This document shows, in pieces, positions 1 to 64,000 of a stretch of DNA of 64,000 nt. The DNA is from Phanerodontia chrysosporium (lineage: Eukaryota; Basidiomycota; Agaricomycetes; Polyporales; Phanerochaetaceae). Each line of letters starts with the position of its first letter. The first letter of the stretch is position 1. The position numbers and the translations under genes were made by a program. The stretch is taken from contig MJGA01000006.1 of assembly GCA_001910725.1 (NCBI GenBank), positions 1,240,001 to 1,304,000 on the forward strand, given 5' to 3'. The notes under the pieces are model-generated. The model saw only the letters and a program-made list of their open reading frames with translations. It had not been told where the DNA came from and did no database searches.

Positions 1-1271
1 CAGCGGTGCCTGCTCTCACGATCTCGCAATGAAAAATGAAAAACTTCTTTCATCGCGCAGTCACTGTGCTTTCCTGCGGGCTATCCTACATCCAGAGCTA
101 CCTGCCTTGTTTGCAATGTTTGCTGAGTTTGCGGTGGGGCGGTGCACAGGCTGGACGTCCTGCGTGAGTCGCAATTGTCGTCAAGCGCCGACAGGCCCGT
201 TGTTGACGGCGTGCGGCGCGGCAGGTGCTCGCTAGTTCAGACTCACACAACTACGCCGCTTTGTGCAGACACGCGTCTATCATGCTAGTGATCTTTCCTG
301 CTGAGATGTGGGGGCGTGTGGAGGCGGGCGGGCGGGCGGGCGCGACTGTGAGGGAACTGCGTGCGAGAGCCGGACGCCGTTCTGCGTTGGCCGCACGCAT
401 GGCCGTGCTGCAGGACAGCGACAAGGAACACATGGAGGGGCAGGCCTCAGGGCTTTCGCGCCTGGTTTCTGTACCGTACAGAGGGGAACTTACGGGGTTG
501 CAAGCAGTGTGCGTTGCGATGTGCTACAGTAACGAAACAAGCCCGACGTGCAGCGCGGCAGTGCCACTGGGAAGCGACGCCTGGAGCCGCCGCTGAGCTA
601 TCCTGTCCAAAAGACTCGGCAATGGCCACACTACATGTTGTTGGTGCCATCAGAGGCGGCGCCGAGGGCGCACAGGCGGCGCTTCGCAGGTGCTTGGGGC
701 AACATGGAGGGATACCTACATGGGCTGGGCGGTGACTCGCAGGGCGGCCGTGGAATGATGGAGCGTGCAGGTCGGGTGGTCCAGACTTGGGCAGCAGCAG
801 CGCAGGCCGTCAGACCGAGTGCTCACCTCAGGCGCCCCGTCGCAGCCTCTCCGCCCCCGGCAGGCGTCCCAAGGACCTCCATCGCCACACCGCTCTGTTC
901 TGTCGTGCTTGCGTGCAAATGCAGCGAGCAACACGCGGGTTACTGCCGTGTTTAGTTGCGACGATGTGGGTGTGTCTGCTTCGTCGGCCCGTCTGGCTCG
1001 GGGCGCAGAGCAGTCAGCTGGAGGCGCACCTCGGCGGTCGGTCGTTGAGCTAGGCAGCACCGCAATAGAGGGAACGGCGGGGATGGCAGCGCCGCCAGCG
1101 TGCGTCGTCTTCCCGCCATTGAACCAGCACCGCCAGGGAGGCCTCGAGTGGCGGAGTACTCGCAAGGGAAGAGCTATTCGCGCTCGAGCGGGGTCGCCGT
1201 GTCGTGCATGGAGAGCGCGATAAGATGCCATGTTTATTGCGTGGAAAACAAGAAGAAGAAGAAGAGAAAAG

Positions 1272-1318
<47 letters not shown>

Positions 1319-2532
1319 AGCAAACGCACCAAACGGGTCATCTGGTTGCGGACGCGATGGACGTAAGCGCCGACGTCATGGCTGACGCGTAGAATGCGTC
1401 TGGATGGCGCTGAGCGCGAGCATCGGTTGGGGAGGTGCAACGACGTGCCCTGCCTGCAGCTCGAGAGGAGCGGGGTGGTCGGACGTTGTACATGTCTGCC
1501 TGTGGGTGCGCTAGGCGGCGGCAGCAGGTCGCAACCTGGCGTTTTACACCGGCGCACCTGCTGAGCAGATGCGGGTACTCGCTGTGGGACAGATGACGGC
1601 CTCGCATTGCCGGGCATGTGGCGTGCAGGCATGCACCCTTGGGCGCACCCTGTGCGTGCTACAGAAGGGCAAGAACGGCTTTGTGGCGCATGCGAGTGAC
1701 GCAAGGTGGGACATGCGATCACCGCTCCGCCAGACTGCGGACACCACGTGAGCACCTTCCCACCTCTGCCCCTGTCGGGCGGAAACCGCAGGCCAGAGGG
1801 GGTAGCGTTATCCACGACGACCTACGCGGCTTCAAAGCTTCGTATTCGCACTCCCATCAGGCGGATCAAGATATGAAAGGGTCTGAACCAAGACTCCGTC
1901 ACTCCGCGAGCCACCCCGACATGGTCGCGATGTCGCGCATGTTCACGCGAACCACACGCATGACCTTTTGGAAGCTGCCTCCATAGCCAGCAAGATTCTT
2001 GTTGGTATTTCCCTGCGCTAAGACAGCATTCGACTCGGACCGGGTCGAGCAATTTTTCTCACAGCTAAGCGACATCGATGCAGCCGCGTGAATCGCTGCA
2101 CCCAGAATGGGTACGAACTCGGGCATTTGTGCACTGCCAAGTCACTTTGCGGAAGATGACTAAAGCTTGTGTTCTTCTAGCAAAGTGCGCAGCAGCCTCC
2201 AATTACCCTCGGGAGGTTGCGAAGCGAACTATGTCGTTGACGCGATGCTCACTGCCAATATCAACCTACTGTTGCCTTGAACTCGTAGTCAGCTGCTAGG
2301 CATGACCCTTCTCGCTTCACACGAGGGCTTCCATGAGACCTACACTGCGCAAACACGATCCTGTTTTCTTGCGACGCAAATGTATGGCTTGGACAGTGCT
2401 ACAGATTCAAGGACATCGTTCGCACGTGCACACCCCCTCTCATTCAGCATGACCACCTATTACACTCACACGAAGCCTCACGCAGTGCCCCGTAACGACG
2501 CGGCATGGAACTTCAACGGGAACAAACACAAA
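1..2532. other. No recognisable gene
   Basis: Both strands hold only short overlapping open frames without family motifs or believable splice structure. The stretch is GC-rich and contains the homopolymer tract listed separately. I see no RNA gene or mobile-element end in it. Confidence 0.5.
1249..1317 (+). repeat. GAA-rich microsatellite running into a 46-base A tract
   Basis: A short (AAG)n stretch passes into an uninterrupted A run at 1272-1317. No reverse transcriptase or target duplication is visible beside it, so I treat it as a simple repeat and not a retroposon tail. Its exact length is unreliable in any sequencing method. Confidence 0.9.
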
Positions 2533-3795
2533 ATGTCTTTTCCAGCCTACGAACCAGAGATCATCATTGCGTGCGTCGCAGGTACACATCTTCCCCTCGC
2601 CAAAACTGACTCATCCTCCAGAGTCATGGGAGCCACAGGCTCTGGAAAGTCCACGGTACGGGCTCTAGGATATCGCGAGGAAGAGTGCGGCTCGTCAACC
2701 TGCTCAGCGGCTCGAAGCTTGCTATAGGTCAAGGTCTCAAGTCGTCCACTACGCATTCGAATCGTGTGGCAAGCTCGTCACGCTCATTTTTGGGACCCCA
2801 GGCTTCGACGACACGACTGTCTCAGATACGAATATGGTATATTGAAGATGATCACCGTGTACCTATCCAGCACGTAGGTTTCAGGCCCGCCTCCGCACGC
2901 TCATTCTAAAGTCAGGTATCAGAGTGGCCGTAAGCTCAGTGGCCAAATCTGCATGCACTGCATCATCGATGTGCGCATGGGCGGCGTCTCCCGGCGCAAC
3001 ATGAACATGTTCCGCAAGCTCTGTGGCGACGAGACGCTGCAGAACGTGGCGCTCGTCACAAACATGTGGGGGCCCGCGCCCCGAGCTAGGGGTGGCGCAC
3101 GAGGACGAGCTGCGGGCCGACGAGCTGCGGGCCGACGAGCTGCTGTTCAAGTCCATGCTGGACCGCGGCGTGGCGATGCTCCGGCACGACAGCGGCCTCG
3201 CGAGCGTGGAAACGATTCTCGCGCGCCATGCGGGTAACCGCCCGCACTGGACGCTACGCATCCAGCGCGTCGATGAGCACCATCACCTCGCGGAGACGGC
3301 GCCGGGCGCCGGGCGGGGATCGCGAGCTCGCGAAGCTGCGTCAGAAACACGTCGAGGAGCTTGCGGATACCCGGAAAGGCATGGAGCAGGCGCTTGCAGA
3401 AAAGGACGAGCTCGCGTTTCGCGAGCTCGAGCAGGCCCGGGCTCAACTCCTCGAGAGCGTGCAGAGGATCGCGAGCGCTCGTCGAAGGAGTACGCTGACG
3501 AGAAGGCGAAGGCTGCCGAACGCGTGCGCCAAATCGAGGAGGCTCTCGATATGGAGAAGGTCGAGTGAGAAAATTAAAGCGGCAGCGCGAGATTGCGCGA
3601 CTGCAGGAGGACTTGGAGAGCAGCCGTGTGTCGAACGCTGCAGAGCGAGCCATGGAGCAACAGCTGCAGGCGCTTAAGAGCAAGCAACCTCGTGGTAGCT
3701 TTGTTAGCAGGTTTGGACCTACGTTAGATGCTCTCTTCGGGATTATCAAGGCACTAGCTACAGTTGCATCATCATCTCACGTTTTCGTGTCTTGA
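2533..3795 (+). pseudogene. Decayed P-loop GTPase-like (AIG1-type G domain) gene with coiled-coil tail
   Basis: The ATG at 2533 opens a short exon; removing an intron at 2571-2621 gives a Walker A loop, GATGSGKST. A second intron begins at about 2655. Family hallmarks follow in order but in changing frames: a GSKLAIGQGLKS segment, a G3-like TPGFDDTT motif, an MGGVSRRN...MFRKLCGDETLQNVALVTNMWG block at 2959-3070 (NKxD-equivalent region), then a long Glu/Arg/Lys-rich coiled coil ending with the stop near 3795. Reading through needs at least four frame changes (near 2765, 2840, 3075 and 3310, with another in the coiled coil), and the TPGF motif carries an extra residue. The family is abundant in agaricomycetes and is presumed to bind GTP or ATP; its function is poorly known. 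I read this copy as dead. Confidence 0.7.
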
Positions 3796-4040
3796 GAATG
3801 TCAGTGACAATCTTGCGTTTATCGCGTGGAACTGAAGAGTCAGAGGGTCGCGGCCCTGACCCGTAATCTTCTGGAGATTAGTCTCGGCCCCTCGTGAACT
3901 TTCCTTGCGCTTGCAGCTTGGCTCGCCTCCAGCCCATTGAATTTCGGAAGAGGTGAGGCCGTCGTTCCTCCATATGGAACTCACTGCCGCCATCAATTGA
4001 TGGATGGCTGCAGTCCTGCGCCTTGCAAACTCGCACCACC

Positions 4041-5419
4041 ATGGCCGACGTCCCTGACGCTGTCGCAACGTCCTCCGTTCCGCAATGCAGCACATCTCTC
4101 CGAATTCACGCTCAGACTCTGATCTCTGAGCTCCCTCAGGAACTTCTTGAGTGCATCTTCCTGGAGTTCGTACGCGACGGTCGCGACAGTCCCATCGTCC
4201 TCACCCATGTCTGTCGCCTTTGGAGAGAGCTAACGAACGAGTTAGGCGGTCTTTGGCGGCACATAGACCTTCAGAATCCTGAGCAAGCAAAGCATCACTT
4301 ATCACACTCTCACCGGCACACGCTCGACGTCGTCTGGCTCAACAGAAGCTACGGACCAGGCGCACGTCAAGATGACTATCGTCAATGGCTCTGGTCGTGT
4401 TCCTACCGATTCGCAACCTTGAACCTCGTACACATGTCCAAGACTCTACGTGCCATCTTCCAGGACATGTCGTCTTCTCTTCCCGAGCTTGCAGAACTTA
4501 TCGTCATCGGTCAGGACATCTCCTTGCATTTGCGCGTCACTGTCAGGATTCACTCTCAAATGCCTAAATTGAGGAGATTGAGCCTTTCGTGAGTTGCATA
4601 CTTCTCGCACGCGGTCTTGACTAAATGGCCTCATAGCCACATCAGAGTCACCGCGGACGACCTGCTTCAAGTCCTCACCCAATGTCCGGCTGTGGAGAAC
4701 CTAGACCTCGTCGACATCACCCTGGCCTTTACTGCCGCGAACATTAGGCAAATCATGGGTCAGCCTTCTATCTCACTAGCTCAACTCGACGAGATGAGAC
4801 TCGTATCGATCCGATCGCCAGCGCAATGCTTCATCCTCAGCCGAATTATCTTCCCACCCCGATCGTCTTTGTTTGTCTGCGAGGCGACGAACCAGTTTCT
4901 CTCCCACACCGCGCTGTATCACCGAGTCCCCGTACGCCTGGAGCCTTGCTTCACCGTTATGACAGTTGGAAGCTACTCAATATTACTCTCCGAGGCTCGC
5001 CACGGCAGGGGATGCGCTTTAACGCTGGAAATTATGGTGAATACGGAGCAAGACTGGCTCGAAATCTTTTCTCTTTCAATGCAAGGCCAAACTCTGTCTG
5101 CTGTGCACGTCTTGGAGCTCCCCAGGCCAATCGAACACGCTCGCTTTGACGTCGGTACTCTCCTCGACCGTCTACATGCTTTGCAGGTTGTTCGGATACG
5201 TGCAGATACTGGAGATCTGACAGAGATGAGTGTGGAAGACTTTCGAATGAAGTGGGCCCTTTGTATTGGCACTCGTGGAGCACCTGCTAACTCAACCTTC
5301 TGCTAGATACGTCCTATGCCAGACGTCGACTTCGGTGGGAACACAACACTGATGCGCGATATGTGAACTGGTGTGCCGTTATCCGTTGCCCGAACCCGCA
5401 CAGCCTCGTATCCGTGTAG
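4041..5419 (+). CDS. F-box-type protein, three exons
   Basis: The start is the ATG at 4041 in a strong context (CACCATGG). Exons are 4041-4588, 4637-5262 and 5307-5419, with introns of 48 and 44 bp; the second has a GCTAAC branch site and keeps an open frame to the TAG at 5417. The N-terminus carries an F-box-like segment (ISELPQELLECIFLEFV, then an LTHVCRLWRELTNE helix), the pattern by which F-box proteins bind Skp1 in SCF ubiquitin ligases. The rest (about 430 aa in total) is the variable, leucine-rich region typical of the large agaricomycete F-box families and has no clear repeat register. Substrate unknown. The third exon is inferred from splice signals and could be wrong. Confidence 0.75.
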
Positions 5420-5695
5420 AGGTAGTCGACTGTAGCTCGCCGGCATACATGCTCTCGCGCGCAGGCGATGAATTGATGTTGAAGGTCATACGGTGTCTTC
5501 TCGGCCTCTTCTGGCACCTGTGGCGTATCGTAAGCCTCTCTTGCATGTATCATACCCAGTAGCTAATAGGTATGAATTCTTTCTAGGTGCTCCTTTGGTG
5601 GCACAGTTCAAGCCCCGATCAGACGGGTCACAGCATCGAAGATAGCCATCACGCATCTCTCTCTCCACCTTTTCCCAAGCATCGTTTTCGCACAC
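5420..5695. other. Short intergenic stretch
   Basis: It lies between the F-box stop and the TA target of the downstream transposon. No coding or RNA signal is seen. Confidence 0.5.
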
Positions 5696-5697
5696 TA

Positions 5698-5773
5698 CAG
5701 TGCCTTGCATAAAAACCCGCACTCTGCTGATTTCCGTGCGATATTTGTTCTGTACAAATATTGCCTTCTCTGG
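5698..5773 (+). repeat. Left terminal inverted repeat of the mariner-type element
   Basis: About 76 bp matching the reverse complement of 6856-6930, with one inserted base and a few substitutions; the outer 31 bases are identical. Confidence 0.9.
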
Positions 5774-6855
5774 TAGTAGCTGGTCACCGATGGTCACAGA
5801 AGGTCACACTGCCTTTGGCGGAGTGCGCGCGCCCGTGAACATGAAGGGTAATACTGTTAGCGGCCCCCTGCGGTCCCTTGGTAAATGAGCCATGTCAGTG
5901 TCGACGGTTTCATTCTCGTGGCGACTTCATGTTGTAAGTTATGTGCTGCCAGCCTCAATTCTTGATGGCGGCCCGCGCAACATACAGGGCCTCGACGGCG
6001 CCAAGTCTCGTGGGTGCACGGGTGCTCGACCGCAGCTACTGGGACTGCTTTGCCAGTCCCTCTTGCACTCATGGCCATGGAATATGGGTGACATGATGGG
6101 CTCCGGAGCCATCATGTCACTGGCACCACAGGTACTCAAGTACACCTGCCGGAGGCGCACCGTTGCATCCTCATTTGTGAACAGGTCAAGAGGTGTGCTA
6201 CTGCCTTGTCGCTCTTCATGATACAAAAGGGATAGATGCGGAGGGCAAGCTTGCCAACCACGACTTCACCACAGACTCAATGTTTCAGTTTCTCAGCTTG
6301 CAGCTGTTAAAATTATATAGACTTACTTGTAGTAAAGTAAAGGAGTTAATAGACTTGTTCGCGCAGGTAAAGACGAGTGAACGGATGAGGACGACGGGGA
6401 TGGCGTCCTCGACCCTGTATTTATACCCTAGCTACATACACGTCGAGGAAAGCTACAGAAAATGACGTATAATACCTAGAATATTTGCTCGCTGTCTAGA
6501 GCAGCGAGCTCACGTAAGAGTGGCGCGGTAGAACGTGTCTACCGAGCAGGAGGTGCGGGGGCGGCCTGCGCGCACGGCGCAGAGTCCTCCGGGTCCGCGG
6601 TGTCAGGGGTCTGACAGGCGCGCGCCGCCCGCCCGCGCATGTCGCGCGTCGGTCTCACGCCCGCTCTTCAACAGCAGCATTACTCGGCATCGCCAAGGGT
6701 AAGGCTGGTAGACTTCTTAAGCTTTATCAATACTGTGCCCAGCGGCTTGCTCAGATGACTGAGGCTTTCTCTACTCTGTGCATCTTCTGCACCTCTGTGA
6801 CTTGGCGTGACATTACCGGCCTCTGCCGCAATCGCCGCTGTGACCTATATTTTCA

Positions 6856-6930
6856 CCAGAAATGGTAATATTTGTACAGAACAAACATCGCACGGAAATC
6901 AGAGAGTGCGGGTTTTTATGCAAGGCACTG
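6856..6930 (-). repeat. Right terminal inverted repeat of the mariner-type element
   Basis: Inverted partner of 5698-5773. It ends ...GGCACTG, followed by TA. Confidence 0.9.
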
Positions 6931-7097
6931 TAGGCAGTGAACTGTCAAGATCATGCAAACCTCCAGCGCCCTGATGGCCAACTAATGATGGCCAGTATTC
7001 TTTTATGTATCGGACTCAGTGTCCGCCCACGGGCGGTGACCCCTGAACGCCCCCAGAGTCCAGTGGTCTGCAGTATCGCAGCGACTACACCGTGCCT

Positions 7098-8758
7098 ATG
7101 CCTGCCATGCGCCACCCATACGCCAACCCGGACGGCTTCGGCTGGTCACACTCCACAGAAGTATTCGACAGCTGGCTGCAGTTGTCGCCAGCAGAAGAGC
7201 TCGCGCCACAGCAGTCGCGACTTGCGCCCTATGGGTACCGCACAGGTCATTTCCATTCGTCTCCGCCCTCGGATCGTACCTCGGAAGAGTCAAGGCGTGT
7301 CGTCACCCACATGCCGCCCGACTCGTTCGAGGGCTCGCCCGGACATTATGTAAAGCACTCCGGTTCGGCGACGCTTCTGTTGACCGGACAGGAGGAGGGC
7401 ATGCCCGTGCCGGAGTACACGACTGGTGCGACCGTCGAAGGCATACTCGTCGTCGCCAGGCCGTCGAGCCTGCTGGCCTTTCAAGTCAGGGTCAGTGTGC
7501 TATGTCCTCAGCGTATAGGTTGACTCACTTCTGGTTTGACAAAACCAAGGTAGAGGGCAGGATGCTGTTGGATGAAGTGGGAGGGAGTGGTGTTCTTTCG
7601 TCGCAGCTCGTGGACGACCTGGCGTTCGAGTGGGACGCGGATCGGCATGCCACCTTCCCAAGCAAAGTCACGTTTCGATATACGCTGCCTACCCATTATA
7701 CCCATCATCTCACTGGCGAACGTTTTCGTTTACCCTCGAGCTACAGCATGCATCTTGACGGGGTACCAGGGCTCAACATAGATATCTCGTACGCCGTCGC
7801 GGTGTATCTTACGCAAACTCGGAGCAGGGCGAATTGGTGGCGAAAGAGTACCAGGTGCGCTCGATTGTGCTAGTTTCATGCTTATGACTGATTACCTCGT
7901 TGCAGGCTACGCGTGCCATTCATCTATAGGGAACTAACACGTCCAGCGCTGGCCGGCCCCTTTGGGACCGTGTTCACCAAATCCCCAACGGTACCTCGCA
8001 CGGTCTTCCAATACACTGCACGATCATTGCGACGAAGCTGTGATAACATCAGGGTGGAGGTGCGTCTGCTGTCGTTCAGTCTTCGCTGCTCTCACACGAT
8101 TGAGTAGTTGTATCTACCACACGGGCAAATTTGTTCCTTGTGCGAGCCAATCCCCTTCTCAGTCACATTCTTTGCATCTGAGGAGATTCTGTCCAAATAC
8201 GCCTCCTTCCAACCACCGCCTGGGTCCTTCCACCCATTTACTACGCCTGATGAAGGGCCTAATTCTGCAAAGGGTCAGCTATTCGGCCGCATCGTATCGC
8301 CAGTACGATTGGAACTCCACAGGCGAACACAGGTCGACGTCCTAGCCGCGAACCAACAGGCGGGGCCGGCACGTATGTCCAAGGCACGAGCGGATTTGGT
8401 GGCGACGGAGACACTTGCCACGGGCGTCACACACGATGCGCAGAGGAGCGTGCACTCGGTAGTGTGGACCGGACATGTCCTCGTCCCCAGCCGTGTCGGC
8501 TGCGGCGGGTTTGTGGCGAAGGGCATCAGGGTGACGGTGCGCAGCTGTCTTCTTCCTCCGGGGTCCTCTCACGGGTCTGAGAATGTTTCATCCCCTCTCC
8601 GCCTGCCGCAGGACCATTTGGTGCTCACGCTCGCACACCCAGCCCCAATGCGCAGCGAGTACGCGGAGTTCTACCAGAGCGTGCCGGTGCGCCTCACGAC
8701 GGATACGCACGACTGCAGCCCTGGCGTCGTCTCGATTTCGGGGTGGTCGGATCCGTAG
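7098..8758 (+). CDS. Arrestin-like protein (first of a tandem pair)
   Basis: Five exons are read: 7098-about 7488, about 7530-7854, 7906-8059, 8108-8536 and 8612-8758, with a TAG at 8756. Introns 7855-7905 and 8060-8107 are firm. Intron 1 is approximate. The 75 bp intron 8537-8611 is in frame and could be retained. The product (about 490 aa) reads as a two-lobed beta-sandwich arrestin N/C fold: a GATVEGILVVARP strand, a FRYTLP...LTGERFRLPSSYSMHLDGVPG block, a DISYAVAVYLT strand, then VPFIYRELTRPALAGPF and LYLPHGQICSLCEPIPFSVTFFA. Fungal arrestin-like proteins act as cargo or ubiquitin-ligase adaptors, but this basidiomycete subfamily is uncharacterised. The ATG at 7107 is an alternative start. 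A related gene follows at 9459. Confidence 0.7.
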
Positions 8759-9458
8759 CGCGGCAGGCACGGATGTGCCTTGGTCCTGGGGCCTTGGCGG
8801 CGAGGCCCTCGAAGGCGACCCATAAGTTGTTAAGCTACCCATGCTCAATTGGTTCCTGTATCCGCAGTGTTGGCGTATGGGCGCATCGATCTCTCTTGCG
8901 CCACGGCGCTGGGCTTCATATGCTGCTCCATGGGTTATTTCCGTGACGTTGCGATAGCACTCGAATCAAAGTTTATTGCACAGCCTCTGTTGTAAGTTTG
9001 TGCGAAATGCAGCGGGTTATTCAGAGTACCAGTTGAGAACTGCCCGCATAGGTGTGAGCTGTACGTCCGGATGGTGTCTATGTGGGTGCAAGGGCTGCGG
9101 ATACGAGCCCGGTGAGAGGATCTCTGAAGCTATTCGGCCGCTGGTGGCAGGGGTCTGGGCGCTCGGCGCGGAGGAGAGACATCGGAAGGAGAGACATCTC
9201 TTGCGCGAGAACAGCAAGGTTGGGACAGCGTGCGACAGCATTCACACCGCATGTGCACAAGAGAGAGCGAAAGACGGGTGTGTGTTTCTAGTCTCTGAGA
9301 AACAGCTCGTGGAGCGCTACCATGAGTCACGACGCTGATGAGGCGTTCGAGGCACCATATGGCTCCGCGGGCGAGGCGGGGCAAACACCAGCCCGGCCTA
9401 TGAAAACCACTTCCTGCGACGCCGGATTCCGACCTTCCTGGGCTCCTTTCTTCTCCCC
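8759..9458. other. Intergenic region between the arrestin-like genes
   Basis: No coding pattern, RNA gene or repeat is recognised. It presumably holds the 3' end of the upstream gene and the promoter of the downstream one. Confidence 0.5.
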
Positions 9459-11143
9459 ATGTCCACCACCAGCCTCCCCAGCTACACCGCGCCCCTCCTC
9501 GGCCGCACCCCGTCGTACACCGCCGAGCCGCAGGCCTTTGAGCAGCGTCTCGCGCTCAATGTCCTCCGCCCCCGGCCCTCGGGCGAGTTCACAAAGCAGT
9601 CCAAGGGCGGCGGCATCAGCCTGAGGCTCTTTGCCCAGGAGGACGGCGCCACACTGCCGACGTACGGACACGGGCCTCCATTGAAGGCACCATCGAGGTT
9701 GCGAGGCCGGAGGGCGTGAACGCAGTAGAGGTCAAGGTATGTCTCCGCAGTCACCGCAGACACGCAGGAGTACTGAGTGCATGTACAGATCAAGGGTATC
9801 CTGAGGCTCAAGGAGATCGCTGAAGGCGGCACCGTCACACATGAACTCGCGCTCACTAGGGTCTCCCTGTGGAGCAAGGACAGGGACGGCGGTCGGTGTC
9901 CTACATCTCTCCCATTCGCCTGAGCCTTCCCCCTACGTTCAGCGATGGAAAGACGAATATGTGCGTGAACGTTACCCTCCAGAATGCCATCGGACACTCA
10001 TGAAGCGTCAGCCCCTACCGCCAACGTTCGAAGCGCATCTATCAGGGCTTCCAGGGTTCAGGGCAAATGTGGACTATTCCGTGTCCGCAACGGTGGACAG
10101 AGGATGGTCAAGAAGGCTGCGTCGTCTATCTTTCCAAAACAACAGACGGAGTAAGTTTGGCTTCGTGCAGGGGTGCGCCATGCGCTCACATCATGCAGCA
10201 CATCGGTGTCCACCGACTTCATCTACTTTCCCCGATCGCGACCAGCTCTGCCATTACCCCCACCTATGATGCTGACCAACACAAAGCCGGGGGTGCTGGA
10301 GAACTCGGACTGGCGCTGCTTCGAGAGTCGAATTCCCGCTAGAACGCCCGGTGTGACTGACATCACCACAAAGGTGTGCACCTTCTTTCTGCAGTGCTCC
10401 CGACCACGGCCTTACTGGCTCGTATTCGCAGCTATACATTCCGGCTTCGCGGGTATTCTGCATGTCCGAGCCGATACCGTTCCACTTGTCGCTCGTATCC
10501 TCGGCGTATTCCCTCGCGGCGTTCATGCCATATGGTCCCACGGCGTCATTGTTGGCTCCCCACAAGCAGCACACGCAGATACAGCTTTTGCGCCAGTCCA
10601 TCGTGGACGTAAGGTGCGCAGCGCGCCTTATGACCTGCGAGCGCATGGATAGCTAATTCGCGATAGAAACTCGGTCGTCTTCGGCACGAAGACTGACATC
10701 TGGCGTGTCACCTGTATCGGAAAGGGCACCTTTGCTCGTGGTGTAGGTCTACTTTAATGCCGTCGTTTGTAGACTCGTCTAACTCATTCGTTTGTAGTCC
10801 GATGGTGCTGACTTCATCTCCTTCGTCGGTGAGATCCAGATATCGGATGACTTGAGAATTCCCGGCTTCAAAGCAGGAGGCCTTTCAATACGGGTATGTG
10901 CTCATCTGATATCCAGACATGCTAGCAGCATCATGGTTATTTTAGGACTCTATCCTCTTGACTATGGTGCCCCCGGACGTCACAAGGTCGCCCTTTGATG
11001 AGCTACGCTGCGTTGTTCCTATCAGGCTCACAACAGATCCGTGGACGAACGACGGCAGCACAACGTTTGAACCATCGGAATACTCATCACCGTCCAGTGA
11101 AGAAGACGCGGCCTCGCAAAGGTTCGCCGAATTCCGCGGCTAA
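9459..11143 (+). CDS. Arrestin-like protein (second of the pair), reading frame broken in its first half
   Basis: The ATG at 9459 starts exon 1. The arrestin pattern runs through the locus: IEGTIEVARPEGVNAVEVK, IKGILRLKEIAEGG, LPPTFEAHLSGLPGFRANVDYSVSA, STDFIYFPRSRP, FCMSEPIPFHLSLVSSAYSL and a C-terminal SILLTMVPPDVTRSPFDELR...IRLTT block ending at the stop just after EFRG. An intron at 9737-9788 and another before 10198 are convincing. Joining the conserved segments needs one extra base near 9683 (a G run), 9926 (a C run), probably 10013 (a C run) and near 10105. All look like single-base losses, whereas everything after about 10200 is intact. This is either a young pseudogene or a good gene with consensus errors. 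Confidence 0.6.
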
Positions 11144-11827
11144 CTACCACCATACCGTTTCCTGTATGGTATGGCCACTTGTAACGCAGCTCACGGACTG
11201 CCTTCCTCCAACCTACCCGTGGTGGAGTGTAAAGCTTATTGGTTGTATCGTTTGTAATTCTTGATACCCTTCCGCGCACACGCTGGGATGTGCTTTAGGC
11301 CAAGCACGACCGGCCGGCCTGGAGTACTTCGTCAACGAAAATCGTTGCTTATGACACGTGTTTTAGACTTCTCCGCGTCTCTTCGCCATAGTGGGCATAA
11401 ACAGTGCAAGGGCGAGTGACGGGTCCGCGACAGGCTGCGCCGATGAATGTTCTCGCTGGATGTGCTGACCTTCTGGGATTGGCGGGCGGCTTTCGTGGCC
11501 AGGTCTCGCCTGTCCCAGCCGCCCTCTTGTTCTGGCGCATGCTCGCAAGTCTGACACGGCCGTGTGGTGTGTCGGCTTCTGACTGCTGCCCGCACGCTGT
11601 CCGGGCCAAATCTTGTTCGTGATTGGCGTGATGGACGGCGCGGCGCATGGTCGACGCCCGGAGAATCATAGCGCACCAGACAAGTGACCCGTCGGCAACG
11701 CGTCCCAGGATCCGCTCGTCCTAAATTTGCGTGCTACGACAGCCAGCTGACTGCTCGCTGCCGACGTATATAAGCTCGGTGCGTGCGCCGCGCTGCCCAT
11801 CGTGCCCAGTGAGCCCGCGCTCAAGCC
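11144..11827. promoter_or_regulatory. Upstream region of the glucoamylase gene with a TATA box
   Basis: There is no gene in this stretch. A TATATAAG box lies at 11767-11774, 54 bp ahead of the glucoamylase ATG, a sensible core-promoter distance for a highly expressed fungal secreted enzyme. I did not identify specific carbon-regulator sites with confidence. Confidence 0.6.
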
Positions 11828-13871
<2,044 letters not shown>

Positions 13872-14597
13872 ACGCCACAGGTGTCTGGTATCACCAGGAA
13901 AAAATGTCTACATTATAGAAGTATAGATCGTGCAGTGAAAGAGCAGTCGCTCTGTGTCCGTCCTCTTTTGCTCCAGGTTCGTGCCTAGTCCTAAAGTGGT
14001 CAGTACCGCGATGCGAAAGATGTCGTCTAGTCTTGACCTGAAAAGGGAGCCTTCCTTGAGAATCCGCTTTGTGGCTTTGCATTCCATTTCGTTCAGGCGC
14101 GTACATACCCGGGTAAAGGTGTCTGGCTTCGCAGAATAACCGTTAGCGGGCTAGCGATAGAGAGTGGCTTGCCAGAAGCGAAAAAGGAGTAGAATTGGCG
14201 GCGCGCTATCTCTCTTTGCGAGACTGCAAGCTAGTACATATTTTGCTTCGATGCAATTAGTGCTGGTTCAGCCCAGCGGGCCCTGGGCCGCGCTGTCTCC
14301 TAGAATGGACCGCTACGCGCAACCTCCTAAATAATCGGCGTTAGGGCCCGAGGGCGCGATTGCACAGCTCGGGGGTATACAGGAGTCGAGTGCGGCTTCG
14401 AGAGCGATGCTGGAACGTCCGAGTGACGCTGTGCGTTACGGTGACGTGACCACATATGTCACCATCACGCGCGGGGCGACCCTGGGCCGGACATTAATGA
14501 GCCTGGCCTGCAGCACACCCTTTCCTTACCGCATACACACACATCCTCATCCTCACCTCCGTCACTTTCCTTCTATAACCCTCGAGCGACTGTGTAG
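13872..14597. other. Intergenic, no gene seen
   Basis: It lies between the glucoamylase stop and the RING gene start. A pyrimidine-rich stretch (about 14500-14590) precedes the next ATG, as is common at agaricomycete transcription starts. Nothing else is recognisable. Confidence 0.5.
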
Positions 14598-15993
14598 ATG
14601 AAGAGGCTACCGGTCGCCGTCATTTTCTGTCTGTCCCTCGCTCTGCAGACTCACGCACATCCCATCGACTGGTTTCGCAACTTGAAGCTCTCCACGACCT
14701 CAAGACAAGACACCAGCTGGCTATGGAGCTGGGCGTGGGCAGCTGACGGCACAGTCTCCGTCGTCGATCGCTCTCCTCCGCTGATATACCCAGCAAGACC
14801 CGCCTCCTTCGGCAGAGAGCTCACCGACCCGCTGCTTGGATACGTTATCCCCCTCTCTGCGTTCACCTCGCCATGCGCTTCCAACAACGACTCGTATCCG
14901 TTCGTTCCGGACCCTGTTCAGGGCTGCCCAGACCTCTGTGTCGATGGCCCTGCCCGTCCGGAAAGGTCGGAGACCTGGATCGCGCTCGTACAGAGAGGAG
15001 GATGCCCCTTCGTAGAGAAGGCACGACAGGCTCAGAGGCTCGGGGCTAAGGCTGTCGTCGTAGGCGGTGATAGGGAGAATCCAGATGCTTTGCTGAATAT
15101 GTACAGCGAACGTGAGTGTTCACATGCCATCAAACTGATGCCTGCTGATTGTGCGGACTTGGTACACAGACGATGCAACCGACGTCACCATCGCTGCGAC
15201 CTTCATTAAGTATTGGGACTATGCAGAGCTACTCTCCATAATTGCTGCGTCGAACACGTCACATTCTGGTCTGCGGACGGTGTCCCTCCTGCTCAATACA
15301 GAGTACTCGGCATGGGAATGGTACTCGTACGTTCAATTATCCTCCATTTGACGACCTTCTCACCCCTATCCCAGGCCTATCATCACATTCATCATCATAC
15401 TCCTCCTCCCATCCATTCTGACCTTCATTACCCTCCTAATACACCGCGTCCGAGCCGCGAGAGCTGCCCGGCGGGATCGGGCGCCCGAGCATTTCGTACA
15501 TAGCCTGCCCTGGCGCGTTTGGACCGGTAATGGCTGGGAGAAGCACGACGCAGCACTACAGAACGCGGAAGATCCGACGGAGGACCCGGCGTCTGGGCCG
15601 GAGCGCGACCTTGAACGCGGTACCGATGCCCCGTCCCCTTCAAGAGAATCCTCTGTCGAACCTCCGTGGGTAGACGAACAAAATGAGTGCGCCATCTGCC
15701 TCGAGATGTTCGCGAAAGGCGACCGCGTCAGGGTCTTACCTTGCAACCACCTTTTCCATATGAACGAGATTGACGAATGGCTCATAACGAAGAAGAAAGT
15801 CGTACGTACCATGCTCCCTCGGCATCTTGGCTTATATTTAATTGTGTCGGGACAGTGCCCTATATGCAAGGCCGACATCACGAAACCAAGACCTCAGCCG
15901 CATCATGAACATCACCACGACGAGTCGTCTGTCCAACATACTGCACCACCGCCCCATTCCCCAACAGAGCGCACTCCTTTACTGCCCCAATAA
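14598..15993 (+). CDS. PA-TM-RING E3 ubiquitin ligase
   Basis: Four exons: 14598-15111, 15170-15326, 15375-15801 and 15856-15993. The last intron (54 bp) is in frame but is needed to bring the RING spacing to normal. Order of parts: signal peptide ([20 protein letters not shown]), lumenal protease-associated domain ([30 protein letters not shown], about residues 130-165), one membrane helix ([20 protein letters not shown]), then a cytosolic C3H2C3 [25 protein letters not shown] and CPICK. The tail is His/Pro-rich and ends TERTPLLPQ, resembling an acidic-dileucine sorting signal. The family ubiquitinates membrane cargo in the endosome or vacuole pathway. Intact. Confidence 0.9.
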
Positions 15994-18317
15994 CCAAATA
16001 GTCTTACTTCGACCAACTACATCGCAAACCAAATACCCCCAGCATTCTAAGTATTCTCTAATATCCGGCAATTTTGACAGTTATTGGTCAATCCCCCTAC
16101 TTCCCAGCGGGTGCCGAGGTTGTATTCTATCCGCCACATCCCCTTGATAGTTCTCGCCTAACACACTGTACCACCCTAATGTTACCTGCACGTCGTCCAA
16201 ACCCGTTGTAGTGCTCCGGACTGTACCAATATATGACTCGGCCTACGCTTTCGCTTCCAGCTTGACGGACGACAAACTTACTACGTGTCTATGCTGACCT
16301 ATTCTCATACAGATACTGCCTCGATCGGACACTTCTCCGCCGGTCGGTCGTCTCAAGAACAATAGCAATGCGTCCACGCCGGCCACTTTTCGCTTCGCGG
16401 GCGAGCAGCGAAGAGATCTATGAGTAATTGGGTAAGTTATTCTCCGTACCGTGGCGCAGGTATCATGACGCTCAATGGAAATAACGCGTATGGTGGAAAG
16501 CAGACAGAATATACTCGCGAAACAAGGTATTCCGCTCGCGGTCGCTCATAAGCAGGTCATCTCATGTCTCACGCCCTCCAGGTCGCATTGTATATCATGT
16601 TTTCCGGCCGAGACAGCGAGCGCAGGGCCGTGCGGAGGCCGCTGGGTTGTCATAACGTGCGTAAGGTCAATGGCGTAGCGAACAGCACAGAAGAGTGCGT
16701 GCCGTCAGTGCGAACAGCCAGTCACCATAGGGCAGTTCCGTCTGGCTTTCCGTCTCGGATCTCGTCGTCTGCCAAGGCGGACCGCTGGAGTGTCCGACGT
16801 TCCCGGCGCAGACGTGTCCGTAACACGCAAAGGGTGTGCCCGACGGGGCCTGGGATCGTGTGCAAGAAGCAACGGACACGCATTGTCCATGAAGGGCCGT
16901 CTATTGTGCACCCGCCGCGGACAGCGCGTTTCAGGGTCCATCGTGAGCACCCGTCCGCTGTGCACTCGGCTGTTCGCCGTCCATTCACCTAGACCGCGAG
17001 CGCAGGCCGCACCCCCGTTCCTGTCGCTGGCTGCTAGGGGGCAGCGCCCCTGCGGAAAGACCGGGCGCGGGCGCAGCCCAGACCGCGCGGCGTTGCGGAA
17101 ACCGTTTTTGCGCCCGTCGTCGAGCCCCGGCATCAGCCAGCATCCCGCGTGAGTTGGCTCGGGGGCGCGTGTTTGGCCACCCTCCATGGACGCGGACGCG
17201 ACGGCGTTCTGATGGGCGGCGTCGCGCACGCGGGCGCACCGGGCCTGCTGCTCCGCAGGGATGGCGGGGTTGATGGCGCGTTCGCCGTGTTTCCTCTCTC
17301 CGTCGCGCCTGACGACACCCGGTGCCCCGGAGAAGCGCAAGAGGGCTGCTCTGATGGGCCCCTTGCGAGCCTGTCGGGCGACCCGCACACCCGAGGCGCA
17401 GGCCAGAGAGAGTCGTTGCGAAGATTCCAGGCGACGCCCGATTCTGTTCGTGGATCAAGCTTGCGTTCACCAATCAACCGCGTCACCGCGGTGCGGTGTC
17501 CCCTGCCCTCAAAGCGCGGGTTGCGCAGTGAAGCTGCCTCGAAAGTACTGCGCCCGACCTGTGAGCGCCAGTGGGTGCGCTATTTCCTATCAGAATAAAC
17601 TTCGGGATTTCAGGTTATTGTTCTCCGTCATCAAGGAACCTTTCTCCCAGAAGTGGTCGGTGCGTTACAGGTTGTGATATCGCGATTGGAAGCCCCAGAC
17701 GTGAGTTTTCCGATGTTTTATGTTTGGCACACGCGCTCATTTATGTACTCGCTGACTCGCAGTGCGACCACTGCTAAGATAAGTTAAGGTTCGCCAGACA
17801 TGCCTATTCGCGACCGTCGCACGAACAATTGGAGGAGGGGAACGTGCTCTGTCCAATCACACCGCCGTGTCTACGTCTGCCACCTGATGTTATTGTTTCG
17901 GGCATCTGCGATCAGTCGCAGAAAGCGTGGCAAGTCTCACCAGCCTCTTAGGATCTCGTCCGTCTGCTGGACAAAAGGTTTCCTCAGGCGCCGAAATAAA
18001 CTCGATTTTGACTAATCCTTCCATTCGGACGACGTCTGCAGCGACCCCGATTGGTTGTTTTTTCCTGCATCCCGGCACGACGATGGGACTATAAGATCGA
18101 GAGATGGCGCAGGCCAGGGTAGTCATCTCCTTCGAGATTCTTGTTTTGCGCTACCACATATTTCCGCTTACTTCTTTCCGCCCAGGCCTTCTACCTTCCT
18201 TCGTATAAAAGATATTCTGACACGACGACGGCACAAGCCGTCTGCTTGCTCCATCCTCGCTCCACGGCGTTACACACGGTAGGTGAAGACCGGTCGTTGT
18301 TGAGCAGCTTGGCTGAC
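15994..18317. other. Long stretch without a recognisable gene
   Basis: 2.3 kb of sequence with only short conflicting open frames on both strands (16564-17677 is GC-rich). No splice-consistent gene, RNA gene or transposon end was identified. The last 110 bp holds the promoter of the next gene. Confidence 0.5.
18206..18213 (+). promoter_or_regulatory. TATA box of the CCCH gene
   Basis: TATAAAAG, 112 bp upstream of the ATG at 18318. Confidence 0.55.
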
Positions 18318-20144
18318 ATGGTTACCAGTATACATCTACCCATGGGCAGTCCAACTGTCGCCTACGCACGCTCTCCTCTTGTTGGTGGAGGTGCTGTCAA
18401 TTCCGGAGGGATGAGCGATCGTCATCCTCGGACCTCATCTGCGCGGTCTGGTGGTAGGTCCGCTCTTAACAATTTCGACCCCCGATGCTGAAGCACTCAT
18501 TTCCTTCTAGCCAAAAAGCTCCGCAATGATCTCCCGAGTGCCACCACGTACGGGGACAATTGCAGCTTTGTCCACACGGCGCCAAAGCTCACCGTGGCAA
18601 TCCCGCCTTACGGCGTGCCCTGCCAGCCATACTACGCTTTTCCTGCACCCTTGGTCCGAGACGCCGTCCTTGTTGCTCCACACCTGTATTTCCCGGCTCA
18701 TCCAGATTTCCACGGTGACGTGGACAGGCTCGAGCAAAGCTTGCAAGGCTTAAAGCTCGATGGCCAGCGCGCGATGATCACGACCCATGCAGACACTTTG
18801 CTCTCCGCACCACCGTCAACCCCTTCGACCGTCGTTTCGGATACCGATCTGTCCTCACCCCAGTCTTTTGTGTCAATGAGCCTCGCCGGATCTGAGACGT
18901 TCTGTCCGTCTGACAATCGCGAGCCCTCCCGGCAGCGTGCGAACAGCGGAGGGAGCTTCTATAGGAGTATGTCTTTCCTTCGCGCTTGCTTACTCGTACA
19001 TAAACTGAGCTATGTCCACAGCTAAGCCCTGCAAGTTCTTCCACCAGAACGGGATGTGCGTGAAGGGCAATCGATGCAACTTGTGAGTCTCCGTGGCATT
19101 TCGGGATTGTGGGCAAATGTTAATCCGCCTGCCGCAGCATCCACGAGCAGAGCCAGGCTCGTCGGCCGTCGCAGGCTTCTGACGCGAGCAGCCCGTCCAC
19201 TAGCCGGCGTCGCCGCGCTGCTAGACGGGCTCAGGCCAGGGCCGAGGAGGCTGAGCGGCGCGACAACTTCTACCCTATTATGTGGCGCGTGATCGGAGGC
19301 GGCGTCATGATGGGCGGCCAGCGTACGTGGCTGATTGTTCTCTCAACTCCTGGTGTCGCAACAGCTGACGACCCGGTCGCTAGGCGAGGTTTGTCAGGCG
19401 TTCTTGGCCGGCCAGTGCCCTGAGGGCCCCGACTGCAAGTTCGCGCACCCGCTCGACGAGGATGAAGAGCCATACGACCTGTCCGACGTCTCGACGCCAT
19501 CCTGCTACGACCCGACCGAACATTTCTCGCCTGTCTCACCTGTCTACCTTCCCTATCCCTACATGCATTACCAGGCGCCGCCTGCACTCCCCCTAGTGCC
19601 TCCAGAGGCGTGCTACCCCAGCCCGGCCGTCATAGAGGTCCAGAACGCCTTCGGCGGCTCGACCGTCTTGGACGGATCGACCCTTCTCCCGCGACAAGAC
19701 CCTATTGTCGAGGATGCGGACTTCGCTACCACAGCCGACGCGCCGCCGTCAACTGAGAATTCTCTACTCAACGCTAGAACTATTGTACGGCCTGTGTCGA
19801 CCCCGCCCGTGACGAAGGTTCCGCACCTTCTGTTGAAAGGGTAAGCTGCAACTTTGGGGTGCTCGGACTGCTGGCTAACTGGGGATCGCAGGTCTTCCAG
19901 GCTGAAACACCATGGTAATAATACCCGCAAGACCTTCAGCCTTGCTCGTGCCCAGTACATAATAATTCTTCGCTATTCGCGTTCGCCTTGCCTCTCTTTG
20001 CGTTTCGATGTTTCCCTGTCTATCCGTCCTCCGCTCATCGTCACATCACGCACTCTCCCTTTGTCTCTGCATCTCACCTCTCCCAATCTCGCACTCCTTC
20101 CGCGTGATTCTTACGCTGGCTCATACCCCATCCCTTCCTTGTAG
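18318..20144 (+). CDS. CCCH-type zinc-finger protein
   Basis: Exons: 18318-18453, 18511-18966, 19022-19082, 19138-19322, 19384-19840 and 19892 onward; the 3' end at 20144 is uncertain. Two complete CCCH fingers are seen. PCKFFHQNGMCVKGNRCNFIH (C-x8-C-x5-C-x3-H) is assembled across an intron, and VCQAFLAGQCPEGPDCKFAH is C-x7-C-x5-C-x3-H. An earlier segment, TTYGDNCSFVH, keeps only the last Cys and His of what looks like a third finger. An Arg/Ala-rich helix (RRRRAARRAQARAEEAERR) lies between the fingers. Such proteins usually bind AU-rich RNA and control mRNA stability, but no close functional relative is evident to me. The tail after about 19960 reads like 3' untranslated sequence, so the real stop or a further splice may lie earlier. 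Confidence 0.75.
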
Positions 20145-20465
20145 CGCTGCCCTGACATACCTATGCGACGGACTCTCGTTTCACTGTATGTTATATCTTA
20201 CTACATTAGACTGTCTTCTAGGCACATACTATACCACTGTATCCACTTTGCAGCATGATATATATCTGACATTATTTCGACCGCTTTGAACGACGTCGAG
20301 TGCAAAGCAGGCCTCCGAGGACCGCAACAGTCCATGCGTCACCGCTGGGCGCTCGTGTGCCTATCTGGCCGCGCGAGGGCGATAGCATCCGTTACACACA
20401 CAACCATATGGCTATCCCGTTCACTCCCATGCTCGACAAGGACAGCCTCGTCCGCAACCACCACC

Positions 20466-22546
20466 ATGTTCGCAGGCCTCGCTAGTCGCGTAGCCCTCCT
20501 GGGCTCGCCGTCTGCTCTGTCGTCGCTGCTGCCCAACAGCCTCTCGCTCTTGGCGGCGGCAAGTTCGACTCATACGATGCCGGACTGTTCAGCCCCATGG
20601 AGGACCTCGGCTTGCTCTCCACCTCAGAGTTCACGACTTTGGGACATCCGGCTTTCCCGAACTACAACGTCCGCATCAAGAAGTCGGATTTCTGTGACGG
20701 GACTGTGAGGTACGGTGCTTGCGTTGCAAGGGCAGACTTCCGACTGCTCACTGCCAGATTTCAGGGCATTCACTGGGTACATCGACATCGAGGCGAGGCA
20801 CTTGTTCTTCTACTTCTTTGAGAGCCGCAGCAACCCGGACAAGGACGATGTCATCTTCTGGACGAATGGTGGACCTGGCTGCTCGTCTTCGATTGGGCTA
20901 TTCATGGAACTAGGTGCGGCCGTCCTGTGCGCATCGACGCGTTTCTCCCCAGCTGAAGTATGTTTCGTTGTTTGTAAGGTCCGTGCAGGGTCAACGATGT
21001 CCACAATGTTACGTTCAATCCCTATTCGTGGAATGAGAACGCGAACATCTTCTTCATCGACCAGCCCGTCGGCGTCGGCTTTTCTTACGCAGACTACGGA
21101 GAATATGTGGCACGTAATCCTATCCTGCCTTGGCAAGAATTAATGCTCAATCTTTGCGCAGAGCACGACTGAGGACGCTGCGAAGGACATTGCTGCCTTC
21201 GTCGCCATCTTCTTCGAGCACTTTAGCAGCTTCAAGGGCCGTCCATTCCACATGGCTGGGAGTCATATGGTGTACGTTTCCTTGTATCTCTCGCATAACG
21301 GAGGATTGACTTTTGTCATTCGTAGGGACGCTATATCCCGACGTTCGCATCCGCTGTATACGACCAGAATGCTCAACTAGTCGCGGCTGGACTAACGCCC
21401 ATTAACCTGACTTCTGCCATGATAGGTAGGCCCGTACGCTGTTCCAGTAGGATGTGTCTAATGAGTCGCTCAGGAAATGGATGCACGGACTGGAAGACCA
21501 TGATTCCGTCCTACTACAATATGGAGTGCCAGCCCAAGAGCGTTGAACCCGTGGTTAGCATCAGGTACGGACAGTTACACCCGCAGCGCGCTGTGAGGCT
21601 GAATTGTTTTCTAGCTCCTGCGTGGAGATCAAGCGAGTGGTGCGCCTATGATTTCATGCCACCGGAAGTTCGAGTTGCTGACGTCTTCCAAAGCTTCCCC
21701 GCTGCGAGAAATGGTTGAAGGAGGCGTGCTATGATACTACAGACGCAATTAACTGCCAGACCGCCATGGGTTTCTGTAACGACTACATCGAGGCTCCATT
21801 CTTCTCCGCAGGCTACAACCCCTACGATCTGACGAAGCCATGGTACGTCCACCAGCCTACATCTTACACCCTGAATGCTGCTGACATGCCGTCAACCTAG
21901 CACTACGGAGGAGCTGCACGACTCGCTCTGCTACCCGGTTACGAAGTACGTATCCTTAATTATGACTAGTTCCCAGCCTTATTCTTGGTCAACAGGAAGA
22001 TTGGTTCGTTCCTAGATCGGTCCGATGTCCGGAAGTCCTTGGGCGTGGACACTGCGCTGAAGGGCAACTTCTCTTCATGCAACAACGATGTCAATCGCCG
22101 CTTCCATGCTGCACTGGACCCCTTGTTCCCCACCGAATACTACATCGCGGCTCTGCTTGAGCGTGGCGTGAAAGTCCTTATCTATGTCGGCGAAAACGAC
22201 TGGATCTGCAACTGGGTGTGTCCCCTGTCACGGCCGTTCCTCCTTTGGCGCTGAACCTTCGTTAGGTCGGAAACGAGCAGATGACCCTCAACCTAGACTG
22301 GACCGGCAGTAAAGAGTTCGCCGCCAAGCCTCTTCGAGAGTGGAAGGTTGGCGACCATGCCGCTGGCGTCACGCGCAGCGAGGGTCCGTTGACCTTTGCA
22401 ACCATCCAGGGTGCAGGACATATGGTGGGTCTTATTGTTTTATTTGGTTACTATCGCGCCCTCATTTGTTGCGCCAGGCACCTTATGACAAGGGGGAGGA
22501 GTCTCTGGAGCTAGTCAAGCGATGGCTAGCGGGCAAGGAGCTCTGA
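20466..22546 (+). CDS. Serine carboxypeptidase, S10 family
   Basis: A secreted or vacuolar peptidase removing C-terminal residues, split by about ten short introns. Evidence in order: a signal-like start [14 protein letters not shown]; mature start [20 protein letters not shown]; the substrate-binding [45 protein letters not shown]; a Cys-rich segment ([20 protein letters not shown]); the catalytic Asp in [11 protein letters not shown]; the catalytic His in QGAGHM; and an end at WLAGKEL. The catalytic-serine motif (family GESYGG, split by an intron at about 21269) is present at the DNA level, but one G is missing from a G run near 21258. A second single-base loss lies near 20515, just after the signal peptide. 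All later exons are in frame. Consensus error is my first guess, recent inactivation the second. Confidence 0.85.
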
Positions 22547-23242
22547 GGGCCATGTTAAGATAGCTGGTTGACGCCTTTCTTATTGTCGCAACAAATGATT
22601 CAGAAGCGCTGCAAGAGGAGTCTGCTAGTCCATCTAGAAATCTGTGCACTCACGCTGATATTTGGGCCGTATGATCAGTCTAACGATGATACAGTGCTGT
22701 ACCGCCGCCTGACTTAGTTTTCTGCATCGGGTCTTGTATATGCGGGCCTGACTCAAGCTAATGGGTGTCCCGACCAGAGGAACCTAGCCGGACGCCGCGG
22801 CAAGGGGTCGCTTGGTTGAGAATCAGATGCCAACTTCACAAGCCTGATGACGACACGTGCATGGCACCCACGTGACCGAAGGCTTCGTGGCGTTAGCCGC
22901 CAGCAAAGACCGAACTAACTCACGCTTCCTTTGCTTTGGTATCACATAACACAATGGGACTCTTAACTGGAGTGTTAGCTGACAATCTTTCCGATGGCTT
23001 GTAGCCTGGATCTTAACCATAGACGCAGGAGCAGTGCACAACATCAATAAGGAAGTTTCTCCATGCTGTACAGCGAGATAGATTTGGATTGACGTTCTAC
23101 TCCTGCAGAGGTTGTTAGGGCAGCATCTATCATAGACGAATATATGCACTCACTGCTCAACAACGCTTGTGCTTCCTCGAGGGCTTTCTGTAAGGTCTGC
23201 GGCGAAAGCTTGTTCGTCAAAGTTGGTTGCAGTCGAAATCTG
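22547..23242. other. Boundary between host genes and the retrotransposon nest
   Basis: No gene or RNA is recognised. The five bases before the first LTR (ATCTG, 23238-23242) should reappear after the 3' end of element F outside this window. Confidence 0.5.
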
Positions 23243-23347
23243 TGTCACAGTTTTCTAATTCCCTACGGTTTTATTCTCGTAAGCGCCCAGTAGGCGCTAG
23301 GGGTTAGGGTTATGGACTAGGGTTAGGACAGGCACGCGTCAGAACGC
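23243..23347 (+). repeat. 5' LTR of element F, left fragment
   Basis: It starts TGTCACAGTTTTC and matches 60175 onward and the inverted copy ending at 58918. It includes GGGGTTAGGGTTATGG, a telomere-like stretch. It is cut by element B at 23347. Confidence 0.9.
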
Positions 23348-23885
23348 TGAAGCGCCTCGGGAGCGGCTAGACTAGGCAAACCAACCTAACCCACACCCGG
23401 CAGGCTCGGAGGGGGTGAGACGGCAGTCAGTGGGACCAGCGAGGGTGACCCGAGGGTGCGTGCGAGGTGCCGAGGGGTCGCGAGACGGTGCGTGGGCGCT
23501 TACGGACGCGAGAGCGCGAACACAGCGAGACGGTCGCAGGCGAGGTCGCAGGTAACGGGGATGGTATTGCTTGAGAGGGGAGTGTCTGTAGGTACAGGTT
23601 TTATAGTCTAAAGAATCGGAGATATACGGAATAAAAGTGAGAGGAACACAAAGGAAAAACAGAAAAACCGAAACCGCCTACGGCGGAGCTCGCGGAACGC
23701 GAGCGTGTGGCGTCACAGTGTGCGCGGCGAGCGCGTTCGAGACTGCGGTGACCATATGGCAGGGTGCCGACGTCGTCCGCGAGGGTGCGAGGACCGCATG
23801 GCTGAGGCCGAGGTGCACGGCTCGGCGCCTGCTCGGACATGGCTTCGGCGCGGCTTGCGAGCTCAGCGCGGCGCGAGGCGCATCA
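23348..23885 (-). repeat. 3' LTR of element B
   Basis: 538 bp, with the same boundaries as 26250-26787. Relative to element transcription this is the downstream LTR. Confidence 0.9.
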
Positions 23886-25921
23886 TCCTCCTCCAAACGC
23901 AATAATGCCCGCCCTCGGGCAGCTCGGGGTGCACAGCGTAAGGCGACACGGTGGCACATGCGAGCGTGAGCGCGATGGCGAATATAATCGCATGGACGAG
24001 GCATCCAGGGTGGCTTACGCATGGTGCGAATGCGTTCGCGTCGGCGGCGCAGTGGCAGTCGGCCCAGGCTTCGCGACGCGAGTTTGCCTTTGCAAATATC
24101 TCGCCGGAATTGCTCGGGCGGCTCGGGCGCATGCTCGGGTGTCGGCGCGAAATCGGGGACTCGGTCGCGAGTTCGTAAGTCGCTTGCCTCCGAAGATGTC
24201 GGCTCGCCGAGGGTGTCCGAAGTATGCTGTAGGTCGCAGTGGCGCAGCGCCGTAGTTGTGATCGCAATGTCGTGGGTTGGAGACAGGCTGGGAGACGCGG
24301 TCGCAGTAGTCGCAGGGGGGTTTTCGCAGGTGGGCGCAGTGTCGAAGAGGAATGTGGAAACGCGAGGTGGAGCAGATGTGGCCGAGGTACGCAATGCAGC
24401 GGGGGCGGGAGGCGAGGTGCTGTAGTAGAAACGCATAGCAGAGGGCGATACGAGCACAGAATGGCGAGCGCAATCGTTGAAATAATACAGCCACCCAGCA
24501 TCGATTAGCTGGTGACACTCGGGCGGCGAAAGATCGTGTGCACGGATGACGTGGGGCGCAGTGCTGGCTAGGAGGCGTTGTACGAGAGGCGAGGGGCTCG
24601 GCGAGGGCCTTTGAGACTCGTTGAACGTGTACCGAGCTTCCCTAGCTGCAGTCGCAGTGGGTACGGGCTCATTCGCGGTGCTAGCGACGGTCCAGGGTGT
24701 CCGGGGTCTCGATGGGGTCGATTCAGACTCTGGCTCCTCGAGAGGGCTCGGATGGGGCTCGGGAGGCTCGGTGTGAGCTCGCAGATGTGCGCAAGACTCG
24801 GGGGAGACGTCGAGGAGGTCGCCAAGGGGTACAGAAACCGTCGGGGTCTTGAGCATCGCGTTGAGGGCGCGGTCGACTGCCTGGGCTTCTTTCTCGGCAA
24901 TGGGGCTCGGGTCTACGACGCGGGGCTTCGCTTTGGGTGCCGGTAACTTTGCTCCGAAGTTGTAGTCTGAAGGGGGCTCGTACGCGAGGGTGGTCGCAGC
25001 TGTGACCAAGGCGGGAGGGCGCTGCGCGAGGGCTCGGGCTTGCTTCGCCTTGAGCTCGGCGAGTTCCTGTTCGAGGGCTGCGAGGTGGCGCTGCTCGGCT
25101 TCGCTGAGGCTCACTGAGTACGTCGGCATCGTGGTGGACGGAGCGCGAGATGATGGCGCAGTGGGCGAGGGTGTCGACGGTATAACCGAGACGAGGAGAG
25201 TTGACGCGGGCGAGGTTGAGGTCGACGCGAGACGCGAGAGACTTTGCTCGAGCGCAGTTGCAAGGGACCAGAGCGGGGTTGCTACAGCTTCGCGTTTGGA
25301 TGCCGAGAGCTGCGGCGCATGCTCAGGGGGTGCCGCCGAAGTCGTGTGCAGAATGAAGCGGACTGCCTCGTCGATTTGCGCGAACGAGTAGCCATCCTCG
25401 GGGTGCACATCCGGGTACTTCACATCGAGCCGAAGCGAAACCCGTCGTGCGAGGTCGCTGCCGAAGACGCCGGTGCAGAGGCGAGCTTGCTCGTACTCGG
25501 AGAGGCGGTGGTGTCGGATGAGCCAGCGCGACGCTGCGAGGAAATCTTGTGTGAACGCGGCCCAGTCACCGATCGTCTGTATGCCGTGGGTTTGCCACTG
25601 CTGCACGAGAGCTTCGAGGTCGCGACGCGAATACTTGCGCGAGTTTTCGGCGCCGGGGTAGAGCGTGATGACCGCATGCTGCCACTCGTCGTAGGTGCCG
25701 GTGTCGTACTCGTCGAGGGCCTCCCAGTAGTCGGCTTCACGAAGCGGGAGGTAGCGCAGTGCGTGGCGCTTCTTCTCGGCATCGTCGCAGATTTGTGCTC
25801 GGACAAAGAGGTCCGCGAGGTCGTCGAAATAGCGGGGAAGCGACCGAGGTTCGCGTGGATCGAACTTGGGAGCGCCTGGTTCACCGCGAAGGGGCATGTA
25901 GAATGGGGATGGGGTCGCCAT
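23678..25921 (-). CDS. Gag-like protein of element B
   Basis: The first ATG of the open frame is at 25921 (MATPSPFYMPLRGEPGAPKF); the frame is open a little further upstream without ATG. The 747 aa product starts with a basidiomycete Gag pattern: a LPRYFDDLADLFVRAQI helix, AEKKRHALRYLPLREADYW, a TLYPGAE segment, then RRDLEALVQQW and a second helical half ending in AVRFILHTTS. The middle and end are Ser/Pro/Thr-rich. No zinc knuckle, protease or RT motif is seen. The frame runs about 208 bp into the 3' LTR. It presumably makes or joins a capsid and relies on another element's enzymes. Some nearby pol may once have been lost, because the C-terminal part has no recognisable fold. Confidence 0.7.
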   Translation of the reverse strand: MATPSPFYMPLRGEPGAPKFDPREPRSLPRYFDDLADLFVRAQICDDAEKKRHALRYLPLREADYWEALDEYDTGTYDEWQHAVITLYPGAENSRKYSRRDLEALVQQWQTHGIQTIGDWAAFTQDFLAASRWLIRHHRLSEYEQARLCTGVFGSDLARRVSLRLDVKYPDVHPEDGYSFAQIDEAVRFILHTTSAAPPEHAPQLSASKREAVATPLWSLATALEQSLSRLASTSTSPASTLLVSVIPSTPSPTAPSSRAPSTTMPTYSVSLSEAEQRHLAALEQELAELKAKQARALAQRPPALVTAATTLAYEPPSDYNFGAKLPAPKAKPRVVDPSPIAEKEAQAVDRALNAMLKTPTVSVPLGDLLDVSPESCAHLRAHTEPPEPHPSPLEEPESESTPSRPRTPWTVASTANEPVPTATAAREARYTFNESQRPSPSPSPLVQRLLASTAPHVIRAHDLSPPECHQLIDAGWLYYFNDCARHSVLVSPSAMRFYYSTSPPAPAALRTSATSAPPRVSTFLFDTAPTCENPPATTATASPSLSPTHDIAITTTALRHCDLQHTSDTLGEPTSSEASDLRTRDRVPDFAPTPEHAPEPPEQFRRDICKGKLASRSLGRLPLRRRRERIRTMRKPPWMPRPCDYIRHRAHARMCHRVALRCAPRAARGRALLRLEEDDAPRAALSSQAAPKPCPSRRRAVHLGLSHAVLAPSRTTSAPCHMVTAVSNALAAHTVTPHARVPRAPP
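23886..23894 (-). promoter_or_regulatory. Polypurine tract of element B
   Basis: The minus strand reads GGAGGAGGA immediately before the 3' LTR, the expected plus-strand DNA primer. Confidence 0.65.
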
Positions 25922-26227
25922 TGCGCAGAACACGACGCTTGACGGCTTTTGCAGCTCGGGGCGGTGTGCGCGAGGCGAGTGCGAGTTCGCCAAGGCGATC
26001 GCGAGGGTGTCTACGCGAAGCCGAGGTTAGCACCGAGAGCGTGTGGCGTCGACTCACAATGGCACGGCGCGGCGCAGGCTTGGACTAGCCGCAGCGCAAT
26101 CAGCCGGTGCGTGGAGCGAAAGGCGGGTTAACAGAATATGCAAGAGGGTGATGGAAGGTCAAGGAATGTCGTGGAATGCGAAGGAAGGTTGCCGAAGGTC
26201 GCCGAGACTCGCAGGGTTTCTGGCTGA

Positions 26228-26247
26228 CCGCCTCACTGGGGCAGCCA
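26228..26247 (-). promoter_or_regulatory. Possible primer-binding site of element B
   Basis: Two bases beyond the 5' LTR, the minus strand reads TGGCTGCCCCAGTGAGG, beginning with the TGG that pairs with a tRNA CCA end. The matching tRNA was not identified. Confidence 0.4.
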
Positions 26248-26249
26248 AA

Positions 26250-26787
26250 TGAAGCGCCTCGGGAGCGGCTAGACTAGGCAAACCAACCTAACCCACACCC
26301 GGCAGGCTCGGAGGGGGTGAGACGGCAGTCAGTGGGACCAGCGAGGGCGACCCGAGGGTGCGTGCGAGGTGCCGAGGGGTCGCGAGACGGTGCGTGGGCG
26401 CTTACGGACGCGAGAGCGCGAACACAGCGAGACGGTCGCAGGCGAGGTCGCAGGTAACGGGGATGGTATTGCTTGAGAGGGGAGTGTCTGTAGGTACAGG
26501 TTTTATAGTCTAAAGAATCGGAGATATACGGAATAAAAGTGAGAGGAACACAAAGGAAAAACAGAAAAACCGAAACCGCCTACGGCGGAGCTCGCGGAAC
26601 GCGAGCGTGTGGCGTCACAGTGTGCGCGGCGAGCGCGTTCGAGACTGCGGTGACCATATGGCAGGGTGCCGACGTCGTCCGCGAGGGTGCGAGGACCGCA
26701 TGGCTGAGGCCGAGGTGCACGGCTCGGCGCCTGCTCGGACATGGCTTCGGCGCGGCTTGCGAGCTCAGCGCGGCGCGAGGCGCATCA
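26250..26787 (-). repeat. 5' LTR of element B
   Basis: 538 bp partner of 23348-23885. It ends CATCA, followed by the ACGC target copy. Confidence 0.9.
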
Positions 26788-27211
26788 ACGCGGTCACGTG
26801 TTGGTCACGTGTTGGGAATGGACTCAGAGTCATGTGAGGATCTTATCTTTATCTTATCTATGATGTAGACGCTCCGGTACAAGGGTATAGTAGGTAGCCA
26901 GACCCAGGGTCCGGGTAGTGTATTCTAGAATAGCGTAGAAGGTTCCGGACACATCCGGTACTCAGCTTTAGACTTCGCCGAGCCCGGAGTGTCTTGGCAA
27001 GTATCGCACCATCATCACGCCATCGCGCATGTGATGGGCAGTATCAAGGGTCTCGGGTAGTACCAGGGGTCCTCCCCTTCATGTATATATACCGGGCTCT
27101 GCTGGGCTTAAGTCCCCAGCATCATCTATCTCGTCTACCACCACTTCACTCTCGCAGTCAAGTCTCACCCCACCAAAGCTACTAAGGTAAGTAGCGGGGT
27201 TTACTTTGACA
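26788..27211 (+). repeat. 5' LTR of element F, right fragment
   Basis: It resumes LTR A after element B and contains a TATATATA box at 27084-27091. A strong splice donor, AAG/GTAAGT, is at 27187. The LTR ends CTTTGACA at 27211, the same end as the inverted solo copy at 58386. Confidence 0.85.
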
Positions 27212-28061
27212 TTTAGATGATGCTATACCCCTTCGCGTCGACGTCGGCCTTAAGGGCTTGATCGTCGTGCGCAGCGTGCTCGACGTCGTTGCCGGCGACG
27301 TCGGCACCTTTACTACTCATAATCTTGCGTTCGCAGGTTTGTTTCTTCGATGCGCGACTACCACCTGTAATAGGGGTAGTTATCATTCGTGGGGCTGGCG
27401 ACTGAGGTCCACCTGTAAAAGGGGGCTGTACGTCGTCGGCCATGGGGTCGCATGGGCATTACTCGTCGAATTATCGCGAGTGATGTTTGTGTTGGCGGGT
27501 TCGCAGCGCACTTCGACCTGTAATAGGCGATGCTGTGCTCGGCCTGTCCGGAGACCTAAACGACTTGGGATCTGGGGGATACGTTGGGCCACCTGACAAG
27601 GGGCTTGACATGTTGAGACCCACCGTTGGACACGTGGCGCCAGGAGTGCGACCATGTGGGCGGGCTGTGCAATACAGCATGGGAATCTTCTTGCCGATCC
27701 ACAGGCGTAAGTGGCCACGCGACGCGTGGGGTGTTGAGTCCACCGCAAGGTGGCCGCATCCCCAGTACTGGATGACAAGCGGTAAGACGCTAGCATCTAG
27801 GAAGTCCATGGAGATCGTAGCTGTAAGGCACGACAAACCATTTGCAGCGGGTGTGGAAACCCGACTGAGATCTGAAACTCCCCCATCGCGCATGTGCAGA
27901 GAGATAATGGCATGCCATAAACGACTCTACCCACGAATGCGCGCGCATCAAGATTCGAACCGCAGCAAGAGAGGGCTGGTAACCCTCATTTTCTGAGCAC
28001 TTTTCCTTTCCATAAGTCGTACCTGTAAAAGGACGATGGTTGATTATGTTATCACACAGAA
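27212..28061 (+). promoter_or_regulatory. Leader of element F, probably largely an intron
   Basis: It lies between LTR A and ORF0. The donor at 27187 and an acceptor CACAG at about 28060, directly before AAATGAAG, would remove about 870 bases and put the ORF0 ATG first in the message. Inside are four copies of ACCTGTAAWAGG (27362, 27411, 27516, 28021), a CCACC-GCAA-GGTGG hairpin (27740-27753), and a 26 bp stretch at 27692-27717 shared with the leader of element E. No primer-binding site is obvious. Confidence 0.5.
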
Positions 28062-28774
28062 ATGAAGTTCTACAACAAGACCATCATTGCCCACAACGCC
28101 GCCGCCCCCTACCCCTCCCTTGCCGAACGCATCTTGCTTCGCAAGGAGACCCAAGAAAAAGTCTACGAGGAGGTCAAGGAGAAGCTGACCGAGATCGAGC
28201 GCCCCAAACAGTGCGAGAAGTATCTCCTCCAGCGCGAGCGTAACCGTCGCACCGTCACCCGCCCCGTTCCGAAGGCCAAGCAGGATCGCATCAACGAGGA
28301 GTTCGAGGAACGCCTCTGGGCGCTCGAACAGGCCTCCAGGCTCATCATGGAGATGAAGGCGCGCAAGCGTCTCGAGGACCGGATTTCGAATCCGGCTCCC
28401 TCACTCCTGAGTCGCCTGGGCCCCCCTCAGCACCTGTCTCAAGAAGAGGTCGAGGAGACATACGGGAACGACGGCGACATGCAAGGCAAGGTCCCGAAAG
28501 AAGCAGGTCGTATGCAGAAGTCGCACATCATCGATCGAACCAAAGAGATGATGAACTTGTTCAACGCGGTAAACCTTCGTTTGGTACCGCTCAGCGACCA
28601 CCTCATCGACATCGACAAGGTCAACAAGGAGCTAGGCGATGAGGTCTCGAAGTTGCTCGTCGACTTCGAAGACTTATACGACCACTTCGACGAGAACAAG
28701 GGGAGAAAGAAGTTGAAGGGAAAGCATTACAGGTGGATTACGAGGGATTTAAAGAAAATAAAATATGTATCCTT

Positions 28775-29306
28775 TGTCAAGGTGCGGGTCGGAGGTGGGC
28801 CGGAGAACGGAGAACGGGGCGGAGAAAGGGTCGGAGAAGGGCGGAGGTCGGAGGTCGGATGGCAGTCGGCTTCAGCCTTAAAGGGCTGCGCCCTCGGCGG
28901 TCTGCGTTGCCTGGATTTCGGAGTCGGAGGTACGGAGAAGTGGCGGGGTTCGGGCCCACACAGAGATTGCGAGAAAGGATTAAGCAGAGTCGAGAAGGTA
29001 CAGGGGGGACCTAAGTCGATATCCGAACTGAGGATACAAGTGCTAGCGCGGGAGCTTATATACTACTGAGTCCGGAGTTCGTGGAGATGGTCGGAGATGT
29101 ACAAAACATATCATACTTCCAATCTGGGATTTGTCTCAGGAACGAAGGGGTAAAGGTTTTGCGAGATGATGAAGGCATGTGGTGAAGATAAGACCTTAGC
29201 AACCAACCGGAGTCGCAACTCCGAATGTCCGTGCTACCCCGTAGCTTCCCTCGAACTCCGGCGTTCTCCATGACCGGAGTTAGCTCGGAATTTCAGCGCC
29301 ATGACA
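28775..29306 (-). repeat. 3' LTR of element C
   Basis: 532 bp, TGTCAAGG to CATGACA on the plus strand. No difference from 36031-36562 was found by eye. Confidence 0.93.
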
Positions 29307-29325
29307 GTACCTCCCTCTTAGGCCG
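29307..29325 (-). promoter_or_regulatory. Polypurine tract region of element C
   Basis: The minus strand reads AAGAGGGAGGTAC directly against the 3' LTR. Confidence 0.5.
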
Positions 29326-29512
29326 AGACCTTCGAGGCCAAGCGAATTCGCGACATCGTACGATTTTCGTATTTTTCGTGCCCCAACGGAATGCGGCGTT
29401 CCCCAGCGGATGAAAATTGATCGGGTATCCGGGGTTGCGGAAGGGGTGCCCGGGGTACGGATTTCGGGTATTTTAGGCTCGCGGATTCTGGCTGGGGTTC
29501 CTCAGAACCACC

Positions 29513-30680
29513 ATGTCTTCCGAAGACGAACGACTCGAGCAGGGTGAGTACCCCGGGGTTCTTTCTCCGGAGTCTGACGCTAACGGAGTTCGCAGAAATC
29601 CGGGAGGCCGAGGAGGAGGCCAAGAGGGCCCTCGAGGAGGCGGCGCGCAAACGGCGCGAGATCGAGCAGCGGCGCGAGGAGGCGAAGCGGAAGGCGGAGG
29701 AGGAGAGGCTGAAGGCGGCGGAGGAGGAGAAGCGGAAGGCGGCGGAGGCGGAGAAGCGGAAGCGGGCGGCGGAGCTGCGGAAGCAGCGGGAGGAGAAGGA
29801 GGCGAGCGGGTCCGCGTCGGCCGCGAAGAGGAAGCGGCCGGAGGTGGCGGAGGGGTCCGCGGAGGCGGAGGCCCGGAGGCACGCGGAGGCGGAGGCCGCG
29901 AAGCAGGCCCCTTGCGACTCTTGTCGCAAGTTGGGCCTGGAGTGCGAGTGGCGGGTTGGGGGGCGGGCGAAGGCCTGCCAGCCGTGTGCGGTCGCCAAGC
30001 GGCCGTGCACGAAGGGTGGCGTCTCCGTGAGCGGAGTCGCGCCGCGGAAGAAGGCCGCGGAGAAGGGGAAGGGCAAGGCCCCGGTGACGGCGGAGGAGGT
30101 CGCGGACTCTGAGGCCGGAGTGGAGTCGGAGGTGGCGACGGCCGCGGGGGCGATCGCGGAGGCCCTGGGCCTCCTGACGGAGGCGGTGGACGACCTCACG
30201 GCGGAGGTCAAGCGCCAGGGCGACAAGACCCGGCGCGAGTTCGCCAAGTTCGCCTACACCATGGGGGTGTTGGCGGACACGCTGTACGCCGGTCTCGCCG
30301 ACCCGGACTTCGACGACGCCCTCGTCCGGATGCAGGGTCTGGGTCCGGCGCCGGGGCCGGAGGTGGAGGTGCCGGCGGAGCAGGTGGAGGCGGTGCGGAG
30401 GGAGCTGGGCCTGATCAAGGCGGATCAGGCGCGGTGGCCCCGTGAGGTCAAGAAGTGGGCCGTCCGCGTGGGGTCGATGAAGGCGGAGTTGGAGCGGGCG
30501 GAGGCGGAGCAGAGCGGAGAAGAAGACGGAGAAGGAGACGAAGAAGAAGAAGAAGGGGGCCCTTTGGCGGAGGCGCAGGAGACGGAGGGTGAGGAGGAGA
30601 GCTCGGAGGAGAGCTCGGAGTCGTCGTCGGAGGAGGAGGCGGAGAAAAGTCCGGCGCGGAAGAAGGCGAGGAAAGAGTAG
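29513..30680 (+). CDS. Antisense accessory gene of element C: Zn2Cys6-like coiled-coil protein
   Basis: ATG at 29513 (ACCACCATGTC). Exon 1 is 29513-29543; the intron 29544-29595 has GTGAGT, a GCTAAC-type branch site and CAG; exon 2 is 29596-30680. The product is about 371 aa: a highly charged Glu/Lys/Arg coiled coil (about residues 10-90), then a cysteine cluster C-x2-C-x6-C-x10-C-x2-C-x6-C (at about 29920-30007; CDSCRKLGLEC and CQPCAVAKRPC), then a helical region (TEAVDDLTAEVKRQGDKTRR) and an acidic Ser/Glu tail. The spacing fits the fungal Zn2Cys6 DNA-binding cluster, although the order (coiled coil first) is unusual. It is transcribed towards pol, tail to tail, and lies wholly inside the transposon. 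It could regulate the LTR or bind DNA during integration; neither is shown. Confidence 0.8.
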
Positions 30681-30927
30681 AGGGTTTTGTTTTCTTTTTG
30701 TTTATGTTATGTTTTTCTTTTTTAATACTATGTGATGTTTTCGGGGAATTCTTGTGTGAGTGAGAGAGTGAACGGATACGGGAGACCGGAATTAGGGACA
30801 GAGTTCGGAGACGGAGAAAGCGGAGAAATCGGAGAAATCGGAGAGAGACTTTGTTTGGGTTTTTTTTTTTTTTGATGTTGGTTCAGGGCGAGAGAGAGAA
30901 AAATGGAGAGAGAGAAACGGAAGGGTA

Positions 30928-33900
30928 TCATCGGGGTACGGAGTCCGAGAGTGGACCGGGTTTTTCGGGGTACCGGAGATGGAAGTCCGCAATGTGTTCC
31001 TGAGCATGCTCTAGCTCGCTTGCCGGAATCCATTCGAACTCTTCGTCGGTGTTTTCATATCCTAGCCAGCGGACCTTGTAGAGGAGGGGGCATCTCCGAC
31101 GTTTGTCGAACTTGGAGTCTACGATCTCGGAGATTTCGTATTCGAGGTCTCCGTTGATTTCGACCGGAGGTGGCGGAGATGTAGTCCGACCTGGAATAGA
31201 ACTAGAAAGGTGAGGTTCTAACATGGATATGTGGTACACGGGGTGTACGGTGCGGAATTCGCGGGGTAGCTGCAGTGTGTAGGACTGCGGGCCAACCTTT
31301 GCTATGACCTTGTAAGGGCCAAGCATTTTCTCCGCAAGCTTCGGAGATGGACGGGTAGTCCGGAAGTGCTTAGCCTTGACGAAGACCATGTCTCCGACCT
31401 GAAGGTCAGGCGGAGGTGATCTCCGGGCATCGGCAGGTCCTTGGTAGCGCTTCTGAGCTTCCGCGATCTGTGTCCGGAGCTCCGACTGGAGCTCGTGGAG
31501 ATCGACAGCGAAGTCGCGAGCGCGGGCGGACGCGATGTCACGCTCGGGGTGCACTGTGAGATTCGGGTGATAACCCTTGTTAGCGAAGAACGGAGAAATG
31601 CCCGTTGTTGCGCTCGGGGCATTGTTGTACGCAAACTCCGCGAGCGGAAGTAACTCCGACCAGTTGTCCTGCTGGTAGTTGCAGTACATCCGGAGATACT
31701 GCTCAAGAGTCTGGTTAGTACGCTCTGTCTGCCCATCTGCCTCGGGGTGATACCCGGAGGTGTAGTGGAGCTCGATGTCCAGAGCCAGTGCCAGAGAGCG
31801 GAAAAACTGAGAGACAAATTCGGAACCTCGGTCGGAGGTGACGTGCGAGGGAACTCCGTGCTTGGAGAAAACGTGGAGGATGAACAACTTAGCTAGTCCC
31901 GGAGCATCAATCTCGTCGTGGGTGGGGATGAAGATTGCCTGCTTTGTGAGACGATCCACCACCACAAGGATAGCGGAGAATCCGAAGGACTTCGGAAGGT
32001 GCTCGATGAAGTCCATGGAGATGGAGTTCCATGGCTTCTCCGGGATCGGAAGTTGTTGCAGAGTTCCGTATGGCTTGTGCCGGGTCGCCTTGGATCTCCT
32101 GCAAGTCGTGCAAGACTGGCAGTAGTCCTTGACAAACCCACGAACACCGGGCCACGTATACTCGCGTCGGAGGAGCTCGAGAGTCTTGTTAAAGCCATAG
32201 TGACCCGCGAGGGGGTGATCGTGCTTATAACGGAGAACTCGGAGCCGGAGTTCGGGAATGTCGGGGACGTAGATGCGATTATCGAGAAGAAGTAAACCTG
32301 TATTATCAGCGGACCAGCGCGGAGGAAGCGGAGATTGGGAAAGAATAGAAGAAGCAAGGGAATCCGTAGCCAAAGCCTTACGAATATCGTCGTGCAATGT
32401 TTCCACGTCCATAGTGACCACAGCCCGGAGAACCGGAGCTGCGAGGATGGTCGCTCGGAGGGATGCAGCGAGATGTTCGGAGGTGAAGATCGGCTTGTAG
32501 TTGTGCGGATTGACGTTGGCGTAGCCGTTACCTCCCTCCTTAAGGTAGACGTCCCATCGTCGAGTGAGCGCGTCGGGCTTGGTGCCCAGACGGCCGGGAC
32601 GGAAGCGGATGACCATGTTGAAGGAGTTCAGAAACTCCGACCACCGGGCTTGTCTCCGGGTCAGGAGTTTCGTCGTGGAGAAATACTCCAGGTTCTTGTG
32701 GTCGGTGATGACGTCTATGGGGGTAGAGGAGCCTTCGAGGTAGTGCCGCCAGATGCGGAATGCCTCGAAGATGGCTAGCAACTCCTTGTCGTGAACGTCG
32801 TAGTTCAACTCCGGAGCGGAGAACGTCCGGGAGTGGAACGCAAGCGGATGAACGCCGTCGTCCGTGACCATGGATAGGATGGCCGCTAGTGCATAGTCGG
32901 ACGCATCGGTCTCCACAATCAACGGAGCTCCGGGCTTCCATTGCGCCAGTGTCGGAGCGGACGTGAAAGCCTTTTTCAAGGTATCGAACGCCTCCTGACA
33001 CTGCGGAGTCCACCTCCACGGAGTATTCTTCCGGGTGAGACGGGTTAGCGGAACAACGATATCGGAATAGAAAGGAATGAAGCGACGATAGAAATTTGCA
33101 AACCCTAGGAAGGACTGGATGTCCTTGACCTTCCGCGGAGTAGGCCAGTCAAGAATAATCTTGACCTTGTCCTCGGACATCGAAAGTCCGGAGGGGGACA
33201 AGATGTATCCGAGGTACTCCACCGAGTCAGTGTGGAACTGACACTTTGGAGCCTTGGCGTAGAGGCCATGCTCGCGGAGTCTGCGGAGAACTTCGCGGAC
33301 GTGTTTCCGGTGCTCCTCCGGAGAATCGGAGTAGATGAGGATATCGTCGAGGTAGACGATAACACATTCATCGAGCAGGTCGCGGAAAACGTCGTTCATG
33401 AATCTCTGGAAAGCAGCAGGAGCATTAGTAAGACCCTCAGGAATAACCAACCACTCGAAAGAGCCGTAGCGCGTGCGGAACGTGGTTTTCCACTCGTCGC
33501 CCTCCGCGATGCGGACCAGATGGTACGCATGGCGGAGATCTATCTTGGTGTAGATACGGGCTTTCCCCGGAGCGTTCAGGAGATCGGAGATGAGCGGAAG
33601 GGGGTAGTGATCTTTCTTGGTGATGCGATTCAGTGCGCGGAAATCCACACAGAGGCGTAAACTCCCGTCCTTCTTCTTGACGAAGAGGATCGGAGCTCCG
33701 TGCGGAGAGGCGGACTGGCGGATGAATCCTGCGGAGAGATTCTTATCGATGAATTCGCGGAGAGCCTGGAGTTCAGCCGGAGATAGGGAGTAGAGACGCC
33801 CCGGAGTTAGGGGTTTTTCATCTTCCAACTCGATTTTGAGGTCGTAGGGTCGGTGAGGGGGTAGAGTGTAGGCACGTTCCTCGCTGAAGACGTCGGCGAA

Positions 33901-34668
33901 GTCGTGATACTCTGGGGGAACATTGGATAGGTCGAGCGGGGGTGTCGGAGCGGGAGTAGCGGAGTTGGAGACGGCGCGCAGACAGAAGTGGAATACTTCT
34001 GAGCCGGGCAACTGCGAGGCTCGCGCGAATGCGGCTGCTCCGATGAGGGAAACGAGAGGAGCGGAGCGGAGTTCAGGAGGAGTGGGATCGGAAGACTCGT
34101 CGGAAGTGGGGGTTTTCTCCGGAGATGTGGTCTTATCAGCCGGAGACGGGGGTACGGGAGAGACTGCAGGCGGAAAGGTGATGGTACGGGCTGCCCAGTC
34201 AATCGACGGATTGAAGGCGGATAGCCAGTTGAGACCTAAGACTGCAGTCGACGGAGAGTCGAGTTTAGTAACGTAGAAAGACAAATCCAGGGTGTTCCTG
34301 GTCGGAAAAGTGACCGGAAGATCAACGGAGAAGGAGATGGTCCCTGCAAGAGATCCATCGAAAAGACGGAGCGGAAGCGGAGGAACGGACTTGAGCCGGA
34401 GATGGTGCCGTTTGGCAAAATCGAAATCAATGAAACAATGTGAGGAGCCACTGTCTAGCAGCGCAAGAAGAGAAAGATCGGGGGGTGCGATTAGCGGAAC
34501 ATAGAAGGAATGCGACGGAGAAAGAGTGGACGCGTTGAGACGGAGCTCCTCGGATGCACGGGAAGATTCAACGCAACTCTCGGCCCGTGCGGAGCCACGA
34601 GAGTTGCTCAGGCTTTTGACTCCGAGCTCTGCGGAGTAGCGGAGCTCGTGGTCGTAGCCGAGCGGGCC
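30928..34668 (-). CDS. Pol of element C (protease-RT-RNase H-integrase-chromodomain)
   Basis: The frame is open from 34668, overlapping the gag end, in the -1 frame relative to gag; the first ATG is only at 34284. Protease: LLALLDSGSSHCFID. RT: LFVKKKDGSLRLCVDFRAL and the YLDDILIYS catalytic box. RNase H: PLIVETDASDYALAAIL. Integrase: an HHCC zinc finger (H...H...CQSCTTC) and DDE residues in SMDFIEH, TSDRGSEFVSQFF and the Glu of HPEADGQTERTNQ. A GPYKVIAKVG GPY/F module is followed by a chromodomain, YEISEIVDSKFDK...YKVRWLGYENTDEEFEW. Everything needed for mobility is present and open. Expression presumably uses -1 frameshifting, but I could not name the slippery site. Confidence 0.9.
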   Translation of the reverse strand, partial: GPLGYDHELRYSAELGVKSLSNSRGSARAESCVESSRASEELRLNASTLSPSHSFYVPLIAPPDLSLLALLDSGSSHCFIDFDFAKRHHLRLKSVPPLPLRLFDGSLAGTISFSVDLPVTFPTRNTLDLSFYVTKLDSPSTAVLGLNWLSAFNPSIDWAARTITFPPAVSPVPPSPADKTTSPEKTPTSDESSDPTPPELRSAPLVSLIGAAAFARASQLPGSEVFHFCLRAVSNSATPAPTPPLDLSNVPPEYHDFADVFSEERAYTLPPHRPYDLKIELEDEKPLTPGRLYSLSPAELQALREFIDKNLSAGFIRQSASPHGAPILFVKKKDGSLRLCVDFRALNRITKKDHYPLPLISDLLNAPGKARIYTKIDLRHAYHLVRIAEGDEWKTTFRTRYGSFEWLVIPEGLTNAPAAFQRFMNDVFRDLLDECVIVYLDDILIYSDSPEEHRKHVREVLRRLREHGLYAKAPKCQFHTDSVEYLGYILSPSGLSMSEDKVKIILDWPTPRKVKDIQSFLGFANFYRRFIPFYSDIVVPLTRLTRKNTPWRWTPQCQEAFDTLKKAFTSAPTLAQWKPGAPLIVETDASDYALAAILSMVTDDGVHPLAFHSRTFSAPELNYDVHDKELLAIFEAFRIWRHYLEGSSTPIDVITDHKNLEYFSTTKLLTRRQARWSEFLNSFNMVIRFRPGRLGTKPDALTRRWDVYLKEGGNGYANVNPHNYKPIFTSEHLAASLRATILAAPVLRAVVTMDVETLHDDIRKALATDSLASSILSQSPLPPRWSADNTGLLLLDNRIYVPDIPELRLRVLRYKHDHPLAGHYGFNKTLELLRREYTWPGVRGFVKDYCQSCTTCRRSKATRHKPYGTLQQLPIPEKPWNSISMDFIEHLPKSFGFSAILVVVDRLTKQAIFIPTHDEIDAPGLAKLFILHVFSKHGVPSHVTSDRGSEFVSQFFRSLALALDIELHYTSGYHPEADGQTERTNQTLEQYLRMYCNYQQDNWSELLPLAEFAYNNAPSATTGISPFFANKGYHPNLTVHPERDIASARARDFAVDLHELQSELRTQIAEAQKRYQGPADARRSPPPDLQVGDMVFVKAKHFRTTRPSPKLAEKMLGPYKVIAKVGPQSYTLQLPREFRTVHPVYHISMLEPHLSSSIPGRTTSPPPPVEINGDLEYEISEIVDSKFDKRRRCPLLYKVRWLGYENTDEEFEWIPASELEHAQEHIADFHLRYPEKPGPLSDSVPR

Positions 34669-36002
34669 TTAGCCTGGGAGGCCGTAGAGGCGGGGTTGGT
34701 ACAGTCCCGGGCCTTGTGGCCGGGCTTTGCGCAGAACATGCACAAGTTGTTTTCGAAACGGCGTTTACGCTCCTCTGGCGTTAGTTTACCGTTCTTGTCC
34801 AAACCCATTGCCTTTGCCCTGTCAGCGGTGGAGTTGTTGCCGCCGCTGTTGCTTCCGGGCCGCGGCGCGGAGTTCGCCCTCGGGTTCGGAGTATCATTCC
34901 TGCCCCCGGAGTTCGAACCCTTTGCCTGGTTGTTGTTGCCGCTGGACTTAGCAGCCTGGTTGCCGTTGCCGCTGCTCGACGCATTGTTAGAACTGCCTCC
35001 GGAGTTGTTACTCCGTGAGCCGGAGTTCTGCGACGAGCTGGCTTTTGGCTGAGACCCCCGTTCACGGCGGATCTCTTCCTGGCGCTCCCAATATCGCCGG
35101 TCGTAGAGCTGGATCATCCTCCGCATTCCGGCCAGCGTTTTAGGCTTGCCGGACGGGGACTCGGAGATCTTGTCCTTGAGCCGGGCTGGAAGGCCCTTGT
35201 AGAGCAAGAAGCACAAGGCCGGCTCGCTCCACTGAACTCGGGATGCTAACCTGTTGAATTCAGCAAGATATTTTGCGCACGGCTTATCGTCGCGCATGGT
35301 TAGCGTCTGGAGTTTGGACTCCGCGTCGCCCTCCGGGTCAAAGACTCCGAAGTTTGACTGGAGTTCTTCCACGAAGATATCCCAGTCGTCAATCCATTCC
35401 GGATCTTCGCCCCTCATGATGGCTGGTTCGAACCAGTCCAACGCAGTACCCTTGAGGTACGAGAGAGCGAAGCTGACCTTGTCCTGACCCCGGGAGAAAC
35501 TCCGGGTATCAGTCCGGAAGGCCAGTTGACACTGGAGCAGGAAGGTGTTGAGCTTCTGTGGGTCGGAGCCATCGAACGGGTCGGGCTTCCGGACCTTCAC
35601 AGAGCGGGGCGGAGGAGAGGAGGACGTCTTACGAGTTAATCGTTCCAGTACCTCCGCTAACCGGACTATGTCCAATGGCGGAGCTTCCTCGTTCCGTGGC
35701 TCCGAACGCCGTGAGCCGGAACGGGACTGGGAGCCCTCTCTACTCCGGTCGGAATCCTGGAACGGGTTGTTCGGGGATTCGCGAGGCATGTGGAATTCCG
35801 GGACCGGAGGTTCCTCAGAGGCCCGGTTTTCCGGCTGCGGCTCTGCAGCCTGGGGTTCCTCGTCTGGACCTAGTTCTTCGAACCGGTCCTCGTCCGGAGT
35901 CGTGTGTCGTCGCGGCACGGGTCGTTGCGACGTGGATCGTTGCGACGTGGATCGTCGCGGCCGGACGTTGATGTGTCCGTACGCCTGCTGGAAGGCGCTC
36001 AT
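34608..36002 (-). CDS. Gag of element C
   Basis: The ATG at 36002 lies only 28 bp inside the 5' LTR, so there is no ORF0 here. 464 aa: an Arg/Ser/Pro-rich start, a retrotransposon Gag core (VRKPDPFDGSDPQKLNTFL, then AFRTDTR, ALDWFEPAI, WSEPALCFL), a low-complexity Ser/Asn/Gly linker and a zinc knuckle CMFCAKPGHKARDC (C-x2-C-x4-H-x4-C). It stops at 34608 while pol continues in the -1 frame. Confidence 0.85.
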   Translation of the reverse strand: MSAFQQAYGHINVRPRRSTSQRSTSQRPVPRRHTTPDEDRFEELGPDEEPQAAEPQPENRASEEPPVPEFHMPRESPNNPFQDSDRSREGSQSRSGSRRSEPRNEEAPPLDIVRLAEVLERLTRKTSSSPPPRSVKVRKPDPFDGSDPQKLNTFLLQCQLAFRTDTRSFSRGQDKVSFALSYLKGTALDWFEPAIMRGEDPEWIDDWDIFVEELQSNFGVFDPEGDAESKLQTLTMRDDKPCAKYLAEFNRLASRVQWSEPALCFLLYKGLPARLKDKISESPSGKPKTLAGMRRMIQLYDRRYWERQEEIRRERGSQPKASSSQNSGSRSNNSGGSSNNASSSGNGNQAAKSSGNNNQAKGSNSGGRNDTPNPRANSAPRPGSNSGGNNSTADRAKAMGLDKNGKLTPEERKRRFENNLCMFCAKPGHKARDCTNPASTASQAKARSATTTSSATPQSSESKA

Positions 36003-36030
36003 GCAGTGCCGAGTGTGAGTTCGGATATAC

Positions 36031-36562
36031 TGTCAAGGTGCGGGTCGGAGGTGGGCCGGAGAACGGAGAACGGGGCGGAGAAAGGGTCGGAGAAGGGCGG
36101 AGGTCGGAGGTCGGATGGCAGTCGGCTTCAGCCTTAAAGGGCTGCGCCCTCGGCGGTCTGCGTTGCCTGGATTTCGGAGTCGGAGGTACGGAGAAGTGGC
36201 GGGGTTCGGGCCCACACAGAGATTGCGAGAAAGGATTAAGCAGAGTCGAGAAGGTACAGGGGGGACCTAAGTCGATATCCGAACTGAGGATACAAGTGCT
36301 AGCGCGGGAGCTTATATACTACTGAGTCCGGAGTTCGTGGAGATGGTCGGAGATGTACAAAACATATCATACTTCCAATCTGGGATTTGTCTCAGGAACG
36401 AAGGGGTAAAGGTTTTGCGAGATGATGAAGGCATGTGGTGAAGATAAGACCTTAGCAACCAACCGGAGTCGCAACTCCGAATGTCCGTGCTACCCCGTAG
36501 CTTCCCTCGAACTCCGGCGTTCTCCATGACCGGAGTTAGCTCGGAATTTCAGCGCCATGACA
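36031..36562 (-). repeat. 5' LTR of element C
   Basis: 532 bp. It carries a minus-strand TATATAAG box (36311-36318). It abuts the TCCTT target copy. Confidence 0.93.
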
Positions 36563-36720
36563 TCCTTCGAAAATTTTAGTACTCGATATGTAGAGATCGC
36601 AAGGGAGCTCGTCGCTCTCAATATCTCATTCGAATACTAAATCCACCTGTAACCCAATGTAATAAAAACTCCACCTGACACTGAACTTCTGTGTGATACA
36701 TAAGAGTTTTCCTTACTTTC

Positions 36721-37414
36721 TGTCACGGATGTGACGGTGCTGCCCTATTTTTCGCCGATTTTTGGCTATTTTCCTCGATTAATCCAACGGGCGAGCAGCC
36801 CTCGCGCCGTCTGGAGTCCTAGCCGCCCACACTCAGCGCCTGGCCACTCAGCGCCAGCGCCCTGATGGCGCATCACCCCTAGACGCCAGCGCATCCCGCT
36901 GCGCGCTCAGACACTGCCCGGATCACCGGTCTGCCTTGCAACCGGTTCCCCGGATCGCCGAGGAGGCGCTGTCATCCCTAATGACTCCCCTCGCCGAGAC
37001 ACGCCGAGCTGATCAGCCTGATGACACAGCCTCGGCCCGACGCAGCCTCGAGACACTGCCAGCTGACACAGCCTCGTGACATAGCCCCAGCACAGCCGCG
37101 CCGCGCAGCCCGCGTCGCAGCCTCGCTGGCTATGCTGAGCGCTGCCCATCAGCTTATGTAATCGTATAGCCTGCCCTAAAGGACCTGTAGTATATAAGGG
37201 TAGCTCCCCTCGCTCCTGTCCGTCATCTCAACCTCTTGGTCAATACGGACAGGTAAGCCCAGTTTGTATTGTAGTTACAGTGCTAATATTATCTTGGTCA
37301 ATACGGACAGCTGAGCAAGTTTGTTCGTCGCTGCGTGATTCGCTCCGCCGCGCCTCGTCGTCGACCTCCCCACTTGCCCTCCCTCGTGAAGCGTTGAGCC
37401 CTAGCTCCGCGACA
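36721..37414 (+). repeat. Solo LTR of family G in the leader of element F
   Basis: 694 bp, TGTCACGG to GCGACA, with CTTTC on both sides (36716-36720 and 37415-37419). It shows the same 17 bp direct repeat pair as the full-length G LTRs (37236-37252 and 37294-37310), but the sequence between the repeats is diverged. It is the remnant of LTR-LTR recombination. Confidence 0.88.
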
Positions 37415-37472
37415 CTTTCCAACTGTAAAAGTGGAAAGAATTTGTACTAACATACCTTTTGACTAAGAAACA

Positions 37473-39035
37473 ATGGCTGACGCTGATCAAATCGCTCAAA
37501 TCAACTGGACCGACATCAACTTGTCCTCGGACAATATCCAACTCTCTCACGAGACCACGGTTCAGGCCATCTTCTCGGTTGCAGCACCAGAGGAAATATC
37601 GCAGAACCAAAGGATCTTCATCCAAGAATCGATCTACGCGGGGGTTGTTGAAGCCTTCCGTCAGAACGAGGCCCACGTGAGGCACCTATTCGATGGGTTC
37701 CTCAACATTTTTAACGCGGCTATGACATCGATTCTGGAGAGGGTGGACGAAGTCCACCATGAGCTGGTCGAAACCCAGAAAATCACCTATGTCCAGGAAG
37801 CCTCGCTGGAAGGCGTCAGGGGGCTCGCAGAAAATGCGATCAAACAGTTGAACGCCCTCCCAGCCGGTATCAGTTCAGGAGGTGGCGCACCTGCTCGCCC
37901 CAAGTCCGCCCAACCGCCTCTCTTCTCTGGTGAGAAGAATACGACGAAGTTCGAGGAATGGAAAAACCTGGTCGAACTTTGGAACAGCACCCAGGGCATC
38001 ACGACGGACAAACAGCGCATAGTCAATGCGTTGTCCCTGCTGCGCGAACCAGCCCTGAAGCTGATGCAACCACTGTTGGACAAGAACGCCAGGGGCGAGG
38101 ACATGGGCTCGGTCGACAGCTTCTGGGCTAGTCTCCAGACGGTTTATGGTCAAAAGGATGTTACGCACACGGCAACGAAGGACCTTGAGAAGCTACTCAA
38201 CGACAAGTCGGCTCTCCAGAAGGACATCATTGACTACTCGGTTCGCTTCAAGGTACTCCTCGACAACAGCAGCAAGCCGTTCACGAACGCGCATATGATT
38301 AATAAGCTGTACGACAACGTCGAGGAGAAGCTAAGTATCTTCGTGCTGGGTCGTGGTCGCTCGAGTTGGCCTTCAACCGCGTCAGAATTCATGACGTATC
38401 TCGTTGAGGCATACAAGGAACTCTATCCCGACCGTGCAGCGACGCACATCTTCAGCAAGGGAAACTCGCACAGCTCGGGTTCTACACCGGACCCGAATGC
38501 CATGGACATCAGCGCGGCTCAGACGGGCAAGGGCAAAGGCAAGGGGAAACAACAGGCGAATTCACAAGAAGCCAAGAAGGTTTCAACTCCCTGCGCCATT
38601 TGCACTGAGCTGAAGAAGTTCGCGCGTGCTAAAACGCACGTGACTTCGGACTGCTTCTCGCTCAAGGACCAGAAGCCGCAACAGTCCTCCGGTAACAACA
38701 TCGGCAAGGCCTCCTCCTCGAGCGGGGGGAGTAACAATCAAGGAAAAGGCAAGAATGCAGCGGCACTCGCTGCCAAGAAAAACTCCTTCAATCAAGCGAA
38801 GGCCAGGATGGCCGAATTGGAGAAGGAGATTGCGGGACTCGAGGCCGACGACGAAGTCATCATCAATGCGGCCCGTATCCACGAATGGACGGAGGAGGAC
38901 GAGAAGGAGTTGAAAAAGACTCCCCCCCAGGAACCCGTTGATGAGCGGGAAGCTAGGCGTGCACGTATGAGGGCCCAAGCTGCTAAATACGCGAAATCGT
39001 CTGACCGGAAAGTGGATTTTCTCAACGACCTGTAG
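37473..39035 (+). CDS. Gag of element F
   Basis: ATG at 37473 (ACAATGG), 520 aa. N-terminal helical region; PLFSGEKNTTKFEEWKNLVELW opens the Gag core; ALSLLREPALKLMQPLL and FMTYLVEAYKELYPD follow; NAMDISAAQTGKGKGK linker. The zinc-knuckle position holds CAICTELKKFARAKTHVTSDC, keeping C-x2-C and H-x4-C but with an enlarged middle loop (11 residues instead of 4). An acidic C-terminus ends FLNDL. It is intact. The slippery heptamer G GAT TTT at 39014-39020 lies near its end. Confidence 0.85.
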   Translation: MADADQIAQINWTDINLSSDNIQLSHETTVQAIFSVAAPEEISQNQRIFIQESIYAGVVEAFRQNEAHVRHLFDGFLNIFNAAMTSILERVDEVHHELVETQKITYVQEASLEGVRGLAENAIKQLNALPAGISSGGGAPARPKSAQPPLFSGEKNTTKFEEWKNLVELWNSTQGITTDKQRIVNALSLLREPALKLMQPLLDKNARGEDMGSVDSFWASLQTVYGQKDVTHTATKDLEKLLNDKSALQKDIIDYSVRFKVLLDNSSKPFTNAHMINKLYDNVEEKLSIFVLGRGRSSWPSTASEFMTYLVEAYKELYPDRAATHIFSKGNSHSSGSTPDPNAMDISAAQTGKGKGKGKQQANSQEAKKVSTPCAICTELKKFARAKTHVTSDCFSLKDQKPQQSSGNNIGKASSSSGGSNNQGKGKNAAALAAKKNSFNQAKARMAELEKEIAGLEADDEVIINAARIHEWTEEDEKELKKTPPQEPVDEREARRARMRAQAAKYAKSSDRKVDFLNDL

Positions 39036-39595
39036 TGAATCCCTGCGTCCTACAGGTTAATAACGCTGATCATGTACCCACAGCCGAGTCTACACTGGAT
39101 GTAGATAGAGTAATTGACATTGATGTATTGAACGTCTCGCGTAATAAATCATTATCGTTCAAACTTCCTATTACTCTGTGGGTGTATGGTAAAAAAGTGC
39201 AGGCAGAAGCCCTGGTTGATTTAGGTACCACGACGAGTTTCATCAATCACAGCTTTGTCGAAAAGAACAATCTGGTAACTATTAAGTTGGCAAATCTGTA
39301 TGAAGTAAAAAATGCGGATGGAACGATCAATAAAGCAGGACGAATCACTTACGCCCTGCGAGCCTACTTGGAAATTGGAACGCACAAACATACCCAGTAC
39401 TTGCTCGTGACGGATTTGCACGACAAAGACATGTATATAGGGTACAAGTTCCTACACCGGCATAACCCAGAAATCGACTGGGCAAAAGGCAATTGGGAGT
39501 TCACCAGATGTCCTGAATCATGCAAAGTCTCCAGCATGGCACAGAAAGTCCAAGCCCTCGACATCGAAATCGGCAATGACGAGGAGCTGGCAGAG

Positions 39596-40195
39596 TATCA
39601 CAAAAATGCGCTGCCCTAGCGCCTATACACCAAACCAACCAGCAATACTCACTGGCAAAGGTTTACTTGGACTACAAAGGGTGTAGCCAGGCTTGAAGAC
39701 GAGGTATAGAGGCTAGAGAGGTGAGATGCGATGAGATTGAAGCTGGGGAGGCACCCCCAGCCCTCAGGGTTTATATACATGTGCACCAGGTCCCCAGGGA
39801 CCGGTGTTCAGGGTCTTAGCTATCTAATACCTACTACGCTATTGGCTAGTGCCCTACAGGCATTCCTACATTCTCCTACACGTTCCTAAATGTTCCTACG
39901 ATGTCCCAGAAACCTCCAGAACGTTCCAGCACTGTCCGGACCTGTCCAGAGACCTCCAGGGCTTTCTAGTCCATTCCGGAGTGTCTCGGCGCTTCCAGAC
40001 CCTTGCCTGCTTCTAGACCTTCGACCATGTGACCCTGGGATACCGCACGTGTGCGCATCACGTGACCGCCGTATCACGTGACCAGCCCCGAGCCTAGGGC
40101 TGTCACTCCAGCGCTTCTGCATGTCACAGTTCGGAGTAATCGCTTCTGTCACCTGCTGCCCCTAACCCTAAGGGTTAAGACGAAAAACTGTGACA
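39596..40195 (-). repeat. Solo LTR of family E, inverted, in pol of element F
   Basis: 600 bp, TATCAC to GTGACA on the plus strand, flanked by CAGAG on both sides (39591-39595 and 40196-40200). Confidence 0.9.
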
Positions 40196-41676
40196 CAGAG
40201 CTTGAACCAGAGCAACCTTGGGAATTCTCACTGGACGATATTGGAGAAGTGGATATTCCCCACTACATCAACTGGGTTGATTTCAGTAACCCAGAGGAAC
40301 GAACGCAAGCCGAGGCTGTCGCTGACATCCTGGAAAAGGATGACGACGATACGGTTGACACCTCGCAATGGAAATCACAGATACCGAGTTGGGTCCACAA
40401 ATTCGAAAGCGTATTCAGTAAGACCAAGTCTGAACGCATGCCCACCCACAAACCATGGGATCATGCCATCGAATTTGAGGAAGGAGCAAAATTGCCCCCA
40501 ATCGGAAAGGTGTACCCACTAGACCAGAGACAACGCTCGTCTTTCGACGAGTGGATTCGTGAGGAACGCCGAAAAGGCTACATTGAAGAGTCGAAGTCAC
40601 CCATCGCTGCATCATTCTTTTTCGTAAAGAAGGCCGATGGCAGTTTGCGACCTTGCATGGATTACCGCCCCTTGAACGGAATTACAAAGAAAAACCGTTA
40701 TCCTATCCCTCGGATCGCCGACCTAATCGACGCACTGTCTCAGGCGTCGATATTCACAAAAATCGACCTTCGATGGGGATATAACAATATCCGCATCAAG
40801 GAAGGTGACAAGTGGAAAACGGCTTTTGTAACCAAGGACGGTTTATTCCAGGCCAAAGTTATGTACTTTGGATTCGCAAACGCACCAGCAACATTTCAGA
40901 ATATGATGAACAACATTTTCGAAGACCTTATCCGTCAAGGAAAGGTTATGGTCTACCTCGACGATATCCTCATCTTTGGCAACGACCGCGAGGAACATCG
41001 AAAGATCGTACACGAAGTGTTGCAGCGACTGGAAGACAACGACCTCTTCGCAAAGGCAGAAAAGTGTCTATTCGAGAAGGACAAGCTCGCCTATCTCGGC
41101 ATGATTATATCTAAGAATCATGTAGAAATGGACCCTGCTAAAGTCACAGGCGTAACGGAGTGGCCCGTACCAACCAAGGTCAAGCACGTTCAGGCATTCC
41201 TTGGATTCGCGAATTTCTATCACAGGTTTATTAAAGACTTTGCGAAGATCACGAAGCCACTCACGGTACTCACCAAGAAGGATCAACCATGGGAATGGGG
41301 TCCCGACCAGCAGAAGGCGTTTGATGACCTGAAAAAGGCGTTCACTTCTGCACCAATTCTACGAATTCCGGATGACGTTAATCCGTTCAGGCTCTCTACC
41401 GACGCGAGTGACTTCGCGATCGGCTCGGTTTTGTCACAACTCGACCCAAACGATAAGCTTTACCATCCGGTAGCCTTCCACTCCAAGTCACTCAATGTTC
41501 ACGAAAAGAACTATGAGATATACGACAAGGAGATGTTGGCCATAATCCGTGGGTTAGAAGAGTATAGGCACTATCTAGAGGGACACCCGGAGAAATTCGA
41601 GATATGGTCAGACCACCAGAACCTGACTTATTTCAAGCAGGCCCAGAAATTGTCTCGCCGTCAAGCTCGTTGGGCA

Positions 41677-42277
41677 TGTCACAGTTTTTCGTCTCAACCC
41701 TTAGGGTTAGGGGCAGCAAGTGACAGAAGCGATTACTCCGAACTGTGACATGCAAAAGCGCTGGAGTGACAGCCCTAGGCTCGGGGCTGGTCACGTGATA
41801 CGGCGGTCACGTGATGCGCACACGTGCGGTATCCCAGGGTCACATGGTCGAAGGTCTAGAAGCAGGCAAGGGTCTGGAAGCGCCGAGACATTCCGGAATG
41901 GACTAGAAAGTCCTGGAGGTCTCTGGACAGGTCCGGACAGTGCTAGAACGTTCTGGAGGTTTCTGGGACATCGTAGGAACATTTAGGAACGTGTAGGAGA
42001 ATGTAGGAATGCCTGTAGGGCACTAGCCAATAGCGTAGTAGGTATTAGATAGCTAGGACCCTGAACACCGGTCCCTGGGGACCTGGTACACATGTATATA
42101 AACCCTGAGGGCTGGGGGTGCCTCCCCAGCTTCAATCTCATCGCATCTCACCTCTCTAGCCTCTATACCTCGTCTTCAAGCTTGGCTACACCTTTTGTAG
42201 TCCAAGTAAAACCTTTGCCAGTGAGTATTGCTGGTTGGTTTAGTGTATAGGCGCTAGGGCAGCGCATTTTTGTGATA
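41677..42277 (+). repeat. 5' LTR of element E1
   Basis: It carries TATATAAA at 42095-42102 and a splice donor, CCA/GTGAGT, at 42221. Its first ten bases (TGTCACAGTT) recur inverted at 41741-41750, forming a potential hairpin at the extreme U3 end. Confidence 0.92.
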
Positions 42278-42586
42278 GAAGATTGAAGCTAGCCAACCTA
42301 CTCCACCTTTGGTGGCCTAGGTTATTGCTTTGGGTTCTGGGGGCTTGTTTGAACAAGTGCTTTCGCGCTTTGTTCAGTTTTCTGCCAATCCACAGGCGCA
42401 AGTGGGCACTATAGTACCTTTTTAGGTACAGACAGGGGAACGTGGTGTAACCCACCTCAGAGGGCTTTGCCTGCGGACGAGTAACCCCTGTTGTAGTGCT
42501 GGACTAAGGGTGTAATACCCTGTCCAACCAGTTTTAGCTGCGTGGCGTGGAAACCCGCAGTAATACCCCTTTCTCTTCGTTGAGGG
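42278..42586 (+). promoter_or_regulatory. Structured, ATG-free leader of element E1
   Basis: Serial perfect stem-loops: CCACC-TTT-GGTGG (42303-42315); a 10 bp GAACAAGTGC...GCGCTTTGTTC stem (42351-42375); GTACCT-TTTT-AGGTAC (42414-42429); GGAC...GGGT-GTAAT-ACCC...GTCC (42501-42525); CTGCG...CGCAG (42538-42560). In E2 the last stem reads CTGTG...CACAG, a compensatory change, and the tetraloop of the second differs only in the loop. A CCAC-AGGCGCAA-GTGG motif is shared with element F. It is probably an RNA element for packaging or translation. Confidence 0.65.
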
Positions 42587-43399
42587 TTGGCTGGCAGGAA
42601 AGCCTTGCGCTTTGCCTGTGTGGAGAAGTTTTCTGGCTTGTGTACACAGGCTGACCCGTGTTTACTAGTGCCTAAAGCTGCTAGGAACCGTTTTGTCCTT
42701 GCTAAGGACGAGAGCTCTGGCAAACCCTTGCTTGAGCGCATCAAGATCTCAAACCTTCACCGCTTCAAAGACGTTGGGAAGCCGCGCCCTGCGTACAAAC
42801 CTCGCACTACACCCTACACCCCTGTCCCTGGTCGTCGTGAAAGGCTTGCTCGTGAAGCAGACTTGAACGACTTCAAGCACCAGCTTCAGCTCGAAGACTA
42901 TCGCAACGAACAGCGCAAGCGCCGCCTACTCGATCGCATCGCGAACGCCCCTCCCCCTCTACCCCTCATCGAACGTATTGAACCTCCCCCTACTCCCCCT
43001 ATCGAAGTCAAACCCATTCCCAAGGACCTTCGCTTTCACACCAACACTCAGGTCCATCAGCTGCGCGACTACGGACGAAAGTTCAACGGCGCCCTTAACC
43101 ACTTGGGTCCGTTCTTTCAGAAGCTAGACGAGCAGCGTTTTCGAGTTGGGTTGACTGAACACGAGCTCTACACCTTGGGCTTGTTCAAGGAGAGGTTCGA
43201 TAACATTCGCAAACACCTTCAGACCATCGTCGAGACGAAGGAGTACACCACGAGGGAGTGGAAGAAGATTTCGAGGGATTTGAAGAAGGCAGGCGCACAT
43301 AGCTTTGCTGAGCTTAAGCCACGCTTCGCTGAGCATTGCAGGGAGCTGATTCAGGAGTTGGGTGAAGATTGGTTGTTTTTGGAGAAGAACCTCGATTAG
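42587..43399 (+). CDS. ORF0 of element E1 (pre-gag ORF without any methionine)
   Basis: Open from just after the TGA at 42581 to the TAG at 43397. The TTG at 42587 has G at -3 and +4 and is the first near-cognate codon, but the start is not known. There are 270 codons with no ATG in this or the other two frames. The product is basic and helical: KPLLERIKI, a LEDYRNEQRKRRLLDRIANAPP segment, a Pro-rich hinge, FNGALNHLGPFFQKLDE, then REWKKISRDLKKAGAHSF. The E2 copy differs by an in-frame 9 bp deletion and mostly synonymous changes. It is related to ORF0 of F and G. Gag starts 29 bp after its stop. Confidence 0.65.
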   Translation: MAGRKALRFACVEKFSGLCTQADPCLLVPKAARNRFVLAKDESSGKPLLERIKISNLHRFKDVGKPRPAYKPRTTPYTPVPGRRERLAREADLNDFKHQLQLEDYRNEQRKRRLLDRIANAPPPLPLIERIEPPPTPPIEVKPIPKDLRFHTNTQVHQLRDYGRKFNGALNHLGPFFQKLDEQRFRVGLTEHELYTLGLFKERFDNIRKHLQTIVETKEYTTREWKKISRDLKKAGAHSFAELKPRFAEHCRELIQELGEDWLFLEKNLD

Positions 43400-43428
43400 T
43401 TTTTGTATCTGCGCATTTTTGAATCAAG

Positions 43429-45009
43429 ATGTCGCTCAATTCAAACCCTGTTGACTTTGGTTTGCGTTCTGCTGCGAGTTCAAGTGGTATGGACCCTTGG
43501 GGAGCGTTAGAACTCGGCTCTATGGCTGAGGGAGGCCCTACCCCAGTTTTGGCTGCTGCGCCGCTTTCGACCTCTTACGAAGAGTACAGCCAGTCATGGG
43601 TACAAGCCGCTCAGGAAGGACTGACTCCTGGCGACTTCAAGGCCCTCGTTGACAGCCTGGGTAACTGGGTAAAGGCTGAGATAGCTCAAGTAAGGTCGGA
43701 AATGGGTTCAGAAGTCCTTCGCTTGAAGGAAGCCCTTCGCAAACGCAAAACCGAGGCCAAGACACTTCAGGAGCAGATAGACACCCTTGAGCAGACTAGA
43801 CAGCACTTGTCTGCGCAGATAGCAGAGGCTCAGAACCAAAATCGCGTTTTGCAGAACGCTATGCAGATGCTGAAGCAGGAGAACGAGAGCTTGAAAGTGT
43901 TGGTTCAGCAAGGCACTAGTGGAGGCAACGTTGGGTTGTCTCAGTCTTTGTTCCCTACCATGAAGGAGCCTGACACCTTTAATGGTGATAAGGCTAGTAA
44001 GCTGGATGACTGGCTCGAGTCGATGGCACTCTGGTTGCGCCACCGTGGCGTAATGGACGACGAAAAGAAGATAGAGACGGCGATGACTTACCTGCGAGGT
44101 TCAGCAAAGAAGGTCATGCAAGAGTACTTCGACAAGGTGGCAGACTCAAAGCCCCTTGGTACTTGGACCAACTTTGTGAACGAACTCCAGAAAGGATTCC
44201 AACAGACCGACAAGAAGGACAGGGCAAGGGCAGAGTTTGAGCAGCTTGTCAGCAAGAAAGGAACGAACGAGAAGACTTTCAATGAGTTTGCTGCTCGTTT
44301 CCGTTCGCTGGCTCGCCAAACTGACTTCTCCAACGAGGAACTGTTGGTCAAAGCCTATGCCCATACCCCTCGTGCCGCTGCCGATGTACTGGCAGCCCGT
44401 GGTCGTGCTCAGTGGGCTACGACCTGGGACAGTTGGTTGAAGGATGTTCAGGAGATTCTGCAGGATCAACGTCTCTTGACGGGCACCGTACTCTCTGGAC
44501 AGCCTCAGTCGTCGAAAGACCCTGACGCTATGGATGTCGACGCCTTGAAGAAGGGCTCAGCCCAGGGCAAAGGCAAGACAGCCAAAGTTCAGAAGGTTGC
44601 CATGTCGTTCGAGGAGGCGAAGAAGAAAGGCTGCTGCGCTCAGTGTGGAGGCAAAGGCCACATCGCCAAGGAGTGTCCATCGAAGAAGAACAACTCAGGT
44701 TCTTCGACGTCGTCGAGTAAAACCACCAATGCACCGGTGGCCAGTTCGTCAAAGGCTTCGCCTTCAAAGGGAAAGGAGAAGGATAAGGGCTCTCGCCACA
44801 CGAAGAGCAGTGCGCGCGAGGTGTACGCCAGCGACTCGGAGAGATTCCAGGAGGTAGCCTCTGACGAGGAATCGAGCTCAGATAGCTCAGAAGAAGAAGA
44901 TACCCCCAAGACCAAGCAAAAGAAGAAGTCGTCTTCGAAGGAGAAGGCGCAGAAGATTAACCGCGTGGTATTCTCAGATGATGAGGATTTTCTGCAGGGA
45001 CCGATGTAG
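43429..45009 (+). CDS. Gag of element E1
   Basis: The ATG at 43429 (A at -3) is the first ATG after the TATA box. 526 aa: a long coiled coil (about residues 85-165, rich in LEQTRQHLSAQIAEAQNQN-type heptads), a Gag core (EPDTFNGDKASKLDDWLESM, AMTYLRGSAKKVMQEYF, FNEFAARFRSLARQ), DAMDVDALKKG, a zinc knuckle CAQCGGKGHIAKEC (C-x2-C-x4-H-x4-C), then an acidic Ser/Glu tail. The slippery heptamer G GAT TTT is at 44985-44991. Confidence 0.9.
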   Translation: MSLNSNPVDFGLRSAASSSGMDPWGALELGSMAEGGPTPVLAAAPLSTSYEEYSQSWVQAAQEGLTPGDFKALVDSLGNWVKAEIAQVRSEMGSEVLRLKEALRKRKTEAKTLQEQIDTLEQTRQHLSAQIAEAQNQNRVLQNAMQMLKQENESLKVLVQQGTSGGNVGLSQSLFPTMKEPDTFNGDKASKLDDWLESMALWLRHRGVMDDEKKIETAMTYLRGSAKKVMQEYFDKVADSKPLGTWTNFVNELQKGFQQTDKKDRARAEFEQLVSKKGTNEKTFNEFAARFRSLARQTDFSNEELLVKAYAHTPRAAADVLAARGRAQWATTWDSWLKDVQEILQDQRLLTGTVLSGQPQSSKDPDAMDVDALKKGSAQGKGKTAKVQKVAMSFEEAKKKGCCAQCGGKGHIAKECPSKKNNSGSSTSSSKTTNAPVASSSKASPSKGKEKDKGSRHTKSSAREVYASDSERFQEVASDEESSSDSSEEEDTPKTKQKKKSSSKEKAQKINRVVFSDDEDFLQGPM

Positions 45010-48000
45010 AGTCTGCGACATCTGGTCCGTTTTTAGATTTCCTTTACCCTCCCGACTCAGTAGAATGTATTAAATCAGTTTTGGAATCGAGAAAAGTCTC
45101 TAGTTTGCCCTCTAAATCGAGCTTTATCGTTCCAGTAACTTTGAGTCAGGGTAAGGAAATCAGAGTGCAGACTACCGCGCTGGTTGATTCAGGGGCCTAT
45201 GCCGTGTTCATTAGCCATCGCTTCGTCAAGAAGCATAAGCTGAAGACGAACCAGCTGGCCAGGGAGATACGCGTTTACAACGCGGATGGCTCCAGGAACA
45301 AGTGTGGCAGTATTGAGGAGTACGCTTGGCTCGACGTAGCCGTAGGGGACCATATCTCCAGACAAGCATGCCTTATTACAGATCTGGGTGGAAAGGACAT
45401 GTTCCTCGGCTTTAGCTACCTGAAGAAGCATAATCCTGAGATAGATTGGGATAAGGGCGAGTGGAAGTACTCCAGATGCCCAGATTCTTGTCGCTTTACC
45501 AGCCACAAGGCTCAAGTAGCACAAGCAGAGCTCGAAGAACCTATGGACGAGGACTTCGAGGAGGAAGAAGAGGAGCCTTGGCTCCAGTGGGTCGACCCTT
45601 CCACCCCAGATGGCCGCGTTTTGGCATTAACTTGCCGGAAGATCGCAGCGATGTGCAGTATTCGTTCGCTGGAGGGAATCGAGGACTGGGAGCAGCTTGT
45701 CCCTGCACAGTATCAAGACTATGGGGACGTGTTTTCGAAGCGTGCAAGCGAACGGTTACCCGTACAAAAGCCTTACGACCACGCTGTCGAGTTTATCGAC
45801 GGAGCTACCCTACCTCGACCAGCTCGTAATTACTCGCTGTCGCCAGAAGAGAGGAATTCTCTGGACGAGTGGATTCAGGAGAATCTCGCCAAGGGATACA
45901 TCAGACCGAGTAAATCCCCGCTGGCAGCACTAGTCTTTTTCGTGAAGAAGAAGGACGGTTCATTGCGCTTGGTGCAAGACTACAGGAAGCTGAACGAAGT
46001 CGTCAAGAAAGACCGCTTCCCTATACCCAAGATCTCAGACCTTATAGATCGACTATCTAAGGCCAGTATATACACCAAGATTGACCTTAGATGGGGGTAT
46101 AACAACGTCAGAATCAAGGAAGGAGACGAGTGGAAGCTGGCCTTCATCACACCTTTCGGTTTATACGAACCTACAGTGATGTTCTTCGGCCTCAGCAATG
46201 CACCAGCAACCTTTCAGCGCATGATGAACCATATTCTCGATGATCTGATTCGAGAAGGGCATGTCATGGTCTACCTAGACGACATCCTCATCTTCACGAA
46301 TGACTTGGACCACCATCGGCGATTAGTTCGCGAGGTATTGCAGCGGCTACGCGACAATGACCTGTTCGCTAAGCCAGAAAAATGCTTCTTCGAGACGGAT
46401 AGCATTGAATACCTCGGAATGATCATCAGCAAGGGGTCGGTTCAGATGGATCCATCGAAGGTAGATGGCGTTTTATCTTGGCCCATACCCAAAAGGGTCA
46501 AAGATGTCCAGGCTTTCCTGGGTTTTGCTAACTTCTACCGACGGTTTATTCGAGACTTTGGCAAGATTGTTCGCCCATTGTCAGAGCTTACCCGCAAAGG
46601 TAAAGAGTGGGAATGGGGGCCTGAGCAGCAGGATGCCTTTGATACGCTCAAGAGAGCGTTCACCACTGCGCCTATTCTCAAGATTCCGGACGACGAGCAC
46701 CCTTTTAGGCTCGAATGCGATTCGTCAGACTTTGCTACGGGGGCTGTACTTGAGCAACTGGGCGAGGATGGCCTTTGGCACCCTGTCGCGTTTTACTCCA
46801 AGGCGCTAGGCGTACATGAGCGCAACTACGAGATATACGACAAGGAGATGCTAGCCATCATCCGCGCATTGAAGGAATGGCGCCACCACTTGGAGGGACA
46901 CCCTCTACCATTTGAAATATGGTCAGATCACCAGAATTTGACCTATTTCCGCAAGGCACAAGACTTGACGCGACGTCAAGCACGTTGGAGCCTTTTCCTC
47001 ACACGTTTCCACTTCAAGTTGGAGCACAAGCCTGGAAAGACGATGAAGCGGGCTGATCCAATGTCCAGGAGGCCAGATCATGAATTGGGGGTGGATTGCG
47101 ACAATCGTGAAAAAGTCCTTTTGAAGCCAGAATATTTCGCGATTCGAGCCATGCAACCAACCCATTCATCGATAGTGGACGATAGCAAACTGCTAGAAAG
47201 GATCAGAAAAGCCCTGCTGGACGACGAAGTCACCAAGTCGTACAAAGACCTGATGTTGAAAGGACCAAGAGAGTTCGGGAAGGACTTAGCAGAATGGCAC
47301 CTCGAGGACGGGCTACTACTGCACCGAGGCAAGGTGTATGTGCCCAAGGACGACAAGATTAGGGCGGATCTACTCAAGTTACACCACGACTTCCCTGGGG
47401 CTGGACACCCTGGACGATGGAAGACGTTGGAGTTGCTGTCGCGCAACTACTGGTGGCCAGGAATGTCAGTTTACGTCAAGAAGTACGTCGCAGGCTGCGA
47501 AGTCTGCCAGTCGCATAAAAACGTCAACCAGAAGCCTGCTGGCCTGCTACAACCGAACGAGGTTCCGTCGGAACCCTGGGAGATAATCTCATGTGACATG
47601 ATCACGGACTTGCCTGAGTCGGACGGTTACAACGCTATCTTCGTAGTCGTTTGCCGCTTAACCAAGCGAGCACATTTCCTCCCCATCACCAAGGAGTTTT
47701 CAGCCAAGGATCTGGGAAATTTGCTCTATGAGCGTGTTTGGCCTTTGCACGGCCTACCCAGACAGATCATTTCGGATAGGGGAACGCAGTTCGCCGCAAA
47801 ACTCTTCCAGGAATGGTGCAGACTCTTGGGGATCAAGTCAGCAATGACTACAGCGTTTCATCCTCAGGCGGACGGTCAGACGGAGCGAGTTAATCAGTCA
47901 TTGGAGCAGTATCTGCGCTGCTACACAAGCTTCAGGCAGGACGACTGGGCGTACCTTTTGCCCTCTGCCGAGTTTGCGTACAATAACCAGGCGCATGAAA

Positions 48001-49142
48001 GCACCAAGAACTCGCCATTCTTCGTCGAATATGGCCGTCATCCACGCATGTTCCCAGAGCAGGACCGTGTTACAAGGTTGTCAGAACTGGACGACTGGAC
48101 GAAGCTTAGACAGGAGGCCCAAGATCAGGCAAAAGCCGCGCTCGTGCTGGCTGCAGAGCGAATGAAGTGGTACTACGACCAGGGTAAATCAGAACCCTTG
48201 TTCAAGGTCGGAGACCGTGTTTGGCTTGACGCAAAGGATCTGAACCTTCGGGTTCCCTCCAAGAAACTGGCACCAAAGCGAGTAGGCCCTTACGAGATCG
48301 TAGAGCAGCTGGGACCGGTCACCTTCAAGCTGAAGTTACCAGCCCATGTGAAGATTCACCCGGTCTTCCACGCAAGCAAGCTCACGAAGCACGTCGAGGA
48401 TGAGGTTGCCAATCGCACGCGCAAACCCCTACCACCCATTCGTGTGGGTGATGACGAGGAGTACGAGGTCGAGCAGATCGTAGATGCACAGCCAGACTCT
48501 AAAGGCCGTGTTATGTACCGAGTACGGTGGAGAGGATACGATGAGCATAGCGACACATGGGAATACTTGCCCAATCTCAAGCACGCTATGGCGAAGGTCA
48601 AACAATTCCACAAGAAATACCCAGATGCGCCAAAGGCAATTTCCTTTCTGCAACGCCACCACGACGAGGAGGATGAGTTTTTCGTGCGCGAACTCGCGCT
48701 ACTCCAATCTTGGGGAGCAGACGACCAGTTCGAGGTCGAGCTCATGAACAAGGACGCAAAACTCCCCTCACGTGGCTCGCCAGAAAGCGCAGGGTTGGAT
48801 CTTTTCATCACGGAAGACCTTACGCTCAAGCCCCATGATCGCAAGCTAGCGTCAACTGGCCTTCGAATGTGTACTCCACCAGGTACCTACGCTCGAGTCG
48901 CACCACGGAGTGGCCTCAGCCTCAGAGGCATCGACATAGGAACAGGCGTTATTGACCGAGATTATCGAGGAGAGCTCAAAATTCTACTCATCAACAACTC
49001 GCCCGACACCTTTACATTCCACAAGGGTGATCGTGTCGCTCAACTCGTGCTCGAAATAATCTCCTACGCCGAACCAACTCCGGTTTCTCGCCTCGACTCA
49101 ACCATTCGCAGCAGCGATGGTTTTGGCTCCACTGGTATTTAG
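44985..49142 (+). CDS. Pol of element E1 (protease-RT-RNase H-integrase-chromodomain-dUTPase)
   Basis: The -1 frame opens exactly at the heptamer at 44985 (preceding stop 44982). Protease ALVDSGAYAVFI. RT: VKKKDGSLRLVQDYRKLN and YLDDILIFT. RNase H: RLECDSSDFATGAVL. Integrase: HHCC finger (HHDF...CEVCQ), SCDMITD, SDRGTQFAAKLF and HPQADGQTERVNQ. A GPYEIVEQLG module, then chromodomain EEYEVEQIVDAQ...YRVRWRGYDEHSDTWEYL, then all five dUTPase motifs: SAGLDLF, PRSGLSLRG, GVIDRDYRG, GDRVAQLVLE and SSDGFGSTG. About 1385 aa from the heptamer, intact. The dUTPase presumably limits uracil in the element's cDNA. Confidence 0.92.
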   Translation, partial: GFSAGTDVESATSGPFLDFLYPPDSVECIKSVLESRKVSSLPSKSSFIVPVTLSQGKEIRVQTTALVDSGAYAVFISHRFVKKHKLKTNQLAREIRVYNADGSRNKCGSIEEYAWLDVAVGDHISRQACLITDLGGKDMFLGFSYLKKHNPEIDWDKGEWKYSRCPDSCRFTSHKAQVAQAELEEPMDEDFEEEEEEPWLQWVDPSTPDGRVLALTCRKIAAMCSIRSLEGIEDWEQLVPAQYQDYGDVFSKRASERLPVQKPYDHAVEFIDGATLPRPARNYSLSPEERNSLDEWIQENLAKGYIRPSKSPLAALVFFVKKKDGSLRLVQDYRKLNEVVKKDRFPIPKISDLIDRLSKASIYTKIDLRWGYNNVRIKEGDEWKLAFITPFGLYEPTVMFFGLSNAPATFQRMMNHILDDLIREGHVMVYLDDILIFTNDLDHHRRLVREVLQRLRDNDLFAKPEKCFFETDSIEYLGMIISKGSVQMDPSKVDGVLSWPIPKRVKDVQAFLGFANFYRRFIRDFGKIVRPLSELTRKGKEWEWGPEQQDAFDTLKRAFTTAPILKIPDDEHPFRLECDSSDFATGAVLEQLGEDGLWHPVAFYSKALGVHERNYEIYDKEMLAIIRALKEWRHHLEGHPLPFEIWSDHQNLTYFRKAQDLTRRQARWSLFLTRFHFKLEHKPGKTMKRADPMSRRPDHELGVDCDNREKVLLKPEYFAIRAMQPTHSSIVDDSKLLERIRKALLDDEVTKSYKDLMLKGPREFGKDLAEWHLEDGLLLHRGKVYVPKDDKIRADLLKLHHDFPGAGHPGRWKTLELLSRNYWWPGMSVYVKKYVAGCEVCQSHKNVNQKPAGLLQPNEVPSEPWEIISCDMITDLPESDGYNAIFVVVCRLTKRAHFLPITKEFSAKDLGNLLYERVWPLHGLPRQIISDRGTQFAAKLFQEWCRLLGIKSAMTTAFHPQADGQTERVNQSLEQYLRCYTSFRQDDWAYLLPSAEFAYNNQAHESTKNSPFFVEYGRHPRMFPEQDRVTRLSELDDWTKLRQEAQDQAKAALVLAAERMKWYYDQGKSEPLFKVGDRVWLDAKDLNLRVPSKKLAPKRVGPYEIVEQLGPVTFKLKLPAHVKIHPVFHASKLTKHVEDEVANRTRKPLPPIRVGDDEEYEVEQIVDAQPDSKGRVMYRVRWRGYDEHSDTWEYLPNLKHAMAKVKQFHKKYPDAPKAISFLQRHHDEEDEFFVRELALLQSWGADDQFEVELMNKDAKLPSRGSPESAGLDLFITEDLTLKPHDRKLASTGLRMCTPPGTYARVAPRSGLSLRGIDIGTGVIDRDYRGELKILLINNSPDTFTFHKGDRVAQLVLEIISYAEPTPVSRLDSTIRSSDGFGSTGI

Positions 49143-49161
49143 GCTTCACCAGGAGGTTCAG

Positions 49162-49177
49162 CTAGAATTGGGGGTAA
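49162..49177 (+). promoter_or_regulatory. Polypurine tract of element E1
   Basis: AGAATTGGGGGTAA directly precedes the 3' LTR. Confidence 0.6.
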
Positions 49178-49778
49178 TGTCACAGTTTTTCGTCTCAACC
49201 CTTAGGGTTAGGGGCAGCAAGTGACAGAAGCGATTACTCCGAACTGTGACATGCAAAAGCGCTGGAGTGACAGCCCTAGGCTCGGGGCTGGTCACGTGAT
49301 ACGGCGGTCACGTGATGCGCACACGTGCGGTATCCCAGGGTCACATGGTCGAAGGTCTAGAAGCAGGCAAGGGTCTGGAAGCGCCGAGACATTCCGGAAT
49401 GGACTAGAAAGTCCTGGAGGTCTCTGGACAGGTCCGGACAGTGCTAGAACGTTCTGGAGGTTTCTGGGACATCGTAGGAACATTTAGGAACGTGTAGGAG
49501 AATGTAGGAATGCCTGTAGGGCACTAGCCAATAGCGTAGTAGGTATTAGATAGCTAGGACCCTGAACACCGGTCCCTGGGGACCTGGTACACATGTATAT
49601 AAACCCTGAGGGCTGGGGGTGCCTCCCCAGCTTCAATCTCATCGCATCTCACCTCTCTAGCCTCTATACCTCGTCTTCAAGCTTGGCTACACCTTTTGTA
49701 GTCCAAGTAAAACCTTTGCCAGTGAGTATTGCTGGTTGGTTTAGTGTATAGGCGCTAGGGCAGCGCATTTTTGTGATA
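49178..49778 (+). repeat. 3' LTR of element E1
   Basis: 601 bp, no difference from the 5' LTR by eye. It is followed by the GGGCA target copy. Confidence 0.92.
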
Positions 49779-49886
49779 GGGCACTATACCTAACAAGATT
49801 CCATTTCACACTACACCACAAGCCGGGTAAAAGCATGGAAGCTGAAGACCTTCTGTCCAGGAGACCAGATCATGAAGAGGGGGTAG

Positions 49887-50578
49887 TGTCACGGATGTGA
49901 CGGTGCTGCCCTATTTTTCGCCGATTTTTGGCTGTTTTCCTCGATTAATCCAACGGGCGAGCAGCCCTCGCGCCGTCTGGAGTCCTAGCCGCCCACACCC
50001 AGCGCCTGGCCATTCAGCGCCAGCACCCTGATGGCGCATCACCCCTAGACGCCAGCGCATTCCGCTGCGCGCTCAGACACTGCCCGGATCACCGGTCTGC
50101 CTTGCAACCGGTTCCCTGGATCGCCGAGGAGGCACTGTCATCCCTGATGACTCCCCTCACCGAGACACGCCGAGCTGATCAGCCTGATGACACAGCCTCG
50201 GCCCGACGCAGCCTCGAGACACTGCCAGCTGACACAGCCTCGTGACATAGCCCCCGCACAGCCTCGCCGCGCAGTCCGCGTCGCAGCCCCGCTGGCTATG
50301 CCAAGCACTGCCCATCAGCTTAGGTAATCGTACAGCCTGCCCTAGAGTACTGTAGTATATAAGGGTAGCTCCCCTCGCTCCTGTCCGTCATCTCGACCTC
50401 TTGGTCAATACGGACAGGTAAGCCTCCGTGTGTAGTATTTACTATTTCAATGTTAACTTGGTCAATACGGACAGCTGCGTAAGTTTGTTCGTCGCCGCGT
50501 GACCCGCTCCGCTGCGCCTCGTCGTCGACCTCCCCATTCGCCCTCCCTCGTGCAGCGTTGAGCCTTTGCTCCGCGACA
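49887..50578 (+). repeat. 5' LTR of element G
   Basis: TATATAAG at 50356-50363. The 17 bp direct repeat TTGGTCAATACGGACAG lies at 50401-50417 and 50458-50474. The first copy ends in a splice donor (CAG/GTAAGC) and the second in an acceptor-like CAG, framing a likely 57-base intron (50418-50474) that contains the LTR's only ATG downstream of the TATA box (50449). Confidence 0.9.
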
Positions 50579-50709
50579 TTAGGTCGAGATCTTTTGGGTG
50601 CCCTAGGCATTTTTCCCTACCGCTCCCCCCAAACCCCATTTAAAAAAGTTTATTCCCACTGATTAAAGCGAGTACGTCGTAGTCGAGCAGCCCGCTCACT
50701 CCGTACACG

Positions 50710-51420
50710 TTGCTGAGGCTTGCATTTGCAGTGCCGAAAGACGTCCAGCTCAAGGACCACATCCCCCAATGCATCTTCAACCGCCTCCAACGTCGTCGCG
50801 AGGCCGGTAACCCCGTCAAGTGGACGGACCGCAAAGTCAAGGCGGTCGTCAAGTACGTGTCCACACTCCCCCAGCCTCCGCCCTCCGTCCCCTCCATCAA
50901 CTGGACTGCCGTCCACGAGGCTCGTGAGGCCGAACAACGCGTAGGCAACCGTATCCGCGAGCAGCGCCAGCGAGAGGCGCAAGAAGCCCAGGCCGCCGTA
51001 GCCGCCTCCTCCTCGAAGCTCAGTTTGGTAGAGCGCCTCAGCGCCGCCCCGACGTACGAGCCCATCGCCCGCAAGCCCATCGGCATCGACATCCCCAAGT
51101 ACTCCCCCACTGACCTCGTCGGCATCTTCACGCCCAAACTCGACGCAACCATCAAGCGTCTCAAGGCCGTCGAGGAAGTCGACCTCTTCCACCTCGTAAA
51201 CAGCGACCACGCACGCGGCGTCTGCCAGCTGATCGAGCGCCTCCAGCAGATCCGCGCCGAGCTCGTCCGCCTCGCCCCAACCACCACGTTTAAGGAGTGG
51301 CACCAATACAAGCTAGGTCTCGCTCAGATTGGTGACATTTCGTTTGTCGGTTTAAGGCACAACTTTCGCCGCATCGTGGGAGAACTAGATATTGTGTATC
51401 GGGCTGGATATTTTGAGTAG
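50710..51420 (+). CDS. ORF0 of element G (pre-gag ORF without methionine)
   Basis: The frame is open from 50683 (after the TAG at 50680) to the TAG at 51418, with no in-frame ATG; near-cognate ACG, TTG, CTG and GTG codons lie at the start. About 236 residues: DHIPQCIFNRLQRRREAG, a Gln/Arg/Glu-rich helix, LVERLSAAPTYEPI (compare DRIANAPP in E), then EWHQYKLGLAQIGDISFVGL matching the C-terminal module of E and F. A 14-codon out-of-frame ATG ORF sits at 50769. Function unknown. Confidence 0.6.
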   Translation: MLRLAFAVPKDVQLKDHIPQCIFNRLQRRREAGNPVKWTDRKVKAVVKYVSTLPQPPPSVPSINWTAVHEAREAEQRVGNRIREQRQREAQEAQAAVAASSSKLSLVERLSAAPTYEPIARKPIGIDIPKYSPTDLVGIFTPKLDATIKRLKAVEEVDLFHLVNSDHARGVCQLIERLQQIRAELVRLAPTTTFKEWHQYKLGLAQIGDISFVGLRHNFRRIVGELDIVYRAGYFE

Positions 51421-53096
51421 TCTATAAAAATACATCTCGTGTCGCTCTGGATTCCGACTGCTCGAATCGACCGCACTTCTTTGCGCGAAATCTCGAGGAT
51501 CATACAGTTCGCGATAGCCACCTCATCGATCGAGGGGAAGATTGGCAATTCGCTCTCTGTGACGAACAACCCTGTCCACATCGAGAAAGCGCTCCAGCAG
51601 CCCCACAACTCCCGCCGAACACTCGAGAAATCCAATTTGAGCGCCCTCGTTTCGCGCAGCGGCTAGAATTTGCTCACGCTTCTGCCACTACTCTGAATAC
51701 TCCCGACCGCAGTCCCCCGGACAGCAGCCACCACTCGTCTCCCGAGACATCGCTCGGCTCCGTCCTCTCCGACCACGAACCCACTCCCTCGCCGTTTAAT
51801 CTCTCCCGCGCTCAATCAGGAGCCAACACTCCCCGTCCCCCCAATATGTCGAGCACTCCCGGTGGAGCGCCTCCTGGCCCGGCTCCCCCCGACCCCATCT
51901 CTGCTACCCTCCTGCAAATGGCCCAGGCGATGACGCAGCTTACAAACACGGTTAACACTCTGGCTCAGACTATTGGCGCCAATCGGACAACGGTCAACGC
52001 AACGGTCAATGCCAACAAAGAGCTCCCCTTCGTCGAAAAGCCCATGCCGTTCAAAGGAAAGGGTTCAGACACGGCCCGACTCTTCCGCGCCGCCTATCGC
52101 ATCTACGCCGACGGACAGCCGGAGAAATTCGGCAAGCGCGACGTCAATGGTAACCTCGAGCGGGACGCAAACACCGGCAAGATCTTGGTAGACGGCCAGA
52201 AGTGGATCGTCGGCGCTCTCTCCTTCATGCAGGATGAAGCGGCGGAATGGGCACGGCAGTACATCGAACAGGCAGCAGACGGCACTCAGATATTTGACGG
52301 CTCTCGCGCTACGTTCTGGGAGGCTTTCAAGAACCGGTTCGAGCCCATGGACGAGAAGGCCGAGGCTCTCAGCAAGCTGCAGGCATGTACGCAAGGCAAC
52401 CGCCGGTTCGCGGAGTTCTTTGCGGAGTTCCAAGCCCTCGCCGGCCGTACGAAGCTCACCCCGGAAGACCTGGCAGCCCGGCTACGGTCGAAGTTTAATA
52501 AGGACTACCTCGAGCGGATCTCGTACATGGTCAACCCCGCTACCGGCAAAGGCCCCGAGACGTACAACGAGCTCAAGAACGCGGGTTTCGCTGTCGACCG
52601 GTCGAAGGACAAGCTCTCGCAAGACCTCCTGGCACAGCAAGGCAAGACGTCCTCGACTCCGGCTAGCTCGTCAGCGCGCGCCTTCCGCGACCCGAACGCG
52701 ATGGACATTGACGCCGCGAACATTGACGAGCTGTTTAAGGGTCTCACTGGCACGGATCTCAAGCGCCAGTTCGACGCCGTCATGAAGGACCGCTGCAAGG
52801 TCTGCGGCTCGAAGTCCCACAAGTCCACGGACCCCGTTCACCGTGATTCGGTCTGCAACCACTGCGGCAAGAAAGGTCACTGGTCCCGCGTCTGTCGTGC
52901 CCGCCTCGAGGGCAAGCCAAAAACCGCCCCTGCTACCGCCGCCGTCCGCGCCTCGTCTTCGGATACCTCGTCACAGGACTCCTCGTCTCCGGCCTCCTCG
53001 TCTTCTGGCAGCTCGTCTGACGACCAAGCTGCCGCGCTCGCCGCCCTCCGTGATCAGCTGGTCCTGATACAGAAGCAGCTCGGGGGTTTTGCTTAA
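51417..53096 (+). CDS. Gag of element G, open upstream of its first ATG
   Basis: The first ATG is at 51846 (416 aa from there), but the frame is open without ATG from 51417, just after a TGA at 51414 and overlapping the ORF0 stop. The extra 143 codons read like protein, e.g. a Ser/Pro-rich HASATTLNTPDRSPPDSSHH stretch. Core: ELPFVEKPMPFKGKGSDTAR, AAEWARQYIEQ, FWEAFKNRFEP. The zinc-knuckle region has CKVCGSKSH and CNHCGKKGHWSRVC. A Ser-rich tail follows. The heptamer G GGT TTT at 53084-53090 ends it. Confidence 0.8.
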   Translation, partial: VVYKNTSRVALDSDCSNRPHFFARNLEDHTVRDSHLIDRGEDWQFALCDEQPCPHRESAPAAPQLPPNTREIQFERPRFAQRLEFAHASATTLNTPDRSPPDSSHHSSPETSLGSVLSDHEPTPSPFNLSRAQSGANTPRPPNMSSTPGGAPPGPAPPDPISATLLQMAQAMTQLTNTVNTLAQTIGANRTTVNATVNANKELPFVEKPMPFKGKGSDTARLFRAAYRIYADGQPEKFGKRDVNGNLERDANTGKILVDGQKWIVGALSFMQDEAAEWARQYIEQAADGTQIFDGSRATFWEAFKNRFEPMDEKAEALSKLQACTQGNRRFAEFFAEFQALAGRTKLTPEDLAARLRSKFNKDYLERISYMVNPATGKGPETYNELKNAGFAVDRSKDKLSQDLLAQQGKTSSTPASSSARAFRDPNAMDIDAANIDELFKGLTGTDLKRQFDAVMKDRCKVCGSKSHKSTDPVHRDSVCNHCGKKGHWSRVCRARLEGKPKTAPATAAVRASSSDTSSQDSSSPASSSSGSSSDDQAAALAALRDQLVLIQKQLGGFA

Positions 53097-56000
53097 GGGG
53101 CCGAAGTGACGCCGCATCGTCGGTCCCCGTTCCGTCAAGCCCGGATTCAACTCCGGCACCGTCGCTAGAACCACAGGACCTTTCAGATACCATCCGCTCA
53201 TGTACAATATCAGTGTTAGATCCTTTCTCAAATCACTATCGTGTACCTGTAAAGCTCACCGGACTCAATAAAACTATTCGCACGCCTGCAATGATTGACT
53301 CCGGTGCGACTTCGCTGTTCATCCACGAGGATTTCTGTAAGCAACACAAGATCCTCACGGTACCACTCAAGAAGGAAATCACACTGTACAACATCGACGG
53401 AACCAAGAACGAAGCAGGGTCTATCACACGCCGTGCCAGACTCCAGCTCACTGTGGGTTCTTATACGTTTAAGGAAGAGTTTCTTGTCACGAACATCGGT
53501 CCGGAGGACGTCATCCTCAGACTTCCGTGGCTCAAGAAATGGAATCCGAACATCGACTGGGAAACGGGAGATGTCCAGTTTCAGCTCCGCGGCGGAGCTG
53601 AGGACACCCCGGTTTTCGGTATCCATCAGATTGACGCCAACCGCTCCGAACGCCGTGAATGGCTTCGAGCAGGCATTGTTGAGGACGCCAAGGACGAAGT
53701 CTGGATTCTTGCCGGCTACACTTACTCGCAAGCGATCGCTGTTGAAGCCAATTCGCGAGAAGTATGCCAAGACGTTCGAAGAGCTGGTTCCCAAAGAGTA
53801 CCACCGACACAAGAAGGTGTTCTCTGAAGAGGAATCACATCGCCTTCCGAAGAATCAGCCCTGGGATCACGCGATAGATCTCGTCCCGGACGCCCCGGCC
53901 TCGATCAAATCGAAGGTTTATCCCATGTCCCCGATCGAGAATGAAGAACTACAGCGGTTCATCGACGACGCACTCGCCAAGGGCTATATCGTCCCCAGCA
54001 AGTCTCCGATCGCTTCCCCTGTCTTCTTCATCAAGAAAAAGGACGGCAAGCTCCGGTTCATTCAAGACTACCGCAAGCTCAACGACATCACTGTGAAGAA
54101 TCGCTACCCCCTTCCCCTCGCCTCCGACATCATCGGGAAGCTCCAGGGCGCTAAGATCTTCACCAAGTTCGACGTCCATTGGGGCTACAACAACGTCCGG
54201 ATTAAGGAAGGTGACGAGTGGAAAGCTGCCTTCGTCACCAACCGCGGCCTCTTCGAGCCCAGAGTCATGTACTTCGGTCTGTGCAACAGCCCCGCCACGT
54301 TCCAGGCCCTCATGAACCATATCTTCACCGACCTCATTGCCGAAAGCAAGGTCGCAGTCTACCTCGACGACATCCTCATCTGGTCGAACGATCTCGCTTC
54401 GCATCGGAAGATTGTTCACGAGGTCCTAGCACGCCTCGCCAAATACGATCTGTACCTTCGGCCCGAGAAGTGCGAGTTCGAGCGCTCAGAGATCGAGTAT
54501 CTTGGGCTCCTCATCAGCGAAGGACAAGTCGGCATGGACCCCGGCAAGGTTAAGGCAGTAGTCGAGTGGCCGACCCCGAAGAACCTCAAAGACGTACGAG
54601 GCTTTGTCGGGTTCGCCAACTTCTATCGCCGTTTCATCAAAGACTTCTCAAAGATCTGCCGCCCGCTGCACGATCTGACGAAGAAGGATACTCCGTTTAA
54701 TTGGGGTCCCGCACAGGCGAAAGCCTTCGAGACGCTCAAGCGCGCTTTCACGACTCAGCCCGTGCTCGCCATGTGGAGCATTGATCGGCCGACTCGCGTC
54801 GAGACCGATGCTTCCGGCTACGCCACCGGAGGAGTCATAGCCCAACGCAACCCGGAAGATGGTCTCTGGCATCCAATCGCGTATCGCTCGCAAACCATGA
54901 GCCCCGCCGAGCGGAATTACGAGATCTGGGATCGTGAGATGCTTGCAATCATCGAAGCTCTCAAGGATTGGCGCCAGTTCCTCGAAGGTCTCCCAGAGCC
55001 TTTTGAGATCTGGACCGACCATCAGAATCTCCAATACTGGAAGACTGCGCAGAATCTCACGCGGCGACAAGCCCGATGGGCCTCCTACCTCGCCGAGTAC
55101 GACTTCCGCATCATCCACCGCCCCGGAAAGACCCATCTCCTCGCTGATCCGCTCTCCCGGCCCTCCTCGCTGCATGTCTCTGACGAGGAAGACAATCGCT
55201 CGCAGGTAGTGTTGAAGCCAGAGCTGTTTAAGATAGCCGCCACGGCAGCCTTCGCAAACCCCTCCCCCCTCGAGAAGCGCATTCGCGACTGCTCCGAAAA
55301 GGAAAAGGAAGTCGCAGACGCCCTGCAGACTCTCTGGACCAAGGGGCCCCGCAAGCTGCACAACGGCGTTCTCGAATGGGAAGAGGACAACGGCCTTCTG
55401 TACTACCATGGGAAAGTCTATGTCCCGAACAGTGCCGCGCTGTGCAACGACGTCATCAAGTCTTGCCACGACGCGCCGACTGCCGGACACCCTGGGAAAC
55501 ACACCACCCTTGAGTTGGTCTCTCGGTACTATTGGTGGCCGCGCATCTCCGCCAATGTTAGCCGCTACGTGCTCGGCTGTGATCAATGTCAACGGTACAA
55601 GTCCGCCCCACATCCGAAAGCCACCCTACAACCCCACGATGTCCCTTCAGGGCCCTGGGAACACGTCGGCGTAGATCTCATCACACAACTCCCGCGCGAC
55701 GCCAAGACCAAGAAGGACTCGATCGCGGTCTACGTGGACCATTACTCGGATCAGTGCCACCTTGTGCCGGTCGACTCGACGATCACCGCTGCCGGCATGG
55801 GCGATGTCCACTACACGGACATCTTCCGTCTTCACGGCCTCCCACGCAAGATCTTCTCTGATCGAGGACCCCAGTTTGCAGCCCAGTACATGCAAGCGCT
55901 GTACAAGCGCCTCGGCATCGCTACCGGCCTCACCACGGCGTATCACCCAGAAGGCAACGGCAAGGTCGAGCGCAAGAACCAGGAAGTCGAGAAATTCCTG

Positions 56001-56849
56001 CGTCTCTTCGTCTCCCAGCGCCAGGACGACTGGGTCGATTGGCTCCCGATGGCCGAGTTCACCCTGAACTCACATGTGTCCAGTGCTACCGAGTGCACGC
56101 CCTTCGAGATTGTTTACGGCTACACACCGGACTTCACGATCCCGGCCGGCAAACACACCAACGTTCCTGCCCTCGACGAGCGCCTAGACCGCATGGCTCA
56201 CGTCCGCAAAGAGGCCGAAGCTGCCCTGCGCCTAACCAAAGCCCGCATGAAAGAAGAGTACGAGGCCGCGAAGAAACGCGCCCACTCCTTCAAGGTCGGC
56301 GATCAGGTTTGGCTCAGCACGAAGGACCTCAGCATCGATCAGCCCTCGCCCAAGCTCGGCCCCCGCCAGCTGGGTCCGTTTAAGGTTCTGGAAAAGATCG
56401 GCGATCTGGACTATCGGCTCGAGCTCCCGAGCTGGCTGAAAATCCACCCGGTTTTCCATGTCAACCGCCTCAGCCCATGGCACGATCAGGGCGTTGAGAA
56501 GCCCCTGCCACCCAAACCTGTCAAGGTTGCCGGCGAAGAGGAATATGTCGTCGAGAAAGTCCTCGACAGCCGCATATACCGCCGACAACTGCAGTACAAG
56601 GTCCGCTGGAAAGGCTACGGTCAAGCCGGCGACACATGGGAAAAGGCAGACAACCTCAAACACACCAAAGCTCTGGTCAACAAATTCCATCGCGAAAATC
56701 CGGAAGCGCCCCGCAAGCTCGCTGCCACCGCCTTCGAAGCCCTCGCCGCCTCTTTTCGCCCGTTCGTCACCGAAGTCGACGTCTCCCACCTTTCTGCCTC
56801 TGATCGCGCTAAGGCCGATCTCGATTGGGAGCAGGGGCGTCACCTCTAA
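53084..56849 (+). CDS. Pol of element G (protease-RT-RNase H-integrase-chromodomain), one frame break
   Basis: The -1 frame from the heptamer carries protease AMIDSGATSLFIHEDFC and continues to about 53745. RT and the rest are in a different frame from about 53750 (EKYAKTFEELVPKEYHRHKK) to 56849, so one base has been gained (or two lost) between them. RT: IKKKDGKLRFIQDYRKLN and YLDDILIWS. RNase H: RVETDASGYATGGVI. Integrase: HHCC finger (CHDA...CDQCQ), GVDLITQLP, SDRGPQFAAQYM and HPEGNGKVERKNQ. A GPFKVLEKIG module, then chromodomain EEYVVEKVLDSR...YKVRWKGYGQAGDTWE. The chain ends soon after, without dUTPase. Confidence 0.88.
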
Positions 56850-56869
56850 CGACCTCGCGAGGACGCTCG

Positions 56870-56887
56870 GTTTTAGGAGGGGGGTAA
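56870..56887 (+). promoter_or_regulatory. Polypurine tract of element G
   Basis: TAGGAGGGGGGTAA lies immediately before the 3' LTR. Confidence 0.6.
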
Positions 56888-57579
56888 TGTCACGGATGTG
56901 ACGGTGCTGCCCTATTTTTCGCCGATTTTTGGCTGTTTTCCTCGATTAATCCAACGGGCGAGCAGCCCTCACGCCGTCTGGAGTCCTAGCCGCCCACACC
57001 CAGCGCCTGGCCATTCAGCGCCAGCACCCTGATGGCGCATCACCCCTAGACGCCAGCGCATTCCGCTGCGCGCTCAGACACTGCCCGGATCACCGGTCTG
57101 CCTTGCAACCGGTTCCCTGGATCGCCGAGGAGGCACTGTCATCCCTGATGACTCCCCTCACCGAGACACGCCGAGCTGATCAGCCTGATGACACAGCCTC
57201 GGCCCGACGCAGCCTCGAGACACTGCCAGCTGACACAGCCTCGTGACATAGCCCCCGCACAGCCTCGCCGCGCAGTCCGCGTCGCAGCCCCGCTGGCTAT
57301 GCCAAGCACTGCCCATCAGCTTAGGTAATCGTACAGCCTGCCCTAGAGTACTGTAGTATATAAGGGTAGCTCCCCTCGCTCCTGTCCGTCATCTCGACCT
57401 CTTGGTCAATACGGACAGGTAAGCCTCCGTGTGTAGTATTTACTATTTCAATGTTAACTTGGTCAATACGGACAGCTGCGTAAGTTTGTTCGTCGCCGCG
57501 TGACCCGCTCCGCTGCGCCTCGTCGTCGACCTCCCCATTCGCCCTCCCTCGTGCAGCGTTGAGCCTTTGCTCCGCGACA
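56888..57579 (+). repeat. 3' LTR of element G
   Basis: 692 bp partner of 49887-50578. Confidence 0.92.
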
Positions 57580-58385
57580 GGTAGAACTCGATAATCGCGA
57601 CCATATTCTTCTGAAGCCAGAATTTTTCGCCAATCTGCTCGAAGTCTGCGCGATCGACGCCTCCCATGACGCTCCAGTAAACGACGATTTACTGCTCCAA
57701 GAGGTCAAAAAGGCTCTGTTATCTGACGAAGTCACCAAAAACTATCAATCGTTACTCAAATCAGGCCCACGCGAGTTCAAGAAACCGTTGGAGGAATGGA
57801 ACTTTGAGAATGGATTGCTACTCTTCCGGGGACATATTTACATACCGAAGGATGAGAATGAGGACTTACGACGACAAATAGTCCAAATGCACCACGACCA
57901 CCCATCAGCCGGACATCCAGGCAGATGGAAGACCTACGAACTTGTCTCCCGAAACTATTGGTGGCCGGGAATGTCTGTCTTCGTCAATAAATACGTCACA
58001 GGCTGCGACACGTGTCAGCGAATGAAGAATCGCACACAGCAGACCTACGGACAACTCTTGCCCAACAAGGTACCTAATGGACCTTGGGAAGTTATTACCA
58101 TCGACTTGATTACTCAGTTGATGCCGTCAAGAGGAAAGGATGCCATTCTAGTCGTTGTATGCCGACTCACCAAGAGAGCACACTTCTTCGCGATAACGAA
58201 CAAATTCTCTGCTAAAGACCTCGCAAAGATCCTGATGGATAGAATTTACCCTATCCACGGACTACCTTTGCAGATAATCTCAGACAGAGGAACTCAATTC
58301 ACGGCAGAACTCTTTCAAGAATGGTGTAAGCTACTCGGTATCGAGTCAGCGATGTCTACGGCATACCACCCTCAGACAGACGGTC

Positions 58386-58918
58386 TGTCAAAGTAAACCC
58401 TGCTACTTACCTTAGTAGCTTAAGTGGGGTTGGACTTGACTGCGAGTGTGCGAGTGAAGTGGGTGAAAGACGAGGTAGATGATGCTGGGGACTTAAGCCC
58501 AGCAGAGTCCGGTATATATACATGAAGGGGAGGACCCCTGGTACTACCCGAGACCCTTGATACTGCCCATCACATGCGCGATGGCGTGATGATGGTGCGA
58601 TACTTGCCAAGACACTCCGGGCTCAGCGAAGTCTAAAGCCGAGTACTGGATGTGTCCGGAACCTTCTACGCTTATTCTAGAATACACTACCCGGACTCTG
58701 GGTCTGGCTACCTACTATACCCTTGTACCGGAGCGTCTACATCATAGATAAGATAAAGATAAGATCCTCACATGACTCTGAGTCCATTCCCAGCACGTGA
58801 CCAACACGTGACCGCGTTCTGACGCGTGCCTGTCCTAACCCTAGTCCATAACCCTAACCCCTAGCGCCTACTGGGCGCTTACGAGAATAAAACCGTAGGG
58901 AATTAGAAAACTGTGACA
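58386..58918 (-). repeat. Solo LTR of family A, inverted, in integrase of element F
   Basis: 533 bp. The ends read TGTCAAAG and CTGTGACA on the plus strand, and CGGTC is duplicated (58381-58385 and 58919-58923). It falls between the codons for DG and QTERVNQ of the integrase, so it inactivates an element of its own family. Confidence 0.92.
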
Positions 58919-60174
58919 CGGTCAAACAGAACGAGTAAATCAAGTTCTAGAACAGTACCTACGCTGCTTCGCTGATAATGTCAATCACGAAGACTGGGTC
59001 GATTATCTGCCCACCGCAGAATTCGCCTACAACAATGCAGCACATGAAAGTACAAAGGACACGCCGTTCTTTCTAGAATATGGTAGACACCCATGGGCAG
59101 GACCAACTCTCGACAAGCAAGCCAAAAGCGAAGACTTGAACGAGATATTCAGACTTAGACAAGACGCCCAAGACAAGGCCAAAGCAGCCCTACAACTAGC
59201 AGCGGACCGTATGAAGTGGTACTACGACCAGAACAAGCAAGAAGTGCCGTTTAAAGTCGGCGACAAAGTCTTGCTGAATTCAAAAGATTACCAAACCACT
59301 CAACACACGCTGACACCGAGGTACCTAGGACCGTTCGAAATCATCGAGCAACTGTCCAAAGTAACCTTCAAGGTGAAACTGCCTCCACAATATAGGGCAT
59401 ACCACCTGGTGTTCCATGCTAGTAAATTAATCCCCTATTCTACACCCTCCATCGTCGACCAACGAGCCACACCACCAGAGCCAGAAGTTCACGACGGAGA
59501 GCTCGAGTACGAGGTCGAGAAAATTCTCAACCATAAGACTACCGGGCGTGTCAGAAAACGAAACTGGTACATGGTTCGATGGAAGGGTTATGGGCCAGAA
59601 GAAGACAAATGGGAACCAGAAAGTAATCTGGAAGGTGCTAAAGAGAAGATCGCGGAATTTTGGCACGTTCGGAACGAAGAAGCACCTATGGAAACAGACG
59701 GTTTAGAACTCGACGAAGAGGAAACCCTTCAGATCGTTCTAGATGGTGGAAAAACACCATCCAAGAGCACCACCGAGGCAGCAGGCTGGGACCTGTATGC
59801 AGCAGAAGACGTAACAATTCCAGCAGGAGACCGCAAACTCATCAGCACTGGCATTCACATCCGAGTTCCAACTGGAACCTATGGACGAATTGCACCACGA
59901 TCAGGACTTGCACTCAAAGGCATTTATGTCGGCGCAGGCGTTATCGACCGAGACTACACGGGCATTGTCAAAATACTACTCCTTAACACAAGCGACAGTG
60001 ACTTCACAGTCACGACTGGAGATAGGGCAGCTCAATTGATCTTGGAGAAAATTGCCGATGTCGACATAGAAGTTGTCGAGACGCTACAGTCAACCGATCG
60101 TGGTTCAGGTGGGTTTGGATCCACTGAAAAATAAAAAGTCTTCTCTCGGGAGTTCCAATCTGAAGAGGGGGTAC

Positions 60175-60651
60175 TGTCACAGTTTTCTAATTCCCTACGG
60201 TTTTATTCTCGTAAGCACCCAGTAGGCGCTAGGGGTTAGGGTTATGGACTAGGGTTAGGACAGGCACGTGTCAGAACGCGGTCACGTGTTGGTCACGTGC
60301 TGGGAATGGACTCAGAGTCATGTGAGGATCTTATCTTTATCTTATCTATGATGTAGACGCTCCGGTACAAGGGTATAGTAGGTAGCCAGACCCAGGGTCC
60401 GGGTAGTGTATTCTAGAATAGCGTAGAAGGTTCCGGACACATCCGGTACTCGGCTTTAGACTTCGCCGAGCCCGGAGTGTCTTGGCAAGTATCGCACCAT
60501 CATCACGCCATCGCGCATGTGATGGGCAGTATCAAGGGTCTCGGGTAGTACCAGGGGTCCTCCCCTTCATGTATATATACCGGGCTCTGCTGGGCTTAAG
60601 TCCCCAGCATCATCTACCTCGTTTACCACCACTTCACTCTCGCAGTCAAGT
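60175..60651 (+). repeat. 3' LTR of element F, cut by element E2
   Basis: It follows the purine tract GAAGAGGGGGTAC. It matches LTR A from its first base to the AGTCAAG segment, where E2 begins; the last about 50 bp should lie beyond E2 outside the window. Confidence 0.88.
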
Positions 60652-61251
60652 TGTCACAGTTTTTCGTCTTAACCCTTAGGGTTAGGGGCAGCAGGTGACA
60701 GAAGCGATTATTCCGAACTGTGACATGCAGAAGCGCTGGAGTGACAGCCCTAGGCTCGGGGCTGGTCACGTGATACGGCGGTCACGTGATGCGCACACGT
60801 GCGGTATCCCAGGGTCACATGGTCGAAGGTCTAGAAGCAGGCAAGGGTCTGGAAGCGCCGAGACACTCCGGAATGGACTAGAAAGTCCTGGAGGTCTCTG
60901 GACAGGTCCGGACAGTGCTGGAACGTTCTGGAGGTTTCTGGGACATCGTAGGAACATTTAGGAACGTGTAGGAGAATGTAGGAATGCCTGTAGGGCACTA
61001 GCCAATAGCGTAGTAGGTATTAGATAGCTAGGACCCTGAACACCGGTCCCTGGGGACCTGGTACACATGTATATAAACCCTGAGGGCTGGGGGTGCCTCC
61101 CCAGCTTCAATCTCATCGCATCTCACCTCTCTAGCCTCTATACCTCGTCTTCAAGCCTGGCTACACCCTTTGTAGTCCAAGTAAACCTTTGCCAGTGAGT
61201 ATTGCTGGTTGGTTTGGTGTATAGGCGCTAGGGCAGCGCATTTTTGTGATA
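60652..61251 (+). repeat. 5' LTR of element E2
   Basis: 600 bp, TATATAAA at 61070-61077, donor GTGAGT at 61195. A few differences from the E1 LTR. Confidence 0.9.
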
Positions 61252-61560
61252 GAAGATTGAAGCTAGCCAACCTACTCCACCTTTGGTGGCCTAGGTTATT
61301 GCTTTGGGTTCTGGGGGCTTGTTTGAACAAGTGCTTTTGCGCTTTGTTCAGTTTTCTGCCGATCCACAGGCGCAAGTGGGCACTATAGTACCTTTTTAGG
61401 TACAGACAGGGGAACGTGGTGTAACCCACCTCAGAGGGCTTTGCCTGCGGACGAGTAACCCCTGTTGTAGTGCTGGACTAAGGGTGTAATACCCTGTCCA
61501 ACCAGTTTTAGCTGTGTGGCGTGGAAACCCACAGTAATACCCCTTTCTCTTCGTTGAGGG
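61252..61560 (+). promoter_or_regulatory. Structured leader of element E2
   Basis: It has the same stem-loops as E1. The CTGTG/CACAG stem (61512-61516 and 61530-61534) replaces CTGCG/CGCAG. No ATG occurs between the TATA box and the gag start. Confidence 0.6.
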
Positions 61561-62364
61561 TTGGCTGGCAGGAAAGCCTTGCGCTTTGCCTGTGTGGAGA
61601 AGTTTTCTGGCTTGTGTACACAGGCTGACCCGTGTTTACTAGTGCCTAAAGCTGCTAGGAACCGTTTTGTCCTTGCTAAGGACGAGAGCTCTGGCAAACC
61701 CTTGCTTGAGCGCATCAAGATCTCGAACCTTCACCGCTTCAAAGACGTTGGGAAGCCACGCCCTGCGTACAAACCTCGCACTACACCCTACACCCCTGTC
61801 CCTGGTCGTCGTGAAAGGCTTGCTCGTGAAGCAGACTTGAACGACTTCAAGCACCAGCTTCAGCTCGAAGACTATCGCAACGAACAGCGCAAGCGCCGCC
61901 TACTCGATCGCATCGCGAACGCCCCTCCCCCTCTCCCCCTCATCGAGCGTATTGAACCTCCCCCTATCGAAGTCAAACCCATTCCCAAGGACCTTCGCTT
62001 TCACACCAACACTCAGGTTCATCAGCTGCGCGACTACGGACGAAAGTTCAACGGCGCCCTTAACCACTTGGGTCCGTTCTTTCAGAAGCTAGACGAGCAG
62101 CGTTTTCGAGTTGGGTTGACTGAACACGAGCTCTACATCTTGGGCTTGTTCAAGGAGAGGTTCGATAACATTCGCAAACACCTTCAGACCATCGTCGAGA
62201 CGAAGGAGTACACCACGAGGGAGTGGAAGAAGATTTCGAGGGATTTGAAGAAGGCAGGCGCACATAGCTTTGCTGAGCTTAAGCCACGCTTCGCTGAGCA
62301 TTGCAGGGAGCTGATTCAGGAGTTGGGTGAAGATTGGTTGTTTTTGGAGAAGAACCTCGATTAG
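61561..62364 (+). CDS. ORF0 of element E2
   Basis: 267 codons, again with no methionine. Compared with E1 it lacks three residues of the Pro-rich hinge (a 9 bp in-frame deletion) and has one obvious replacement (Thr to Ile after ELY). Several other changes are synonymous, as expected for a translated sequence. Confidence 0.65.
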   Translation: MAGRKALRFACVEKFSGLCTQADPCLLVPKAARNRFVLAKDESSGKPLLERIKISNLHRFKDVGKPRPAYKPRTTPYTPVPGRRERLAREADLNDFKHQLQLEDYRNEQRKRRLLDRIANAPPPLPLIERIEPPPIEVKPIPKDLRFHTNTQVHQLRDYGRKFNGALNHLGPFFQKLDEQRFRVGLTEHELYILGLFKERFDNIRKHLQTIVETKEYTTREWKKISRDLKKAGAHSFAELKPRFAEHCRELIQELGEDWLFLEKNLD

Positions 62365-62393
62365 TTTTTGTATCTGCGCATTTTTGAATCAAG

Positions 62394-63974
62394 ATGTCGC
62401 TCAATTCAAACCCTGTTGACTTTGGTTTGCGTTCTGCTGCGAGTTCAAGTGGTATGGACCCTTGGGGAGCGTTAGAACTCGGCTCTATGGCTGAGGGAGG
62501 CCCTACCCCAGTTTTGGCTGCTGCGCCGCTTTCGACCTCTTACGAAGAGTACAGCCAGTCATGGGTACAAGCCGCTCAGGAAGGACTGACTCCTGGCGAC
62601 TTCAAGGCCCTCGTTGACAGCCTGGGTAACTGGGTAAAGGCTGAGATAGCTCAAGTAAGGTCGGAAATGGGTTCAGAAGTCCTTCGCTTGAAGGAAGCCC
62701 TTCGCAAACGCAAAACCGAGGCCAAGACACTTCAGGAGCAGATAGACACCCTTGAGCAGACTAGACAGCACTTGTCTGCGCAGATAGCAGAGGCTCAGAA
62801 CCAAAATCGCGTTTTGCAGAACGCTATGCAGATGCTGAAGCAGGAGAACGAGAGCTTGAAAGTGTTGGTTCAGCAAGGCACTAGTGGAGGCAACGTTGGG
62901 TTGTCTCAGTCTTTGTTCCCTACCATGAAGGAGCCTGACACCTTTAATGGTGATAAGGCTAGTAAGCTGGATGACTGGCTCGAGTCGATGGCACTCTGGT
63001 TGCGCCACCGTGGCGTAATGGACGACGAAAAGAAGATAGAGACGGCGATGACTTACCTGCGAGGTTCAGCAAAGAAGGTCATGCAAGAGTACTTCGACAA
63101 GGTGGCAGACTCAAAGCCCCTTGGTACTTGGACCAACTTTGTGAACGAACTCCAGAAAGGATTCCAACAGACCGACAAGAAGGACAGGGCAAGGGCAGAG
63201 TTTGAGCAGCTTGTCAGCAAGAAAGGAACGAACGAGAAGACTTTCAATGAGTTTGCTGCTCGTTTCCGTTCGCTGGCTCGCCAAACTGACTTCTCCAACG
63301 AGGAACTGTTGGTCAAAGCCTATGCCCATACCCCTCGTGCCGCTGCCGATGTACTGGCAGCCCGTGGTCGTGCTCAGTGGGCTACGACCTGGGACAGTTG
63401 GTTGAAGGATGTTCAGGAGATTCTGCAGGATCAACGTCTCTTGACGGGCACCGTACTCTCTGGACAGCCTCAGTCGTCGAAAGACCCTGACGCTATGGAT
63501 GTCGACGCCTTGAAGAAGGGCTCAGCCCAGGGCAAAGGCAAGACAGCCAAAGTTCAGAAGGTTGCCATGTCGTTCGAGGAGGCGAAGAAGAAAGGCTGCT
63601 GCGCTCAGTGTGGAGGCAAAGGCCACATCGCCAAGGAGTGTCCATCGAAGAAGAACAACTCAGGTTCTTCGACATCGTCGAGTAAAACTACCAATGCACC
63701 GGTGGCCAGTTCATCAAAGGCTTCGTCTTCAAAGGGAAAGGAGAAGGATAAGGGCTCTCGCCACACAAAGAGCAGTGTGCGCGAGGTGTACGCCAGCGAC
63801 TCGGAGAGATTCCAGGAGGTAGCCTCTGACAAGGAGTCGAGCTCGGATAGCTCAGAAGAAGAAGATACCCCCAAGACCAAGCAAAAGAAGAAGTCGTCTT
63901 CGAAGGAGAAGGCGCAGAAGATTAACCGCGTGGTATTCTCAGACGATGAGGATTTTCTGCAGGGACCGATGTAG
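62394..63974 (+). CDS. Gag of element E2
   Basis: 526 aa, differing from the E1 Gag at only a few residues in the Ser-rich tail. It carries the same coiled coil, core, zinc knuckle CAQCGGKGHIAKEC and slippery heptamer (63950-63956). Pol follows in the -1 frame and leaves the window. Confidence 0.9.
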   Translation: MSLNSNPVDFGLRSAASSSGMDPWGALELGSMAEGGPTPVLAAAPLSTSYEEYSQSWVQAAQEGLTPGDFKALVDSLGNWVKAEIAQVRSEMGSEVLRLKEALRKRKTEAKTLQEQIDTLEQTRQHLSAQIAEAQNQNRVLQNAMQMLKQENESLKVLVQQGTSGGNVGLSQSLFPTMKEPDTFNGDKASKLDDWLESMALWLRHRGVMDDEKKIETAMTYLRGSAKKVMQEYFDKVADSKPLGTWTNFVNELQKGFQQTDKKDRARAEFEQLVSKKGTNEKTFNEFAARFRSLARQTDFSNEELLVKAYAHTPRAAADVLAARGRAQWATTWDSWLKDVQEILQDQRLLTGTVLSGQPQSSKDPDAMDVDALKKGSAQGKGKTAKVQKVAMSFEEAKKKGCCAQCGGKGHIAKECPSKKNNSGSSTSSSKTTNAPVASSSKASSSKGKEKDKGSRHTKSSVREVYASDSERFQEVASDKESSSDSSEEEDTPKTKQKKKSSSKEKAQKINRVVFSDDEDFLQGPM

Positions 63975-64000
63975 AGTCTGCGACATCTGGTCCGTTTTTA

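Follow-up and report, generated by a model that had tools for sequence, protein, structure and literature searches.

ORF0, an open reading frame ahead of gag in two retrotransposon families of Phanerodontia chrysosporium, is a real gene. It is probably an accessory gene, carried by Ty3/gypsy elements of the self-priming, chromodomain type, with a start codon that is built at the junction of a spliced RNA. Both families, here called E and F, are present in the window, i.e., the 64,000-nucleotide stretch of contig MJGA01000006.1 that was analysed. Splicing would choose which protein is made, ORF0 from the spliced RNA and gag, by scanning, from the unspliced RNA.

Family E and its ATG-free leader

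The window contains two copies of family E, E1 and E2, with the following features:

41677..42278, + strand: 5' LTR of E1, identical to the 3' LTR at 602 of 602 positions; TSD GGGCA
42095..42102, + strand: TATA box of E1, from the sequence
42128..42220, + strand: predicted exon 1 of E1, from the inferred transcript start to the 5' splice site; no ATG
42221..42668, + strand: candidate intron of E1, predicted, 448 nt, GTGAGT...CTGAC (42651-42655)...TTTACTAG; spans the primer-binding site
42280..42290, + strand: primer-binding site of E1, AGATTGAAGCT, complementary to the RNA 5' end (42128-42138), as for self-priming
42669..43399, + strand: ORF0-E, with the TG of the predicted split AUG (42669-42670), codons 2-243 (42671-43396) and the stop codon TAG; no internal Met
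43429..45009, + strand: gag-E, 526 aa, Retrotrans_gag and CCHC; its start codon is the first AUG in unspliced RNA
44985..49142, + strand: pol-E, comprising protease, RT, RNase H, integrase and chromodomain, with a dUTPase at the C-terminus; read in the -1 frame with respect to gag
49178..49779, + strand: 3' LTR of E1, identical to the 5' LTR
60652..61252, + strand: 5' LTR of E2, 98.3% identical to that of E1
61195..61642, + strand: candidate intron of E2, with the same splice signals as in E1
61643..62364, + strand: ORF0-E2, with the TG of the predicted split AUG, 239 codons and a stop codon; the gag ATG of E2 is at 62394

The Pfam domains of pol-E are arranged in the order protease, RT, RNase H, integrase and chromodomain, as in a Ty3/gypsy chromovirus. 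The Chromo match scores 45.1 bits (cut-off 25.1), and is followed by a dUTPase at 48753-49136 (128.2 bits, residues 1257-1384 of 1385). In gag-E, Retrotrans_gag scores 34.3 bits (cut-off 24.1), while zf-CCHC scores 16.9 bits, under its cut-off of 20.8, at a plain CCHC motif. Frameshifting is likely, since pol-E overlaps the end of gag in the -1 frame. With respect to priming, both E and F look like self-priming elements, with the primer-binding site 1-2 nt past the LTR end (1 in E, 2 in F) and a predicted RNA start 33-34 nt past the start of the TATA box. The complementarity between the RNA 5' end and the primer-binding site in both families allows the probable transcript start to be placed from the sequence, and in E1 the 11-nt match begins 33 nt downstream of the first base of the TATA box and puts it at about 42128. 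The final base of exon 1 is an A, which would be the A of the split start codon.

A direct scan of E1 confirms the claim of an earlier note on this DNA that no ATG occurs in any frame from the TATA box (42095) to the start codon of gag (43429). The flanking ATGs are located at 42092, where the ATG overlaps the TATA box, and at 43429, and no ATG-free stretch on the + strand of the window is longer than the 1337 nt between them. The second longest (61067-62394, 1327 nt) belongs to E2, and the third (50769-51846, 1077 nt), absent from the earlier note, to family F. The expectation of about 20 ATGs given in that note is correct as a mononucleotide figure (19.3), but not when dinucleotide content is kept, where 10.1 are expected in the E1 zone (sd 2.6; minimum 2 in 2000 shuffles) against the zero observed. 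E2 repeats the pattern, with no ATG against 10.7 by dinucleotide shuffle. The methionine-free frame, previously given as 270 codons, extends from stop to stop over 271 codons (42584-43396) and is devoid of ATG. Random recoding of ORF0-E with synonymous codons produced a mean of 3.6 ATGs, and zero ATG in 1% of trials.

Family members with frequent ATGs in the zone, which the earlier note had named as evidence against its reading, are found among decayed E copies only. The survey comprised 59 rows, equal to 54 distinct places, drawn from the 126 genome matches of ORF0-E. Among the 43 places sharing 97.5% or more identity with E1, 41 are without an ATG in the zone and two have one; 11 more decayed copies have 2 to 22 ATGs, and in the copy with 22 the zone measures 2,021 nt and carries an inserted F LTR. 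In young E copies, unique ATG-creating changes are not depleted (6 against 6.4 expected; 44 copies with <3.5% substitutions), which fits neutral change after insertion and lends selection no support. This 44-copy set was counted differently from the 54-place survey; it includes the decayed copies L072 and L076, and excludes five rows that repeat a place as well as L013, the sequence of which equals that of another copy.

Conservation of ORF0 and depletion of AUGs

The copy of family F in the window has the following features:

49887..50578, + strand: 5' LTR of F, 99.9% identical to the 3' LTR at 56888-57579
50581..50590, + strand: primer-binding site of F, AGGTCGAGAT, complementary over 10 nt to the RNA 5' end (50390-50399)
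50672..50731, + strand: candidate intron of F, 60 nt, GTACGT...CTGAG...GCAG, preceded by A; the signals occur at all 30 F loci examined
50732..51420, + strand: ORF0-F, with the TG of the predicted split AUG, codons 2-229 (50734-51417) and a stop codon; no internal Met
51846..53096, + strand: gag-F, 416 aa

ORF0-F is homologous to ORF0-E, and also sits ahead of gag. The two proteins are 27% identical over 131 aa by BLASTP (E 1e-5), align with a Smith-Waterman z of 9.6, and are matched by profile comparison with 57% probability (E 1e-4). In the host genome (39.0 Mb, 145 contigs), ORF0-E has 126 matches, 61 of which span residues 1-243 without a stop, and ORF0-F has at least 152, with 150 of 222 candidates scored; the frame is open in all 30 F loci fetched. 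Neutral evolution of ORF0, which the earlier note had named as evidence against its own reading, is not observed. ORF0-F is under purifying selection, with a dN/dS of 0.078 across the 30 loci (gag-F: 0.072, partial, in 21 of those loci). The other two frames of ORF0-F give values of 2.6 and 3.3, and its variable columns are distributed as 13, 10 and 96 over codon positions 1, 2 and 3. In young copies of ORF0-E, nonsynonymous changes fall short of expectation: 32 unique changes are nonsynonymous (42.6 expected) and 36 are synonymous (24.3 expected).

In F, the stretch between the ORF0 start and gag is under selection against AUGs. The copy in the window has a single ATG in this stretch, out of frame in ORF0-F at 50769, against 6.6 in shuffles, and only 2 of the 30 copies, which are separated by 452 variant alleles, carry one. 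We simulated the copies jointly by re-placing the observed alleles randomly, each within its class of base and codon position (500 runs with each of three references). About 24-26 of the 29 copies apart from the reference were then expected to have an ATG, and 0 of 500 runs were as low as observed. A single-reference test gives a weaker result, with 7 ATG-creating changes against 13.7 expected over the whole stretch (P 0.04), divided into 1 against 8.0 in ORF0 and 6 against 5.2 in the spacer; it is weaker still when singletons are dropped, and avoidance at synonymous changes only in ORF0-F is not significant (1 against 4.0, P 0.09). The weakness of this test arises because neighbouring substitutions destroy most such ATGs in the copies, where two remain, an effect that the joint simulation takes into account.

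The proposal in the earlier note that ribosomes must reach the gag AUG undisturbed is supported by the two ATGs found where about 24-26 of 29 copies were simulated to have one, and the AUG-free leader fits selection for unhindered scanning. Leader and ORF0 would be kept free of AUG in all frames, wholly in E and from the ORF0 start to gag in F, so that scanning ribosomes could reach gag; in unspliced E RNA, the gag AUG would be the first that they meet. The genomic leader of F is not wholly AUG-free, since U5 contains an ATG at 14 of the 30 loci, located about 280-310 nt upstream of the ORF0 start and opening uORFs of 4-89 codons. From transcript start to gag, 15 of 30 F loci have no ATG. The F LTR has, at 50400-50475, a variable segment bounded on either side by the direct repeat CTTGGTCAATACGGACAG. 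GTAAGC, CAG and often CTAAT occur in this segment, which resembles a second candidate intron within U5. The U5 ATG of the 14 loci lies in or near this segment, and could be removed with it if the segment (GTAAGC...CAG) is a further intron.

The proposed split start codon and its rivals

Because E lacks an ATG from the transcript start to gag, any AUG for ORF0 that comes from the element's own RNA must be assembled by splicing. The E signals read GCCA/GTGAGT...CTGAC...CTAG/TGCCTAAAG, where slashes denote splice sites. The leader has two GTRNGY sites, both preceded by A, namely GTGAGT at 42221, which is its one strong fungal 5' splice site and lies within the LTR, and the weaker GTGGGC at 42402. 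At the 3' side, CTGAC is followed by TTTACTAG, which directly abuts TG CCT AAA, with the last intron base at 42668. The predicted junction, ...TTTGCC-ATG-CCT-AAA, is in frame and holds the sole AUG in the 822 nt that the spliced leader and ORF0 make up together. In an RNA that starts at about 42128, joining A/GTGAGT at 42221 to CTAG/TG would yield GCC-AUG-CCU-AAA and a protein of 243 residues; without splicing, the A and the UG would stay apart and ORF0 would lack an AUG. Splicing would also excise the primer-binding site, making the spliced RNA unable to serve as genome.

A corresponding arrangement is predicted for F, where removal of the 60-nt intron would join A/GTACGT...CAG/TG into the AUG of ORF0-F, as in E. 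The signals GCGA/GTACGT...CTRAR...CAG/TGCC and the branch-like motif GCTRARG are both present in 30 of 30 loci examined, the intron length is constant at 59-61 nt despite a varying stretch between branch motif and AG, and the predicted junction reads ATG CCN AAA in frame at every one of the 30 loci. Met-Pro-Lys would thus be the start of ORF0 in E and F alike. In 13 of the 30 loci, only five sense codons separate an in-frame stop from codon 1, which places the start at or next to the splice site. Conservation of the 5' splice site is by itself weak evidence, since its neighbourhood is conserved too. Such a splice geometry arose in fractions of 0.0023 (E) and 0.0007 (F) of shuffled leaders (dinucleotide shuffles, 3000 trials), values that serve as guides and not as probabilities because the pattern was set after the sites had been seen. 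The signals and their conservation, like the purifying selection on ORF0-F and the depletion of AUGs, are directly observed; from them we infer splicing, translation from the junction AUG, and access to gag by scanning.

For comparison, a host gene with a Pfam Tubulin match, which from its sequence we take to be alpha-tubulin, has five introns of 53-64 nt, compared with which the 448-nt candidate intron of E is long. The 5' splice sites of these introns are GTACGT (two), GTGCGT (two) and GTTTGT (one), and CTGAC or CTGAG occurs near the 3' end of four of the five. The genome holds no direct trace of splicing in the form of an exact-junction retrocopy, as a search with the E junction pattern returned 10 matches, all with three mismatches (reversed control, 7), and one with the F pattern returned none (reversed control, 1). 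The third result that the earlier note named as evidence against its reading, splicing of ORF0 to an AUG-bearing exon, is realised in part as a prediction, in that a junction AUG is predicted, but exon 1 itself contains no AUG.

Family G offers a tentative third ORF0:

27187..28059, + strand: candidate intron of G, 873 nt, AAG/GTAAGT...CACACAG; all 18 ATGs of the G leader lie inside
28062..28775, + strand: ORF0-G, tentatively homologous, starting at an ATG of its own; interrupted from about 28775 by a nested element

The ATG of ORF0-G follows 2 nt past CACACAG, the candidate 3' splice site ending at 28059. In spliced G RNA, the ORF0-G AUG would come first; this ATG is unsplit, and the genomic leader is not AUG-free. 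The AUG-free leader is a property of E and F, and not of every element with an ORF0. Homology of ORF0-G to ORF0-E is tentative because of mixed scores: Smith-Waterman z is 5.4 to E and 1.4 to F, BLASTP against ORF0-E gives E 0.04, the combined E and F profile matches the G frame with E 1.8, and hhalign returned no match between ORF0-G and ORF0-F. Among 53 genome matches of ORF0-G, 33 span the part that was read without a stop. The G LTR at 26787-27163 is 98.9% identical to 60275-60651. ORF0-G is interrupted by the nested element (repeats 28775-29074 and 36031-36330), and the pieces, including the gag at 37473, were assigned to one G element by position only. Directly before this gag ATG, within 37430-37475, CTAAC...CTAAG could be a 3' splice site and points to a further spliced RNA, for gag.

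The earlier note has ORF0 translated from a near-cognate codon or through internal entry; neither route is favoured, in view of the full intron signals in E and F and the ordinary ATG at which the tentative G homologue starts. Initiation at a near-cognate codon of the unspliced RNA would use the GTG that forms codon 1 in E and F, with gag reached by leaky scanning. GTG is indeed codon 1 in E1 and in 30 of 30 F loci, has a G at -3 in F, and leaky scanning suits an AUG-free leader. However, the AG/TG sequence forces a GTG in unspliced RNA in any case, the base at -3 in E is a C, and the YAG, branch and A/GTRNGT signals, which are jointly rare in shuffles, are left without explanation; this reading is improbable. 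An IRES-like internal entry to ORF0 on the genomic RNA might be considered for the 1.3-kb leader before gag in E, but appears very improbable since ORF0 would still have to start without an AUG, and the splice signals would again be unexplained.

It is also unlikely that gag is expressed from a spliced RNA as well, by joining the leader 5' splice site to a 3' site before the gag ATG, with the AUG-free leader serving some other role. AAG abuts the gag ATG in E, an AG ends 23 nt before it in F, and G has CTAAC...CTAAG in the corresponding position. On the other hand, no CTRAY branch motif could be seen by eye close before the gag start in E, the AUG depletion across the E intron and ORF0 would be without reason, and G, where splicing to gag is plausible, is the family with 18 leader ATGs. 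An origin of the ATG-free zone as a side effect of base composition, or of copies that are young and near-identical, is very unlikely. Most E copies examined are 98-100% alike and amount to nearly one observation, but F is independent and diverged, with only two ATGs despite its 452 variant alleles, the shuffles preserve composition, and ATGs accumulate in decayed E copies; this reading was tested and is disfavoured on these three grounds.

Possible function, related elements and neighbouring repeats

The three ORF0 proteins are basic (pI 9.9, 9.7 and 9.3) and have no strongly hydrophobic span. A Pfam search gave no match over a cut-off, the best hit of a PDB sequence search with the A1 profile had an E of 0.46, and no relatives were found in viral contigs. 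Two AlphaFold models of ORF0 are poor (mean pLDDT 54.0 and 55.7); in both, a long helix (approximately residues 55-91) is followed by a linker and a C-terminal part that is helical, an agreement that is not independent because the underlying alignments share sequences. In ORF0-E and ORF0-F, an arginine-rich helix is followed by L-x-L-[IV]-E-R-[IL], an arrangement reminiscent of that of HIV Rev. Our guess is that ORF0 might be a Rev- or CERV-like regulator that aids unspliced RNA. More specifically, and rather doubtfully, a basic, helical ORF0 with a splice-dependent AUG may promote export or protection of the unspliced genomic RNA, and the need for an AUG-free leader may have stripped the E and F proteins of internal methionines.

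Several features of E and F have counterparts in other elements. Tf1 is not known to carry a gene ahead of gag or to be spliced, and differs in this from E and F. As for self-priming of the Tf1/sushi type, described in a passage of PMC2864245, the predicted RNA 5' end in E and F is complementary to a primer-binding site just past the 5' LTR, over 11 nt in E and 10 nt in F. The same source describes fungal gypsy elements of the PosPlaTy3-4 kind with a dUTPase and an additional, unplaced ORF. PosPlaTy3-4 of Postia placenta and E share a dUTPase at the carboxyl end of Pol (PMC2864245), and the additional ORF is compared with ORF0 by description, as the passage gives no location, start codon or splicing for it (PMC2864245). 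The rice element Retrosat2 resembles E and F in having an extra ORF upstream of gag-pol, also named ORF0 (PMC3485330); the likeness is one of description, and Retrosat2 is a plant element with LTRs of more than 3.2 kb, for which the relevant part of the source describes no splice-made start (PMC3485330). In the section concerned, a survey of fungal LTR elements makes no mention of a gene before gag (PMC3248453).

Spliced RNAs are known from Cer1, a Ty3/gypsy element of C. elegans, where the accessory protein CERV is made from a spliced RNA and the splice sites are kept in the genomic RNA (PMC10309623). CERV and the predicted ORF0 protein would both be accessory products of spliced RNA in a Ty3/gypsy element (PMC10309623). 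However, CERV has peptides in common with GAG and a predicted initiator ATG after the splice acceptor (PMC10309623), whereas ORF0 precedes gag and its AUG would be split. In BARE1, copia and Bagy2, spliced subgenomic RNAs divide the RNA pool between proteins, but splicing there, in the passages at hand, truncates to gag or exposes env and builds no start codon (PMC3735527, PMC7264820). Spliced LTR-element RNAs, an ORF upstream of gag-pol and a dUTPase in fungal gypsy elements are already known, and the splice-built start codon with an AUG-free leader would be new; among the titles and opening lines of abstracts returned by searches of the open-licence literature, none deals with a splice-made start codon in a fungal retrotransposon, which is weak evidence for novelty.

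Retroelements need several proteins as well as a genome from one RNA, and here the switch would be the start codon itself. If this is true, ORF0 output directly reads out splicing, and neither frameshifting nor leaky scanning between ORF0 and gag is needed. Scanning could also act as a selective force on protein composition, as the E and F ORF0 proteins of the window are without internal Met. Genes of this type would escape gene finders that insist on an ATG in the genome, so the arrangement may be more widespread than is known.

The surroundings of these elements are rich in repeats, with nested insertions across 26787-60651. A pol frame at 40078-41748 runs into E1 (TSD GGGCA), and the start of this frame is overlapped by an inverted copy of the E LTR (39596-40195, 98.0% identical to E1). 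A copy of the F LTR (36721-37414, 93.4%), with no adjoining F body, is located just before the gag at 37473, and is perhaps a solo LTR. At 23348-26549, an identical pair of 300-bp repeats, 2.9 kb apart, surrounds a long frame on the minus strand (23678-25993), and is perhaps a short LTR element.
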